A stretch of DNA of 64,000 bases from Gadus chalcogrammus (taxonomy: Eukaryota > Chordata > Actinopteri > Gadiformes > Gadidae), in the NCBI RefSeq assembly GCF_026213295.1, contig NC_079415.1, positions 28,869,681-28,933,680 on the forward strand, read 5' to 3'. The position numbers were made by a program, and so were the translations under genes. The notes beneath the pieces were generated by a model that saw only the letters and a program-made list of their open reading frames with translations, made no database searches and had not been told where the DNA came from. This document shows positions 1 through 64,000 of this stretch, one piece after another (within the stretch, counting starts at the first letter, position 1; every line of letters starts with the position of its first letter).

Positions 1-70
1 CATATACATACATATATACATACACATATATATATATATATATACATACATATATATATACATACACATA
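1..70. repeat. TA/CATA microsatellite
   Basis: Alternating TA and CATA units run from the window edge to about base 70. Simple sequence, no coding content. Confidence 0.85.
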
Positions 71-239
71 CATCCATAAAAGACAGCACTGTACAAAAAG
101 AATTGTACAGTATTGTGCAAAAGGTGCAAGAATTATAGTCCTTGTTTGAGGTCAGAGATTACAGAGAGGGACGGTGTCTGACATTCTAAGGGAGTATTTA
201 CCTTTATTGGCTTTATTTAGTATTTACGTAGTCATTGGA

Positions 240-400
240 GTATATAAAAGGATTTAAAGTTTAGGGGGCAATAACAAACAGTGGGGGGCAGTAATACGCC
301 ATAGCTGCGTCCAGACTACCTAAATAAAAGAAGAAGAAGAAGAAGAAGAAGAAGAAGAAGAAGAAGAAGAAGAAGAAGAAGAAGAAGAAGAAGAAGAGGA
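240..400 (+). repeat. (AAG)n microsatellite, probably a LINE 3' tail
   Basis: About 24 AAG units occupy roughly 327-397. They follow a stretch (240-326) with a GGGGGGCAGTAAT motif that resembles the 3' end of the I-type LINE at 63690-63770, which also ends in AAG repeats. I infer a 5'-truncated LINE remnant; the tandem repeat itself is certain. The polyserine reading of the opposite strand is a by-product of the repeat. Confidence 0.6.
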
Positions 401-483
401 AGTTACGCCTCCGTCTTGCAGGACGCAGACAGACCCTACTCTACGATCGTGTACTACACGTAGTTCTTTCCTTGAGAGACACC

Positions 484-753
484 ATGGCTCGCAAACGAGC
501 GAAGCATAGCAGTTGCTTAGTGTTTGGATGTACAAATGAACACAAAAGTCTATATTTTGTTCCTTCCTCCGAGCCGCTGAAGAACCAGTGGGTTAATTTT
601 ATTGTCTCTGGAAATGTGCCAGTCTGCGCCAAACATTTCACTGACGACTGCTTCCTCAACTTGGGCCAATACAGAGCTGGACTTGATCAACGTCTGAGAA
701 TCAAGTCTGGATCAGTACCAACTCTCCATGGCTCAGCTACAAACCTCGAAAAA
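484..753 (+). CDS. Exon 1: THAP-like C2CH zinc module
   Basis: Ninety codons from the ATG to the strong donor AAA|GTAAGT at 754. Residues 11 and 16 are cysteines (C-x4-C), Trp36 follows, then Cys48-x2-His51 and a SVPTL box near the end. This is the C2CH plus Trp plus P-box plan of THAP DNA-binding modules, somewhat shorter than usual. Two truncated copies of the 3' half recur at 25606-25733 and 63816-63943. Confidence 0.7.
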
Positions 754-3700
754 GTAAGTTAACTAACGCCATATCATTGTGTTGCTTTACTGTATATTGT
801 TCCGTTGTTACCATTATAATGTTGCTTTAGCATTAGCGCTACAGCTAACAGCCAAGTTACTGTCGCTAATGCTACGGTAGATAGCATCAGTTATGTGTGT
901 AAATACCATGGACCTATAAGAAAGGACAGCGGATGGCCGCTGTAGCACCCGATTTGGTTCCCCCCCCCCCCTCCAGTTCCTGTTCCCCCTTACGCTGATT
1001 TACTGATGAGCCGTGCGTAGTTGCTATGTTACCGTACGTAATTGAGGAAGAAACGCAAATCGATAACAGCTGGATGTACGGCAAGCGAAATGGGACAAAC
1101 CTCACACCAGGCTGTGCGGCAGTAGTCGTCTGCTACGTTGATTTTTAGCGTCACAACACAACTATAACACACACACGTTATTCATGAAGGTATTTGTTAG
1201 ACCATTCATTGTCAATCTTTGCAAAGGAATACGGTTAAAAGAGAAAAATAGGGGAAACCATCTCCATCAATAATGTATTTATTACGGCTGGACAAAGATT
1301 AAAAGTTTTAATCGCATCAACTCGCGATTAATCACACTTTTATCCACTCCAATTTAAGTTGAATGAGATATCAAATTGAATGACACATTATCATTTATAC
1401 CAAATGTACTTATCAATAACTTTGCCAAGTTTTCTTGAGGGAGTTTTATTGAGTCACCCAGTGTGGTTTGAATATGACAATTACGGAACACTATTATAGG
1501 CATGTTTTCTCCTTCACACCTGATTCAAATCAAAGGGTTATTAGCAGATTTCTGCAGAGCTTGATGTCATGGTATTGAGTTGATGTGAGATGAACTATAA
1601 AATATGTAAATAAATCAAGGATGTAATATCATTTCATTAGGCTAATGTAATTCACTAAACATGCTTATCTTGTATCTTCTTACAACTTGCACCTGGAATA
1701 TATACAATGTAATAAATTGAGTACTGATTTTACTGTGTCTCTATGCAGGCTAGCTCATCAAGTGCTTACATTCAGCAGCTTCTCTCAAGGGATGTTGCCT
1801 GCCAGACAGACCACCTGGAAACACGTACTGTAAGCACACAGCTATCCTTAAAGACTTTGCAGCCCCATTTTAAAAGTGAAGGTGTGTACTTTCTACATTG
1901 AGTATTTTTTCCCTTGATGTAGTAGATTCTAGGCAGCATAGATTCTAGGCTGATGCTAGATTCTACCTGCGCTAAAAAGCCTGATCCTCTTTGGAAAAGC
2001 ATCATGCCCAGCGCCCTGCTAAAAGTTAAACTTGGAGTTGCAATTCAAAGATGGAATCAGTCAAGAGCCCAGAAGGGTTCAAAATGTATAAATGTTAGCT
2101 GAGCCGCTTACAGGGAACGACACGTTGTTGCTTTTTAGTGTCAAAATATAATTATTGTGCTTGCCTCGCATGTCATGTGGTGCTCAGATCATTTTGCGCT
2201 GGTGTTCGTTGAGTGTCCTTAACCTGGCCAACCACTTGAGCTTTGAGTCTAGGGAGGATGGTGCTGGAGGAGACATCCCTCTCCAAAACTGTGAATCTTT
2301 GTCAGCAGTACACATTTTAAACCCTCTGTGTCAATGTTGCATACATTTAAAGAGTTTCTTTCACGTGTACAAATACAAAATGCCTCCCTTTATGCAATAT
2401 CTAAATGTAAATATACTTTTTCCTTTTTTTCTGCCTCTGCAGAAGACTGCGATGCCTTTGGAGACCGTAGCACTCAACGCGGCGCCACCTCAGAGATTCT
2501 GGGTGTGGACGCCCCTGGCTCCTCCCACATGTCCAGCCACAGCGAGGAGCTGAAGATTCTGAGCGTCCACGGAAAAGGGGAGGGCCCACTGGCGGAGGAC
2601 GGCCATGACACCCTCTTCACCGCGTCAGAAGTGGAGGCCCTGAACTCGCTGCCTGCGGACCACAGCGCGGCCAAGAGCCTGGAGCGCGGCGAGCGGCTGG
2701 TCTGCCACGAGGAGCTGCGTGTGCAGGTTGGAAATCATCTTCTCATTCACCATCCAAAAGAGAGGCTCCCTCTGTCACAACTCTAAAACAAACCCATAGA
2801 AAGCTCACACCTTTATTATTCAGTAAACGTTTTTACACCGCCAAATATGCCCGTCTTATGCCCAACTTTTCCCCTGTGTGATCCGCGCGTTTACACTGAC
2901 CGAGGTAATTTACGGGCTGTATTTCGCACCCCTATTAACCCACTCTGACCGTACACATATTGGCGGTTTCATTTTGATCTAAATGCGATAAGACAGCCTT
3001 GCGGTTCTAGGGGCGAGGCTTGGGTAGAGGTGTTGCTGCATTGTCTCTACAACAGAGACGATGCAGCGATATCAACATGAATAGTTGTAACTGGAGAGAA
3101 GGTGAAATCCGCAAGCTGCTGACCATCATGGGAAAGAAGGTGATGCAGTCGCATTTAAAGAAGACGAAAGATGGTCGATCTAAGAGAAAGTACCAGACAA
3201 ACTTTCCTTACAATGCTTAGTCAGCAAAGTGGTTGGCAAAATAAAGAATATTTCAGTATTTTTGCACTTGTAAACAGTTAATCTCGTTTTAGCCTACACT
3301 CAGATTTGAACTCATTCTTGCATGCGAGGGTCTTGAATCAAAAAATATGTAAATATATTTTGCATTCATTGTAAAGAGTCCAACTCTCCGTGTGTAGGCC
3401 CGCCTTCTCCGGTGTACCAAGAAAGCCAGCTCCAAGACGAAGGGGGATTTTACCCCTTAGTTTTACATAGGACATTGAAATTGCAGGGCGTTCCAAGCCG
3501 TGACCGAATCAGCTTGGCAGTGTGAAAAGGCATAATGTGTCGTTAGTGGGGATTGACAACTATTCTGTGAAAATGAAAGAATATGTCTTGTGTGTGTTTC
3601 CTTCTTTATGTGGAAAGCAGCAGACTCCAGACACCATTTCAATCAAGGTTGAAGAGGATATTGGTGGAGGCTTGCCCGCCGTGGGTTAGTAATACACATT

Positions 3701-6354
3701 GCATCTATTCAAGAAAACCACCATGATCAACTGAGAATGTACTTGATTCTACCTGCGCTAAAAAGCCTGGTCCTCTTTTGAAAAGCATCATGACCAGCGC
3801 CCTGCTAAAACACGAGTCAAACTTCGGAGTTGCATTTCAAAGATGGAATCTGTCAAGAGCCAAGAAGGGTTTCAAGAGCTGGTTTATCATTCTCAAACAT
3901 CACTGAATTCATAATGCATGAATGTTGGCTGATCAGCTTAGAGGGAAGTACACGTTGTTGCTTTTTAGTGTCAATATATAATTATTGTGCTTGCCTCGCT
4001 AGTCATGTTGTGATCAGATCACTTTGCGCTGGTGTTCGTTAAGTTTCCTTAACCTGGCCAACCACTTGAGCTTTGAGTCTAGGGAGGAGGATGCTGGAGG
4101 AGACGTCCCTCTCCAAAACTGTGAATCTATGTCAGCAGTACACATTTTAAACCCTCTGTCAATGTGACATACATTTAAAGTTTCTTTCACGTGTACAGAT
4201 ACACAATGCCTCCCTTTATGCAAATAATATGTCAAAACAATTAATTTTTCCTTTTTTCTCCGTCTGCAGAAGACTGCGATGCCTTCGGAGACCGTAGCAC
4301 TCAGTGTGGCGCCACCTCAGAGATTCTGGGTGTGGACGCCCCTGGCTCCTCCCACATGTCCAGTCACAGCGAGGAACTGCTGGTTAGCAGAATAAAGAAT
4401 ATGTTGGCATTTTTGCACTTGTAAATAGTTAATAGTGTTTTAGCCTACACTCAGATGTGAACTCATTCTTGCATGCGGGGGTCTTGAATCCAAAAAAATA
4501 AATACACAGGGAAGACATTGAAATTGCAGGTCGTTCCAAGTGCAGTGTAAAAATGCCTAATCTGTCGGTAGTGGGGATTGACAGCTATTCTGTGAAATAT
4601 GTCTTGTGTGTGTTTCCTTCTTTATGTGGAAAGCAGCAGACCCCAGACACCATTTCAATCAAGGTTGAAGAGGATATTGGTGGAGGCTTCCCCGCCCTAG
4701 GTTAGTAATACACATTGCATCTATGCAAGAAATCAACCTTGATCAACTGAGAATGTACTCGATTCTGCCTTCTCAGCAGGAGCCTTTAACCCTTGACCAT
4801 CCAAAGGGCGACAAGGATAATGCATAATCAACAAATAGAAGTTGGAAAGAATGTCCAAATATAATTCTTCCAACACACAAGTGTGTACAAAGTACATACT
4901 GTATACCTTTGTGAAAATGATTAATTAAAAACTTTACTTTCTCTCTCTCTGTTTTCCTCTCTGAAGAAGACGTCAATGACATCACAGACTGCAGCACGCA
5001 GCGTGGCGCCACCTCGGAGAGTCTGCGTGTGGACGCCCCTGGCTCCTCCCACATGTCAAGTCACAGCGGGGAGTTGCGCATCCTGAGCGTTTACGGACAA
5101 TGGGAGGGCCCACTGGCGGTGAACGTCCATAACACCCTTTTTGCCGCGTCAGAACCGGAGGCCTTGAGCTCGCTGTCCGCTGACCACAGCGTGGCCAAGA
5201 GCCTGAACTGCAGCGTGCGGCTCGTCCGCCTTGAGGAGCTGACTGGGCATCAGGGCGGCCGCAAGGGCCGGCCCGGTGTCTTTTGTGGAAAGGTTATTCC
5301 CAACAAGGCCAATATGATCGTCCACATGAGGACCCACAACGACGAGAAGCCCTACAAATGTGACCAATGCACAAAGCGCTTCAGTGATAGCTATGCCCTG
5401 AAGATCCACATGAGAACTCACTCTGGGGAGAAGCCCTACAGGTGTGACCAATGCATGAAGTGCTTCAGTCTGAAAGACACCCTGAATAAACACATGAGAA
5501 CTCACTCTGGGGAGAAGCCCTACAGGTGTGACCAATGCATGAAGTGCTTCAGTCTGAAAGACACCCTGAATAAACACATGAGGAGTCACTCCGGGGAGAA
5601 GCCCTACAAGTGTGAGCAATGCAGTAAGCGCTGCAGTCGGAGAGATGCCCTAAATATCCACATGAGGACTCACTCCAGCGAGAAGCCCTACAAGTGTGAC
5701 CAATGCATGAAGTGCTTCAGTCTGAAAGACACCCTAAATATCCACATGAGGACTCACTCCGTCGAGAAGCCCTACAAGTGTGACCAATGCCCGATGCGCT
5801 TCAGTCTGAAAGGCAGCCTGAAGATCCACCTGAGGACTCACTCTGGGGTGAAGCCCTACAAGTGTGACCAATGCACGAAGTGCTTCAGTCTGAAAGGCAG
5901 CCTGAAGATCCACCTGAGGACTCACTCTGTGGTGAAGCCCTACAAGTGTGACCAATGCACGATGCGCTTCAGTCAGAAAGGCACCCTGAAGATCCACATG
6001 AGGACTCACTCTGGGGAGAAGCCCTACAGGTGTGACCAATGCCCGAAGTGCTTCAGTCTGAAATGCCACCTGAAGATCCACAGGAGGACTCATTCCGGGG
6101 AGAAGCCCTACAAGTGTGACCAATGCCCGAAGTGTTTCAGTCTGAAAGACGACCTGAAGCGCCACATGAGGACTCACTCGGGGGAGAAGCCTTACAAGTG
6201 TGACCAATGCACGAAGCGCTTCAGTCGGACAGGCACCCTGAAAATCCACCTGAGGACTCACTCTGGGGAGAAGCCCTACCAGTGTGACCAATGCACAAAG
6301 TGCTTCAGTCTGAAAGGCACCCTGAAGATCCACATGAGGACTCACTCCGGTTAG
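484..6354 (+). CDS. THAP-like / C2H2 zinc-finger protein, seven exons (unit 1)
   Basis: Proposed exons: 484-753, 1749-1881, 2443-2726, 3621-3684, 4270-4382, 4637-4700, 4967-6354. Every exon is bounded by AG and GT, and the phases agree throughout (0,1,0,1,0,1), giving 2316 nt, about 771 residues. The start ATG at 484 lies in ACCATGG. Product: an N-terminal THAP-like zinc module, a CQTD-containing exon, repeated acidic linker modules (a short PDTISIKVEED exon and an EDCDAFGDRST exon, each duplicated), then 12 C2H2 fingers. Expected to be a nuclear DNA-binding regulator; such genes form large lineage-specific clusters in fish. Some donors are weak (GTTAGC at 4383), so real transcripts may skip the duplicated modules. 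Confidence 0.7.
754..1748 (+). other. Intron 1 of the unit 1 zinc-finger gene
   Basis: No coding feature seen. Bases 754-915 are closely matched at 25734-25920 and 63944-64000, marking the start of each tandem unit. A short segment at 1290-1335 contains TTAATCGCATCAACTCGCG and its near-reverse GCGATTAATC, a motif found in dispersed fish repeats. The branch and acceptor region before 1749 is pyrimidine-rich (TTTACTGTGTCTCTATGCAG). Confidence 0.5.
1749..1881 (+). CDS. Exon 2 of the unit 1 zinc-finger gene
   Basis: 133 nt between CTATGCAG and GTGTGT. It reads in phase with exon 1 and encodes a linker with YIQQLLSRDVACQTD followed by a TQLSLKTLQPHFKSE segment. Similar linkers sit between THAP-like modules and fingers in fish genes. 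The unit 2 copy (29498-29629) is frameshifted. Confidence 0.65.
2443..2726 (+). CDS. Exon 3: conserved pre-finger domain
   Basis: Preceded by a polypyrimidine tract and CTCTGCAG. Encodes EDCDAFGDRST, a SHMSSHSEELKILSV segment and an acidic helical region ending in CHEEL, the conserved N-terminal block of this zinc-finger family. The donor after GTGCAG is GTTGGA, which is weak; reading through would end at a stop at 2784-2786. The unit 2 copy is 31298-31581. Confidence 0.6.
2787..3235 (+). mobile_element. Insertion with Myb/SANT-like coding fragment (Harbinger-type remnant)
   Basis: A unit 1-specific segment. From about 3074 an open stretch encodes NSCNWREGEIRKLLTIMGKK and ends at TAG (3218-3220). 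The W-x3-E-x2-LL pattern resembles the first helix of Myb/SANT-like domains encoded by PIF/Harbinger transposons. No clear terminal repeats were found, so it may be a fragment or a lone exon carried into the intron. Confidence 0.4.
3621..3684 (+). CDS. Exon 4: PDTISIKVEED mini-exon, copy 1
   Basis: 64 nt after GGAAAGCAG and before GTTAGT, phase 0 in and 1 out. Encodes a short acidic peptide with an IKVEED core, which looks like a SUMO-acceptor consensus (psi-K-x-E). That function is an inference from the motif. Near-identical copies lie at 4637-4700, 30643-30706 and 33438-33501. Confidence 0.6.
4270..4382 (+). CDS. Exon 5: shortened duplicate of exon 3
   Basis: Starts after CGTCTGCAG and repeats the EDCDAFGDRST...SHSEEL part of exon 3, then is cut at a GTTAGC donor. 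113 nt keeps the frame. The same shortened form exists in unit 2 (30245-30360), so this partial duplication predates the unit duplication. Confidence 0.5.
4637..4700 (+). CDS. Exon 6: PDTISIKVEED mini-exon, copy 2
   Basis: Same length, phase and flanks as the copy at 3621. It leads directly into the zinc-finger exon, where the split codon G|AA gives Glu. The intron between is about 266 nt. Confidence 0.6.
4967..6354 (+). CDS. Exon 7: 12 C2H2 zinc fingers (unit 1)
   Basis: Opens after CTCTGAAG with EDVNDITDCSTQRGATSES, repeats the SHSGELRILSV block, then has a degenerate finger (FCGK...HMRTH lacking its first cysteine) and 12 complete fingers of the form KPYKCDQC-x12-H-x3-H joined by THSGE linkers. 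Finger 2 and 3 are nearly identical, a recent internal duplication. The frame ends at TAG (6352-6354) in the linker. After that stop the same frame still encodes a finger-like CLHC...HMLKH, so the stop looks like a nonsense change at the last linker. The unit 2 gene has the same stop at the same place. Confidence 0.85.
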
Positions 6355-6660
6355 AAGCCCTGCCTGCATTGCAACGGCAGCTACAGCGACCCAAGCAATT
6401 TGAGTGTGCACATGCTCAAGCACACGGGCAATGGGGTGCTTTCACACAGGGTAACGGGGCGAGATTGAGACCTCTGTCCGGTATTTGTCGAAATTACTGC
6501 TTTTAGTTTTTCTTTTCATCATGATTAAACACTTTCCAGCTTTTGATTCGCTTTGTTTTAATTTTAGTAATTTATGTCTGTGTGATTAAGAACTTATTTC
6601 TCTGACTCTTCTAACAGCAAAATATTAGGAAACGTTCACATCGTTGGTAAATACAAAGGA
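6355..6660 (+). other. 3' end of the zinc-finger gene
   Basis: Begins with the finger-like remnant past the stop (to about 6450) and continues as AT-rich 3' UTR with no clear canonical AATAAA. The block is duplicated at 35073-35390 in unit 2. Confidence 0.45.
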
Positions 6661-6893
6661 AACTTGTGAGGGGAGTATACCACGAACCTCGCTGAACATA
6701 CCCATGCTTTCTTGGGAAAACCTGGTTCGACTCGCAGTCAGAGTTAAATGGTTCCATGACACTCACTTTAGATTAAATAAGTCGAACCAGGTTTTCCGCT
6801 TTAGGTTCAATGCGCGTTCACATAAAAGGTGTGTTTATCACGTCATTCGACTCCCCCTTGTGCAAAGTGAATCGAGCGTGCGTGGTGTATTAT
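6660..6893. mobile_element. MITE-like segment with internal inverted repeat
   Basis: GGAAAACCTGGTTCGACT at about 6715 is inverted as AGTCGAACCAGGTTTTCC at about 6780. The segment starts with GGGAGTATACCACGAACCTC, a style of end seen in fish Harbinger-type elements, and lies just upstream of a Myb/SANT-like gene. The same block, slightly diverged, is at 35400-35638. Confidence 0.4.
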
Positions 6894-6894
6894 T

Positions 6895-7412
6895 ATGAAT
6901 TCCTACGAGGAATTCAAAGTCCAAATCACAACCAAGGGGAACACGGATGCCCATAATATGGCTAGGGTGGCGTGCTGGCAAAAAATAGCCGTCCGTGTTA
7001 ATTCGTAAGTGAAAAGATTCTGCATATTGTCTAAAAAATATCATGTATCATCATGCCTTTTACCCCCATAGATGTGGTGCCAGCACGCTCCTACGAACAT
7101 GGGGCCAAGTCAAAAATAAATATTAAAATTATATTCAACGTGGTAAGTTGTAAGCATCCATTTGAATAATTTCAGGTGAATCTAGCCTATGATTTGCAAT
7201 GGCCTAGGCTCCAACCTTTAGTCACATGTTGATTACCTGCAGCAAATAAAAATAAAACCAAATTTAATACGACTGGGAGGGGGACCGCTCCACCGCCCTT
7301 CACCACTTCGGAGGAGCTGGCTCTCGCCAATAACGAAGGTCGGCCGATGATGGTAGGAGTGGAAGGGGGGGGATGTCCTCTGACCCCACTGCCTCGACAT
7401 CAAAGGCCTTTG
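6895..7412 (+). pseudogene. Myb/SANT-like DNA-binding gene of Harbinger type, copy 1
   Basis: Exon 1 (6895-7004) starts MNSYEEFKVQITTKGN and ends RVNS at donor GTAAGT. Exon 2 (7072-7142) reads CGASTLLRTWGQVKNKY and then hits TAA. Exon 3 (7243-7412) reads PPPFTTSEELALANNEGRP, a proline-rich block followed by an EELAL helix. The RVN...TW-x2-VK-x-KY pattern and the PPP...EELAL block are typical of Myb/SANT-like proteins encoded by PIF/Harbinger transposons and of genes derived from them. Phases of exons 1 and 2 agree. The nonsense codon in exon 2 makes this copy dead. Short continuations at about 7506-7567 and 7657-7691 look like further exons. Confidence 0.55.
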
Positions 7413-7789
7413 TAATGAGTATGTATTCATGTATTGGCAATGGACATCAATAATTGTCTTGCTAATCAAATGTGAAATGATTGAGTGTAAATTAATTGTC
7501 ATTTTTAGTTGAAGGTACAAACATTAGTTTGGAGGAGCTGCCGACAATCGATCTCCAATCAGAGGTATATAACTATCAAAGCAAAGTGTCACGTACTCTT
7601 CTAAATGTTTAATTTCTGGACAGAATGTCCTATAATAGGTTTCTCTGATTCTTGCAGGAGACTGTCGGCCTGTGTCTCCAGGGCGACTATGGAGGTGATT
7701 TTTCTTAATAATTCTCACAGCTATAGTATGAATAAAAAATGCCTAGGCCTAATTGTGTCACTGACATAGCGGTTATGTGTCTGTGGCTG

Positions 7790-8070
7790 ATGGTGGATGC
7801 TGCTGAAGGTGAATGCTGCTGATGGTGGATGCTGATGATGGTGGATGCTGATGGCTGCTGCTGCAGGTCGCTGCTGCTTGAGGCGATGGCTGCTTGAGCT
7901 GGCTGGTGCCGGATAACACTGCTGTTGCAGGTCGCTGCTGCTTGAGGCGATGGCTGCTTGAGCTGGCTGGTGGTGGCGAAGGATGGTGGTGTCGCCTTCT
8001 GCTGCTAGTGGTGGCGGCTTGTGCTGGCGACGGCTGTTGGTGGTGGTGGCGGCAACTGCTGCGATTGTTG
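7790..8070. repeat. GCT/GGT-rich imperfect minisatellite
   Basis: Repeats of GCTGATGGTGGAT and two near-identical copies of a roughly 60-bp GCAGGTCGCTGCTGCTTGAG unit at about 7864 and 7926. The long readings on both strands come from the codon-length repeat. A close copy is at 36520-36830. Confidence 0.7.
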
Positions 8071-8079
8071 TCCTTCCTT

Positions 8080-8850
8080 TCGACCTGATGCACTTTACTA
8101 TCCTTAACCTCAGCCTGATGTTTGTGGAGTATTTTCTTTGTTTATTAATAACTTATAATGTTCCTTCACTTTGTTCTTGTTTTACAAGTTAGATATACAC
8201 GCACACCTGTTTACACACTTGTTGTTCTTGTTGCACACATGACTAACATTGTTTTATTTATTGATACCCCCTGGCTCTACTTTGCTGTTCTTGTTCACTT
8301 ACTGCATGTTTGCTTTGTTGTTCTTAGTCCTTGTTCCCACTTGTTTTTGGTTCCACAAACCTCAGCCTGATATATCTGGCATCTCAAACACTGGGTCCAG
8401 CTTTCCCTGGCGCCTACTCCTTTGCAGTGTGCAGATGTTAGGCAGTGGAATCTGCATTTGCTTTAGGGTTATAACCAGTAGTCCATTTTACTTGTATTGC
8501 TTTTTTAATTGTCTCCTTTCCTCACCCTATTCCTCTCTTGTCAACACTTATATATACAATATTCATCCCTGTTCCTTCACTTTGTTGTTTTTCAAGTTGG
8601 ACACACACACGCACATATTATTGTTGTCTGACCCATTGTTTAATAAAAAAACTTTCATTTGTTATTCTTTAATATATGTGATACTTTGTGTTCGGCTTAG
8701 TCTTAAAAGTAGCATGGTTGTGTGGTCAGCTCCTGCCTCATCAGGAGAAGTTGCCTGGAAACTAAATGCTAAATGGACTGTTGCTACTCTGCTTTCTCAA
8801 TCGCTCTCTGACCACGGGTACGTGAATCGGAATTACAAGCAAAATCAAGA
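8080..8850. other. T-rich unique DNA without a recognised gene
   Basis: Pyrimidine-rich stretch, matched at 36840-37600 in unit 2 with small indels. Hydrophobic readings in several frames reflect base composition. I see no splice-bounded domain. Confidence 0.5.
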
Positions 8851-8925
8851 ACATTTAATAATACATTTAATTTAGAGGCACCTTTCAAGACACCCAAGGT
8901 CACTTTACAGAGCATATAGTCATCA
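8850..8925 (-). mobile_element. 3' end fragment of an L2-like LINE or derived SINE
   Basis: On the minus strand the sequence reads as a CTTGGGTGTCTTGAAAGG core followed by an ATTAAATGTATTATT tail, the conserved 3' end shared by fish L2-type LINEs. Only about 75 bp remain. Unit 2 has the same fragment at 37610-37680 with a longer AAT tail. Confidence 0.6.
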
Positions 8926-9149
8926 TAAATCGTTTAAAAAAAAAAAGACATTGTGGAAAAAAATAAACATAAATAAAAAATATTTAAAAATATTTATATT
9001 TATATTTAATAGTCCAGTTGCGCTAAAATGAACATCTTGAATCGTCTTTGATTTCAGAACAGATGTAGTGAGGTTAAGCCACTAAAGTCAGTAGCCTAGT
9101 GCTACCCATGCTTACACGAACGTGAAGCTTTACCTCAAACTTAAAAAAG

Positions 9150-9154
9150 TATCT
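9150..9154. repeat. Left target-site duplication TATCT of the 15.3 kb nest
   Basis: TATCT here and at 24502-24506 flank the whole inserted block. The unoccupied site exists as one TATCT at 37915-37919 in unit 2, with matching flanks on both sides. Confidence 0.8.
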
Positions 9155-10487
9155 GTTGCTACGTTACGGGGACGCTGGCGACACTGACGCCGCTCCGTCT
9201 GCCTTGTTTTTATTTAAGTTTTTTCAAGTTTTCGCAATTTAATCTATTTTATTTTTATGACAAAGTTTGTCATACGTTTTAACTTCGTTTTGGCCTTCTT
9301 TTGTCAAAAAAAATTCTTGCACTTTACCGCATCCTGAGCTTGATTTTGGATATCCAACGCCTCGGTCGATCTGAAGCTGGTTGCCTGTGCTCCACCGCTG
9401 CTGTTTTTGGGCTACTCAATGTCTCTCTCCCTCTCCTTCATCCTGTCGGCGGATTTGACGCTGACCAGCAGCTAGGTTAGTCGGTTGACTAATAACTAGC
9501 CCTAAACATTGGGCGCATGCTCATGCAGCGACCGGCAGCAAGTCACGTCTGTTCGAAAACACTGTTTGTTTGTTTTTGTGATTTGTGTTTTTATGCACCT
9601 TTTATGCACAGTATTTAATTGGCCAACAAATCATCTTATAAATTGACTTTTAATATATTTTATTGAGTTGACCAGATAAGCATCAAATCATGGAGTTAAT
9701 CGTCTTGTTCCTTCTGTGGACAGTGATCCATCTCGCGGAAGCTCTAAACGGGTTCACTAAACCGGAGCGCATAACATACAGCAAAGACTTTCTTCTCCAA
9801 TGGAGTAACTTTCAGGATCTTCGTGGTGTGAATCTAGTGGTTCCCGATCTAAGCTGTTTTGCCGATCAAACAAGTGGAAAAGGGGATTCTACCGGCGCGT
9901 TTCCCCGCAAGATCAGGAAGCGAGGAAAGCGGGCTGGCCTGCGTCTAAGACTAAGGAAACAACCCCTTTCCCATATCCCCTTGCCTTCCATAATTCTCTC
10001 GAATGCGCGGTCTCTTCGAAACAAGGTCGATGAGCTGCAAGCCAACGTCAGATTCCAACACAAATTCAGAGACGCTTGCTTGTTGGTGATCACAGAGACA
10101 TGGCTGTCGGAGAGGGATTCGGACACCGAACTTGCCATTGACAGCTTTGGCTCACCCGTGCGGCTTGATCGGGATGCCGCTGCGACCGGTATGTCACAAG
10201 GGGGCGGGGTCTGCCTATACGTGAACCAAAGATACTGCAAAAATGTTATTGTAAGAGAAAGACTGTGTACTAAAGACATTGAACTGTTGTGCGTATCACT
10301 GCGCCCCCCTTATCTTCCCCGAGAGTTCCCCCAAATTTTCGTCATGGTTGTGTATATCCATCCAAGGGCAAACGCTGACAATGCCTCGGAGACTATATTG
10401 CAATCTACCCAAAAACTACAGGCAATATCACCCGACGCTCCAGTGCTGATCCTTGGGGATTTTAATCATTGTTCTCTCCAGAAAACG
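9155..10487 (+). mobile_element. Outer LINE, 5' half: UTR and endonuclease start
   Basis: The LINE begins right after the TATCT target copy with a GC-rich 5' UTR (9155-9689). The reading frame starts at ATG 9690 and includes a hydrophobic N-terminus, a basic patch (RKIRKRGKRAG) and the first part of an APE-type endonuclease: SNARSLRNK, TETWLS, GGGVCLYVN and ILGDFNH. The frame is cut at about 10487 by insertion of an antisense LINE. The missing half resumes at 17091 with FYQYVKCPTR, which is what follows GDFNH in this family. Single-ORF, CR1/L2/Rex-like group; exact clade not resolved. Confidence 0.75.
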
Positions 10488-10684
10488 AAATGAAATGAAA
10501 TGAAATGAAATGAGGCATTTATATCCCGCACATATGATTAGCAAGCCAACACAAGGAAGGCAGCTAACCATGTCAGAGCGGCTGGCTGTGAAATGTGCAC
10601 AAAAAGTGGTGTAGACTTTCAAGTTGGTAAGAAACTGATATTACCGTGACATCATTATATTTATAAAGAAAAATAAAAATGGTT

Positions 10685-10920
10685 TTAGAACTGGTTATAT
10701 AAATAATTCTTCAACATTCTCTTAAAACAGTTAGTATTATTAATGCATCTTATTTCTAGAGGTAGAGAGTTCCATGCAACTGGTGCGTAATTAGAGAATC
10801 TCCTGGCATCTACTTTCGTCTTTGCCGTTCTGGATATCTTCAGCTTGAAGTTGTCACCTGGTATCTTCGATCTGGTGTTGCAAGTGTCTGATGCTACCTC
10901 CATCTCAACAAGTTCTTTAA
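10685..10920 (-). CDS. C-terminus of the antisense LINE ORF2
   Basis: Encodes the usual end of an L2/CR1-group polymerase: an RTAKTKVDARRFSNYAP block, WNSLPLEI, and a helical tail. It joins in frame to the RT portion at 12593 once the TTAA-flanked insert is ignored, through the shared Leu-Lys codons at the target. Confidence 0.7.
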
Positions 10921-10971
10921 AGGGACTCTGACCTTTGTTGCATTTGAGAATTACAGCACATTCAAGAGTAC

Positions 10972-11323
10972 TGTAACGACCTCGCCGGTGACATAATGAT
11001 GTCGAGTCATTAGTAGTTGAAGGTAGTTTTAATGAACCAAAACCAGGTCACTGAAACCCGTAACATTGTAACCAACGGCAGAAAACCGACACAAAACAAA
11101 CCCCGGTTACCCCGGCAACCCCCAACACGGTCTCACTCGCGTGCAGGCCCCCACCCTCCTGTTTTTCCAAGGCCCTCCCCCAGCTGACCTAATGATTCGC
11201 CCCCACGCTGATTGACAAGAAGAACATTACAATACATACACATAGAACAACTGGCATAGCGGACAACGAAATATAATGTAACACATAACACACAAACTAT
11301 TTAACTGTCCCAGGGTCGCTACA
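10972..11323. mobile_element. Solo LTR, 352 bp
   Basis: Starts TGTAACGACC and ends GGTCGCTACA, a 10-bp inverted end of TG...CA type, flanked by GTAC on both sides (10968-10971 and 11324-11327). It is CA-rich and shows no internal coding sequence. Ends and 4-bp target copy point to a retroelement LTR, probably Gypsy-type, left after recombination. Confidence 0.7.
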
Positions 11324-11334
11324 GTACAAAAGTT

Positions 11335-11400
11335 CTAGACTCCCATGGGTTATGTTTAGACTCCCATGGGTTATGTTTAGACTCCCAGGGGTCATAATAT
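11335..11400. repeat. 22-bp repeat, three copies
   Basis: AGACTCCCATGGGTTATGTT occurs twice and a third, truncated copy follows. Part of the TTAA element. Confidence 0.8.
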
Positions 11401-11534
11401 CTACCAGGGGTCTAGTAAACAAGAAATTTAGCAGGTGGCTCACTTTATGGGCTTCATGCGATACCGTTTTGAGGCCCCATGTTGAAGGACAGTGGTCCCA
11501 CTGAGTATAAGAAAGGTGTATGAGCATTACAAAC

Positions 11535-12150
11535 AGAGTAGCGGGACAACGTCGCGTCTGAGTCTGAAATGGGTCCCGTAATCGGACTGAGTGGTGCGGT
11601 TGGGTGCCAACGTTCTGGAGGTCTTCCTGTAGCTCCAGAGTAGCGGGACAACGTCGCGTCTGAGTCCGAAATGGGTCCCGTAATCGGACTGAGTGGTGCG
11701 GTTGGGTGCCAACGTTCTGGAGGTCTTCCTGTAGCTCCAGAGTAGCGGGACAACGTCGCGTCTGAGTCCGAAATGGGTCCCGTAATCGGACTGAGTGGTG
11801 CGGTTGGGTGCCAACGTTCTGGAGGTCTTCCTGTAGCTCCAGAGTAGCGGGACAACGTCGCGTCTGAGTCCGAAATGGGTCCCGTAATCGGACTGAGTGG
11901 TGCGGTTGGGTGCCAACGTTCTGGAGGTCTTCCTGTAGCTCCAGAGTAGCGGGACAACGTCGCGTCTGAGTCCGAAATGGGTCCCGTAATCGGACTGAGT
12001 GGTGCGGTTGGTTGCCAACGGTCTGGAGGTCCTGAGAATCATCCAGGGGAGCGGGACCACTTGGCTTCTGAGGCCGAATCGGGTCCCCTTGTCGGACTGA
12101 ATGGTGCAGTTGGTGGCCAACAGTCTGGAGGTCTTCCTGAGGCTCCAGAG
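11535..12150. repeat. 102-bp minisatellite, about six copies
   Basis: Units start at 11535, 11637, 11739, 11841 and 11943; a more diverged copy follows to about 12150. The first four are nearly identical. Because 102 is divisible by 3, all three minus-strand frames stay open (up to 315 codons at 12244-11297). I regard these as a consequence of the repeat and not as genes. Confidence 0.9.
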
Positions 12151-12592
12151 GAGGGTAACTCTGTGAGTCTGAGTCCGAGATGAGTCCCCTAATCGGACTG
12201 AATGGTGCAGTTTCAGTACGCCGTGGACCACTTTGGTATGCCATCGTCAGTCGCTACGGTCGCTACTCGCTACTGTCTGCCGTGGAATCAAAACAAACCC
12301 TCTAGTTGAGGACGCGCCTTGATGACGCGGGCCCGAATGCGCCACAAGAAGCAGACGGAAAACCTTATATATCCATGCAGCAAACAGACAGGTCTGTCGG
12401 CCAATAAGGTCATTCGGTCTGAAGAATTTTATTGGTTGAAGTTTTCACTAAATATTATGAGAGTAAAATAATTGTTTGTTTTTACTCCTGGTGGGTCTGT
12501 CTTGCATATTAGAGTGTTATTACCTTATTAATACCAATTTAACCTTATCCAAAAAAAGTGTAAAAATGCAACAAAGGTAAGAGTCCCTTTAA

Positions 12593-14495
12593 GGTAGCAA
12601 GGTGCATTACCATGAACTGTTTTGTGGGTCAGTAGACAGACCTTGAAGAAAATCCTCTGATCTATTGGGAGAATGTGGGATTTCTTGTAGAAGGGAACCA
12701 GGTCAGTAGTTCTGTCTTGGATTTTATAGATGAAACGTGCCACCCCATTTAGGATGGACTTTAGCTTCTTTAATCTGGTCTTGGGCAGGTTCATGTAAAG
12801 AGAGTTACAGTAATCTATCTTAGATATGACTAATTGCTTCACCATCATGAGCTTGATACTTTCATCAAGATAGCGACCAATGGTTCTCAGGTTCATCATT
12901 GTCCAGCTGCATTTCTTCTTCACACTGTTGATCTGTCTTTCCATGTTGAGGGATTTGTCGAACTTCACTCCAAGGCTCTTCCAGCTATCCCCTTTGCACT
13001 CAGTTGGTAGAATTGTCGTGCTTCCAAACTGCAGGCTGACATTGAGTTCACATTGTTTGAGGACATGACTCTTGCCTAGCACCAACAGCTCGGTCTTTGA
13101 TTCGTTGAGTTTCATGAAGTTGTTGACCATCCACACTTTTATTTCTGCAAGACATCTGTTGGTTCTGTCTTGAACATCTGTAAACTGAGATGCACGATTT
13201 GGATGAAACGAGATGTAAAGCTGAAAGTCATCTGCGTATAGTTGGATATCAAGTCCATATTTCCCTGCGATTTTCTGGGGGGCTTTGATGTAAAGAATGA
13301 AAAGAATCGGCCCCAGGAGTGATCCTTGGGGGACTCCAAACAACAACTCCAAGAAGGATGAGAGCGTATCATCAATCTTTACACAGAAATATCTCTTCTC
13401 AAGGTAGGACTTCATCCACTGCAGGGCGCTTCCGGTGACACCATAGTCATTCAGTAGCTTTTCCAGCAATACTGTGTGGTCGATGGTGTCAAACGCTGCA
13501 CTGAGGTCAAGCAGTACAACAATGACAACATTGCCAGCTCCAATCTCCCTGTTGATATCATCACACATTCTAACCAGCAGTGTTTCACAACTGTGATTAG
13601 GGCGGTATCCAGATTGGACCTCTGAGTAGAGACTATGTCTTGAGAGATGGACGTTGAGTTGGTTCAGCACAATTTTCTCAAGAATCTTCGAAATAGCAGA
13701 AAGGTTGGAGACTGGTCGATAATTGCTAAGGATGTCAACATCAGCATTGTCCTTCTTCAGAGTTGGTTTGATGACTGCTTTCTTCATGTCAGATGGAAAA
13801 GTTCCGGTCTTTAACGAGGAGTTAATGATGTGGAGTAGAACAGGCGTCAGCTCTTTTACACAGTCTTTAAGAAGAAATGTTGGGATTGGATCCAGGCAAC
13901 AAAACTTGTTGGACATCTTAGAGAGTAAGTCTTTGAGTTCATCAGCTGTTATCTCAGAGAAACTGTAGAATCTGCAGTCCTCATCAAGAGTAGGGTCTTT
14001 GTTGAGGGGTTGGTCTTTGTCAGTAGCAAAAGAGGGTTCCTCAGCTGCTGTAGGAGTTATACTCTTTTCCTTCTCTATACCATCCCGGATGGTAGTAACT
14101 TTGTCTGCGAAGAAATCTTTGAAATCTTCAGAAAGTTTAACGGGATCTTTGTGGTTTGGAAGGTCTTGAGCATCATTTCCAAGTAGTCTATTGAACTTCT
14201 TGTAGAGTATTTTAGAGTCCCCTGAGGGGGATTTGAGAGAGGCATTGTGGTGAGCACATCTCTTGACATACTCGAAACAAGTGAACTCATCCCTAGCTCT
14301 AACATACTCCGATCTTGCCACACGCTGTTTCGGTCCTGGCGACTGTATAACATGAGGCAACTCCGATCTTGCAAGGTCTTCTTCTTCTTTGCTCTTCCTC
14401 CAAGCACGTTCAGCCACTCTTCTTTTGCGCCTGAGAATGCGGAGTTCCAAGTCCAACCAGGGCATCGGGTTCTTCTTTATCTTCTCTTCCTCCAA
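12593..14495 (-). CDS. Reverse transcriptase part of the antisense LINE ORF2
   Basis: Encodes an NPMPWLDLEL block, YRPVSNLSAISKILEK, the motif A region [26 protein letters not shown] and the catalytic LYADD box, then the thumb and C-terminal SKIDYCNSLY region. No RNase H is present. At its 5' end it lies in a different frame from the endonuclease because of the 92-bp duplication, and its 3' end runs into the TTAA element. All RT catalytic motifs are preserved, so the insertion is not very old. Confidence 0.85.
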
Positions 14496-14576
14496 GCACG
14501 TTCAGCCACTCTTCTTTTGCGCCTGAGAATGCAGAGTTCCAAGTCCAACCAGGGCATCGGGTTCTTCTTTATCTTC
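14393..14576. repeat. 92-bp tandem duplication inside LINE ORF2
   Basis: The segment beginning TCTTCCTCCAAGCACG at 14393 recurs at 14485 with one difference in the readable part. Since 92 is not a multiple of three, it shifts the frame between endonuclease and RT; the two frames differ by exactly that remainder. Confidence 0.85.
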
Positions 14577-15445
14577 TTCTTGATGAAAGGGCAGTGCTTA
14601 TCCATTAGCTGAGTCAGCACAGTGTTGTAGAGAATGACAGCATCATCTGCTGGCATGTCTTCAGGGAAGTCCGCTAATTTTGAGTCAATTAGTTCTTCTT
14701 TGAATTGTTCTGCATCAATCATTTTGAAATTTCTGTAGGTCATAAACTTGTCTTTAGGGATCTTTGGCTTAATATCAGCATCAAAGAGTACAAGGAAGTG
14801 GTCAGATTTGGTCCTTGAGGGGCAGATCTTAAACAAGCTCAGTTTCCTTCTAAGGGCTTTGTTGGTAACTACAAGGTCCAGAGTTCCACCTTGGTCATGG
14901 GTTGGCTCAAGTGGAACGTGCTGGTACAGGTCGTGGTCTTCCAAGAGTTGGTAAAACTTCTTGGGGTAGTGTTCTTCTGGTCTTTCCATATGAAAGTTGA
15001 AATCCCCAGCGATGATAGGAGAACCAGGTTTCCCTGAGAGGTCTTTGAGATACTCATCAAATTCCTCTAGGAAAGCACACTCAGTGAAACAAGCTTTCTT
15101 GGTGTACGGAGGTCGATAGATGTTTACCAGTCTTACAGTATCTTGTTCAGAGTGCAAGAGTGACTCCATGACTTGAAAAGACTTGTACTTCATGACTTTG
15201 CTGTTGGATTTTAACTGAACAGTATCCCGGTAAAGCATGGCTATTCCTCCACCACTCCTGTGTTTCCTCGGGTCCGATATGACATCCCATCCATAGTCTT
15301 TGATTTCCATCAGCTTGGCCTTGTTCCCATCTCGAAGGAAGGTCTCTTGCACAAAACAAATGTCACAGTCAACATCTTGAAGATGTTCTAGGACTCCTAC
15401 TGTCTTGTTGACTAGAGATCGGACATTAAATGTTGCTATCCTTAA
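14577..15445 (-). CDS. APE endonuclease of the antisense LINE
   Basis: Starts at the end of ORF1 with FNVRSLVNK and continues VQETFL, GGGIAMLYR, IYRPPY, AGDFNFH and SDHFLVLF, the ordered motifs of an apurinic-type endonuclease. The Glu, Asp, Asn and His catalytic positions are all visible. The start codon is unclear; the frame opens right at the ORF1 stop, suggesting reinitiation. Confidence 0.8.
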
Positions 15446-16662
15446 ACTCGTCCGAGGCGTGCTTTGGCCTCTTTGATCCTCTGTATGTAGGAGTTTTTTG
15501 CCTGTTCACATCCGGCTGTCCTAGACATAATGGCTGCTCGCTCTCTTACAAACGAGGGACACAAATTGTCAGAGGCTTTGTGTGTTGCTGCTGAGTTCTT
15601 CTCGGAGGGATTTCTGCTCTTGCAACAGTTGGAGCACTTCATCTTCTTGATCTTGTTGTCTTTCTTGTTCATGCAGTCCCTTGAGGTGTGACTCCCCCCA
15701 CAGTAGAAACATGTAGGGTCTTTGTCTTTGTCTTTACAGTACCTAGAGTTAGCCATGTGACCGAATTCTTGACAGTGATAGCACTGGATGACATGAAAAC
15801 GGTCTGTAACATAGTGCTCACTGAGGTCAATGTTTACACAGTCTCCATTTCGCCTTATTGACTCCCGGGTTTCTGCACTGATTTGGATTACAGCGTATCT
15901 CTGCTTGTCATCAAAGAACACAACCTTGATGGATTTCATATTCTCGCTCTTCTCCAGGAGCTTCTCTTCAAGGGTCTCTTTGCTGATTATGTCAGTTGGA
16001 ATATCCCGGATAGTTAGTTTGGGATCCAACTTCTTTCTGTCTTCAGATTTCGAGGAAACCTTGTACTTCAAGGAGAGGGCTTCTTTGGCTTCATCCAGGT
16101 GAGCTTTTGAAGCGAAGTTGAGGATTGCAGTTCCCCCAGATACTGAGGCCTTCTTCACCGGAACCTTTTTTAGGGTTCCTTTGACGTCCCTTTTCATCGC
16201 AATCCAATCTACATCCGTGATAGGCGCTGGATCCTCTTGGTCTCCACTGACCCCATCAACCATCCTTTCAACCGTGAGAGTATGTCTGACAGGGAGCTGT
16301 TTGTCTTCTTTGGTCTCTTTAGGGTTGCCCTGTCCTGTAGTAGGCAATGTAGCCATAGCTGCTTTCAATAAATCAGGTATTACATCATGGAGCTGCTTCT
16401 TTATTATCTCTTCAAAGTTGGGGAAATCATGTGGGACAGAACTTGTGACATCTTTAGTATCTGCAATAGTTTTACAAAGGTTCAGAGCTCTCATGGAGAA
16501 AGCGAACAAATCCTTGATAGCTGTGAACATGAGAGCTCTGGAACTTGTGTTTTCCAGATCCTCCAGTTCCTCTGCTGTCTCAATAGTTTTCATATCTTTT
16601 GTCTTCAGGGATTTCCGGTTAATGTGGTCCAACTCATCTTTCATCTTTTTCCATTCTTCCAT
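15442..16662 (-). CDS. ORF1 (gag-like, zinc knuckles) of the antisense LINE
   Basis: 406 codons from ATG 16662. The N-terminal half is charged and helical; a fold with two RRM-like stretches is plausible in the middle. The C-terminal part holds CYHCQEFGHMANSRYC, CFYCGGSHTSRDC and a further CSNC, i.e. CCHC-type knuckles that bind RNA in LINE ORF1 proteins. Intact from start to stop. Confidence 0.8.
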   Translation of the reverse strand: MEEWKKMKDELDHINRKSLKTKDMKTIETAEELEDLENTSSRALMFTAIKDLFAFSMRALNLCKTIADTKDVTSSVPHDFPNFEEIIKKQLHDVIPDLLKAAMATLPTTGQGNPKETKEDKQLPVRHTLTVERMVDGVSGDQEDPAPITDVDWIAMKRDVKGTLKKVPVKKASVSGGTAILNFASKAHLDEAKEALSLKYKVSSKSEDRKKLDPKLTIRDIPTDIISKETLEEKLLEKSENMKSIKVVFFDDKQRYAVIQISAETRESIRRNGDCVNIDLSEHYVTDRFHVIQCYHCQEFGHMANSRYCKDKDKDPTCFYCGGSHTSRDCMNKKDNKIKKMKCSNCCKSRNPSEKNSAATHKASDNLCPSFVRERAAIMSRTAGCEQAKNSYIQRIKEAKARLGRV

Positions 16663-16795
16663 GGATACAGGTCAGGACAGTCTGACACAAACCCGGAAGT
16701 GTTTGTGAAGCGCCGAAAATCTATCAAAAAACGAACTATACTAAATGAACTACAATATACTGACAACCACTCGTTACAATATTGTGGCGATCGTG

Positions 16796-17090
16796 GTTGC
16801 AGAGTTCAGAGTGCCGCAAGGGATCCTAAATATCCTTTGATCCACGCAAGATATCCGACGCGATGCTGTCCGCGCCGACGCGATGCTGTCCGCCTGCTCG
16901 GTCGCAGTTCGCTCGGTCCTAGTATCAAGAGTTATTATTGAAATAATAATGAATTGAATTACTGTATATGAATTACAAGTTGTATTAAAGTTCAGAGTGC
17001 CGCAAGGGATCCTAAATATCCTTTGATCCACGCAAGATATCCGACGCGATGCTGTCCGCGCCGACGCGATGCTCTCTCGATTACTGCTAT
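16796..17090 (-). repeat. Direct-repeat monomers in the LINE 5' region
   Basis: An 80-90 bp block from about 16799 (AGAGTTCAGAGTGCCGCAAG) recurs at 16988. Inside each, CGACGCGATGCTGTCCGC is itself doubled. Monomeric GC-rich repeats upstream of ORF1 on the minus strand fit a LINE 5' UTR promoter array; that role is inferred. Confidence 0.6.
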
Positions 17091-18589
17091 CCATAAGGAA
17101 CTTTTACCAATATGTTAAGTGCCCTACCAGACTCAACAAAACGCTGGACTTGTGTTATGGGTCCATCAAAGGAGCATATAAAGCTATTCCCCTTCCCCCA
17201 CTTGGGGGGGCCGACCATAATTGTATTCAGCTTATCCCATCATACTGCACTGCACTGCAGAGGGGAAAAACGGTCACCAAGCGGGTTAAAGTCCGGACTG
17301 ACAAATCCAAATTGAGTCTGCAGGGCTGCTATGAGTGTACAGACTGGGAAATGTTTAAGCAATCTTGTCCAAACATTGACGTCCTTGCAGATGTTGTCAG
17401 TTGTTACGTCTCCTTTTGTGAAGATAATGTTATTCCTGAAAAAACTGTAAAGGTGTACCCAAATAGTAAACCATGGGTGACGAAAGCACTCAGGGCACTG
17501 CTATACAGGAAAAGACAGGCATTTAGAGCAGGGAACCTTCCGGAGGTTGAAAAACTAAAAAAGGAAGTTAAACATGAAATAGCAAGAGCAAAGCGGAGCT
17601 ATAAAGAAAAGCTAGAGGACCAATTGGTAAACAACAATTTAGGCTCTGCTTGGGATAGCATGAAAACCATAATTGGTACAAAGAAAACAAGAAATCCGAA
17701 TTTGGTGCTGGATGGGTTCACATGCTGGCACAGACAAGCTGGCACAGACGAGGAATGAGTTTTATCTGAGGTTTGACTCACCAACATTTAAGGATGACAT
17801 TTTAGAGCAAAAAAACTACCTAAAGGATAGTGCCCCAGCGCCCTTTGATCTGCATGACGTAGTAGATACCTTCAGACACTCAAAGGTTAAGAAGAGCCCC
17901 GGGCCAGATAACATAGGGGGTCACCTACTCTCCTCGTGCGCTGAACAACTTGGTCCAATATTTTATTACATATTTAAGCTCTCCTTGAGCCAACAGAGAG
18001 TCCCCAAAATTTGGAAAAACTCGACTATTGTACCAGTGGCAAAAATCAGTCGCCCTAAGGTTTTAAATGATTTTAGACCAATTGCCTTGACCTCATTGGT
18101 GATGAAATGTTTTGAAAAGCTAATGAAAAAGGTGCTCCTCATCAAAACAGAGAATCTATTGGACCCACAACAATTTGCTTATAGGGCCAGGCGAGGGGTT
18201 GAGGATGCTACAGCCACTCTGCTTAACCTGATACTTAAGCACCTTGAAGGTAGCAACACTCATGCCAAAATTTTATTTGTTGATTTTTCATCAGCTTTTA
18301 ACACTATTCAACCACACATTTTAGTTGATAAGCTGTTAAGAAATTTTAAATTAGATTTTAGTTTAGTGGGTTGGATTTTGGATTTTTTAACAGACAGAAC
18401 TCAGAGAGTGAGGGTAAATGGAGTATACTCAGAAAAGCTCCTGTCCTCTACAGGGTCACCACAGGGTTGTGTCCTGTCCCCTCTTTTATACATCTTATAC
18501 ACTGATGACTGTCGTAGCCAGCACACAAACAGACATATTTTAAAGTTGGCAGGTGACTCAGCTATTGTTAGTCTTTTAAATGGAAAATA
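17091..18589 (+). pseudogene. Decayed reverse transcriptase of the outer LINE
   Basis: Reads in two overlapping frames (17091-17758 and about 17690-18589). Motif A (DFSSAFNTIQ) is preserved, but the catalytic Asp-Asp box is Gly-Asp and the frame stops immediately after. The remainder, to about 19304, is readable in other frames and includes IDYRRK and YKYLGSIIDD. Inactive. Confidence 0.75.
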
Positions 18590-19527
18590 ATCTGAGCATG
18601 GTCCTGTTTTAAACGATTTTATAGCCTGGTGTGATAGTGCTCACTTACACTTGAATGTATCAAAAACGAAGGACATGGTCATTGATTATAGGCGCAAGTC
18701 CCCCCCTACCCAGGTCACTGCTAGAAACGGGCAACCTGTAGAGGTAGTTGGCTCATATAAATACCTGGGAAGCATAATTGATGACAGGCTAAATTTTAAT
18801 CTTAACACAGAGAATATATGTAAGAAAGGCCAACAGCGACTCTCCTGCCTCCGTAAATTGGCAAAATTCAATGTGGATAAAACCATTATGAGAATATTTT
18901 ATAAATCGTACATTGAATCTGTTTTATCTTTTTCTATGATATGCTGGTACGGAAATCTGAACGTAAAGGATAAAGCCTCACTCGCCAAAGTAGTGAAGGC
19001 CGGTGGCAAAATCATAGGTGCCAAGCAAAGTAGTCTAGCAGACCTATACAATAGATTTGTCCACAAAAAGGCAGAATCTATTTTATCAGCTAATGGTCAT
19101 CCTCTTCATCCTGAGTTTCAGTTGTTACCTTCTAAGTCACGTTTCAGATTCCCTGCAGTTAAAACCAATAGATATAGATTCTCATTTGTCCCCACTCCCC
19201 AGTGCCATTTCTCTACTGAACTTAGATTTTGGAGCCCGGGGCCGACATGGTGTTTTTGGTGCAGTGTGAGGTATGATTACCTGCTGTATGAAAGGTATTT
19301 TATTTGACACATGGTAGTTATTATTATTATTCTGATTTACATGGGTATGTCATGCAGGGATGCTTATCAGCATGCCTGTATACACTCTGCACTATCTATA
19401 TACTATCTGCATGTATGTTTGGTCTGTCATGTTGTACTTTCTGTCCTATGTTGTCTATTGATGTCTTGCTGCAAACAAAATCGCCCTTAGGGGACAATAA
19501 AAAGCTTTACTTACTTACTTACTTACT
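17091..19527 (+). mobile_element. Outer LINE, 3' half: RT domain and (TTAC)n tail
   Basis: Continues the element begun at 9155. The RT frame has several lesions: a frame change near 17700, the motif equivalent to YADD reads LAGDS (first Asp lost), a TAA at about 18587, and another frame change near 19130. Recognisable blocks are DFRPIALTSLVMKCFEK, FVDFSSAFNTIQP and SPQGCVLSPLLYILYTDD. It ends in ACAATAAAAAGC and TTAC repeats at 19505-19527. Confidence 0.75.
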
Positions 19528-19585
19528 CCCAGGGAGATTGAGGCTTTGCGCTGTGCTTTGCCTGAGCTGCTGTAGCCTACTAAAC

Positions 19586-22399
19586 ATGGGATATATCTAC
19601 ACCGCGGAGCAGCTCCAACAGCTTGCCTCCTATGCCATCAGTTCCATCGATGAAGATGTACTCCAGCTTTGCCAGGTTACGGGGATCCGTCGGAGGAAGC
19701 GCTACATACACAGAGGGTCTCGTCGCTCCTTCAAGATCTACAATCGAGCAACGGAGGATGCCATACCGACTATCCAGTCTCGGCGCGGCTCTCCTGGACG
19801 ATCCTCTCCTGTAGGCAACTCTGCACCCCGCAAGGAAGTCCTCCATCAACACTTCACAGGCCGGAATGATCTCTCCCTGGCTCGTTGTTCGTGGGATCCG
19901 AGGTTCCCCTGCCATGTAGGCCTATCCATCACCCCCCACCGACCCCAAACACCTGTCAGCTCTGCTCGTCCGAGATTGCGGATCCGTAGCGGTGGGGTGA
20001 ATCCCCTGAACATCCGCCCTCTGGAATACTGCCGTCACCCCCAGACTGTGATTCACTCCACAGCAAAAGCCACCCTGGTCAACAGCAGGTCTGTGTCGAA
20101 CAAAACTTTCGTTTTAAATGACTTTTTCTCTCGTCACAATCTGGACTTCCTATTTTTAACCGAGACTTGGATAGGCGCTGGAGTTGGTCAGTCTTCTGTT
20201 TTCAGCAAACTTTGCCCCACCAACTGCTCGTTTATTAGCACGCCAAGGTGCGTTGGAAGAGGAGGCGGAGTAGCTCTCGTTTTCAAGAATGATTTTAAAG
20301 TACGGACACTCTCTGTAGGCAGTTTTTCCACTTTCGAACTGCAATGCATAATTGTAGAATCTGCCACGTCCCCACTGGCTTGTGTTCTGATCTATAGACC
20401 CCCTAAGCCTGACAAAGACTTTATAACAGAATTCTCTGACTTTCTGTCCCATTTTGTGTCATTGTACGATCGTCTGCTCATACTTGGTGACTTTAATATC
20501 CATGTCTGCTGTCCAGACAGACCCATGGTCAACGAATTATGTGGTTTAATAGATGCCTTTGGTCTCACTCAACATATAAACAAAGCTACACATTTACTGG
20601 GACATACACTTGACCTTATTTTATCATATGGTTTTTCTGTTGATAATATTGTAATTGAGGATGCGACTTTCTCTGATCACAGACCTATTATGTTTGATGT
20701 TACCCTCTCCAATCATCTGCCAGCTACTAGAGCTCAAGGCCATTACTCTCGCCATATAAACTCTCTTACTGCAGCCCAGTTTTCTGATAGCTTTCTCAGT
20801 CAAACTGTTGCTTCTACCATTGCAACAGCAGCATCATCCTCTTCCAGCCCAGATTAATTAGTCAGCCTTTTCCACTCTTCCTGCTCCTCCATACATGACT
20901 CTGTAGCTCCTCTCACATACATCCGCCCCAAACTAAAATCTCGATATAGGTTGGATGAGGCCACCCGCTCTCTCAGGCAGGCCTGTCGTAAAGCCGAAAG
21001 AAAATGGAAAAAGGATCACCTTACTGTCTCCTTTGAAATTTTTAAAACTGCTTTAGCTGCTTTCCAGGCTGCAGCAAAAAAAGCCAGGGCAAAGCACCTC
21101 TCTGATTTGATCAGTAAACACTCAAACAGACCAAACATTTTATTTAGCACTATTAACTCTGTTATCAACCCTGTTAACTCCCCAGATGCTGATGTATCTA
21201 CTGCTACCTGTGAGGAATTCCTTAAGTTCTTCATTAACAAAATAGAGGACATCAGATCACTGTTTACCCCCTCCCCATCACCCACTCCACCTGATTACTT
21301 TGGTACACCAGTTATTTTTAACCAATTTCAGCCCATTTCTCTCTCTGACCTGCGGGAATTAGTATTGCACATGAAACCCACTGCATTCCCCCATGATGCC
21401 ATTCCCTCCTCTATCATTAAGGATGTTTTTGATGCAGTTGGCCCTTCAATTCAAATAATTCTAAATTCATGCCTTACATCTGGCACTGTCCCCTCATGTT
21501 TTAAACATGCGGTTGTCCAACCCCTGTTAAAGAAACACAACCTTGATGCTAAATGCCTGAATAATTACCGTCCCATCTCTAAGCTTCCTTTTATCTCCAA
21601 AGTCCTAGAAAAAGCTGTTCTGTCTCAGTTGACTCCCTTTCTGACCTCCCACAACATACTTGAACCTCTTCAATCAGGTTTTAGATCCCTTCACAGCACC
21701 GAAACAGCCCTGCTCAAAGTAACCAATGATCTCCTCCTCACTCTGGACTCTGGTGATAATGCCATCTTAATACTACTTGACCTCAGTGCTGCTTTTGATA
21801 CTGTAGATCACATCATCCTCCTCACCCGCCTGGACCAGCAGGTGGGCATTAGGGAGACTGCACTACTCTGGTTCAGCTCTTACCTTAAACATAGGACTTT
21901 CTCTGTCTCTATTGGTCAGTTCTCGTCATCATCCGCCCCTGTCTCATATGGGGTCCCCCAGGGGTCCATCCTGGGTCCCATGCTCTTCAGCCTGTATATG
22001 CTCCCACTGGGTGACATTATTAGAAAGCATAAGATCTCTTTTCACCTCTATGCCGATGATTCGCAGCTGTACTTGCCCTTAAAATCTAGGGACTCCATCC
22101 AATCTCTCCTGGTCTGTCTTGAAGACATCAGAAACTGGATGGCTAACAACTTCCTCCAGCTAAATGGTGACAAGACTGAAGTCATAATTTTTGGTCCCTC
22201 CAAGGCAAGACACACTGCACTGTCAAACGTAGGTCACCTCACGCCTCTTGTCAAACCCCATGCCAGAAACCTTGGTGTCATCCTCGACTCTGAACTCTGT
22301 CTTGACAAACAGATCAGCACTGTAGTCAAAAATAGTTTTTACCAGCTCAGAGTGACCTCCCGCCTCAAATCCTTCCTATCCCACACAACCTCGAGATAG
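19586..22399 (+). pseudogene. L2 ORF2 (endonuclease and RT) with nonsense codon
   Basis: From ATG 19586: endonuclease motifs FLTETWIGAG, GGGVALVFK, IYRPPKPDK, LGDFNIHV and SDHRPIMFD. A single TAA at 20855-20857 interrupts the frame, which then continues unchanged through the [46 protein letters not shown] and [10 protein letters not shown]. The catalytic Asp pair is intact. The frame breaks again at 22399 by a small indel. Confidence 0.85.
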
Positions 22400-22881
22400 T
22401 TATCCATGCCTTTATTACATCACGGCTGGATTATTGCAATTCCCTCTACCTTGGCCTCCCCCAATCCTCACTCAGACGTCTGCAGCTGGTCCAAAATGCA
22501 GCTGCGCGTCTTTTAACTGGCACCATGAGGCACGAGCACATCACACCCGTTCTGGCCTACTTGCACTGGCTCCCAGTTATTTTTAGGATCCAATTTAAAA
22601 TTGTTTTATTTGTTTATAAGGCACTCAATGGGCTGGCCCCGGCCTATATCACTGAGCTTGTTCAGCCCCACTCTGCCCAAAGGTCCCTCAGATCCTCTAA
22701 CAAAGGGCTTCTGTATGTGCCACACTCACGGCTCAAGCAGAGAGGTGATAGAGCCTTTGCCATTGCTGCTCCACGTCTGTGGAACCAGCTCCCCCTGGAT
22801 ATTAGATCCGCCCCCTCCATTTCTGCCTTCAAATCTAGGCTAAAAACCCACCTCTACTCCCTGGCCTTCCTTGCCCCTTGA
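22400..22881 (+). pseudogene. L2 ORF2 C-terminus in a shifted frame
   Basis: Continues the RT C-terminal region in another frame: SRLDYCNSLYLGLP, LHWLPV, YKALNGLAP and RLWNQLPLDIRSAPS. These are the signature end of fish L2 polymerases. Ends at TGA 22879-22881. Confidence 0.8.
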
Positions 22882-23564
22882 CCTTTTAGCCTACCTCCTG
22901 TTCATGTCTGTGTGGTAGGCCCTGGAAATGAATGTTCCCCCTTTGTATTATTATGACCTCTATGTATTGTTGTGTTGTTGTATTTTATTCACTTTTTATC
23001 TTTATTTATTATTATTATTATTGTTATTTTTAATTATCATTATTATTTTTATTATTTTTTATCTTATTGTACAGCACTTTGGTCAGTGTATGCTATGGAA
23101 GCATATATGTAGCAAAATTCAAATGGCAATGCAATTTGCAATTTGCAATTCAATAAGTAATTACGTTATGCAATTGACAATGCATTATGCAATTTCATAA
23201 TGTAATTTGTAAATACGTTATTCAAAGTGTATTTTAAAAATGCAAAGTGACAATGCAATCCTCAATTAAATTTGCAAAAGTTATAACAATAAAAATACAA
23301 TAACATTTTGTCAAATTCTTTGAGTTCCTTTATTCAAATTGAAAAGCTATAGCGTCCCCGTGATTGCAATCCACTTCGCCACGCTCCGTGTGTTGCGATA
23401 TTCAAATGACATTTCAATCCGCAAAACGGAATCCAAAACGGAATCCAAAGAGGAAATCCAAAGAGGAATCCAAAGAGGAATCCAAAAAGTCAATATGCAA
23501 AGTGGCAAACGTATCAGCCACCAGCGGGAACTACGTCACTTTCTATTGTGTCAGACTGTTTAAT

Positions 23565-23765
23565 GTGTGGGGGGAGGGAGTTCCAGAGCCTGGGTGCTGA
23601 ACAGCTGAATGACCGGGCACCCATTCGTAATGAGTCGTGATGTGGGGATACATAGTAGTCCAGCAGAGGTTGAGCGGAGGGAGCGGGAGGGAGTGTATTC
23701 TTGGAGGAGGTCCCAGAGGTAACTGGGGGCTAGGTTGTGGAGAGCTTTGTAGGTGAGGAGTGGGT
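23565..23765 (-). pseudogene. L2-type polymerase fragment captured in the foldback core
   Basis: On the minus strand it reads LTYKALHNLAPSYLWDLLQ, then SRSLRSTSAGLLCIP, then a frameshift and an LWNSLP-like end. This is the C-terminal block of an L2/CR1-group RT, inside a DNA-type element and in the opposite direction to the host L2. Confidence 0.65.
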
Positions 23766-24002
23766 GGAGACGGTGGGTCTCCCGACCCTATGTTTCGCAC
23801 CCAGTGCCTGTAGCACTTTGGAAATCTTTGTGTTTACCACACTGGCGTCAAAACGTACCCGTGAGGATAAGTCGTCTATCCTATCTCCCAGAACACGCAC
23901 TCTATCTACTGCATCTGTGTCTTCAACACGATTGTTCTCCACATCATCGGCCAAACTTCGGAGCGTATCAATAATCACCATTGGTGACCATGGACCTGAC
24001 AC
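23766..24002 (-). CDS. Unrecognised coding-like segment in the foldback core
   Basis: From ATG 24002 on the minus strand, about 75 codons read MSGPWSPMVIIDTLRSLADD, then an acidic helical region rich in Asp, Val and Arg, to KISKVLQALGAKHRVGRP. Composition looks protein-like and amphipathic with coiled-coil character. It runs directly into the L2 fragment, so the true end is unknown. Could be a captured host exon or the remnant of an element's own gene. Confidence 0.35.
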
Positions 24003-24501
24003 ATACGAACAAGGAAATTACGAGCAAGTGACGTAGTTCCCGCCCAGACGCTGATTGGCTGATACGTTTGCCACTTTGCATATTGACTTTTTGGATTCCT
24101 CTTTGGATTCCCTCTTTGGATTCCGTTTTGGATTCCGTTTTGCGGATTGAAATGTCATTTCAATATCGCAACACAAGGAGCGTGGCGAAGTGGATTGCAA
24201 TCACGGGGACGCTATAGCTTTTCAATTTGTATAAAGGAACTCAAAGAATTTGACAAAATGTTATTCTATTTGTATTGTTAGAACTTTTGCAAATTTAATT
24301 GAGGATTGCATTGTCACTTTGCATTTTAAAATACACTTTGAATAACGTATTTACAAATTACATTATAAAATTGCATAATGCATTGTCAAATGCATAATGG
24401 AATTCCAAATTGCATTGCCATTTGAATTTTGCTACATATATGCTTCCATAGTATGCTGTGTGTAAATGTGCTCTATAAATAAAACTTACTTACTTACTTA
24501 C

Positions 24502-24506
24502 TATCT
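24502..24506. repeat. Right target-site duplication TATCT of the 15.3 kb nest
   Basis: Pairs with 9150-9154. Directly after it, unit 1 resumes with AAGTAGCTTGCAGTTGTC, identical to the sequence after the empty site in unit 2. Confidence 0.8.
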
Positions 24507-25605
24507 AAGTAGCTTGCAGTTGTCACCCTACCACTCCAAATGTAAAACTGACGTTTACAAATATGCAACAATGGTCAGAAAAGTAGTTGTGTTTTTTAAT
24601 ATATATTTACCATTCAATATTGCAATCGCTGCTGGCAGTCTCATTGAAGAACACGGCAGCGCGGCCTGTTTTTGAACTATACAGGCTTACATGAACCACG
24701 TGACCACCCTGCCGGCGAGATTAGAGAGTGTCGCAACTCTTCTCTCTCATGGCTCTGGCACAAGCCCCCAGGAACACTGCATACTTCCGCCATCCACCAG
24801 TGCTCAGCGGCCAAGCCTGGTATTGCAGCTGTTTAAGCGGGCTGTGGACGGGTCCCTCAAATCATGGGACCCAGAAGTAGATATCTCCGTTCACTCCAAT
24901 ACAAGTGGGGAACAGGAATGTGTCTCCGCAAAAAATGTCTGGATATCAATCAAAGGCTCATAATTACCTTCATGCCATGTCCTAAAAAAAATTCAGTTTT
25001 TTCTCTTCAAAACGCCACCTCAAGCGTTTTATAAGCTGTTATCTCGCTGGGGAAGAGGGGTGTGCAGCTGAAAGGAGTCGTAGTGAAACAAATGGCATCC
25101 GAGAGGGCCTAGTTCAGTGCTCCGTTAACGTGTCCGATTTTTGGACTGGTTCATCTGCTGCTCAATAACTCTCACGGTCCTCTGCTTGCGATCATTGTGA
25201 TTCATCATGTATTGATCCATTTATTCAAAAGATCCAAAGACAAAGAACAGGTGCATTACGGTATCATTTTATATTGTTGTTGGACCGGAGTGGGGGGGGT
25301 GGGCACGCATGCGTTCTATATTTCTGCATACGGTACGTCACGAACTAGGCCACGTGTCTTGGCCCCATAACGCCGAAACAAATCGCTCCTGTATGTTACC
25401 CTGCGCCACTGAGCAGTTTGTATAGGAATGAATGGGCGGCCAGTCCGTGGTCCATCCTTTATTATGTCCATGCTCTGGCAGCATCTTTAGACGGATGAGG
25501 AAGCCGGAGCCAATACGTCATAGGCCACGCCTACTGGATACAAACGCAGCGCGGGAGTCAGATGAGGTCAGGTACATATGGCCGTCCCGTTGCTAGAACA
25601 CGGCA
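24507..25605. other. End of unit 1: non-coding, shared with unit 2
   Basis: Bases 24507-24755 match 37920-38185. Bases 24757-25570 match the right arm of the palindrome and its continuation at 43935-45086. No gene is recognised. The site CCCATAACGCCG at 25365 is the empty site for the Harbinger-type MITE at 44520. The target GATGAGGTCAGG at 25561 is the empty site for the 18.7 kb insertion at 45087. Confidence 0.6.
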
Positions 25606-25733
25606 GCGCCAAACATTTCACTGACGACTGCTTCCTCAACTTGGGCCAATACAGAGCTGGACTTGCTCAACGTCTGAAAATCAAGTCTGGATCAGTACCA
25701 ACTCTCCTCGGCTCAGCTACAAACCTCGAAAAA
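25606..25733 (+). pseudogene. Truncated THAP-like exon 1 (unit 2)
   Basis: Matches the last 128 nt of exon 1 (from CGCCAAACATTTC, including the Cys and His pair) and keeps the GTAAGT donor, but lacks the start codon, the first cysteine pair and Trp. The upstream sequence is AACACGGCAG, which also occurs at 24650, so the truncation is the junction of the unit duplication. Confidence 0.75.
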
Positions 25734-26381
25734 GTAAGTTAACTAACGCCATATCATTGTGTTGCTTTACTGTATATGTTTACCTTGTTAGCATTATAAT
25801 GCTGCTTTAGCATTAGCGCTACAGCTAACAGTCAAGTTACTGTCGCTAATGTTACGGTAGATAGTATCAGTTATGTGTGTAAATAAATACCATGGACCAA
25901 TTATAGAGAAAGGACAGTGGACTAATACATGGCCGCCCATTCATTCCTATAAATACACACACTGTAAGTCGAGTGTGCATCTCCGCAAGCATGGGGCATC
26001 ACACGAGAATGGGCACAATTCAACAAAGGGGCTACAGGCACTTATCTCTACTGCTTGGATACCAAGGGAATGCAATGTTTAACAATGTCTGCTCATACTA
26101 CAACAAACGAATACAACTGTATTCTACCGGCCACTGGACCGCAGTAGTTCTAACGTTTTACTGATGAGGAGATTGACCTGTTAAAACTCATCCTAAATAC
26201 ATATGGTGCGTTCCAGGTAACCCGTGTTTTCGCCCCCTTCTACCCTCTTGGGCCCAATCTCATTCCTTTGCTACATAGAAAATCTCAGCCCTAGCCCTCG
26301 CTGTTGCGCGTTCACGCGCCGTGGAGTCATGTCCCAATACTCTTTAATGTAGCTTTAAGGGGTAAGGGGGAGGGCTAACAT

Positions 26382-27740
26382 TAGGGGTGTGCCAAAATAT
26401 CGATACTACGACATATCGCGATATTTCGTCTTGCGGGACGTTATCGATATGCTGACGCCAAATATCGATATCCCATGGCATGCTATTTTATGTATTCTTT
26501 AATATAGGTATTAGTGGGCAACTAACACAGTATTCAAAGACGTTCCCGAAATTCAGCCGTGGTGCAGAGTTACAGCCACTCCGAGCCAGTCGCACATTGA
26601 GCTTCCCCCAAATGCGCTGTTTGGTGTCTGTAGCTATAATGCAAATGAGGAGGAGCGAGGCGGGTCAAGGAGGAGGGTGGGGGTGTGGCCCTGAGCAGCT
26701 TGCAGCCACGGTACCATTCGCTCTGTTTACAGTGGATGTATCGCAATGGCGAGGCGCACACAGCCTTTAGCCGTGTTCTGTAAATATTCTAGAACACACG
26801 GGAGTCCTGGAGCTCTATATCAAAATATTATCATATAGCCTACATAGATATCTATATCATAATATATATTATAACCGCCAAAAGATGTGTGAGCCGATAT
26901 TATGAATCTCAAACGACCGCGTTGGGTTCTCCGACGTTCCTGGTTCTTCAACGTCCTCATCAATGTGAAGTAGACTGAACCACGACAAGGAGGAGAAAGG
27001 GATCGTTGCCGGGCAGCGCTTTATCATTTATCATTTAATACATATTATCACGGCCGATATAATGAATCACAAACGACTTTGTCGGGTTCTGCGACGTCTC
27101 TGGTTTTTCCACTTTCACATCAACCTGAAGTCGACTGAACCGGGCGCTGCCTGCTGCCGGCTGCCGGGCGATGGTGCCTCGCGGCAACCGGCGGCATGTC
27201 GCAGTTCATGTACTTCAGCCAGTCAAAGCCAAAGTTCCTTTCCCCCAATTCCTTCCCAACCATGGCTCAGATAACCCCCACAACAGTCTCGTTGTGGAAA
27301 TACAAGACACGTCAAAGAACCGACAAGAAACACTTGCGTTACAGTGTGTGTGTGTGTTCACACAAACACACACGCATGTGGCGCTCGCACGGTCGAGTCT
27401 CATTGGCGGGCCAACGTCTCTGGGCGGGCCAGGCAGAGTAAGGGGAGGAGCTGAGATTCCTGATGACGTCAAGAATACAGACATTCCAAATCAGCGCACT
27501 TGAGCCTCCGTTTTTTCAAAGGCGAGCAGAACCATAGATATAATATAGAACACAATAATTGTTAACATTTAACAACAACAAGAATTTCTTCAGTGACACA
27601 GATATCGTGATGTATCGTGGGTGAAATTTCTTGCAATATATCGATAATCGCAGAATCGCTGTATCGTGATATTATCGTTATCGTGGGTAAAATATCGTGA
27701 TAGTATCGTATCGTGGGGTACCTAGTGATGCCCAGCCCTA
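26382..27740. mobile_element. hAT-type non-autonomous element, 1359 bp
   Basis: Ends TAGGGGTGTGCC and, reversed, TAGGGCTGGGCA, with the 8-bp duplication GCTAACAT at 26374-26381 and 27741-27748. Eight-base targets and TAGGG-type ends are hAT features. Many ATATCG/TATCGTG motifs lie near both ends. An internal direct repeat of about 100 bp (26895 and 27055, starting around AATCTCAAACGACC) is present. No transposase found. Confidence 0.75.
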
Positions 27741-27851
27741 GCTAACATCCCCTCAAAATTGAGATTTTCGATGGGCACCCTCAAAGCGCTTCAGTTCTGA
27801 CTTGCTCCCACAATACCTTGCGAGAAAACGGAAAATCAAGAAATATCCTAG

Positions 27852-27900
27852 ACAAGATGGAGGGCGAAAAGATGCGACAGGATTGGAAAAACACAAATGT
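27852..27900 (+). CDS. Possible first exon in the Harbinger-like element
   Basis: ATG at 27858 opens MEGEKMRQDWKNTN and runs into the donor GTAAGT at 27900. A possible partner exon starts after TTTCTTTCAG at 28582 and is Pro/Ser/Thr-rich, then has a helical ESAREQARHEESEAKLAEWW segment in another frame. The phase that joins best is unclear. Product unknown. Confidence 0.3.
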
Positions 27901-27954
27901 AAGTATTTTCTCTGTAATTAACTAGTAATTATTTTATAAATTATACTCTGCAGC

Positions 27955-28310
27955 CCGGCCACGGGATTCGAAGCCCGGCCGCGGACTCTCGGGCCGAGTC
28001 TGTGGCCGACTTTCGCGGAAGATCGCGAAAGTCCGATCACGGGCTCTGCAGCCCGGCCGTCGGACTTTCGCAGGCCGCCCGACCCCGGTTCTCGGCCGGG
28101 CTGCAGCCCGTGATCGTGCTCGGCAGCCCGGCCGAGAACCGGGGTCGGGCGGCCCACTCTGCAGCCCGGCCGTCGGACTTTCGCAGGCCGCCCGACCCCG
28201 GTTCTCGGCCGGGCTGCAGCCCGTGATCGTGCTCTGCAGCCCGGCCGAGAACCGGGGTCGGGCGGCCCACTCTGCAGCCCGGCCGTCGGGCTGCAAGACC
28301 GGGCTGGATA
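27955..28310. repeat. GC-rich palindromic minisatellite, 113-bp period
   Basis: Units containing GTCGGACTTTCGCAGGCCG repeat at 28060 and 28173. Within each unit GCCCGACCCCGGTTCTCGG is followed by its reverse complement, so each unit can fold into a long hairpin. The block is much richer in CpG than its AT-rich flanks and sits in the presumed intron between 27900 and 28582. Confidence 0.8.
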
Positions 28311-28581
28311 TCATGTCGTATGATATCCAGATCTTCCATGTTCTAGTGACTCCAGGTTAAAAATAAGCTTTATACTAATATATTATATTAGTAACATTCT
28401 ATAAGTAATATTATATATACAAATATATTATATTATATTAGTAATATTACATGGTTAATCAATGTAATTTTTGGCAGTACTATATTGTGTACATAGCTAT
28501 TATATATTGTACGTAACATATGGCCATATCACCCAGTTCTGGCACATAATTCCTAATTCCTTCTTATTCGTTTTCTTTCAG

Positions 28582-28843
28582 GACATCGTTGAGTCCACTG
28601 CCACCAGCCCCCCCACCTCTCCCTCATGCTCCTCCACCCCAGGCACCTCTTCCACCACCCCACCCCTTCCAAGAGGAGAGTGCCAGGGAGCAGGCGAGGC
28701 ATGAGGAGAGCGAGGCAAAGTTGGCGGAATGGTGGAGAAGATGTGATTCTCCACCATTCTCTCAAAAGCTGAGTGTGTGTGTATTTTTAGATGCTTGTGT
28801 GTGTATTTTTAGATGTGTTGTTCAGTGTTTCTTATTTAAATAA
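28582..28843 (+). CDS. Possible second exon, Pro-rich with helical tail
   Basis: Follows the acceptor TTTCTTTCAG. In one frame it reads PLPPAPPPLPHAPPP, then EESAREQARHEESEAKLAEW and ends at TAA 28841-28843; in another it is Ser/Thr/Pro-rich and stops early. An AAATAAAG polyadenylation-like motif lies at 28838. No known domain recognised. Confidence 0.3.
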
Positions 28844-28861
28844 AGTGTTTCTTCTAAAGTG

Positions 28862-29245
28862 TTCTTGTTCATAACTGATTATTATTATCTAAGGGTGCAC
28901 TTACACTAGGCCAAAATATAAATACCATTTCAGGTTAAACATCTTTACAATGGGTCTTGCTCGTTGCCCGAGACAATGGCAGCCAGTCTGTCTCTTGTAA
29001 CATTACCAGGGGTCTGGTTATCTGCTAGGGGGCACGGGGAGGCCATGATGACGTCACAGGGTAGGGTTGTCCCATTTGGTAGGGGATCGGTTAGGGTAGC
29101 AATGAGGGGTAGCAATGAGCATGAGCAATGAGGGTTAGGGTTGAGATATAGGGTTGAGACAGTGAGCAAAGAAACGGGATTGGGCCTTGTACTCCCAGAT
29201 ATAACTGGTTATTAACGGGAAAAAAGTGTACCTGAAACGCACTAT
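28862..29245. other. Right part of the Harbinger-like element
   Basis: No gene seen. Contains several TTAGGG-like words (29080-29160) that resemble interstitial telomere-type sequence but are irregular. Confidence 0.4.
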
Positions 29246-29497
29246 TATTCTGATTCAAATCAAAGGGTTATTAGCCGATTTCGGCGGAGCTTGATGTAAT
29301 GGTATTGGGTTGTTGAGATGAACTATAAAATATGTAAACAAATCAAGGATGTAATATCATTTCATAGAACTCATTTTAAGCATTAGGCTAATGTAATTCA
29401 CCAAACATGCCTCTCTTGTATCTTCTTACAACTTGCACCTGGAATACATACAAGGTAAAAAATTGAGTACTGATTTTTCTTTGTTCTCTCTACGCAG

Positions 29498-29629
29498 GCC
29501 AGCTCATCAAGTGCTTACATTCAGCAGCTTCTCAAGGGATGTTGCCTGCCAGACAGAAAACCTGGAAACGCATATTTGTAGGCACAAAGCTGTCCTTAAA
29601 GTCTATGCAGCCCCATTTTAAAAGTGAAG
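29498..29629 (+). pseudogene. Frameshifted exon 2 (unit 2)
   Basis: Copy of exon 2 with intact AG and GT borders but a 2-bp loss near CAGCTTCTC and a 1-bp gain near CATATTTGTAG. The RDVACQTENLE core is readable, then the frame changes. The unit 2 gene cannot use this exon as in unit 1. Confidence 0.75.
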
Positions 29630-30244
29630 GTGTGTACATTACTCATTGAGTATTTTTTTTCTTTGATTTGGTAGATTCTAGGCAGCATAAATTCTAGGCT
29701 GATGCTAGATTCTAACTGCGCTAAAAAGCCTGGTCCTCTTTGGAAAAGCATCATGACCAGCGCCCTGCTAAAACACGAGTCAAACTTGGGAGTTGCATTT
29801 CAAAGATGGAATCAGCCAAGAGCCCAGAATGGTTTCAAGACAGATGCCACATGAGCTGGTTTATCATTCTCAAACATCAATGAATTCATAATGCATGAAT
29901 GTTAGCTGATCAGCTTAGAGGGAAGGAGACGTTGTTGCTTTTTAGTGTCGAAATAGAATTGCGCTTCGCATGTCATGTTGTGATCAGATCATTTTGCGCT
30001 GGTGTTCGTTGAGTGTCCTTAACTTGGCCAACCACTTGAGCTTTGAGTCTAGGGAGGAGGGTGTTGGAGGAGACGTCCCTCTCCAAAACTGTGAATCTGT
30101 GTCTGCAGTACACATTTTAAACCCCCTGTGTCAATGTTGCGTACATTTAAATAGTTTCTTTCCCGTGTACAAATACACAATGCCTCCCTTTATGCAAATA
30201 ATGTATCAAAACAATTACTTTTTCCTTTTTTTCTCCCTCTGCAG

Positions 30245-30360
30245 AAGACTGCGATGCCTTTGGAGACCGTAGCACTCAGCGTGGCGCCACATCAGAGAGC
30301 CTGGGTGTTGTCGCCCCTGGCTCCTCCTCCCACATGTCCAGTCACAGCGAGGAACTGGTG
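30245..30360 (+). CDS. Unit 2 copy of shortened exon 5
   Basis: Encodes EDCDAFGDRSTQRGATSES and SHMSSHSEEL, ending at the GTTAGC donor. 116 nt keeps phase 1 in and 0 out. Order relative to the long form differs from unit 1: here the short form comes first. Confidence 0.5.
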
Positions 30361-30642
30361 GTTAGCAGAATAAAGAAATATTTTGGCATTTTTGCACTTG
30401 TAAATAGTTAATCGCTTTTTAGCCCACATTCAGATGTGAACTCATTCTTGCATGCGAGGGTCTTGAATCCAAAAAAAAAAATAGGCAGGCAAGACATTGA
30501 AATTGCAGGGCGTGCCAAGCCGCGACCGAACCAGCTTGGCAGTGTAAAAACGCCTAATCTGTCGGTAGTGGGGATTGAAAACTGTTCTGTGAAAATGACA
30601 GAATATGTCTTGTGTTTGTTTCCTTCTTTATGTGGAAAGCAG

Positions 30643-30706
30643 CAAACCCCAGACACCATTTCAATCAAGCTTGAAGAGGATATTGGTGGAGGCTTGCCCG
30701 CTGGAG
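30643..30706 (+). CDS. Unit 2 PDTISIKLEED mini-exon, first copy
   Basis: Same borders and phase as in unit 1, with IKLEED in place of IKVEED. Confidence 0.55.
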
Positions 30707-31297
30707 GTTAGTAATAAACATTGCATCTATGCAAGAAAACAACCTTGATCAACTGAGAATGTACTAGATTCTACCTGCGCTAAAAAGCCTGATCCTCTTT
30801 GGAAAAGCATCAGGACCAGAGCCCTGCTAAAAGACGAGTCAAACTTGGGAGTTACATTTCAAAGATGGAATCAGGGTTTCAAGACAGATGCCACATGAGC
30901 TGGTTTATCATTCTCAAACATCAATAAATTCATAATGCATGCAATGTTAGCTGATCAGCTTAGAGGGAAGGACACGTTGTTGCCTTTTAGTGTCCAAATA
31001 GAAATTGTGCTTGCCTCGCTTGTCATGTTGTGCTCAGATCACTTTGCGCTGGTGTTCGTTGAGTTTCCTTAACCTGGCAAACCACTTGAGCTTTGAGTCT
31101 AGGGAGGAGGGTGCTGGAGGAGACGTCCCTCCCCAAAACTGTGAATCTTTGTCAGCAGCTCACATTTTAAACCCTCTGTGTCAATGTTGCATACATTTAA
31201 AAAGTTTCTTTCACGTGTAAAAATACACAATGCCTCCCTTTATGCAAATAATGTATCAAAACAATTACTTTTTTACCTTTTTTTTCTCCCTCTGCAG

Positions 31298-31581
31298 AAG
31301 ACTGCGATGCCTTTAGAGACCGTAGCAATCAGCGCAACGCCACCTCAGAGATTCTGGGTGAGGACGCCCCTGGCTCCTCTCACATGGCCAGTCACAGCGA
31401 GGAACTGAAGATTCTGAGTGTCTACGGAAAAGGGGAGGGCCCACTGGCGGTGGACGGCCATAACACCCTCTTCACCGCGTCTGAAGTGGAGGCCCTGAAC
31501 TTGCTGTCTGCGGACCACAGTGCGGCCAAGAGCCTGGAGCGCGGCGAGCGGCTGGTCTGCCACGAGGAGCTGAGTGTGCAG
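31298..31581 (+). CDS. Unit 2 copy of exon 3 (conserved pre-finger domain)
   Basis: 284 nt, the same length as 2443-2726, and open throughout. Retains SEELKILSVYGKGEGPL, the acidic helix and CHEEL, ending at GTGCAG|GTTGGA. Near-identical to unit 1. Confidence 0.6.
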
Positions 31582-31885
31582 GTTGGAAATCATCTTCTCA
31601 TTCAGCATCCAAAAGAGAGGCTTCCTCTGTTACAACTCCAGCACACACCCTTAGAAAGCTCACACCTCTAGGATTTAATGAGTCGTACGTGTAGCCTGGC
31701 TATTTCCAGACTCGTTGGTCTGGGGAAGCTGCTGTCATTTTCTTCAGCACAAGAGGCTTGATCAACTTGTTCAACTGACTCTGTACGCAAATGGCTGTTT
31801 GCCGTCGCTTACCTGTCGTCATTGTGTTAATCCAGCCAATAGGGCGCCAGGGGGAGAGGCCAACTTGGTGATTGGCACTGTCGCA

Positions 31886-32387
31886 CCAAAATTGTATCGG
31901 GGTGAAAATTGTACCACCTTCGTAATTCGCGTTCGAAACATTACGTCATCGTTCGACACGATTGTCCGTTGCTTCGCGCCCATGTTGCCAAAGAAGAAAT
32001 AACATAATACAGACAACACTTTTTTTTACTTTATATTTGTATTGTATTGAATTTAGCTAGTAAACTGAGTGTTTTAAAGTGTATCATAGTTTAGCTAGCT
32101 TGTGTTAATACACTCAGTTTACTAGCTAAATGCTATTAAACAATTAAATACAATGCAATTATAAAGTTAGCAACGCTAATAAATGTCATTTGTAAAATAA
32201 GTGTTATCTGCTTAATGTTATTTCGTCTTGTGACGCTCAATGAATGAGCGCGAATGTTTGTGAATATTCATGAACCTTCCCACGTCATCGTTCGTCCGTT
32301 GCCAGGCAGGTTTGGAAATTTCGAACACAGATTACGTAGGCGGTACACGTTTCGCCCCCCGGTACAATTTTGGTCTCAAAAAACGGT
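31886..32387. mobile_element. MITE with about 50-bp imperfect inverted ends
   Basis: Left ACCAAAATTGTATCGGGG and right, reversed, ACCAAAATTGTACCGGGG, followed on both sides by GTTCGAAA and CGTCATCGTTCG in inverted order. The centre contains TAGCTAGTAAACTGAGTG and its reverse complement, an internal hairpin. Target copy not clear; superfamily unassigned. Confidence 0.65.
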
Positions 32388-32405
32388 CTCAGCTTCTCCA
32401 AAAAC

Positions 32406-33255
32406 TAGGGATGGGCAAAATGATTATTTTCCGGGAACTAGTTCTTTCAGTTCAGTTCACTATAACGATTCGTTTATTTGATTCGTTCGTTTTGATTCGT
32501 TTGTCACGTTAGATTACATCTTAAAAAAAATAAAAAATAAAAAAACTTTTTTTTATAATTTTTTTTTTTTTTTAATTGGTCGTGGGTCCGGATAGGACCG
32601 TCAAGACCGCAGTCCGCCGTTTGGAGATGCCTGCTATATAGTATGTCGAAAGTCCCACCAATATTTATACCACTTGCTTACTCTCTATATTTCATTCATG
32701 GTTTTACATTTATAATTTTATTTTACTTTACATTTAATTCTTCATTGTTCAGGCATTACAGAACTTGCATGGTCATAAATAAATAATACGAACTGCAGTT
32801 TAATTTCTTTGTTTGTTCTTAAATTGACGTAGAATGGAGCAAAGACTCCTGGGATTGGGAAATGCGTTTATCCAATAAACAGATGGAGGTCAAGTCTATT
32901 TTCGAAAAAATGTAGGGGGATATATGAGTCGAATGGTATGAACCAAGAAACGTCAGAGAGAGAGAGCGCGCATATTCGACGGTACCGCCTTGTCATTGGT
33001 TTACCCAGGTGCCATTCCAACACCATTGCTACCTCTCATTGGCTGAATCTTTGAGAAAGTTGTAGACTCAATCAATGGAAGTCGCGGGGAGACGGAGCTC
33101 TGTTCGTTTGTATATTTTATTTACGTGACCATATGTTTGGTTTATGTTAAAAAAAAAGAATCAAAGAACCAGTTCTTCTTGTTTTGGGGAACCAGTTCTT
33201 GTCGTTCACGTTCGGGATTCGTTCGTTGTAACGAATCCCGACCGACACATCCCTA
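32406..33255. mobile_element. hAT-type non-autonomous element, 850 bp
   Basis: Starts TAGGGATGGGCAAAATG, ends with the reverse of TAGGGATGTGTCGG, and is flanked by the 8-bp copy CCAAAAAC (32398-32405 and 33256-33263). Near both ends ATTCGTT/AACGAAT motifs occur repeatedly. The centre has homopolymer A and T runs at 32520-32575. No transposase. Confidence 0.8.
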
Positions 33256-33437
33256 CCAAAAACGTATCGGAAGCAGAAAGATAAGAATTGCTCTTCTGCA
33301 GACCCTTATGAAGGGCGAATTCAAATCGCCGTTAGAGCAGGTTGGGGGAATCCAGTCCATCGTAATTGGGGATTAACAACTATTCTGTGCAAATGAAAGG
33401 AAATTAAAATGTGTTTCCTTCTTTATGTGGAAAGCCG

Positions 33438-33501
33438 GAGACCCCAGACACCATTTCAATCAAGGTTGAAGAGGATATTGGTGGAGGCATGCCCGCTGTA
33501 G
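33438..33501 (+). pseudogene. Unit 2 mini-exon, second copy, acceptor lost
   Basis: The 64-nt coding part with IKVEEDIGGG is preserved, but the acceptor CAG of the other copies is CCG here. The exon that should link to the fingers may therefore be skipped or use a shifted AG three bases on. Confidence 0.6.
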
Positions 33502-34008
33502 GTTAGTAATACACATTGCATCCATGCAAGCCAACTGACCTACCAACTGAGAATGTACTCGATTCTAACTGCGCTGGTCCTCTTTTGAAAAGCATCATGA
33601 CCGTCACCCTGCTAAAACACAAGGACTACTATGCAGTTTTATAGTAAAATGATGATCTTCTTCATGACAGGTGTCAGGAATGCTGAATCCGCTCTGATTC
33701 CCAGTATAACTACAGTATTGGTAAAGCAGGTGATCGGAAACCACAGATGACCTGGGTTGTGTCTTTATGACCTCCCCACATCCTTCAAAGGCGGAGACGT
33801 AGCGGTGCCTTCTCAGCTGACGCCTTTGACCCTTGACCCCCCCCCAAGGGGAACAAGGAAAATGCATAATAAACAAAAAGACGTTAGAAAGAAAGAATGT
33901 CAAAATATACTTCTTCCAATACACCAGTGTGTAAAAGTACATGCTGTATCCCTTTGTGCAAATAATTAATTAATACCATTACTTTCTCTCTTTGTTTCCT
34001 CTCTGAAG

Positions 34009-35072
34009 AAGACGTCAATGACATCAGAGACTGCAGCACGCAGCGTGGTGCCACCTCGGAGAGTCTGGGTGTGGACGCCCCTGGCTCCTCCCACATGTCA
34101 AGTCACAGCGGGGAGCTGCGGATCCTGAGCGTTTACGGAAAAGGGGAGGGCCCACTGGCGGTGGATGGTTGGTGGACGGTTTCTCCCAACAATGCCAATA
34201 TGATCGTACACATGAGGACCCGACCAGACGAGAAGCCGTACGGGTGTGACCAATGCACGAAGAGCTTCAGTCAGAAAGGCAACCTGAAAATCCACATGAG
34301 TACGCACTCCGGGGAGAAGCCCTACAGGTGTGACCAATGCGCAAAGCACTACAGTCATAGCTACACCCTCAAGATGCACATGAGGACCCACACCGGTGAG
34401 AAACCCCACAGGTGTGACCAATGCAGGAAGCGCTTCAGTCTAAGTGAACACCTGAAGGGCCACATGAAGACTCACACCTGGGAGAAACCCTACAGCTGTG
34501 ACCATTGCAAAAAGCGCTTCGCTCGGCATGGCGACCTGAACGTCCACATGAGGACTCACTCCGGCGAGAAGCCCTACAAGTGTGACCAATGCACGAAGAG
34601 CTTCAGTCAGAAAGGCCACCTGAAGACCCACATGAGAACTCACTCCGGCGAGAAGCCCTACAAGTGTGACCAATGCACAAAGCACTTCAGTCAGACAAGA
34701 GGCCTGAAGACCCACATGAGGACTCACTCTGGGGTGAAGCCCTACAAGTGTGACCAATGCACGATGCGCTTCAGTCAGAAAGGTACTTTGAAGATCCACA
34801 TGAGGACTCACTCCAAGGAGAAGTCCTACAAGTGTGACCAATGCACAAAGTGCTTCAGTCTGAAAGGCAACCTGAAGACCCACATGAGAACTCACTCCGG
34901 CGAGAAGCCCTACAAGTGTGACCAATGCACAAAGCGCTTCAGTCGGAACAGAGGCCTGAAGATCCACATGAGAACTCACACCGGCGAGAATCCCTACAGG
35001 TGTGACCAATGCACGAAGGGCTTCAGTCTGAAAGGCACCCTGAAGATCCACATGAAGACTCACTCCGGTTAG
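34009..35072 (+). CDS. Unit 2 zinc-finger exon, 10 C2H2 fingers
   Basis: Opens after CTCTGAAG with EDVNDIRDCSTQRGATSES, then SHSGELRILSVYGKGEGPL, and jumps to WWTVSPNNANMIVHMRT: about 130 nt of the unit 1 exon are missing, removing the acidic helix. Ten complete fingers follow, CDQC-x12-H-x3-H, with THSGE or THTGE linkers; finger 4 has CDHC. Finger sequences differ more from unit 1 than the introns do, as expected if DNA specificity is shifting. The TAG stop at 35070-35072 is in the same linker as in unit 1, and a finger remnant with an extra two codons follows it. Open, but the 5' exons are damaged. Confidence 0.8.
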
Positions 35073-35639
35073 AAGCCCTGCCTGTTAGTGCATTGCAACG
35101 CCAGCTACAGCGACCCAAGCGATTTGAGTGTGCACATGCTCAAGCACACGGGCAATGGGGTGCTTTCACACAGGGTAACGGGGCGCTTTGATTGAGAGCT
35201 CTGTCCGGTATTTGTCGAAATTAATGCTTTTAGTTTTTCTTTTCATCAGGATTAAACATTTTCCAGCTTTTGATTCGCTTTGTTTTGTTTTGTTGTCATT
35301 TTAGTAATTTATGTCTGTGTGATAAAGAACTTATTTCTCTGATTCTTCTGACAGCAAAATATTAGGAAACTCTCACATCGTTGGTAAATACAAAGGAAAC
35401 TTGTGAGGGGAGTATATCACGAACCTCGCTGAACATACCCAGGCTTTCTTGGGAAAACCTGGTTCGACAGAGACGCAACCCGAAGTGAGAGTTAAATGGT
35501 TCCACGACACTCACTTTAGATTAAATTAGTCCAACCAGGTTTTCCGCTTTAGGTTCCATGCACGTTCACATAAAAGGTGTGTTTATCACGTCATTTGACT
35601 CCCCCTTATGCAAAGTGAATCGAGCATGCGTGGTGTATT

Positions 35640-36140
35640 ATGAATTCCTATGAGGAATTCAAAGTCCAAATCACAGCAATGGGGAACAGGGTTGCCCATA
35701 ATATGGCTAGGGTGGCGTGCTGGCAAAAAATAGCCCTCTGTGTTAATTCATAAGTGAAAAGATTCTGCTTATTGTCTAAAAATATCATTTATCATCATGC
35801 CTGTTACCCCCATATATGTGGTGCCAGCACGCTCCTACGAACATGGGGCCTAGTCAAAAATAAATATTTAAATAATATTCAATGTGGTAAGTTGTAAGCA
35901 TCCATTTGAATAATTTCAGGTGAATCTAGCATATGATTTGCAATGGCCTAGGCTCACCTTTAGTCACATGTTGATTACCTGCAGCAAATAAAACAAATTT
36001 AATACGACTGGGAGGAGGACCGCTCCACCGCCCTTCACCACATCGGAGGAGCTGGCTCTCGCCAATAACGAAGGTCGGCCGTTGATGGTAGGAGTGGAAG
36101 GGGGGGGGCGTCCTCTGACCCCACTGCCTCGACTTCCAAG
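35640..36140 (+). pseudogene. Myb/SANT-like gene, unit 2 copy
   Basis: The three exons of the unit 1 copy are present at about 35640-35749, 35819-35888 and 35988-36140. Exon 2 is open here where unit 1 has a stop, but the donor of exon 1 is ATAAGT in place of GTAAGT and the acceptor of exon 2 is CATAT in place of CATAG. So this copy is broken at splice sites. Confidence 0.5.
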
Positions 36141-36519
36141 GCCTTTGTAATGAGTATGTATTCATGTATTGGCAATGGACATCAATAATTGTCTTGCTAA
36201 TCAAATTGTTGTGAAATGATTGAGTGTAATTTAATTGTCATTTTTAGTTGAAGGTACAAACATTAGTTTGGAGGAGCTGCCGACAATCTCCAATCAGAGG
36301 CATATAACTATCAAAGCAAAGTGTCACGTACTCTTCTAAATGTTTAATTTCTGGACAGAATATCCTATAATAGGTTTCCCAGATTCTTGCAGGCGACTGT
36401 CGGCCTGTGACTCCAGGGCGACTATGGAGGTGATTTTTCTGAACAATTCTCACAGCTATAGTATGAATAAAAAATGCCTAGGCCTAATTGTGTCACTGAC
36501 ATAGCGGTTATGTGTATGC

Positions 36520-36830
36520 GGCTGATGGTGGATGCTGCTGAAGGTGAATGCTGCTGATGGTGGATGCTGCTGATGGTGGATGCTGATGATGGTGGATGCT
36601 GATGGCTGCTGCTGCAGGTCGCTGCTGCTTGAGGCGATGGCTGCTTGAGCTGGCTGGTGCCGGATAACACTGCTGCTGCAGGTCGCTGCTGCTTGAGGCG
36701 ATGGCTGCTTGAGCTGGCTGGTGGTGGCGAAGGATGGTGGTGTCGCCTTCTGCTGCTAGTGGTGGCGGCTTGTGCTGGCGACGGCTGTTGGTGGTGGTGG
36801 CGGCAACTGCTGCGATTGTCGTCCTTCCTT
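36520..36830. repeat. GCT/GGT-rich minisatellite (unit 2 copy)
   Basis: Same array as 7790-8070 with one more GCTGATGGTGGAT unit. Length difference shows continued slippage after duplication. Confidence 0.7.
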
Positions 36831-36839
36831 TCGACCTGA

Positions 36840-37914
36840 TGCACTTTACTATCCTTAACCTCAGCCTGATGTTTGTGGAGTATTTTCTTTGTTTATTAAT
36901 AACTTATAATATTCCTCCCTGTTCCTTCACTTTGTTCTTGTTTTACAAGTTAGACATACACGCACACCTGTTTACACATTTGTTGTTCTTGTTCCACACA
37001 TGACTAACATTGTTTTATTTATTGATAGCCCCTGGCTCTACTTTGCTGTTCTTGTTCACTTACTGTATGTTTGCTTTGTTGTTCTTAGTCCTTGTTCCCA
37101 CTTGTTTTTGGTTCCACAAACCTCAGCCTGATATATCTGGCATCTCAAACACTGGGTCCAGCTTTACCATCGCCTACTCCTTTGCAGTGTGCAGATGTTA
37201 TGCAGTGGAATCTGCATTTGCTGCAGGGTTTTATAACGAGTGGTCCATTTTACTTGTATTGCTTTTTTAATTGTCTCCTTTCCTCACCGTATTCCTCTCT
37301 TGTCAACACTTATATATACAATATTCATCCCTGTTCCTTCACTTTGTTGTTTTTCAAGTTGGACACACACACACACACATTATTGTTGTCAGACCCATTG
37401 TTTAATAAAACTTTAATTTGTTATTCTTTAATATATGTGATACTTTGTGTGCGGCTTAGTCTTAAAAGTAGCATGGTTGTGTGGTCAGCTCCTGACTCAT
37501 CAGAAGAAGTTGCCTGGACACTAAATGCTAAATGGACTGTTGACTCTGCTTTCTCAATCGCTCTCTGACCACGGGTACGTGAATCGGAATTACAAGCAAA
37601 ATCAAGAACACTTAAAAATAATAATAATAATAATACATTTAATTTAGAGGCGCCTTTCAAGACACCCAAGGTTACAGAGCATATAGTCATCATAAATCGT
37701 TTTTTTTTTTTTTAAAAAGACATTGTGGAAAAAAAAACAAATAAAAAATATTTAATTTGTTTATTTATATTTAGTCCAGTTGCGCTAAAATGAACATCTT
37801 GAATCGTCTTTGATTTCAGAACAGATGAAGTGAGGTTAAGCCACTAAAGTCAGTGCTACCCATGTGCTACCCATGCTTACACGAACGTGAAGCTTTACCT
37901 CAAACTTAAAAACG
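36840..37914. other. T-rich unique DNA and L2 tail fragment (unit 2 copy)
   Basis: Parallel to 8080-9149. The minus-strand L2-type 3' end lies at 37610-37680 with ATAATAATA repeats. No gene recognised. Confidence 0.5.
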
Positions 37915-37919
37915 TATCT
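37915..37919. other. Empty insertion site of the 15.3 kb nest
   Basis: CTTAAAAACG-TATCT-AAGTAGC is continuous here, while unit 1 has the 15.3 kb block between two copies of TATCT. Confidence 0.8.
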
Positions 37920-38194
37920 AAGTAGCTTGCAGTTGTCACCCTACCACTCCAAATGTAAAACTGACGTTTACAAATATGCAACAATGGTCAGATAAGTACT
38001 TGTGTTTTTTAATTTATATTTACCATTCAATATTGCAATCGCTGCTGGCAGTCCCATTGAAGAACACGGCAGCGCGGCCTGTTTTTGAACTATACAGGCT
38101 TACATGAACCACGTGACCACCCTGCCGGCGAGATCAGAGAGTGTCGCAAAATGGTCGCAACTCTTCTCTCTCATGGCTCTGGCACAAACCATGG

Positions 38195-38345
38195 ACATAT
38201 TAAAAGATGGACCACAGACCGAAAATGGCCGCCCATTCATTCCTATGGAAACTGCTCAGTGGCGCAGGGCATCATACAGGAGCGATTTGCTTCCGCGTTA
38301 TGTGGCCAAGACACGTGACCTAGTCCGTGACGTACCGGATGCAGA
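38195..38345. repeat. Fragment of the outer left arm of a foldback repeat
   Basis: Reverse complement of the segment at about 44440-44990 (for example GGACCACAGACCGAAAATGG here versus the GGCCAGTCCGTGGTCC region there). Suggests that the palindrome of unit 2 once extended further and was broken by later insertions. Confidence 0.5.
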
Positions 38346-38348
38346 GAT

Positions 38349-39108
38349 CTTCTTCTTTTTCTAGTTTAGTGGAGGATCATAGTTTTTCCCCATATACCGC
38401 CACCTACTGGACTACTACACAGGAGTTTGTGACAAGGACGTTGGCAAATGATACTTTAAATCATAAAAATAAATTCAAAGAAAAAACCAAACTAACGAAA
38501 CAAAATAAACAAAATAAAACAAACTAACAAAATAAATGAATAAATAATAATAAAAAATATATATATATATACTTAAGGTTAAATTCTTCTAATTAGGTTA
38601 GTATCTTTTAGCTAATTTATCAGCAATTTCATTGCCATATATTCCATGGTGGGCTGGAATCCAACAGAACTGAATAACTAAACCAAGGCTTATAATATTT
38701 AAAAGAAGATGCTTTACCTCTATCACCAAATCTTCACGTATTGAATTATCTGTTATAAAACTTAGTATCTACAACCCATCTAAGAGCGGTTATTATTGTG
38801 GCCATCTCGATTGAGTATACTGATAAAGTCACCCACTCTATATCCATATCCTTTTTCAAATTCTGGAATATATATGCCAATACCACATTGTCACCAACTT
38901 AGTATCTACAACCCATCTAAAAGCAGTTATTATTGTGGCCATCTCGAATGAGTATACTGATAAAGTCACCCACTCTATATCCATATCCTTTTTCAAATTC
39001 TGGAATATATATGCCAATACCACATTGACACCATTCTATGATAGCTGATAACCAAGGTACACACTGTAATACTATAATCAAGAGGACATACAGGCAGTTC
39101 AAATAAAA
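38349..39108 (-). mobile_element. 5'-truncated I-type LINE with RNase H remnant
   Basis: On the minus strand, from 39080, it encodes GIGIYIPEFEKGYGYRVGDF, a metal-site region MATIITALRWV and, at 38600-38690, WIPAHHGIYGNEIADKLAK, which are RNase H motifs. The element ends in a TTC-rich (AAG on its own strand) tail at 38349. AGAGAT flanks both sides (38343-38348 and 39109-39114). A 137-bp tandem duplication (units from 38761 and 38898) disrupts it. Confidence 0.7.
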
Positions 39109-39114
39109 AGAGAT

Positions 39115-39432
39115 AGAACTTTATTGATCTGGAAACTTCATAAATATGTAAGATTGCTCCATATAATACCATCGTAACATAGTAAAGGTATGTAGGCCTA
39201 AAAAATTCAGTTCAATGTTATTGCTTAAGAAACAGATTCCTTCCAACTAACTATTTACGAAAAATGCAATCAATAATTTATATAAAAGTAAATGTTTACA
39301 TATCGACCAGCAACGAAGTTGGAGCAGCCTACCCAAATAATGAATTGTAATACACCAACATTGTCAACTGTCATACATAGCTAACCATAACCCTGTCATA
39401 CATAGCTAAACAAGCAAATGAAAATGTAATAC
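39115..39432. other. No feature recognised
   Basis: AT-rich sequence between the LINE remnant and the copia element. Two CTGTCATACATAGCTAA copies at about 39368 and 39393 form a short direct repeat. No coding evidence. Confidence 0.4.
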
Positions 39433-39437
39433 CTACC

Positions 39438-39740
39438 TGTTGACATAAGTATGTATGATTGACTGTGATGTATTCTGTACTGTATATCTGTTCCACACCA
39501 CAACGGGGCGTTATCAGTTTGGTAATAGATGTGATATGTTTGGTGACGTCATGCCCCCTATAAATATGAATGTTCTGGATTTGATCATTCTCTTGGCCCG
39601 CTCCCAACATGAAGGCTGGAAGAGCAGTTTAGTTATTTACTACAAAATAAATATGCCTTGAGGCTGAAGACTAAAGCTCGTCTCGTCTACTGTTGTTGCA
39701 CTGTTGGACTCCTGCTGTGTTAGTAGTGCTCCTGCTAACA
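39438..39740 (+). repeat. Left LTR of the copia element
   Basis: 303 bp, TGTTGACA...GCTAACA. Contains a TATA-like CTATAAATA at about 39559 and AATAAA near 39646, so promoter and polyadenylation signals are both present. It differs from the right LTR by an extra GCCCGCTCCCA segment. Confidence 0.85.
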
Positions 39741-39754
39741 GGTTATGGGCCCAG
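39741..39754 (+). promoter_or_regulatory. Primer-binding site for half of initiator tRNA-Met
   Basis: GGTTATGGGCCCAG is complementary to the anticodon stem-loop of vertebrate initiator tRNA-Met and not to a tRNA 3' end. Drosophila copia is known to prime from the 5' half of that tRNA, cut in the anticodon loop; this element seems to do the same. Confidence 0.75.
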
Positions 39755-39867
39755 TAACGACAACGATAGTTGCAACAACGGAAAGTGGCGGCAAACTTTA
39801 GCTAGTCAGCAAAAGTGTGTTAGCTAGTTAGCGCGGTAAAACCGGGAAGCTAACAAAGCTGAGGAGA

Positions 39868-40889
39868 ATGGCACATCAAAAGGCAAAGTGGCCGATGTTT
39901 GACGGTAGGGCCGAAGAATATGAGCTCTGGGAAGAACGGATGCTGTGTTGTATGCACCGTATCAGGTTAAAAGAGACTATTCTGAACGAGCCTGATGGAC
40001 CGCTGACGGCTGAGGAACGAGCCAAGGATGAGGAGCTGAATGCTGATGCTTACTGCTCGTTGGCGCCATTACTGGATAACGTGAGCTTGGGACGCTTGGG
40101 ACGTTCACGCTGATGGTAACCCACGGTTCAGCGGAGGTGAAACTGGCGGAGTTCAAGGCTAAGCTGCGAAACTTCGAGGCGTTGGAGGATGCTGAGCCAG
40201 TAGCCGAGATGGCGGGAGAAAGGGTGCTGAAGGCTCGCGCAGCACTGAAGAAAAAGAACAGCGGATCTTCGACAGAGATGGCGTGTTGGCGGTGCGGTGA
40301 AAGGGGACATCGAAAAGATGAGTGCACAAGAAAAGTTTGGTGCGGTTCCTGCAAAAGCACAAGCCACAACGCCTGCAGGAAGAAAGAGCGTGCACAAAGG
40401 TCCAGGTGTGCTCGCGCTGAAGATCACAGCGGCGGTGGCAGTAGCAGAGGCAGCGGTGGTAGCAGTGGCGGTCGGGCAGCGAATGGTGGACGGATCGAGG
40501 CGCGGGGACCCGCGATAGACGACTTCACATTCCGGGCAGAGACTGAGGACACCTGCAAGCCAGCGCAGCAGCGGCAGATTGAGGGAAAAGCGCTGATCGT
40601 CGACACTGGCGCGACATCCCACATGCTGAACGACAGGAGCCGGTTCAAGTCCTTCGACAGCACATTCAAGCCGGAGAGCCACAGCATGGAGCTGGCCGAC
40701 GGGAGGCAGACATTCGGGTTGGCGGAAGGCAGAGGAGACGCACAGGTGTGTCTCACCGACAGCGACGGACGAACATGTACAGTGACTCTCAAGAACGCCC
40801 TGTACATCCCTTCGTTCCCACAAGAACTCTTCTCCGTGAAGTGTGCCACTGCGCACGGTGCCAAGGTACTCTTCGAGGAAGGTAACGAT
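39868..40889 (+). pseudogene. Copia gag and protease region
   Basis: Gag starts MAHQKAKWPMFDG and runs to about 40110, where an internal deletion shifts the frame. The next segment (from 40113) has a zinc knuckle CWRCGERGHRKDEC, a second Cys cluster, and the aspartic protease active site VDTGATSHML, then the protease C-terminal fold. A TAA at 40890-40892 stands between protease and integrase in the same frame. Confidence 0.75.
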
Positions 40890-40892
40890 TAA

Positions 40893-42917
40893 CTTGTAGC
40901 GCCTGATGGTGCAAGGTTTAGCATTCAAGTGTGTGACAGAATGTATTACTTGCAAACCAAGTGTGATGACAATGATGTGTGCAATGTTAGCCATGATATT
41001 CAAACCTGGCATGAAATTATGGGGCATTGTAACTATGATGACATACTGAAACTGCAGGATGTAACCCTGGGCATGCACATTAAGGGTGCAAAGCGTAAGC
41101 CTGAAAAGGAATGTCATGTGTGCATAGAGGGGAAGTTTACTCGGACGAGAAACAGAAATGCAACAGACAAGGTGAAAACACCACTGGAGTTGGTAAACAC
41201 TGATCTAGCTGGTCCGGTGACCAATGGTTCAATCGAGGGTTACAGGTACATGCAATCTTTTACAGATGTGTGCACAGGAGTAGTATTCACATACTTCCTC
41301 AAAGCAAAGAGTGATGCCGTACTGGCTACTGAAAAGTTCTTGGCTGACATAGCGCCTTATGGCAGTGTGAAATGCATCCGGTCAGACAACGGGACCGAGT
41401 TCACAAGCAGAGAGTTTAAGACACTCCTGCGAAAGAACAAGATCAGACAAGAGACGTCCTGTCCTTACTCCCCACACCAGAATGGGATAGCTGAGAGGGA
41501 AGGGCGCACTCTCTTTGAGATGGCAAGGTGTAAGCTCATTGACAGCAACTTACCTAAGAGTCTATGGCATTACGCCGTTCAGGAAGCAGCATACACCAGA
41601 AACCGATGCTTTAACAAGCACATAGGCACAACACCATACACAGCACTGACAGGGAAGAAGTGTGATCTAACCAACATGCACAAATTCGGGTCAGAGTGTT
41701 ATGCGTACATACAAGACAAGGGTAAACTAGATCCCAGGTGTGAGAATGGTCTTTTCGTAGGGCACGACAAAGGCAGCCCAGCCTATCTAGTTTACTACCC
41801 CACCAAAGGTAAAGTGCAGAAGCACAGACTGGTCAAGTTTATCACTAAGACCACATGTGACAGCGAGACTCAGACTCAGGACTTAGGACTTGACCCCATT
41901 GTAAATAGTGACAAGACCGACGCACCACAGCCCAGTGCTCAGAGCACAGACGTACAGACTGACAGTCCACAATCCCCAGAGGATGATGGCGAGGAGCACC
42001 AAAGGGTGACGCCACAGGCCCCAAGCAGTGGGAGGTACCCCACTAGAGAGCGTAAGCCCCCAAGTTATCTCTGTGATTATGCTACTGAGGATGATAGTGG
42101 TGATGATGATAGCACACTCACCAGTGTTGACTATTGCTACCGAGCAGTGTGCGGTGTCCCACTGACCTTTAAGCAGGCTATGACATCATCACTAGCAGGT
42201 AAATGGGAGAGGGCAATGGACGAGGAGATGCAGTCATTGGAGGAGAACCAGACCTTTACCCTGACAAAATTGCCAGAGGGCAGAAAGACAGTGGGAGGTA
42301 GGTGGGTGTACTCCATTAAAGAGGGCGGTGATGGGTGTGAGCAGTACAAGGCCAGATTTGTGGCGAAGGGGTATAGCCAGAGAGAGGGAATAGATTATGG
42401 TGAGACATTCTCCACCACGGCAAATATGACCAGTGTGCGTGTAGTCATGCAAAAGGCAGCACAAGAGAACTTGGTACTACACCAAATGGATGTAAAGACG
42501 GCGTATCTACACGCACCCATTGACCGAGAAATTTACATGGACCAACCTGAAGGTTATGAAAAAGGGGAAAACAATCTAGTGTGTAAATTACAGAAGTCAA
42601 TTTATGGTTTGAAACAGTCGGGACGTAACTGGAATGAAATGTTACACAAATGCTTGGTAAATGACAACTTTACTCAGAACCCAGCAGATCATTGTGTGTA
42701 CACAAAAGAGTCAACGCAGGGAGGGAAGGTGATTATTGTCATTTGGGTGGATGATCTCATCATCGCATCAAACAACACAATAAGTCTAGAGCAGGTGAAG
42801 GCAATGCTTTCCACCAGGTTTAAAATGAAGGACCTAGGCAGGCTGAAACACTTTCTAGGCATAGACTTCAGTCAGACTGACGATTGTGTAACCATGTCAC
42901 ATCAAAGGTTAAACTGA
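40893..42917 (+). CDS. Copia pol: integrase and reverse transcriptase
   Basis: Starts in frame with the protease. Order: GAG-pre-integrase zinc region TWHEIMGHCNYDD...CHVC; integrase core with TDLAGP, RSDNGTEF and PHQNGIAERE (the D, D and E residues visible); then RT with YKARFVAKGYSQREG, HQMDVKTAYLHAPI, YGLKQSGRNW and the catalytic WVDDLII. It ends after the RT at TGA 42915; the RNase H expected in copia elements is absent, so the 3' end of pol was deleted. Confidence 0.85.
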   Translation, partial: LVAPDGARFSIQVCDRMYYLQTKCDDNDVCNVSHDIQTWHEIMGHCNYDDILKLQDVTLGMHIKGAKRKPEKECHVCIEGKFTRTRNRNATDKVKTPLELVNTDLAGPVTNGSIEGYRYMQSFTDVCTGVVFTYFLKAKSDAVLATEKFLADIAPYGSVKCIRSDNGTEFTSREFKTLLRKNKIRQETSCPYSPHQNGIAEREGRTLFEMARCKLIDSNLPKSLWHYAVQEAAYTRNRCFNKHIGTTPYTALTGKKCDLTNMHKFGSECYAYIQDKGKLDPRCENGLFVGHDKGSPAYLVYYPTKGKVQKHRLVKFITKTTCDSETQTQDLGLDPIVNSDKTDAPQPSAQSTDVQTDSPQSPEDDGEEHQRVTPQAPSSGRYPTRERKPPSYLCDYATEDDSGDDDSTLTSVDYCYRAVCGVPLTFKQAMTSSLAGKWERAMDEEMQSLEENQTFTLTKLPEGRKTVGGRWVYSIKEGGDGCEQYKARFVAKGYSQREGIDYGETFSTTANMTSVRVVMQKAAQENLVLHQMDVKTAYLHAPIDREIYMDQPEGYEKGENNLVCKLQKSIYGLKQSGRNWNEMLHKCLVNDNFTQNPADHCVYTKESTQGGKVIIVIWVDDLIIASNNTISLEQVKAMLSTRFKMKDLGRLKHFLGIDFSQTDDCVTMSHQRLN

Positions 42918-43046
42918 GGAAATTTTCAGGAGCCATGTTTGGTGTAGGCATCTAATGAATAGTAAATATGTTTTTGATTTAATTCTGTATTTGTTTATTC
43001 TGATTGTTAAAAGCTGTACAGGATACAGGTCACTCATAAGTGGGAG

Positions 43047-43339
43047 TGTTGACATAAGTATGTATGATTGACTGTGATGTATTCTGTACTGTATATCTGT
43101 TCCACACCACAAGGGGGCGTTATCAGTTTGGTAATAGATGTGATATGTTTGGTGACGTCATGCCCCCTATAAATATGAATGTTCTGGATTTGATCATTCT
43201 CTTGATCATGAAGGCTGGAAGAGCAGTTTAGTTATTTACTACAAAATAAATATGCCTTGAGGCTGAAGACTAAAGCTCGTCTCGTCTACTGTTGTTGCAC
43301 TGTTGGACTCCTGCTGTGTTAGTAGTGCTCCTGCTAACA
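43047..43339 (+). repeat. Right LTR of the copia element
   Basis: 293 bp, preceded by the purine tract AAGTGGGAG. Same TG...CA ends as the left LTR. Confidence 0.85.
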
Positions 43340-43344
43340 CTACC

Positions 43345-43599
43345 AACGCAACTGAAATGTTAATATTAGACAATTAACAATATTATGAAAATTACGTAGG
43401 TCTCCCATAATCATTCAGGTAATCAATACGTCCGTGCCTGTTACAGCTATTTCAATGATATGTGTGTTATATATCCGTGTTCAACGCCATTCATGTTAAG
43501 TAAAAGGACAAATCTCAGACTTTGGAAGTTAATGGAAGTTAATTCGGAATTTAATTTAATTCGGAAGTTAATGGAGCCGTGCACTTCAAAATAGGTCCA
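43345..43599. other. No feature recognised
   Basis: AT-rich sequence after the copia element. TTCGGAATTTAATTTAATTCGG near 43550 is a small palindrome. Confidence 0.4.
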
Positions 43600-44262
43600 T
43601 AGCAAGGAGCCGTTTGTTTCAGTACGGCTCCTTTCAGCTGCCCACCCAACATAGACTGCTAATAAAACGCTTGAGGAGGCGTTATGAAAAGAAAAAAACT
43701 TACATTTTTTTAGAACAGGGTAGAATTATAATTATGAGCCTTTGATTGATATCCAGACATTTTTTGCGGAGACACAATCCTGTTCCCCACTTGTATTGGA
43801 GTGGACGGCGATATCTACTTCTGGGCCGCATGAAATGACGGACCCCCGTCCACTGCCATCTTAAACAGCTGCAATACCAGGCTTGGCCTCTGAGCACTGG
43901 TGGATTGCGGAAGTAAGCCCCTATCCTGGGGGCCTGGCACAAACCCCCAGGAACACTGCATACTTCCGCAATCCACCAGTGCTCAGCGGCCAAGCCTGGT
44001 ATTGCAGCTGTTTAAGCGGGCTGTGGACGGGTCCCTCAAATCATGGGACCCAGAAGTAGATATCTCCGTTCACTCCAATACAAGTGGGGAACAGGAATGT
44101 GTCTCCGCAAAAAAAACATTGATTTAAACATGATTTAAACATTTTTTTTAATTTTTTTCTTTTCAAAACGCCACCTCAAGCGTTTTATTAGTCGTTATCT
44201 CGCTGGGGAAGAGGGTGTGCAGCTGAAAGGAGTCGTAGTGAAACAAATGGCATCCGAGAGGG
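43600..44262. repeat. Large palindrome, arms about 300 bp
   Basis: Left arm 43600-43915 is the imperfect reverse complement of 43961-44262; the spacer 43916-43960 contains CCTGGGGG and CCCCCAGG, so it also folds. Unit 1 has only the right-arm sequence (24757-25080). Readings in several frames are non-coding in my judgement. Confidence 0.75.
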
Positions 44263-44516
44263 CCTAGTTCAGTGCTCCGTTAACGTGTCCGATTTTTGGA
44301 CTGGTTCATCTGCTGCTCAATAACTCTCACGGTCCTCTGCTTGCGATCATTGTGATTCATCATGTATTGATCCATTTATTCAAAAGATCCAAAGACAAAG
44401 AACAGGTGCATTACGGTATCATTTTATATTGTTGTTGGAGTGGGGGAGTGGGCACGCATGCGTTCTATATTTCTGCATCCGGTACGTCACGGACTAGGCC
44501 ACGTGTCTATGCCCCA
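44263..44516. other. Continuation of the unit end, matched in unit 1
   Basis: Corresponds to 25080-25367. No gene seen. Confidence 0.5.
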
Positions 44517-44519
44517 TAA

Positions 44520-44884
44520 CCCTGCGTTCACACCAAAAGATGCAAAAAGTTGACGCGCGTCGTGATCCCATTCAAAGTGAATGTAGAGACGCGTTGCTGC
44601 TTTACTGCCGATGCATTTGCTGCCGAGAAAACGGGCAGCAAAACTTGATTTGACGCGCGTCAAAATCTGATTTGAGGCGCGGCATGCCCGTGCCCGCTGA
44701 TGGGCACGGGCGAAGGGCGCGTTCACGTATTTTGCGGCGCGTCAAATGCTGCTCGAGTTGAAATATTTCAACTTTTGACGCGCGTCAAAAGTTTGACGCG
44801 CCGCAAAACTTGATTTGACGCGCCGCAAAACTCAGGCGTCAACGCGTTCGGGCAGCAAATGCATCTTTTGGTGTGAACGCAGGG
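44520..44884. mobile_element. Harbinger-type MITE, 365 bp
   Basis: Ends CCCTGCGTTCACACCAAAAG and its reverse complement, about 23 bp, with TAA duplicated at 44517-44519 and 44885-44887. Inside are repeated GACGCGCGTCAAAA palindromes and GCGGCGCGTCAA. The unoccupied site in unit 1 (25368-25370, single TAA) proves the insertion borders. Confidence 0.9.
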
Positions 44885-45073
44885 TAACGCCGAAGCAAAT
44901 CGCTCCTGTATGTTACCCTGCGCCACTGAGCAGTTTGTATAGGAATGAATGGGCGGCCAGTCCGTGGTCCATCCTTATGTCCATGCTCTGGCAGCATCTT
45001 TAGACGGATGAGGAAGCCGGAGCCAATACGACATAGGCCACGCCTACTGGATACAAACGCAGCGCGGGAGTCA

Positions 45074-45086
45074 GATGAGGTCAGGA
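45074..45086. repeat. Left target-site duplication of the 18.7 kb insertion
   Basis: GATGAGGTCAGGA occurs here and at 63771-63783. In unit 1 the same place (25561) is uninterrupted. Confidence 0.8.
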
Positions 45087-45934
45087 GGGAGGGCGCGACT
45101 GGATGCACGTGATTGCGAGCGGAAGTGTCGAGGAGTGGAGGTGTGCGAGGGAACGCAATATCATCCGACTGCAGACACAAATGGGCGTTCCCGTGTCGTG
45201 GGCGTTCCCGTTCACGCGGACTAAAACGCCCCCCCCCCTGCGTTCTCGTGTGTTGGGCGTTCTCGTTTACGCAGGCTGGAACGCCCCGTTCTTCTTCGTC
45301 GATCTAGTAGTATGGGCAGCATAAAACTGACGTTAGCGCCCCCTTCTTCTTCGATCTCGTAATACGGGTACGTTAGCCAGCTAGGCCTACAGAATGTTAG
45401 CTTACTTTTATGTGTCGAATCTCGGCCCAAACTTTGCATCAAACTTGATGCAACCCGATCATTACAGGGAGGGAGGCTCCATGATCTCATGTTCATTATC
45501 TTCTGGGTTAGTATAGGTAGTGTATTAGGTATAAGTGAGATGTTTGGTATAGTTTAAGAATATGCCCAAATTAAATAATTAATAGATTAAAATAACACTT
45601 GGGACATTATGCAGTTCAAATCCAGTTACCAGACACTATGAAGGCTCAAACAGTAGGCCATTTGTTCACTTACTTTTCCCACTGAATGTTTTCAATAAAG
45701 ACAAAATACAGTAATTGCTCTGTAACAATTAACCTTACAACATACATCGTAGGCACAAATGTATGTTACATACATCGTATAGCATTTGTCACAAAAACAA
45801 AAAAGAAAGGAGTAATAAAATACCAGCATTTCTGGGCAGATACATTTACTACAGTAGTATGTACATTTACAAATGAAAGGGATTGCAAAAAAAGACGTCC
45901 CAAATAAAACGAAAAAGGAGTAATAAAAGAACAT

Positions 45935-47626
45935 TATGCTAGGCAGACATCTTTTATGACAAACCTGGCATATACAACGTGCCTCAGTACCAGGGGTGCG
46001 CTAGGCCAATTCTTCTTTTTTGAGAAGCCTTTGAGGCGTAGCGCAAGGCCACTGACACAGCCTGCATTGTTGTACATCTTTCTAACCGTTATGTATATGA
46101 GATTGTCTTTATTAAGCTTAATGTCCCCTGCCAAACTGTCATTTATATATATGGAATGATGGAGAGGCTTGATAAGTTCTCGGAATGTGTTTGAAACCCT
46201 GTTGAACACGCCAAGCATCGCCATGTCCAGTCTCAGCGTCTCTTGTACAATTTGCTGAAGGACTTCGGGTGGTAAGAATGGCCTGTCCTCTGTTGTGCCA
46301 GATTGGAGCGTGTAGCTGAGATGGGGAGATGGAGAGGGTGAGCTTGGTGTGCCAGCTAGTCCTGCAGGGCTAGAGAGAGCGAGAGAGCCAAAAAAGAGTG
46401 AAGGAGAGCGAGAGAGAGGGAGAGAAACAGGGATTATGATCAACCTTCAATCACACAAGCCCAGACCAACACTACCCACACCATTAAACAAAAAGGCAAT
46501 CACTGATCGATCAAAAGTCTGAGAAAGAGCAAGAGAGAATATACGTAAATAGAAAAGTATGGACATAGTATGTAATACCTTTCACTGCTGAGTGATTGGA
46601 AGGTGTGACTGAGATGGGGAGATGGAGAGGGTGAGAAGGAGCCAGCTAGTTCTGCAGGGCTAGCCTAGAGACGGAGAGACAAGTGTATTGGCTACGATCT
46701 TCGTGAGCACCAGAAATAAGTAAATAGCAACATGGACACAGTATATAAACCTTTCAAGCATAAAGGTCTCCAACAGCTGTCAAACCACCACCTCCTGATA
46801 GAGAGCATGTCCCCCTGAAAAGTAAAATTATGCTTTAAATGACTTCATAGCCCAATACAAATCCATGTTACAGTACTGTTTAGCAGTGTACTATGGCAGT
46901 GTAAATTATTGTGAAGATGTAGCCATCTCCTCCCGTAAGTGCAGTACCTGAAGACAAAGTAATGTGTATGACCTATGATGCATGTTAATTGTAGCCTCCA
47001 GTAAGGATGACTAAATTATTAAAAGCCTTATATTTCATGCTACACATCTGATTGAGATTAGAAAGAACTCACCTCACTGAAATCATATTGCTTTTGAGGG
47101 TAGAATACATTGCGTACTGAAATTAACATGCAAATGAGTTAGTTGTTTTGCAAACTAGTCATAATTTCTGAAAATAATGCATCTCACCATCAGCATAAAC
47201 ACCCCACAGCTGTTGCTCTGATACTGGTGAGGTGCGTCCTGTGGTGGTAAAAGGGGAATGTGATTTGTCAATGATTCTTATTAGTATATAATGCCTATAA
47301 ACTATAAAGTGATATCCACCCTCATTTTGTAACTACATACAAAAAGTGCACAATGCACTTTCAACAAGCATTTAGCAGCAACCAGGGCCCATGAGCGTCA
47401 CATAGGAACACTTCATTAAATCATAATAAACAATCTAGAGGCCTGCCTGTCTACCAGTGAATGCTACTCTACGAGATGCAATGAATCGTGCGCCAGCCAC
47501 ACGTTTTACCTCGTCAGCCAAGTAAAGTCCCTTCCATGGTCCATTGGACAAAGCATGTGCCAGGGTACTGAAAAGGTTTGGAAGACGTGTAAGTTGCAAT
47601 TCATATGCATCATCATCAACACGCAT
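45935..47626 (-). CDS. Ulp1-like (C48) cysteine protease gene, partial
   Basis: Minus-strand exons: 47626-47510 (39 codons, ends GLYLADE at donor GTAAAA), 47238-47188 (DAPHQYQSNSCGVFMLM), one starting YAMYSTLKSN near 47125, one from 46814 with a possible DMLSIRRWW reading, and a last one from about 46371 to 45935. The SNSCGVFML block is the catalytic-cysteine signature of Ulp1/SENP-type proteases, which cleave SUMO-like modifiers and are often encoded by fish DNA transposons. The catalytic His and Asp region is not seen. The last exon encodes PPEVLQQIVQETLRLD and a domain I do not recognise (slightly F-box-like). The joint between the third and fourth exons does not keep one frame. Confidence 0.5.
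46285..46670 (-). repeat. Duplicated exon of the Ulp1-like gene
   Basis: An exon reading PAGLAGTPSSPSPSPHLSYT after CTCTCTAG (from 46371) has a near copy reading PAELAGSFSPSPSPHLSHT after a CTAG acceptor at about 46660. Both lie in similar surroundings, so exon and flank were duplicated. Confidence 0.55.
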
Positions 47627-48351
47627 TCAGTACACACTACACTTCGATTTCACCCAAGGGTGAATTAAAAGTACATGTTTTCCTAAACGTTGGTCATCAA
47701 CGAGGTAATAAAGTAGTAACTGAGGGCACATCTGTCATCTGTTTTTCAGAGTGCTAACGATCTTTATTCATTCGTTGCGCCGCGACCGAACTGACAGAAT
47801 TCTTTGATATGCCATGCATGTAAACATACTAGTTAGTTTAGACGTACTAGTACGTTTACATGCACAGTTTAATCCGATGCGTGTGTCACCACAACGAAGC
47901 AGAGTGGCCGCGATTTCATGCCTCTTACCATGCCAGCTGACACCTTAACATCCAACTTAACAATGTACTTTGGTAATGTTAACCTCACAGTAAAATAATC
48001 GGCAAAGCCTTCGCTGCAAACTTTACCCTCTACCTACAAACCGTCTTAAACGTTGCTGATTTCTGAATAGTATATTCAACGTTTATGGACGATAGCATAG
48101 CATTCGCTGCCACCGAACCATGCTTGTCACGAGTATTTATATCCGATTCGAATTCGGATACAACGATACCACAGCTTATCAGTGATTTAAATGAGAATAC
48201 TTCACAGCCAATGTTGTCAATTAAACAATATCATACTTACTGACATAATCTCTGACCATAACCCTTTCGTTTTTCTGGAAAGTTACTACGAGGTAAAACC
48301 GCCAAAAAAGGAAGGGTAGCATACCCAGCATGCCTTGCGAAACTCACTCAC

Positions 48352-48578
48352 CTCTTCTTGAGTGATCGATGAAACGCTACAGGAACGCCTGATGGGCGTT
48401 TTTGTGTCATGACGGGAACGCCCGATGGGCGTTTTTGTGTCATGACGGGAACGCCCAAGCCTGCAGCTGGACCCTTCTCAGGGAACGCGGTCGGTCGCTG
48501 CTCGAGAAGCTGCTGCTCCGGTTGTAGAGACAAACTTTTTTTGAGCTTTTTTGTTGGACTTGTGTGATTGTGGTTCAT
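48352..48578 (-). CDS. Possible 5' exon of the Ulp1-like gene
   Basis: Minus-strand frame from ATG 48578 running through the 37-bp repeat to donor GTGAGT at 48351. The product (VPVMTQKRPSG repeated) looks repeat-driven. It may be a non-coding or chance exon. Confidence 0.2.
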
Positions 48579-48735
48579 AGGTAATAAAGGAAAAGGGTAT
48601 CACTTGGTGGGGGTTAGAGTTAGGTGGTTTTCTAGAGGCGGGTTCCGACCGACGACCTGTATAGGTCCGGAAAGGTGCCCGTTTCTTTTCTTTCTCTTTT
48701 ATAATTTTTCCCGTCTTTTCTATCTAGTGTATAGG

Positions 48736-49707
48736 ATGACTAAAGGGAGTAAAGGTAAGGGGAGGGAAGAAAGGGAGGTAGGAGAAAAGGGGCAGTGTAG
48801 GGGAAGAGGCAGTAGTAGTAGCGAGGAAGGAAGAGAAGAGGAGATTCAGGGAAGAGAAGGAAAAGATGTTAAAAGAGCGAGAACATTTAATAGTGTAGAT
48901 GGTATCGAAACGGAGATGGTGAGTGACTCAAGTGAGGAGGAGGGAGTTGAGAAAAAGGTAGATGTCAAAATGATAGTCCGGTTTGCTGAGGAGGGAGGTA
49001 TAGGAAAAATGAACCCGTCAAAGCTAACAAAGGAGTTGACAGGAAAGTGCGGTGATATAAAGTTTGCTAGGGTTTTAGGAGATGGAAATCTGTTGATTGG
49101 TTGCTCGGATGAGCTTCAGGTAGTTCTGACAAAGAATCTAACAATGGTTGGTGTTAACAAAGTGGTGAAGGTGGTGCAGGTTGGATTGCAGAGAGAGAAA
49201 CGTTGCAAAGGGGTGATAACAGGAATCTCTCTGGATATTGAGGAGCAGGAGATTAAAGAGAACTTGGTGGCCAAAGGCATAGAAGTGATTAGTATTAAGA
49301 GGATGACAAGGGGCCCTGAAAAGGAAATGAGTGAATCTGTATTGGTGGAGCTTAAAGGAGATGTATTACCAGATAGAGTATTTCTAGGGTTCCTGTGTTT
49401 CTATGTGAGGGCTTACATACCTAAGCCAATGAGGTGCTTTCAGTGTCAACGATTTGGGCACATCGCTAAAATCTGTAAGGAAAAGAGGAGGTGTGCGAAA
49501 TGCTCAGGGGATCATGAGTATGGGAAGTGTGAGGGGGCCAAGTTAAAATGTTGTAGTTGTGGGGGTGAACATGTCGTCACATTTGGAGGCTGTGAAATAA
49601 TGAAAGAGGAAGTTGCAGTTCAGAAGGTAAAAGTGTTGGACAAAGTGACCTATGCAGAGGCAGTGAAAGTGGTAAAACTTTGTTGCAGCAGTGATAAACT
49701 CCACTAG
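48736..49707 (+). CDS. ORF1 of the I-type LINE (zinc knuckles)
   Basis: From ATG 48736: a charged Lys/Glu/Ser-rich N-terminus, a middle domain, and a C-terminal cluster of three knuckles: CFQCQRFGHIAKIC, CAKCSGDHEYGKC and CCSCGGEHVVTFGGC. The frame ends at 49707; the expected C-terminus (IIAKAAKDYLGMEG) continues to 49882 in a frame offset by one, so a one-base lesion lies at about 49690. Confidence 0.8.
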   Translation: MTKGSKGKGREEREVGEKGQCRGRGSSSSEEGREEEIQGREGKDVKRARTFNSVDGIETEMVSDSSEEEGVEKKVDVKMIVRFAEEGGIGKMNPSKLTKELTGKCGDIKFARVLGDGNLLIGCSDELQVVLTKNLTMVGVNKVVKVVQVGLQREKRCKGVITGISLDIEEQEIKENLVAKGIEVISIKRMTRGPEKEMSESVLVELKGDVLPDRVFLGFLCFYVRAYIPKPMRCFQCQRFGHIAKICKEKRRCAKCSGDHEYGKCEGAKLKCCSCGGEHVVTFGGCEIMKEEVAVQKVKVLDKVTYAEAVKVVKLCCSSDKLH

Positions 49708-49853
49708 AGACTCCACATCAAAGACAACGAGCATACAGATAATAGCTAAGGCAGCCAAGGATTATTTGGGGATGGAAGGGTTAAAATGGGAGGCTTTGGT
49801 AGCCGAGATAAATACACAGAGTAGTCAGGAGCCGGTGAGAAAACATCATAACC

Positions 49854-52800
49854 ATGGTGAAAATTCTACAGTGGAATGCTAGGAGCTTGGTGGCAAATGG
49901 CCGGGAGTTTAAATATTTTTTAAGTCAAATGAAAGAAAAACCACAAGTAATATGCATTCAAGAAACGTTTTTGAAACCAGTGTTAGATTTTGTTATCTAT
50001 GGATATGTAGGTATAAGAAGAGACAGGAGTGAAGGTGAAGGGGTTGGTGGAGGGTGTGTAACATTTATCAAGCAAGGTATATCATACAGGGTATTAGATA
50101 TTGGAACGGAACAAGAGTATATAGTGGTGGAGGTATGGGAGGGGGGAGAGGAGTTTGTTGTTGTTAATTACTATAATCCATGTCAAAGGTTAGAGAATGA
50201 TAAACTAGTTAGGATTAAAGGTATAGAAAGACACAGGATAATATGGTGTGCAGACTTCAATGCTCATAACACAATGTGGGGAGGGAATCATACAGACACG
50301 AATGGGAAAGTGATTGAAGAGTTCATGGAGGACAATAATCTTGTTTGTTTGAATGATGGGAGGGGGACAAGGATGGATATAAGAACAAGTAATGAGTCAG
50401 TGTTGGATCTGACGTTGGTGTCAGTAAGTTTGGCAGGGATCAGTAACTGGGAGGTTTTGACAGGTAAATCTTTAGGTAGTGACCACTATGTGTTACTTTG
50501 TTCAGTAGGAGGAAGAGGAGAAGTGATTGTTGGAAATGTAATTCAGAAATGGGTGTATAGTAAAGCAGATTGGGGTATATTTAAGTTGGTCAGTGAAGAA
50601 GTTATGGTTTCAGTTGTTACTAGTGGAGATATAGATACAGTAAATAACAGTGTTACATCAGCAATTATTGCTGCAGCAAGTAAATCTATTCCAAGAAGTA
50701 AAAATAGAAGGGATAGGAAGTTAGTTCCTTGGTGGACAGAGGAGTGTTCCAAGGCAGTTAAAGCCCGAAACAAAGCATTTAGGAAAGTCAAAAGAGAGCA
50801 TAATACACAAAGTTTGGTGGAGTATCAGAGGGCACAGGCACTGGTAAAGAGAGTTACAAAGAGAACACAGAGGGCAAGCTGGAGACAGTTTTGTGGTAAG
50901 ATAGGAAGAACAACACCGGTAGGAGAAGTGTGGGGAATGATAAGGAAGATGGGAGGAGATAGAAGAGAGTGGGAGTACCCAGTGATTACGTTAGAGGAGC
51001 AAACTGCTATATGTGATAAAGATAAGGCTGATTTGATGGCCAAATCTTTTGCTAAGGTGCATAGTGTTGATCAGTTGAAAGTGGAAGGGAGAAGGAGAAG
51101 AGAAGTTACTTTGAGTAATTATCCTGATGTGCTAGTTAGGAGAGTAGATACTAGGGAGAAAATAGATGATGGATTTACAATGGCAGAGCTTGTGAGAGCA
51201 ATTAAAAAAGCAAAGCCCTCAGCTCCAGGGGGAGATCAGGTGATCTATGTAATGTTAAAACATCTAGGAGAAAGAGGAATGGAAAAATTGTTAGAACTAT
51301 ATAATAGAGTATGGGTGGAGGGAAAGTTACCAAGTGTATGGAAGGAAGCGGTGGTGATTCCGATTAGGAAACCAGGGAAAGATCCAGGTAAACCTTCTAG
51401 TTATAGGCCAATAGCATTAACGTCTAACATATGTAAAATAATGGAGAGATTGACAGTGACAGAAAGGTTAACGTATGAGCTTGAGAAGAAAGGGTTGTTG
51501 AGTCAAGTGTTGTCAAGTGGTTTCAGAAAAGGGAGACATACAATGGATGTAGTGGTAAGGCTTGAAAATGAGATACGGAAAGCACAGGCAAACAAAGAGT
51601 CAGTGGTGGTAGTGTTTTTTGATATCGAAAAAGCATATGACATGATGTGGAGGGAAGGTTTGTTAATTAAGTTGTATAATATGGGAGTAGGTGGAAGGGT
51701 TTTTAACTGGATAAAGAAATTTTTTTTGACAGAAAAATACAAGTCCGGATTGGGTCTGAATTGTCAAATAAGTATATGGTGGGGAATGGCACTCCCCAAG
51801 GAAGTGTAATTAGTCCTTTATTATTTATAATCATGATAAATGATGTTTTTTCAAAGGTACCAGAGGATATAGGAAGTTCTCTGTTTGCAGACGATGGGGC
51901 TTTGTGGAAAAGGGGAAGAAATGTGATGCATATTATTAGTAAAGTCCAGTCTGCAATTGATGGGGTGACAGAGTGGGGATTTGACTGGGGGTGCAGATTT
52001 TCGGTAGAGAAAACGCAAACTGTATTTTTCACTAGGAAAAGAATTGAGGATGGGATGAAATTGAGGATGTATGGGAAAGAGTTGGAAAGAGTTGGCTCAT
52101 TTAAATATTTGGGAGTTATTTTTGATTCTAGGGTAACGTGGGCAGACCATATTAGGATGATTGAGGATAAATGCAAAAAGGTAATAAATGTGATGAGATG
52201 TTTGACTGGTAGGGATTGGGGAGCGAGCTGTTCAGCTTTAAAGACTATATATGTAGCTATGATTAGATCTGTGTTTGATTATGGGTGTATAGTGTATGGG
52301 TCAGCCGCAGTGTCTCTCTTGAGAAAGCTGGACGTGATTCAGGCTAAGGCATTAAGGGTATGCAGTGGGGCTTTTAAATCATCACCAGTGCCTGCTCTGC
52401 AGGTAGAAATGGGGGAAATGCCACTGGAGTTGAGAAGGAAACATTTGATGGGGAACTATTGGGCTAATCTGCGAGGGCACAGTGAGTCTCACCCCACAAA
52501 AGGTGTGTTGAAAGAGTGCTGGGTTTATGGGAAGTGTGAGAGGAATCATTTTGGTCGGGTGGGGAATGATATAGCGAAAGAGTTTGGTGTGGGTGAATTG
52601 AAGCTTAGTCCAACAGTGGTATATCCATTAATGCCGCCATGGAGGATGGTGTGGCCAGAGGTGGACTGGTTTGTGTTGGGTATAAAGAAGAGAGAGAGAG
52701 AACAGAAAGACCTGGCTAGTGTTTTTAATATTCATCTTCTTATAGAGCACAGTGAGTATGTTCATGTTTTTACAGATGGTGCCAAACAACCTGAGACAGG

Positions 52801-53538
52801 AGCGACAGGGTTTGGAGTAGTTGTTCCATCAAAAAGAATAGAGTTTAATAGAAGAACATCAGATAATTTAAGCGTTTATACAGTGGAGATGTTGGGGGTG
52901 CTGGTCGCTTTAAAATGGGTGGAATCAAGTTCAGTTGGAAAAATTGTGATCTGTACAGATTCAGCATCAGTTTTGGCAAGTATGAGGTCTTTTTATTCAA
53001 GTAGTCGCCAAGGTTTGTTGTATGAAGTTCTACAGTCGATTACGAGAATCGTTCAGCAGGGGAGGGTTCCAGCTCATGTTCCAGCTCATGTAGGGGTGAA
53101 GGGAAATGAGAAAGCCGATAAGATGGCGAAGAAGGCATTGGAGAAGGAAAAAGTAGAAATGAATATCAGTTTAAGTAAGGCAGAAGTTAAAAGCCTGATA
53201 TGGGGAAAAGTTAACAAGATGTGGCAAGACAAATGGGACAGTGAGGAGAAAGGGAGATATTTATATAATATTCAAAAAAGTGTTAATGATAAAATAAGGT
53301 ATAGTGGTCAGAGGAAGGATGAACAAATTTTGATTAGGTTAAGGTTGGGGCACAGTGCACTAAATAAAACAATGAATTTGATAGGAAAACACCCCACTGG
53401 ATTATGTGAGGGGTGCCAGGTAGAGGAGACAGTGGAACATGTTTTAATGAACTGTAGTGGTTATGGGATGGAGAGGGAAAGTATGAAAAATCAATTGAGA
53501 GAATTGGGTATACAGGAGTATACTTTGGAAAGTATTTT
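49854..53538 (+). pseudogene. ORF2 of the I-type LINE: endonuclease, RT, RNase H
   Basis: Starts MVKILQWNARSLVANG. Endonuclease motifs: CIQETFL, GGGCVTFIK, CADFNAHN, SDHYVLL. RT motifs: SYRPIALTSNICKIMER, FFDIEKAYDMMWRE, then a one-base deletion near 51740 shifts the frame to 51761-53566 with NGTPQGSVISPLLF and LFADDGAL. RNase H: FTDGAKQPETGATG, VEMLGVLVALKWV, CTDSASVL and a late Asp. A Cys/His motif CEGCQVEETVEHVLMNC ends the protein. The final codons are displaced to 63552-63635 by the Merlin-type insertion. Only one frameshift separates it from a full ORF. Confidence 0.85.
53531..53538. repeat. Target-site duplication AGTATTTT (left)
   Basis: Repeated at 63552-63559. Eight base pairs, within LINE codons Ser-Ile-Leu. 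Confidence 0.9.
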
Positions 53539-54705
53539 GGTAACACTTTATAATAAGGTGCCATAATAAATAGCAAACTAGTCATTACCTAACCCTTTGT
53601 TAATATTTGTTAATTGTTACTAAAATATCTATTTGGCACAAGTTAATAGTTTTTCCATCATTAATTAAATATTAGTTGTTTGCATACAATTTGTATGTTA
53701 ATGTTTTAACAAATAGAAAACAATCTATTAACTAATATTGTATTAATATTTATTAATAGTTAACTAAATGTATTTTTGGCACTAATTAACAGTTATTTCT
53801 TACATTATTTAAATGTTAAATGTTTATTTACAAACTATATGTTGATATAAAAGTTAATGACATATTATTATTTAACTAATTGTTATTAAACTGTGCTTCT
53901 GCCTATCCCAATATGAACCACTCCTCATCGGACTCTTACAATGAAGTTGGTTAAGCTTAATTAATATATGAGTAATATATAACTATCAGTATGGGGGACC
54001 CTTATAATAAAGTTGGTTAAGCTTAATTAATATATGAGTAATATATAACTATCAGTATGGGGGACCCTTATAATAAAGTTGGTTAAGCTTAATTAATATA
54101 TTAGTAATATATAACTATCAGTATGGGGAACCCTTATAATGAAGTTGGTTAAGCTTAATTAATATATTAGTAATATATAACTATCAGTATGGGGGACCCT
54201 TATAATAAAGTTGGTTAAGCTTAATTAATATATTAGTAATATATAACTATCAGTATGGGGGACCCTTATAATAAAGTTGGTTAAGCTTAATTAATATATT
54301 AGTAATATATAACTATCAGTATAGGGGACCCTTATAATCAAGTTGGTTAAGCTTAATTAATATATTAGTAATATATAACTATCAGTATAGGGGACCCTCA
54401 TAATAAAGTTGGTTAAGCTTAATTAATATATTAGTAATATATAACTATCAGTATGGGGGACCCTTATAATCAAGTTGGTTAAGCTTAATGAATATATTAG
54501 TAATATATAACTATTAGTATTGGGGACCCTTATAATAAAGTTGGAACAGTAATTATTAATCATTTACAAATATTTATTATAACATGTATTAACGATAGCA
54601 AATATTTTAACTCTCACACTGGAAATGAATGATCTCAGCACACACTGTTGGGAAGGGGGATGAAAATACTTTATTTATAACTCTCTAACAAAGGACTCTC
54701 AAAGA
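53539..54705. repeat. Left terminal inverted repeat with 66-bp array
   Basis: About 400 bp of AT-rich end sequence with TTAACTA/TTAATA motifs, then about nine 66-bp units (53936-54540) with GTTGGTTAAGCTTAATTAA starting at 53946, 54012, 54078, 54144 and so on, then about 160 bp down to AACAAAGGACTCTC. All three segments recur inverted at 62195-63551. Confidence 0.9.
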
Positions 54706-55031
54706 GCTCACAAATAGCTTTTTGTTTTCTCCTGGAACACTGACCACTGATAGTTAACCTGATGGTCTACTGGAACACTGATCATTAAACTGATCAAAAG
54801 ATGATCAAACTAGAATGCCAACAGAATGTATAAAATGGTATATCAAATAAACAGAGAAAGAGAGAGGGGTTCAACCAGAGCGTGAGAAAAAGAGAGAAAG
54901 ACAGTGAGACAGAGCACAAGAAAGTGAGGGAAAGACAGAGTGAGAGACAGGCAATATTTCTTAACCACACTAGAAAAAAACAACACGAACGGGTAAAAAA
55001 ATAATAATTATGCTCTCTTTGCATACGGGAT
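54706..55031. other. Purine-rich spacer downstream of the CCDC106-like gene
   Basis: GAGAGAAAGA-type runs at 54850-54950. No gene seen. On the minus strand this lies just after the CCDC106-like stop codon and should hold its 3' UTR. Confidence 0.4.
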
Positions 55032-58000
55032 TCATTTGCATTGACTTTTTAAGTCATCTATTTTTGTCTGAACCTGAGCATCACCTTTAATGTAGTTTTC
55101 GCATAAATTTGCTACATCTTTCAGCTTTCCCTGTTTGGTTTTATCGAGGAGCTTTGTGAACTCGGCAGGTGACGCTGTTGCCAGCTCTGCAATGCTTGCC
55201 GTGGACCTGACTGTGAGTTCGTTCACCCCTGCGTATGCACAGGAAGCCGACAATTTCAAGCCCCGATTGTATGCTTTCAGGACCTTCTTGTATCTTCTTA
55301 TCACTTCAAAAGGGCCACGGGCTGCAAGGAGCAAATCATAAAGAAAAACTACATTATGGACGGTACATAAAAATGTGTGTTCACAACAGTGCTATGAGTT
55401 GAAATGCTTATTGTATTGTTATGTGGCAGCATACAAGACAAGACAGAATTCCACCTAGCTCCTTTAAATAGGTCCACTTTATGTTAGGGTAGAATTAAAG
55501 GGATACGTCACCATTTGGGGAATTACACCAGTTTCCACTTTCCCTCGAGTTAAGTAGCCTAATTGAGATTGACCTTTCTCCAGTTCATTCAGCCGTTCTG
55601 AGTCTGACGGTAGCATTTTTGGCTCCAGCCAAGCATAGATCATTGAATCAGATTAGACCATTATCTCGCCCATTAGCATCTTGCTCAAACGTAACTAAGA
55701 AATCTGATATTTTCCCTGTGTAATACTTCAGTAATTACAAAGTGTACCAACAGAGAATGAACATGGTGATCAATACCGTGGTTTGCACTACTTGACTTAA
55801 AGGGATTATGCGGAGTGAATCAACCTGTAGCCCTGTTGTTTCGCATTGCCAAGTGCTGTCGATAGGCATGAGAACGACAGAATTCCATGCACGGTAGACC
55901 AAATAGCGAAACGGCAGCCAACGCTAACTACTGAGGGCATGTGAGTTTCGTTTTCCTATGCCCGCATCTGGTCTACGTTGTAACTATTGCTGTCGTTCTG
56001 ATACCTATTGACAGCACCCGGCAGCCTCAAACAACAGGGCTACGGGTTGATTCACTCCTGATAATCCTTTTAACACATGGAGGGACTATTTTCAGATGTG
56101 TCAGCAAATGTCCTAATTTACTATGCTGGAATGAGAGTATAGTTCCATGTTTTATAGGAATAGAAAATCGCCACATTTCATTATCCACTGTCTTTGTACT
56201 CTTTGCAACTACAGAAGGATCAAGTTTTAATTAGAATTTTTCTTTGAATTCTTAGTCACTTTTGAGCAAGATACTAACAGGCGAGATGCTAATGGGCTAA
56301 TCTGATTCAATAATCTATGCTAGGCTGGAGCTTAAAGTACTACTGTCAGACCAAAGTTACTGACCAAGGTAGAGCAACATAATACATTACAATGGGAGTA
56401 GTCTCGCAAAGCCAGACCAAACTACAGCAAGTAGAATGGTCTGGAACCACGCTATTTAGAGCCGTCTATCCGTGGGGAAACTGGGCTGGCCTGTTTTTAT
56501 TTCTTTAAACCAATCATAATCGTAGGGGCGGGGCTAACCCCGGGAAGCAGCAGCGGTGCGCAATACGGGAAAGCCAGAAACCGGAAGGGGAGGAGTAGCG
56601 GTGGAATCTGACGCTAGCGCAATAGACGCTGTCCATTTCCGCTCAGCCAGACTACAATGGGAGTAAACGTGAATAGTTCCAGTCTGCATAAGTGGGAGTG
56701 TCACATAACGTCACAATGTAAACTTTTCAATTAACTTCTGTATGAGGTATGAGGGCTCGACTCTGGGATTTCCCCCCCTCCCCCTTCTGAAAATAGAACA
56801 CAGAATTTAACAGACATTTGTGCTTCTCGCTTCACTTTTAACCTCTCTGGTCAAACTCAGAGAAAGGCTGAATGACCTGGAGAAAGGTCAATCTCAAATG
56901 TTGAAGACAAGGGGAGGTGGAAAATGAATTTGTTCCATAAAGGATAGATTCAACGTTTTGCTGGAGTTTTACCTCTTTTGCGGACATCAGTCACTTTGTG
57001 GTGCTTCCTGGCCTTCTTTATTTTGTTCTTTGTCTTTGAAAGTCTGAGTTTTCCCTTGCCCTTTCGTTTCATCTTCTCATCTGAGGAGGAGGAGGAAGAA
57101 CAGGAGGAGGACCGGCTCATTGAAGACAATGATGAGCAGGAGGCAGTGTCTTCCTCTGAAGATTGTTCTTCTCTGGGAGCTTTAGACAGGTCTAGACAGT
57201 ACAAAAAAACAAAGATTAAACAGATATTGCTGATGCCTTATACAGAATACCATTTCTTCCTTTTTGTTCCAACAAAGGTAATATTTTGTGTAAAGTCAAA
57301 ATAACCCTAGACCTGGGATGTGTTACTATTAGGTGGTTACTATTAGGTGGTTAAGTGTCGAACCAGGGTAAGTAAAGCTAGAGGTAGTGGTAAATATGAT
57401 AATAGAAGAGTCTGGAGTCTCCATTCTCTTAACTACAGAAAGCCAGCAGGCTACTATAAGGAGGTTTACCACTTCCTCTAACTTAACTAACCAGGTGTAC
57501 CACTTAACCTCCTACTTGGAATAGGTATATGTTTGACTGACACTGTATACATTTTTGTGTCATACACCGAAAATGTAGGCTTGTTGAACCTTACATGCCA
57601 GTTGTTTGCGAAGAGCATCCCTCTCCTTTATCACTTTCTGGAGTTTCTTATCTTGAGACCGCTCTCTCATCTTGGCCTTTTGGAGGAGATTCTTCACCGT
57701 TGGTGACCGGTCACCTGTCAAAAAACGTCATTTCAGCATAGTTGTACAGCTAACACACAGCAATTTAATAATTTTTTTTAACACAGCCTGTTTATGTTAT
57801 AGCAAATTCGGTAACAAATACCACGAACATTGTCTATCTAGCCATAACTTTTGAAAGTAAGAGATTTTGAAAGTATTGTGCATCAAAGTTACTGTTAGGA
57901 GCAAAATATTGCCGTTCTCATGAATAGCTTAGAGTATTTTGGACATTTAAGTAGTTACTCAGCTGTAAAGTAGCCACTAAGCTGTAATGTAATTCATGCA

Positions 58001-59161
58001 GAATAATAATTTTTATACACTATGACAAGACCTGAGGTGCGTTCAAGTTCAGCGAACATAGGCGAACGTTCGCAACGAACGCGTTGACCATAAACAATTA
58101 ATTTTGAACGATTTTTGAACACCGTTCTAAACAAACTGTAAACGAAAAAAATGGATACGAAGGCCATGGTATTAGCGGCAGCCTCCATGTTAATGGAAGA
58201 GTTTACAGAAGAGGGTTTGCAAGTGGTCGACCTCGTTGAAAGCCTACTGCAGACAACCAGTACGGAAAATTCAAGAATAGAGGGCTACGTCACCGAAGTT
58301 GTACCCACTTACTGCGATATAACGTTCAAATCGCATTTTAGGATGCAAAAGACAACAGTTGAAGTAAGGGTGTAGATAGGCTATATGAAACGTTTTATCT
58401 ATTGCTTTCAGTGTAGGAAAGGAGTAAATGATTTCAATATAGTTTAGTTTAATGCCATGGCAACGAATGTCACGTAGCCGAAGAGAGCACCGCGATCCAT
58501 CTCTGTTTGTGGAGAACTACCTCTTCAGACAGTTTGCCTATGTTCGTAAACGTTTGCTTGCTTATGTTCGTTTAACGGAAAATGTTTAAAATCGTTCGCG
58601 AACGTTCGCCCATGTTTGCGATTCTGAAAGTGAACGCACCTCAGGTTATTTGAATAGGCTCAGGCTTTAATAGGCCTACGGTCAGAGTTCGACACTCCAT
58701 TTGTTCCGACCCGTGGTCGTAACAAAAGTTGTAAGAATTACATAATACCTAGTCAAAAATAACCACATGTACTCCGACTGTGTAATAAATATGTATTAAT
58801 AATAATAAAAACAAATCTAGGTCTCGTACCAGTGCATGACATGCTTCGGCCAATGAATCGATTTTCTCACCACGCGGCGGACTATGGCGGTGCGCCATAG
58901 TCTCGTCAATGTGTGGGAAAGGGTGCCAGTGTTAATGCTAACCAGTAAGCATAGCCTAATTTTATGAACATAATGCTAGGTCATAACCTGTTCGAACTTA
59001 CCTTTCTTCGGTTCAGAGACATGGGGGGTATCTGTGGAGTCATCACCACTGTCAAAGTTGATGTCACATGTTTGAGCGGAGGCGGAGGGGAGCATTTTGT
59101 CGTCCTTCGCTGCTGTTGTGTTCTTTCTTAAAACTTTCCCAGATCTGGTGCCTGCCGACAT
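55032..59161 (-). CDS. CCDC106-like protein, four exons, intact
   Basis: Minus-strand exons 59161-59002, 57714-57595, 57191-56973 and 55321-55032. All introns are GT-AG and all three are phase 1; total 789 nt, 262 residues plus stop. Exon 1: Ser/Thr/Asp-rich (NFDSGDDSTDTPHVSEP). Exon 2: a coiled coil, KNLLQKAKMRERSQDKKLQK...RDALRKQ. Exon 3: acidic and poly-Ser, then very basic (KMKRKGKGKLRLSKTKNKIK). Exon 4: RRYKKVLKAYNRGLKLSASC, a helix-turn-helix-like ASIAELATASPAEF, then a helical tail. The order coiled coil, basic Ser-rich region and RY-x2-VLKA...IAEL-x-x-A-x-P domain fits CCDC106 proteins (nuclear; human CCDC106 binds p53) and is close to its size of about 280 residues. Family assignment from memory. 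The gene lies wholly inside the transposon. Confidence 0.7.
55797..56072. repeat. Palindromic element, arms about 85 bp
   Basis: TAAAGGGATTATGCGGAGTG at the left is answered by CACTCCTGATAATCCTTTTA at the right; the arms share GTAGCCCTGTTGTTT inverted. A hairpin-forming MITE lying inside a larger inverted repeat. Confidence 0.75.
56399..56654. mobile_element. Short TIR element, 256 bp, 9-bp target copy
   Basis: Starts TAGTCTCGC and ends GCCAGACTA, flanked by CAATGGGAG at 56390-56398 and 56655-56663. Non-coding. A 9-bp target copy with a TAGTCT end could be hAT- or Merlin-related; not decided. Confidence 0.65.
57192..57594. other. Intron 2 of the CCDC106-like gene
   Basis: No other feature. 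AACCACCTAATAG and TAGGTGGTTA words recur around 57330-57355. Confidence 0.5.
58031..58647. mobile_element. Harbinger-type element within intron 1
   Basis: Starts ACCTGAGGTGCGTTCA and ends in the reverse complement; GCGAACGTTCGC-type palindromes lie inside both ends. Carries a plus-strand coding fragment (58151-58375). Target copy unclear. It lies in intron 1 of the CCDC106-like gene and leaves the exons intact. Confidence 0.65.
58151..58375 (+). pseudogene. HARBI1-like transposase N-terminal fragment
   Basis: MDTKAMVLAAASMLMEEF... then GYVTEVVPTYCDITFKSHFR, which resembles the first part of PIF/Harbinger transposases (the F-x-x-HFR motif before the catalytic domain). The DDE domain is missing, so the element depends on others. 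Confidence 0.5.
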
Positions 59162-59490
59162 TACGTACACTTCCAAATAAACTAGCGAGCCTGGCTTGCG
59201 CAATCAAAAGAGCATCAATGTAGGGTGACCAGACGTCCTCTTTTTCCCGGACATGTCCTCTTTTCGAGACCTAAAAAATGCGTCCGGCAGGGATTCCAAA
59301 AACGTCCGGTATTTTGCCTCGTCGCAAAAAAAAAAAAATATATATATTATTGTTATTATTATCTTTTTTTTTTTTTATGCCTCGTCGCATATTTGTGTTT
59401 CTGGGTCTTTCACATAACCTACTAGTTATTACCATTGTATATGTCTATGGTTATTACGGCCTTCCAAGTTCTGGAAATGGTATCTCCCTT
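59162..59490. promoter_or_regulatory. Divergent intergenic region of the Merlin-type element
   Basis: Lies between the start of the CCDC106-like gene (minus) and the transposase (plus), so it must hold promoters for one or both. It contains TAGGGTGACCAGACGTCC from 59221, the end of a common vertebrate hAT-type repeat, and an A-rich run at 59328. No TATA box is evident. Confidence 0.4.
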
Positions 59491-59628
59491 ACGTTCCACC
59501 TTCTTGCGCGAGCTGACTGTAGAGAGAGTCTGTCATTGGGCGACCGATCTCATGTGCTCGTTGAGAAGGTGCCGTGTATAGACGGAATGAAACCCCTACT
59601 GAAGTCAGTAGGCTTACGATACAAACTG
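59491..59628 (+). pseudogene. Transposase exon A, damaged
   Basis: Upstream exon ending at the donor GTAAGT (59629). Words expected before the zinc-like Trp-x-Cys region are readable only by changing frame twice: LRELTVERVCHWATDL, then VEKVPCIDGMKPLLKS, then AYDTNW. The last one joins exon B exactly as a split TG|G codon. Two small indels (about 59560 and 59611) are the simplest explanation. Confidence 0.5.
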
Positions 59629-59734
59629 GTAAGTTTGTATCGTGGAATGGTAAGTTGGTCTTCTTCTTAAGTTTAATGTCAAATTTACTTTTGACTTTTT
59701 TGTTAAAGAAATATATTTATATTTTAATCCGCAG

Positions 59735-60195
59735 GATGTGCAGAGGGGGCTTCAATCACAGGAACAGAGTGAAGCAGTCTATAAGGCACAAGTCAATTTT
59801 CAGCCAGTCCAAGTTATCTCTTTTTGATTGGTCACGGTTCATTTACAGGTAAGATTATGACACAATAATGTAGGCTAAGGATAGATGAGTGGAGTGTTTT
59901 CATTGTGCGCCTGCATGTAGCCTCTGGTAATGTTATTTTAACGTATAGCTTGAGAATGAAAGGAAAGGTGAGAATGAAGTGAACGGCTCTTCTGCCAAAG
60001 TGCACCACATACACCAGCAGCCAAAATGTGACATTAAAATAGCCTGTAGCCAAATAAACACTGTCATGCTCTTACACAATTTCAAATGTGATGTGAAGCC
60101 TTGCAGTGTGATGTGAAGCCCTACGCATACCGGCTCTGTTACTAATGTGTTACACGTGTCCTTTCTATTTTCTGAATATTATTACAGTCTATGTA

Positions 60196-60286
<91 letters not shown>

Positions 60287-62021
60287 AAGGGGGGGGGGGG
60301 TCATTTGAAGAAATGCTAATTATTTGTGATGCTTTGTTTCAGGTTTTCACAAGGACTGCGTTTAAGACAGATTGACCTGATGATGGATGAGATATCAAGG
60401 AGTCCGACCTCTCTTTCAAAGATGGCAAAGAAGCTACGAGAAGTATGTATTTGGGCACTTAATAGAAGAAGGAGAAGGAAGGGACAGCGATTGGGTGGAA
60501 GACACGAGTATGTGGTGATCGACGAAAGCCACTTCAGACATAAGAGAAAGGTGAGAAAATATTGTTTGAATTTTCATAACATGTACATAAAATATCAGAG
60601 TAACTACCATAATTAAAATATTCTGGAAAATTAAGTGTTAGACATCACTGACAACAACACACATTGATAATAGTAAAGTGCATACACACGCATTGTGCAC
60701 CCATTCCCCTCTGCATTCGGCCAAGTGTCATTCTTCACATTCAGCCCCAACCTACACACACTCATTTACCCACATGGGCCCACTACTCTACCCCGACAGC
60801 TCGGCCCCTAGCTCTGCCCATCATCAAAAAAAAACTCCACTGATGTATTCTGTATATTGTAAGGCCCCCCCCGCCTCCCCCCTAACGCCTGCTACCACCC
60901 CCCACTCCACACACCCCATAGCCCATCACCAGGAAGCCCCCCGCCCCTCCTGCCTGCAAACCCCACCCAGCTCTTGCCCATTCGTCATACCACTTCATCA
61001 CCTTATGCCTAGTACACAACATCATACGAGTTCAGCCTCTGATTTGGAGAGTGCCGACACCCCTGCTAACTCTCCATTGTTAAAACCACATGTCTGGTAT
61101 TTTTATAATTGGGAGTCTCGAGTTCGTGCATAGGGCTGATCTGTAACTTCGTTATACACACCACTGGCACAGGTAGACCCTCAGATTACATGGTGACGTC
61201 ATGTTTAATCCCTTTCAAAGTGTTAACATTAGATCAGGGGCAAATTCAACCGATGCACCGGTTTTCGCAAATGAATTACCGATTGATTTACGAGGCAAGG
61301 TCTTTATCTGTGATGTCCAAGCCGACCCTACAATCCCTCAATAATCCCTCCCCAATGTCCAACATGCACTTTACATCTTTACGAACTCAATTTCATTGCA
61401 TTTCTTACACCAGTAACTATGTGCATGTGACAATAAAACGTTGTTGTATCCTTGTGTAATGCATCCCTTATACACAGAATGTGTTATGCTTTGCTGCGAC
61501 TTGCTTGCCTTCATGATCATTTTCTCTTTTGTTTTGTTTTAATATAGTATGGGAGAGGCAGAGCGGCTGGGGGGTGGAAAAGAAAAAAGTGGGTTTTTGG
61601 CATGTTGGGCGTGAAGAAAAGTGATGGGAAGAGTCAGAGACCAATCCTGCGCCTGGTGGACAGGCGAACCAGACAAGAACTTGTCCCTTTGCTATGCCGA
61701 CATGTAAAAATGGGCTCTTACATCATTAGTGATGAATGGCGGTCATACCGCGTACTTAATGATCTGGGGTTCAGACACTTGACTGTAAACCACAGTATGT
61801 GGTATATGGATCCTATTACAGGAAACCATACACAGCACATTGAACGTGCTTGGCGAACTGTTAAGGAGCAGGTCTGGAGACAAAGGGGCAACCGGACAGA
61901 AGAACTGTTGTCAGACCACCTAAATGTGATTGAGCGGCATGAATGGATTGCAAAAAAGTACCACAGTGGTCCATTGGGTAGGATTTTGCATGACATAGCA
62001 GAGATGTACAAACATCTCTGA
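59735..62021 (+). CDS. Merlin / IS1595-like DDE transposase, exons B to D
   Basis: Exons 59735-59848, 60343-60550 and 61548-62021 with matching phases give about 264 residues. Exon B: CRGGFNHRNRVKQSIRHKS then SKLSLFDWSRFIY, the substrate-like block typical of IS1595 relatives. Exon C: helical DNA-binding part, ending VVIDESHFRHKRK with the first catalytic Asp. Exon D: YGRGRAAGGWKRKKWVFGML, then IISDEWRSYRVL (second Asp), NHSMWYMDPITGNHTQ and HIERAWRTVKEQVW (catalytic Glu). It should cut and rejoin the element's GGTAAC ends with an 8-bp stagger. These exons are open; the damage is upstream in exon A. Confidence 0.8.
60195..60300. repeat. (GT)n microsatellite followed by poly-G
   Basis: About 40 GT units with one GC interruption, then GGAA and a run of about 11 G. 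Lies in the transposase intron shortly before the exon C acceptor. Slippage here could affect splicing. Confidence 0.9.
60551..61547 (+). other. Transposase intron 3 without further genes
   Basis: A C-rich stretch at 60690-61000 and unique sequence after. The reading frames here are composition effects. A short AATAAA at about 61431 is not at a gene end. Confidence 0.5.
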
Positions 62022-62194
62022 AACACATACACAGTCTTTCATTAAAGGCACACCAGGTAACATTTTTAGGTTAATTTAACAGTTTCTTAGTCACTGATGA
62101 TTAAATGGCTAATTACCGGGTGAATGGAGCGTCTCTCACCCATCTTTGCCTTGTGTGCCTTTAAGAAACCTATTAAATCTTAAAAAAAAGCTAT

Positions 62195-63551
62195 TGGAGA
62201 GTTCTTTGTTAGAGTTATAAATAAAATATTTCCATCCCCCTTCCCAACAGTGTGTGCTGAGATCATTCATTTCCAGTGTGAAAGTGAAAATATTTGCTAT
62301 CGTTAATAAATGTTAAATAAATATTTGCAAATAATTAATAATTACTATTACAACTTTATTATAAGGGTCCCCAATACTAATAGTTATATAATACTAATAT
62401 ATTAATTAAGCTTAACCAACTTTATTATAAGGGTCCCCTATACTGATAGTTATATATTACTAATATATTAATTACGCTTAACCAACTTTATTATAAGGGT
62501 CCCCCATACTGATAGTTATATATTACTAATATATTAATTAAGCTTTACCAACTTTATTATAAGGGTCCCCCATACTGATAGTTATATATTACTAATATAT
62601 TAATTAAGCTTAACCAACTTTATTATAAGGGTCCCCTATACTGATAGTTATATATTACTAATATATGAATTAAGCTTAACCAACTTGATTATAAGGGTCC
62701 CCAATACTAATAGTTATATATTACTAATATATTAATTAAGCTTAACCAACTTTATTATAAGGGTCCCCCATACTGATAGTTATATATTACTAATATATTA
62801 ATTAAGCTTAACCAACTTTATTATAAGGGTCCCCCATACTGATAGTTATATATTACTAATATATTAATTAAGCTTAACCAACTTTATTATAAGGGTCCCC
62901 ATACTGATAGTTATATATTACTAATATATTAATTAAGCTTAACCAACTTTATTATAAGGGTCCCCCATACTGATAGTTATATATTACTAATATATTAATT
63001 AAGCTTAACCAACTTTATTATAAGGGTCCCCATACTGATAGTTATATATTACTAATATATTAATTAAGCTTAACCAACTTGATTATAAGGGTCCCCCATA
63101 CTGATAGTTATATATTACTCATATATTAATTAAGCTTAACCAACTTCATTGTAAGAGTCCTATGAGGAGTGGTTCATATTGGGATAGGCAGAAGCACAGT
63201 TTAATAACAATTAGTTAAATAATAATATTTCATTAACTTTTACATTAACATATAGTTTGTAAATAAACATTTAACATTTAAATAATGTAAGAAATAACTG
63301 TTAATTAGTGCCAAAAATACATTTAGTTAACTATTAATAAATATTAATACAATATTAGTTAATAGATTGTTTTCTATTTGTTAAAACATTAACATACAGA
63401 TTGTATGCAAACAACTAATATTTAATTAATGATGGAAAAACTATTAACTTGTGCCAAATAGATATTTTAGTAACAATTAACAAATATTAACAAAGAATTA
63501 GGTAATGACTAGTTTGCTATTTATTATGGCACCTTATTATAAAGTGTTACC
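62195..63551. repeat. Right terminal inverted repeat with 66-bp array
   Basis: Inverted copy of 53539-54705. The array (about 62350-63150) has 12-13 units against about nine on the left; several units have a 1-bp shorter GGGTCCCC run. The last 400 bp match the left end almost base for base. Confidence 0.9.
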
Positions 63552-63770
63552 AGTATTTTAAGTTTAATGAAGAGGAATTGTATAAAAGTATTGTTGGGCT
63601 TTTTGAGAGAAACAGGGTTATATGGTAGGATATAGAGTAGAAAGAAGGTGTGAATGAGTGAGTGTTTGGATATTTTTGTTTTTTGATTCATTAACTGGAT
63701 CAGAAGAGGGCGGTAATGCACCAAGTTGTGGATGCCAACCGCCGATAAACCCCAAGAAGAAGAAGAAGAA
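63552..63770 (+). mobile_element. Displaced 3' end of the I-type LINE
   Basis: Begins with the target copy and continues the ORF2 frame for 27 codons (ending ...FLRETGLYGRI and TAG at 63633-63635). Then a 3' UTR with GGATGCCAACCGCCGATAAA and AAG repeats. Confidence 0.8.
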
Positions 63771-63783
63771 GATGAGGTCAGGA
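63771..63783. repeat. Right target-site duplication of the 18.7 kb insertion
   Basis: GATGAGGTCAGGA, identical to 45074-45086. Confidence 0.8.
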
Positions 63784-63815
63784 ACATATGGGCGTCCCGT
63801 TGCTAGAACACGGCA

Positions 63816-63943
63816 GCGCCAAACATTTCACTGACGACTGCTTCCTCAACTTGGGCCAATACAGAGCTGGACTTGCTCAACGTCTGAAAATCAAGTCTGG
63901 ATCAGTACCAACTCTCCTCGGCTCAGCCACAAAACTCGAAAAA
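63816..63943 (+). pseudogene. Truncated THAP-like exon 1 (unit 3)
   Basis: Same truncated form as in unit 2, with the same AACACGGCAG left junction and GTAAGT donor. Marks the start of a third tandem unit that continues beyond the window. Confidence 0.75.
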
Positions 63944-64000
63944 GTAAGTTAACTAACGCCATATCATTGTGTTGCTTTACTGTATATGGTTACCTTGTTA

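What the first reader, a model, noticed from the sequence alone, without database searches (positions are those of the whole stretch)
53539..63551. A 10-kb Merlin-class transposon that carries an intact CCDC106-like gene
Seen: perfect 8-bp target copies, long inverted ends, an IS1595-like DDE transposase on one strand and a four-exon, phase-perfect, fully open CCDC106-like gene on the other, all between the ends. Known: Merlin elements normally carry only a transposase. Inferred: the second protein, which has a basic region and a helix-turn-helix-like domain, is either an accessory DNA-binding factor of the transposon or a host gene captured as cargo. If general, this would explain many CCDC106-like paralogs in fish genomes as transposon-borne.
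Basis: partly seen in the sequence, partly recalled or inferred. Interest (0 to 1): 0.92.

Follow-up and report, generated by a model that had tools for sequence, protein, structure and literature searches.

The report
Transposon family carrying a CCDC106-like gene
A group of jumping DNA elements carries, beside its jumping enzyme, a relative of the vertebrate protein CCDC106, which suggests that many CCDC106-like genes in this genome belong to transposons and act in transposition.

Summary
Window 53539-63551 is a Merlin (IS1595/ISXO2-like) transposon with 8-bp target copies, long inverted ends (~98% identical), a DDE transposase and, on the other strand, a four-exon gene matching PF15794 (CCDC106, E 1.1e-26). 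The refuting test failed to refute: 8 of 8 complete copies found in the host genome carry both genes (40 of 196 candidates were scored).

The window copy is damaged: its first transposase exon is replaced by unrelated DNA, and its second gene stops about 8 codons early.

The pairing recurs. A genome search found 38 distant CCDC106-like exons (28-49% identity). I probed six: four lie head-to-head with Merlin transposases (three with catalytic domains, one with 5' exons only); one showed none in ~4.5 kb; one, the host-type CCDC106 gene, showed none. Four transposases compared are 59-67% identical, so the pairing is old.

Best reading: a two-gene Merlin lineage whose second protein is a nuclear DNA-binding helper. 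That function is inferred. The papers searched show no report of the pairing; Repbase could not be searched.

The parts
53531..53538 (.). left target-site copy AGTATTTT
63552..63559 (.). right target-site copy AGTATTTT
53539..53929 (+). left outer terminal inverted repeat; tip GGTAACACTTTATAATAAGGTGCC
63161..63551 (-). right outer terminal inverted repeat; holds two diverged copies of a 143-bp direct repeat (63242-63526)
53930..54544 (.). left 66-bp tandem array, 9.3 units; most units carry an inverted copy of the tip motif CCTTATNATAAAGT (up to 1 mismatch)
62351..63160 (.). right 66-bp tandem array, 12.3 units, same motif
54545..54700 (+). inner part of the left inverted arm
62197..62350 (-). 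inner part of the right inverted arm
59002..59161 (-). CCDC106-like gene, exon 1 (start codon 59161-59159)
   Evidence: 99.4-100% over the searched stretch in the other 7 complete copies
57595..57714 (-). CCDC106-like gene, exon 2 (coiled-coil region by inspection)
56973..57191 (-). CCDC106-like gene, exon 3: serine-rich acidic stretch, then basic NLS-like stretch (by inspection)
   Evidence: compare PMC6423756
55032..55321 (-). CCDC106-like gene, exon 4: conserved C-terminal domain; TGA at 55034-55032 comes earlier than in other copies
59735..59848 (+). Merlin transposase, second exon of the family gene (the first exon is missing in this copy)
60343..60550 (+). Merlin transposase, third exon; holds VIDES (first catalytic Asp, assignment recalled)
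61548..62021 (+). Merlin transposase, fourth exon; holds SDEW and IERAW; stop at the end
59196..59645 (.). block that, among the copies fetched, only this one has; it stands in place of the 5' part of the transposase gene, first exon included
58038..58650 (.). nested inverted-repeat insertion in intron 1, present in all 8 complete copies, so older than the burst; its Harbinger-like look is recalled, no Pfam match

Best explanation
This is one copy of a two-gene lineage of Merlin (IS1595/ISXO2-like) DNA transposons. SHOWN: both genes lie between the same inverted ends, back to back with divergent starts (483 bp apart in copy C12), and occur together in every complete copy found; three distant families in the same genome with full transposase matches, and a fourth with 5' transposase exons only, have the same arrangement. 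INFERRED: the divergent starts share a promoter region; the transposase (zinc-ribbon-like N-terminus, DDE core) cuts and pastes the element and makes 8-bp target copies; the CCDC106-like protein pairs through its coiled coil, enters the nucleus through its basic stretch, and its helical C-terminal domain binds the repeated subterminal sequence (66-bp units with a copy of the tip motif), helping to assemble transposase on the very long ends or controlling its activity. This window copy lacks the first transposase exon, so it would have to be moved by other copies.
For: 8 of 8 complete copies found hold all four CCDC106 exons and the three transposase exons searched. Perfect 8-bp target copies also at C15, C71 and C12 (C12 lies in satellite DNA, so weaker), 7 of 8 bases at C14. 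Second gene without internal stop or frameshift in 7 of 9 copies assembled; transposase open in 4 of 9. Other families: fam2 (C12:20005494-20020528, 40-base identical inverted tips whose first 18 bases equal ours), fam3 (L052, E=1.7e-79), fam4 (L056, E=6e-68), fam5 (L054, 5' exons only). Their C-terminal domains match PF15794 at 108-122 bits and the fam2-fam4 transposases match PF12762 at 63-73 bits. Transposases are 58.8-66.9% identical; C-terminal domains of the five element-linked loci are 33-50% identical and still open, which suggests selection. Motif: 23 hits in the window, all in this element, 0.12 expected; 10 of 2000 random arms have a hit.
Against: No experiment or expression data. 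The DNA-binding step rests on inspection; the only fold prediction is poor (pLDDT 50.7) and the search of solved structures gave no match better than E=0.13. No dN/dS was computed. One search scored only 40 of 196 candidates, so more copies of this family exist unseen. Only 6 of 38 distant loci were probed, not at random; C7:3391769 showed no transposase in ~4.5 kb upstream (in fam2 the gap is about 7 kb, so this does not settle it), and fam5 shows no recognised catalytic domain in 5.95 kb. Target copies do not match at C22a, C79 or fam2. C119 has a broken transposase with only exons 1-2 of the second gene in 20 kb. The motif match is modest once the repeats are counted as one event.
Confidence: 0.62

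Rival explanations
1. Cargo: a host CCDC106 gene with its introns was captured once by a Merlin ancestor and rides along without helping transposition.
For: The genome has a separate host-type CCDC106 locus (C11:5765869, 178 bits to PF15794, no transposase hit in ~4.5 kb upstream), and the intron before the C-terminal domain is in phase 1 there as in the transposons (read by eye), so the genes share an intron-bearing ancestor.
Against: A useless passenger should not stay open through divergence that leaves transposases 59-67% and C-terminal domains 33-50% identical across families, nor be in 8 of 8 complete copies found.
Confidence: 0.2
2. The second protein acts on the host rather than on the ends: like human CCDC106 it lowers p53, so that cells with transposition breaks survive and pass the copies on.
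For: PMC6423756 (passages, one of them from the abstract) reports that human CCDC106 binds p53 and promotes its degradation, needing CK2 sites next to a nuclear localization signal; exon 3 here has a serine-rich acidic stretch followed by basic residues, as, by eye, do fam2 and fam3.
Against: No p53-binding surface was identified; the part that the searches recognise best is the C-terminal domain; the resemblance of exon 3 is compositional.
Confidence: 0.13
3. Chance: a host gene or a separate insertion merely lies between the ends in this copy.
For: Nested insertions do exist in the element.
Against: Same gene, order and strands in 8 of 8 complete copies found, at up to 7 different sites, and in other families.
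Confidence: 0.02

Closest known systems
Merlin superfamily (eukaryotic relatives of IS1016/IS1595)
   Same: PF12762 DDE transposase, terminal GG, 8-bp target copies, short MITE derivatives; definition from PMC8101967 (passages, and part 1 of section 10)
   Different: Carries a second, spliced gene on the other strand; element 10 kb; inverted arms of 1.16-1.36 kb against the 24-462 bp given in PMC8101967. That paper mentions one family, by context a Symbiodinium one, with an overlapping opposite-strand ORF judged to be there by chance.
CCDC106 (PF15794), which promotes p53 degradation in human cells (PMC6423756, passages)
   Same: Matches over profile 7-211 of 220; by inspection the same order of coiled-coil region, serine-rich acidic stretch, basic stretch, C-terminal domain
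   Different: Transposon-borne; the element-linked C-terminal domains are 30-40% identical to the host-type one in this genome
Kolobok Kol0 lineage with KolX (PMC9587614, passages)
   Same: A DDE transposon with a second protein related to a vertebrate domain (P2X7 ballast); the authors propose that P2X7 gained it from KolX and that Nanor is a domesticated KolX
   Different: Another superfamily, TTAA targets, another second protein
Harbinger elements with a Myb-like second protein (recalled, from no call)
   Same: Two-gene DNA transposon whose second product is a DNA-binding helper
   Different: Different transposase and helper families

Membership tests
Merlin superfamily | DDE_Tnp_IS1595 domain above the curated cut-off | tested here: met
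   57.0 bits against 27 for the window's last exon; 62.3 for the composite family transposase
Merlin superfamily | DDE catalytic residues | tested here: met
   IDES, SDEW, IERAW aligned in four families; their assignment as catalytic is recalled
Merlin superfamily | 8- or 9-bp target copies | tested here: met
   perfect 8 bp at the window copy, C15, C71, C12 and the short C1; 7 of 8 at C14; none at C22a and C79; C9 not readable (N)
Merlin superfamily | inverted repeats beginning GG | tested here: met
   GGTAACAC at both ends
Merlin superfamily | inverted repeats of 24-462 bp (reported range, not a definition) | tested here: not met
   455 bp before the first gap, but the arms continue to 1.16-1.36 kb
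IS1595 family (bacterial relatives) | a single transposase gene (as stated in PMC8101967) | tested here: not met
   second gene in 8 of 8 complete copies found; so it is filed as a variant of Merlin, not as a member of the bacterial family
IS1595-type N-terminal zinc domain | recognised zinc-ribbon domain | tested here: inconclusive
   CxxC and later C residues visible; PF13408 stays below its cut-off
CCDC106 (PF15794) | profile match above cut-off over most of its length | tested here: met
   94.5 bits against 30.2, profile 7-211 of 220
CCDC106 (PF15794) | p53 binding and destabilisation | not testable with these tools
   needs a cell assay

The most novel reading that the evidence does not exclude
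The vertebrate CCDC106 gene, a p53 regulator in human cells, is itself a domesticated Merlin helper protein (as is proposed for Nanor and part of P2X7 with KolX), and the transposon version still manages the DNA-damage response, or the transposon ends, during transposition; most CCDC106-like paralogs in fish are transposon genes.
Probability: 0.25. Interest if true: 0.92.

Novelty: new variant of a known kind. Interest (0 to 1): 0.78.

Why it matters
Merlin elements are, as far as I recall, described as one-gene transposons (PMC8101967 says so of their bacterial relatives). A lineage with a conserved second protein offers a testable helper-dependent transposition system in what looks like a fish genome. 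It also places the family of a human cancer-related gene among transposon proteins, raises the question whether CCDC106 was domesticated or captured, and warns that annotated CCDC106-like genes in such genomes may be mobile elements rather than host genes.

Tried and rejected
Protein-database search for relatives of the second protein: not possible, the database is switched off and the query was not sent. Viral contigs: no relative of either protein. Solved structures: only two weak matches, E 0.13 and 0.99, to unrelated proteins. Fold prediction of the C-terminal domain alone: helical but pLDDT 50.7, so not searched further. Rfam: nothing in the window. Within-family selection: the seven gap-free second-gene copies differ at only six sites, too few; no dN/dS was computed. 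Genome-wide transposase searches (protein and PF12762) and the PF15794 search did not complete, nor was the empty-site search. Literature, from listings unless a passage is named: CCDC106 with transposon, 4 papers, none on this subject by title; with fish, 20 papers, 19 listed, none on this subject by title; with teleost or Merlin, none; the full protein name with transposable, none; the 106-like name, none. Merlin searches: 7 papers, 48 with 20 listed, 33 with 20 listed, 1; none names a second Merlin protein in title or abstract start. Repbase could not be searched.

Rows set aside before counts: one search listed 50 places (40 of 196 candidates scored, so a lower bound); 49 of the 50 lie in DNA that I fetched or in the window, C8:18292063 does not. 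I counted as complete the 8 copies with both ends and of full size. C1 (2.9 kb) and C22c (2.1 kb) have both ends and no gene; of 10 MITE places fetched (0.3-0.7 kb) 9 show both ends and none has a gene hit. C7, C119, C13, C22b, C86, C7b and C9b are one-ended, cut or fragments; C12b is a fragment beside fam2. C79 shares one flank with C15 (99.4%), so the 8 stand for at most 7 clearly different sites. Of the 53 rows I assigned 15 to the window's own family and 38 to distant loci.
Full report
What is in the window. 53539-63551 is a 10,013-bp DNA transposon. It is flanked by perfect 8-bp copies AGTATTTT and has identical 24-base tips GGTAACACTTTATAATAAGGTGCC and arms that agree at 1132 of 1158 ungapped positions. 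It sits near the end of a reverse transcriptase/RNase H frame; joining the flanks at the target site keeps that frame open to a stop 28 codons further on. The arms hold a 66-bp tandem array, 9.3 and 12.3 units. Most units contain an inverted copy of the tip motif CCTTATNATAAAGT: with up to one mismatch, all 23 hits in 64 kb fall in this element, two at the tips and 21 in the arrays. Counting the array as one event, 10 of 2000 random arms had such a hit, so the match is suggestive, not strong.

The two genes. On the plus strand are three exons of a Merlin transposase (PF12762). On the minus strand is a four-exon gene of 262 codons with GT-AG introns, all in phase 1, matching PF15794 CCDC106 at E=1.1e-26 over profile 7-211 of 220. 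By inspection it has a coiled-coil stretch, a serine-rich acidic stretch, a basic stretch and a C-terminal domain. PMC6423756 (passages) places CK2 sites S130 and S147 beside a nuclear localization signal at 151-164 in human CCDC106, a similar order of parts.

Damage in this copy. Nine of nine other copies aligned have a first transposase exon; with it the family protein has 324 residues (composite). In the window copy this stretch is replaced by other DNA, with no hit over 150 bp in the other fetched copies. The window's second gene stops at codon 263, where 7 of 7 other copies inspected have a leucine codon; in 6 of these the same frame would run 8 codons further (C9, one of them, has a frameshift earlier), and C71 differs downstream. 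The distant relatives have a Leu/Ile-Pro motif in the piece that is lost here.

The outer end (392 bp) found 50 places in the 630-Mb host genome, with 40 of 196 candidates scored, so this is a lower bound. Eight copies have both ends and full size; all 8 have the four CCDC106 exons and the three transposase exons searched, in the same order and on opposite strands, mostly at 98-100% identity, in C79 and C9 with the last transposase exon split by an insertion. No fetched copy has an open transposase without the second gene; C119 has a broken transposase with only exons 1-2 of the second gene in 20 kb, C13 only the last transposase exon, C22b only exons 2-4 of the second gene. Two short two-ended copies (C1, C22c) and 10 MITE places have neither gene. 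Perfect target copies support separate jumps for the window copy, C15, C71 and C12 (C12 lies in satellite repeats), 7 of 8 bases for C14; C22a and C79 do not match, and C9 runs into Ns. The second gene is free of stops and frameshifts in 7 of 9 copies assembled, though C14 lacks a GT donor after exon 3; the transposase is open in 4 of 9.

Beyond this family. A search with the C-terminal domain found 53 matches, 86 of 86 candidates scored; 15 belong to the window's family and 38 are distant, 28-49% identical. Fetching was limited, so I probed six, not at random: five from groups that looked alike in the list and one single locus. (1) fam2, C12:20005494-20020528: second gene (35% in the domain) and, head-to-head, a transposase (38-66% by exon) between inverted tips identical over 40 bases, the first 18 equal to ours; its flanks are not a target copy. 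(2) fam3, L052: second gene (exons 2 and 4 by tblastn, 1 and 3 by eye) and a transposase, E=1.7e-79, start codons about 270 bp apart. (3) fam4, L056: second gene (exons 2 and 4) and a transposase, E=6e-68. (4) fam5, L054: second gene (exon 4) and two 5' transposase exons (best E about 1e-5 and 2e-6), no catalytic domain recognised in 5.95 kb. (5) C7:3391769: no transposase hit in ~4.5 kb upstream. (6) C11:5765869: C-terminal domain at 178 bits to PF15794 against 60-122 for the other six, no transposase hit in ~4.5 kb upstream; I take it to be the host CCDC106 gene. The other 32 were not probed. The four transposases compared are 58.8-66.9% identical with IDES, SDEW and IERAW kept.

Interpretation. 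Structure and co-occurrence are shown, and target copies at several sites show that the unit has moved. The age of the pairing follows from the divergence. Function is inferred: a nuclear, dimeric, DNA-binding helper acting on the long repeated ends is the most likely role; a role against p53, or pure cargo, is possible. The direction (captured host gene or domesticated transposon gene) is open; the phase-1 intron before the last domain, read by eye in the loci, says only that all descend from one intron-bearing gene. KolX in Kolobok (PMC9587614, passages) is a precedent for a transposon's second protein becoming a host protein.

Limits. All comparison is within one genome. No paper in the listings and passages seen links CCDC106 with Merlin, but only open-licence PMC papers were searched, some lists were cut at 20, and Repbase was not held. 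Checking changed facts of detail only; the odds are as first set.

Noticed in passing
49839-53566 and 63552-63650: A non-LTR retrotransposon (reverse transcriptase and RNase H) interrupted near the end of its second frame by the transposon.
   Followed up: partly
4921-6354 and 33966-35072: Two similar C2H2 zinc-finger coding arrays with 84-bp repeats on the same strand (fingers by eye).
   Followed up: no
40080-42917: Two adjoining open frames that look, by eye, like Copia gag-pol.
   Followed up: no
L015+L016 (C71) and L021+L022 (C9): Both copies hold an extra terminal repeat near one end, and the bases next to it are reverse complements of each other, as if a nested end had been carried along.
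   Followed up: partly
L009 (C15), 5152-5322 and 6483-6653: This copy holds exon 1 of the second gene and the intron-1 insertion twice, a tandem duplication of about 1.3 kb.
   Followed up: no
L044 and L045 (C1:1653400 and C1:1903500): Two MITE copies with reverse-complementary, non-matching flanks, as expected of one locus duplicated in inverted orientation.
   Followed up: no
L011+L012 (C79) and L021+L022 (C9): Both copies carry an insertion of about 0.9 kb at the same place in the last transposase exon, so a copy with a broken transposase seems to have multiplied.
   Followed up: partly
L035 501-1143: A fragment of the window's family that ends exactly at the tip of a fam2 element, as if fam2 had inserted into it.
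   Followed up: partly
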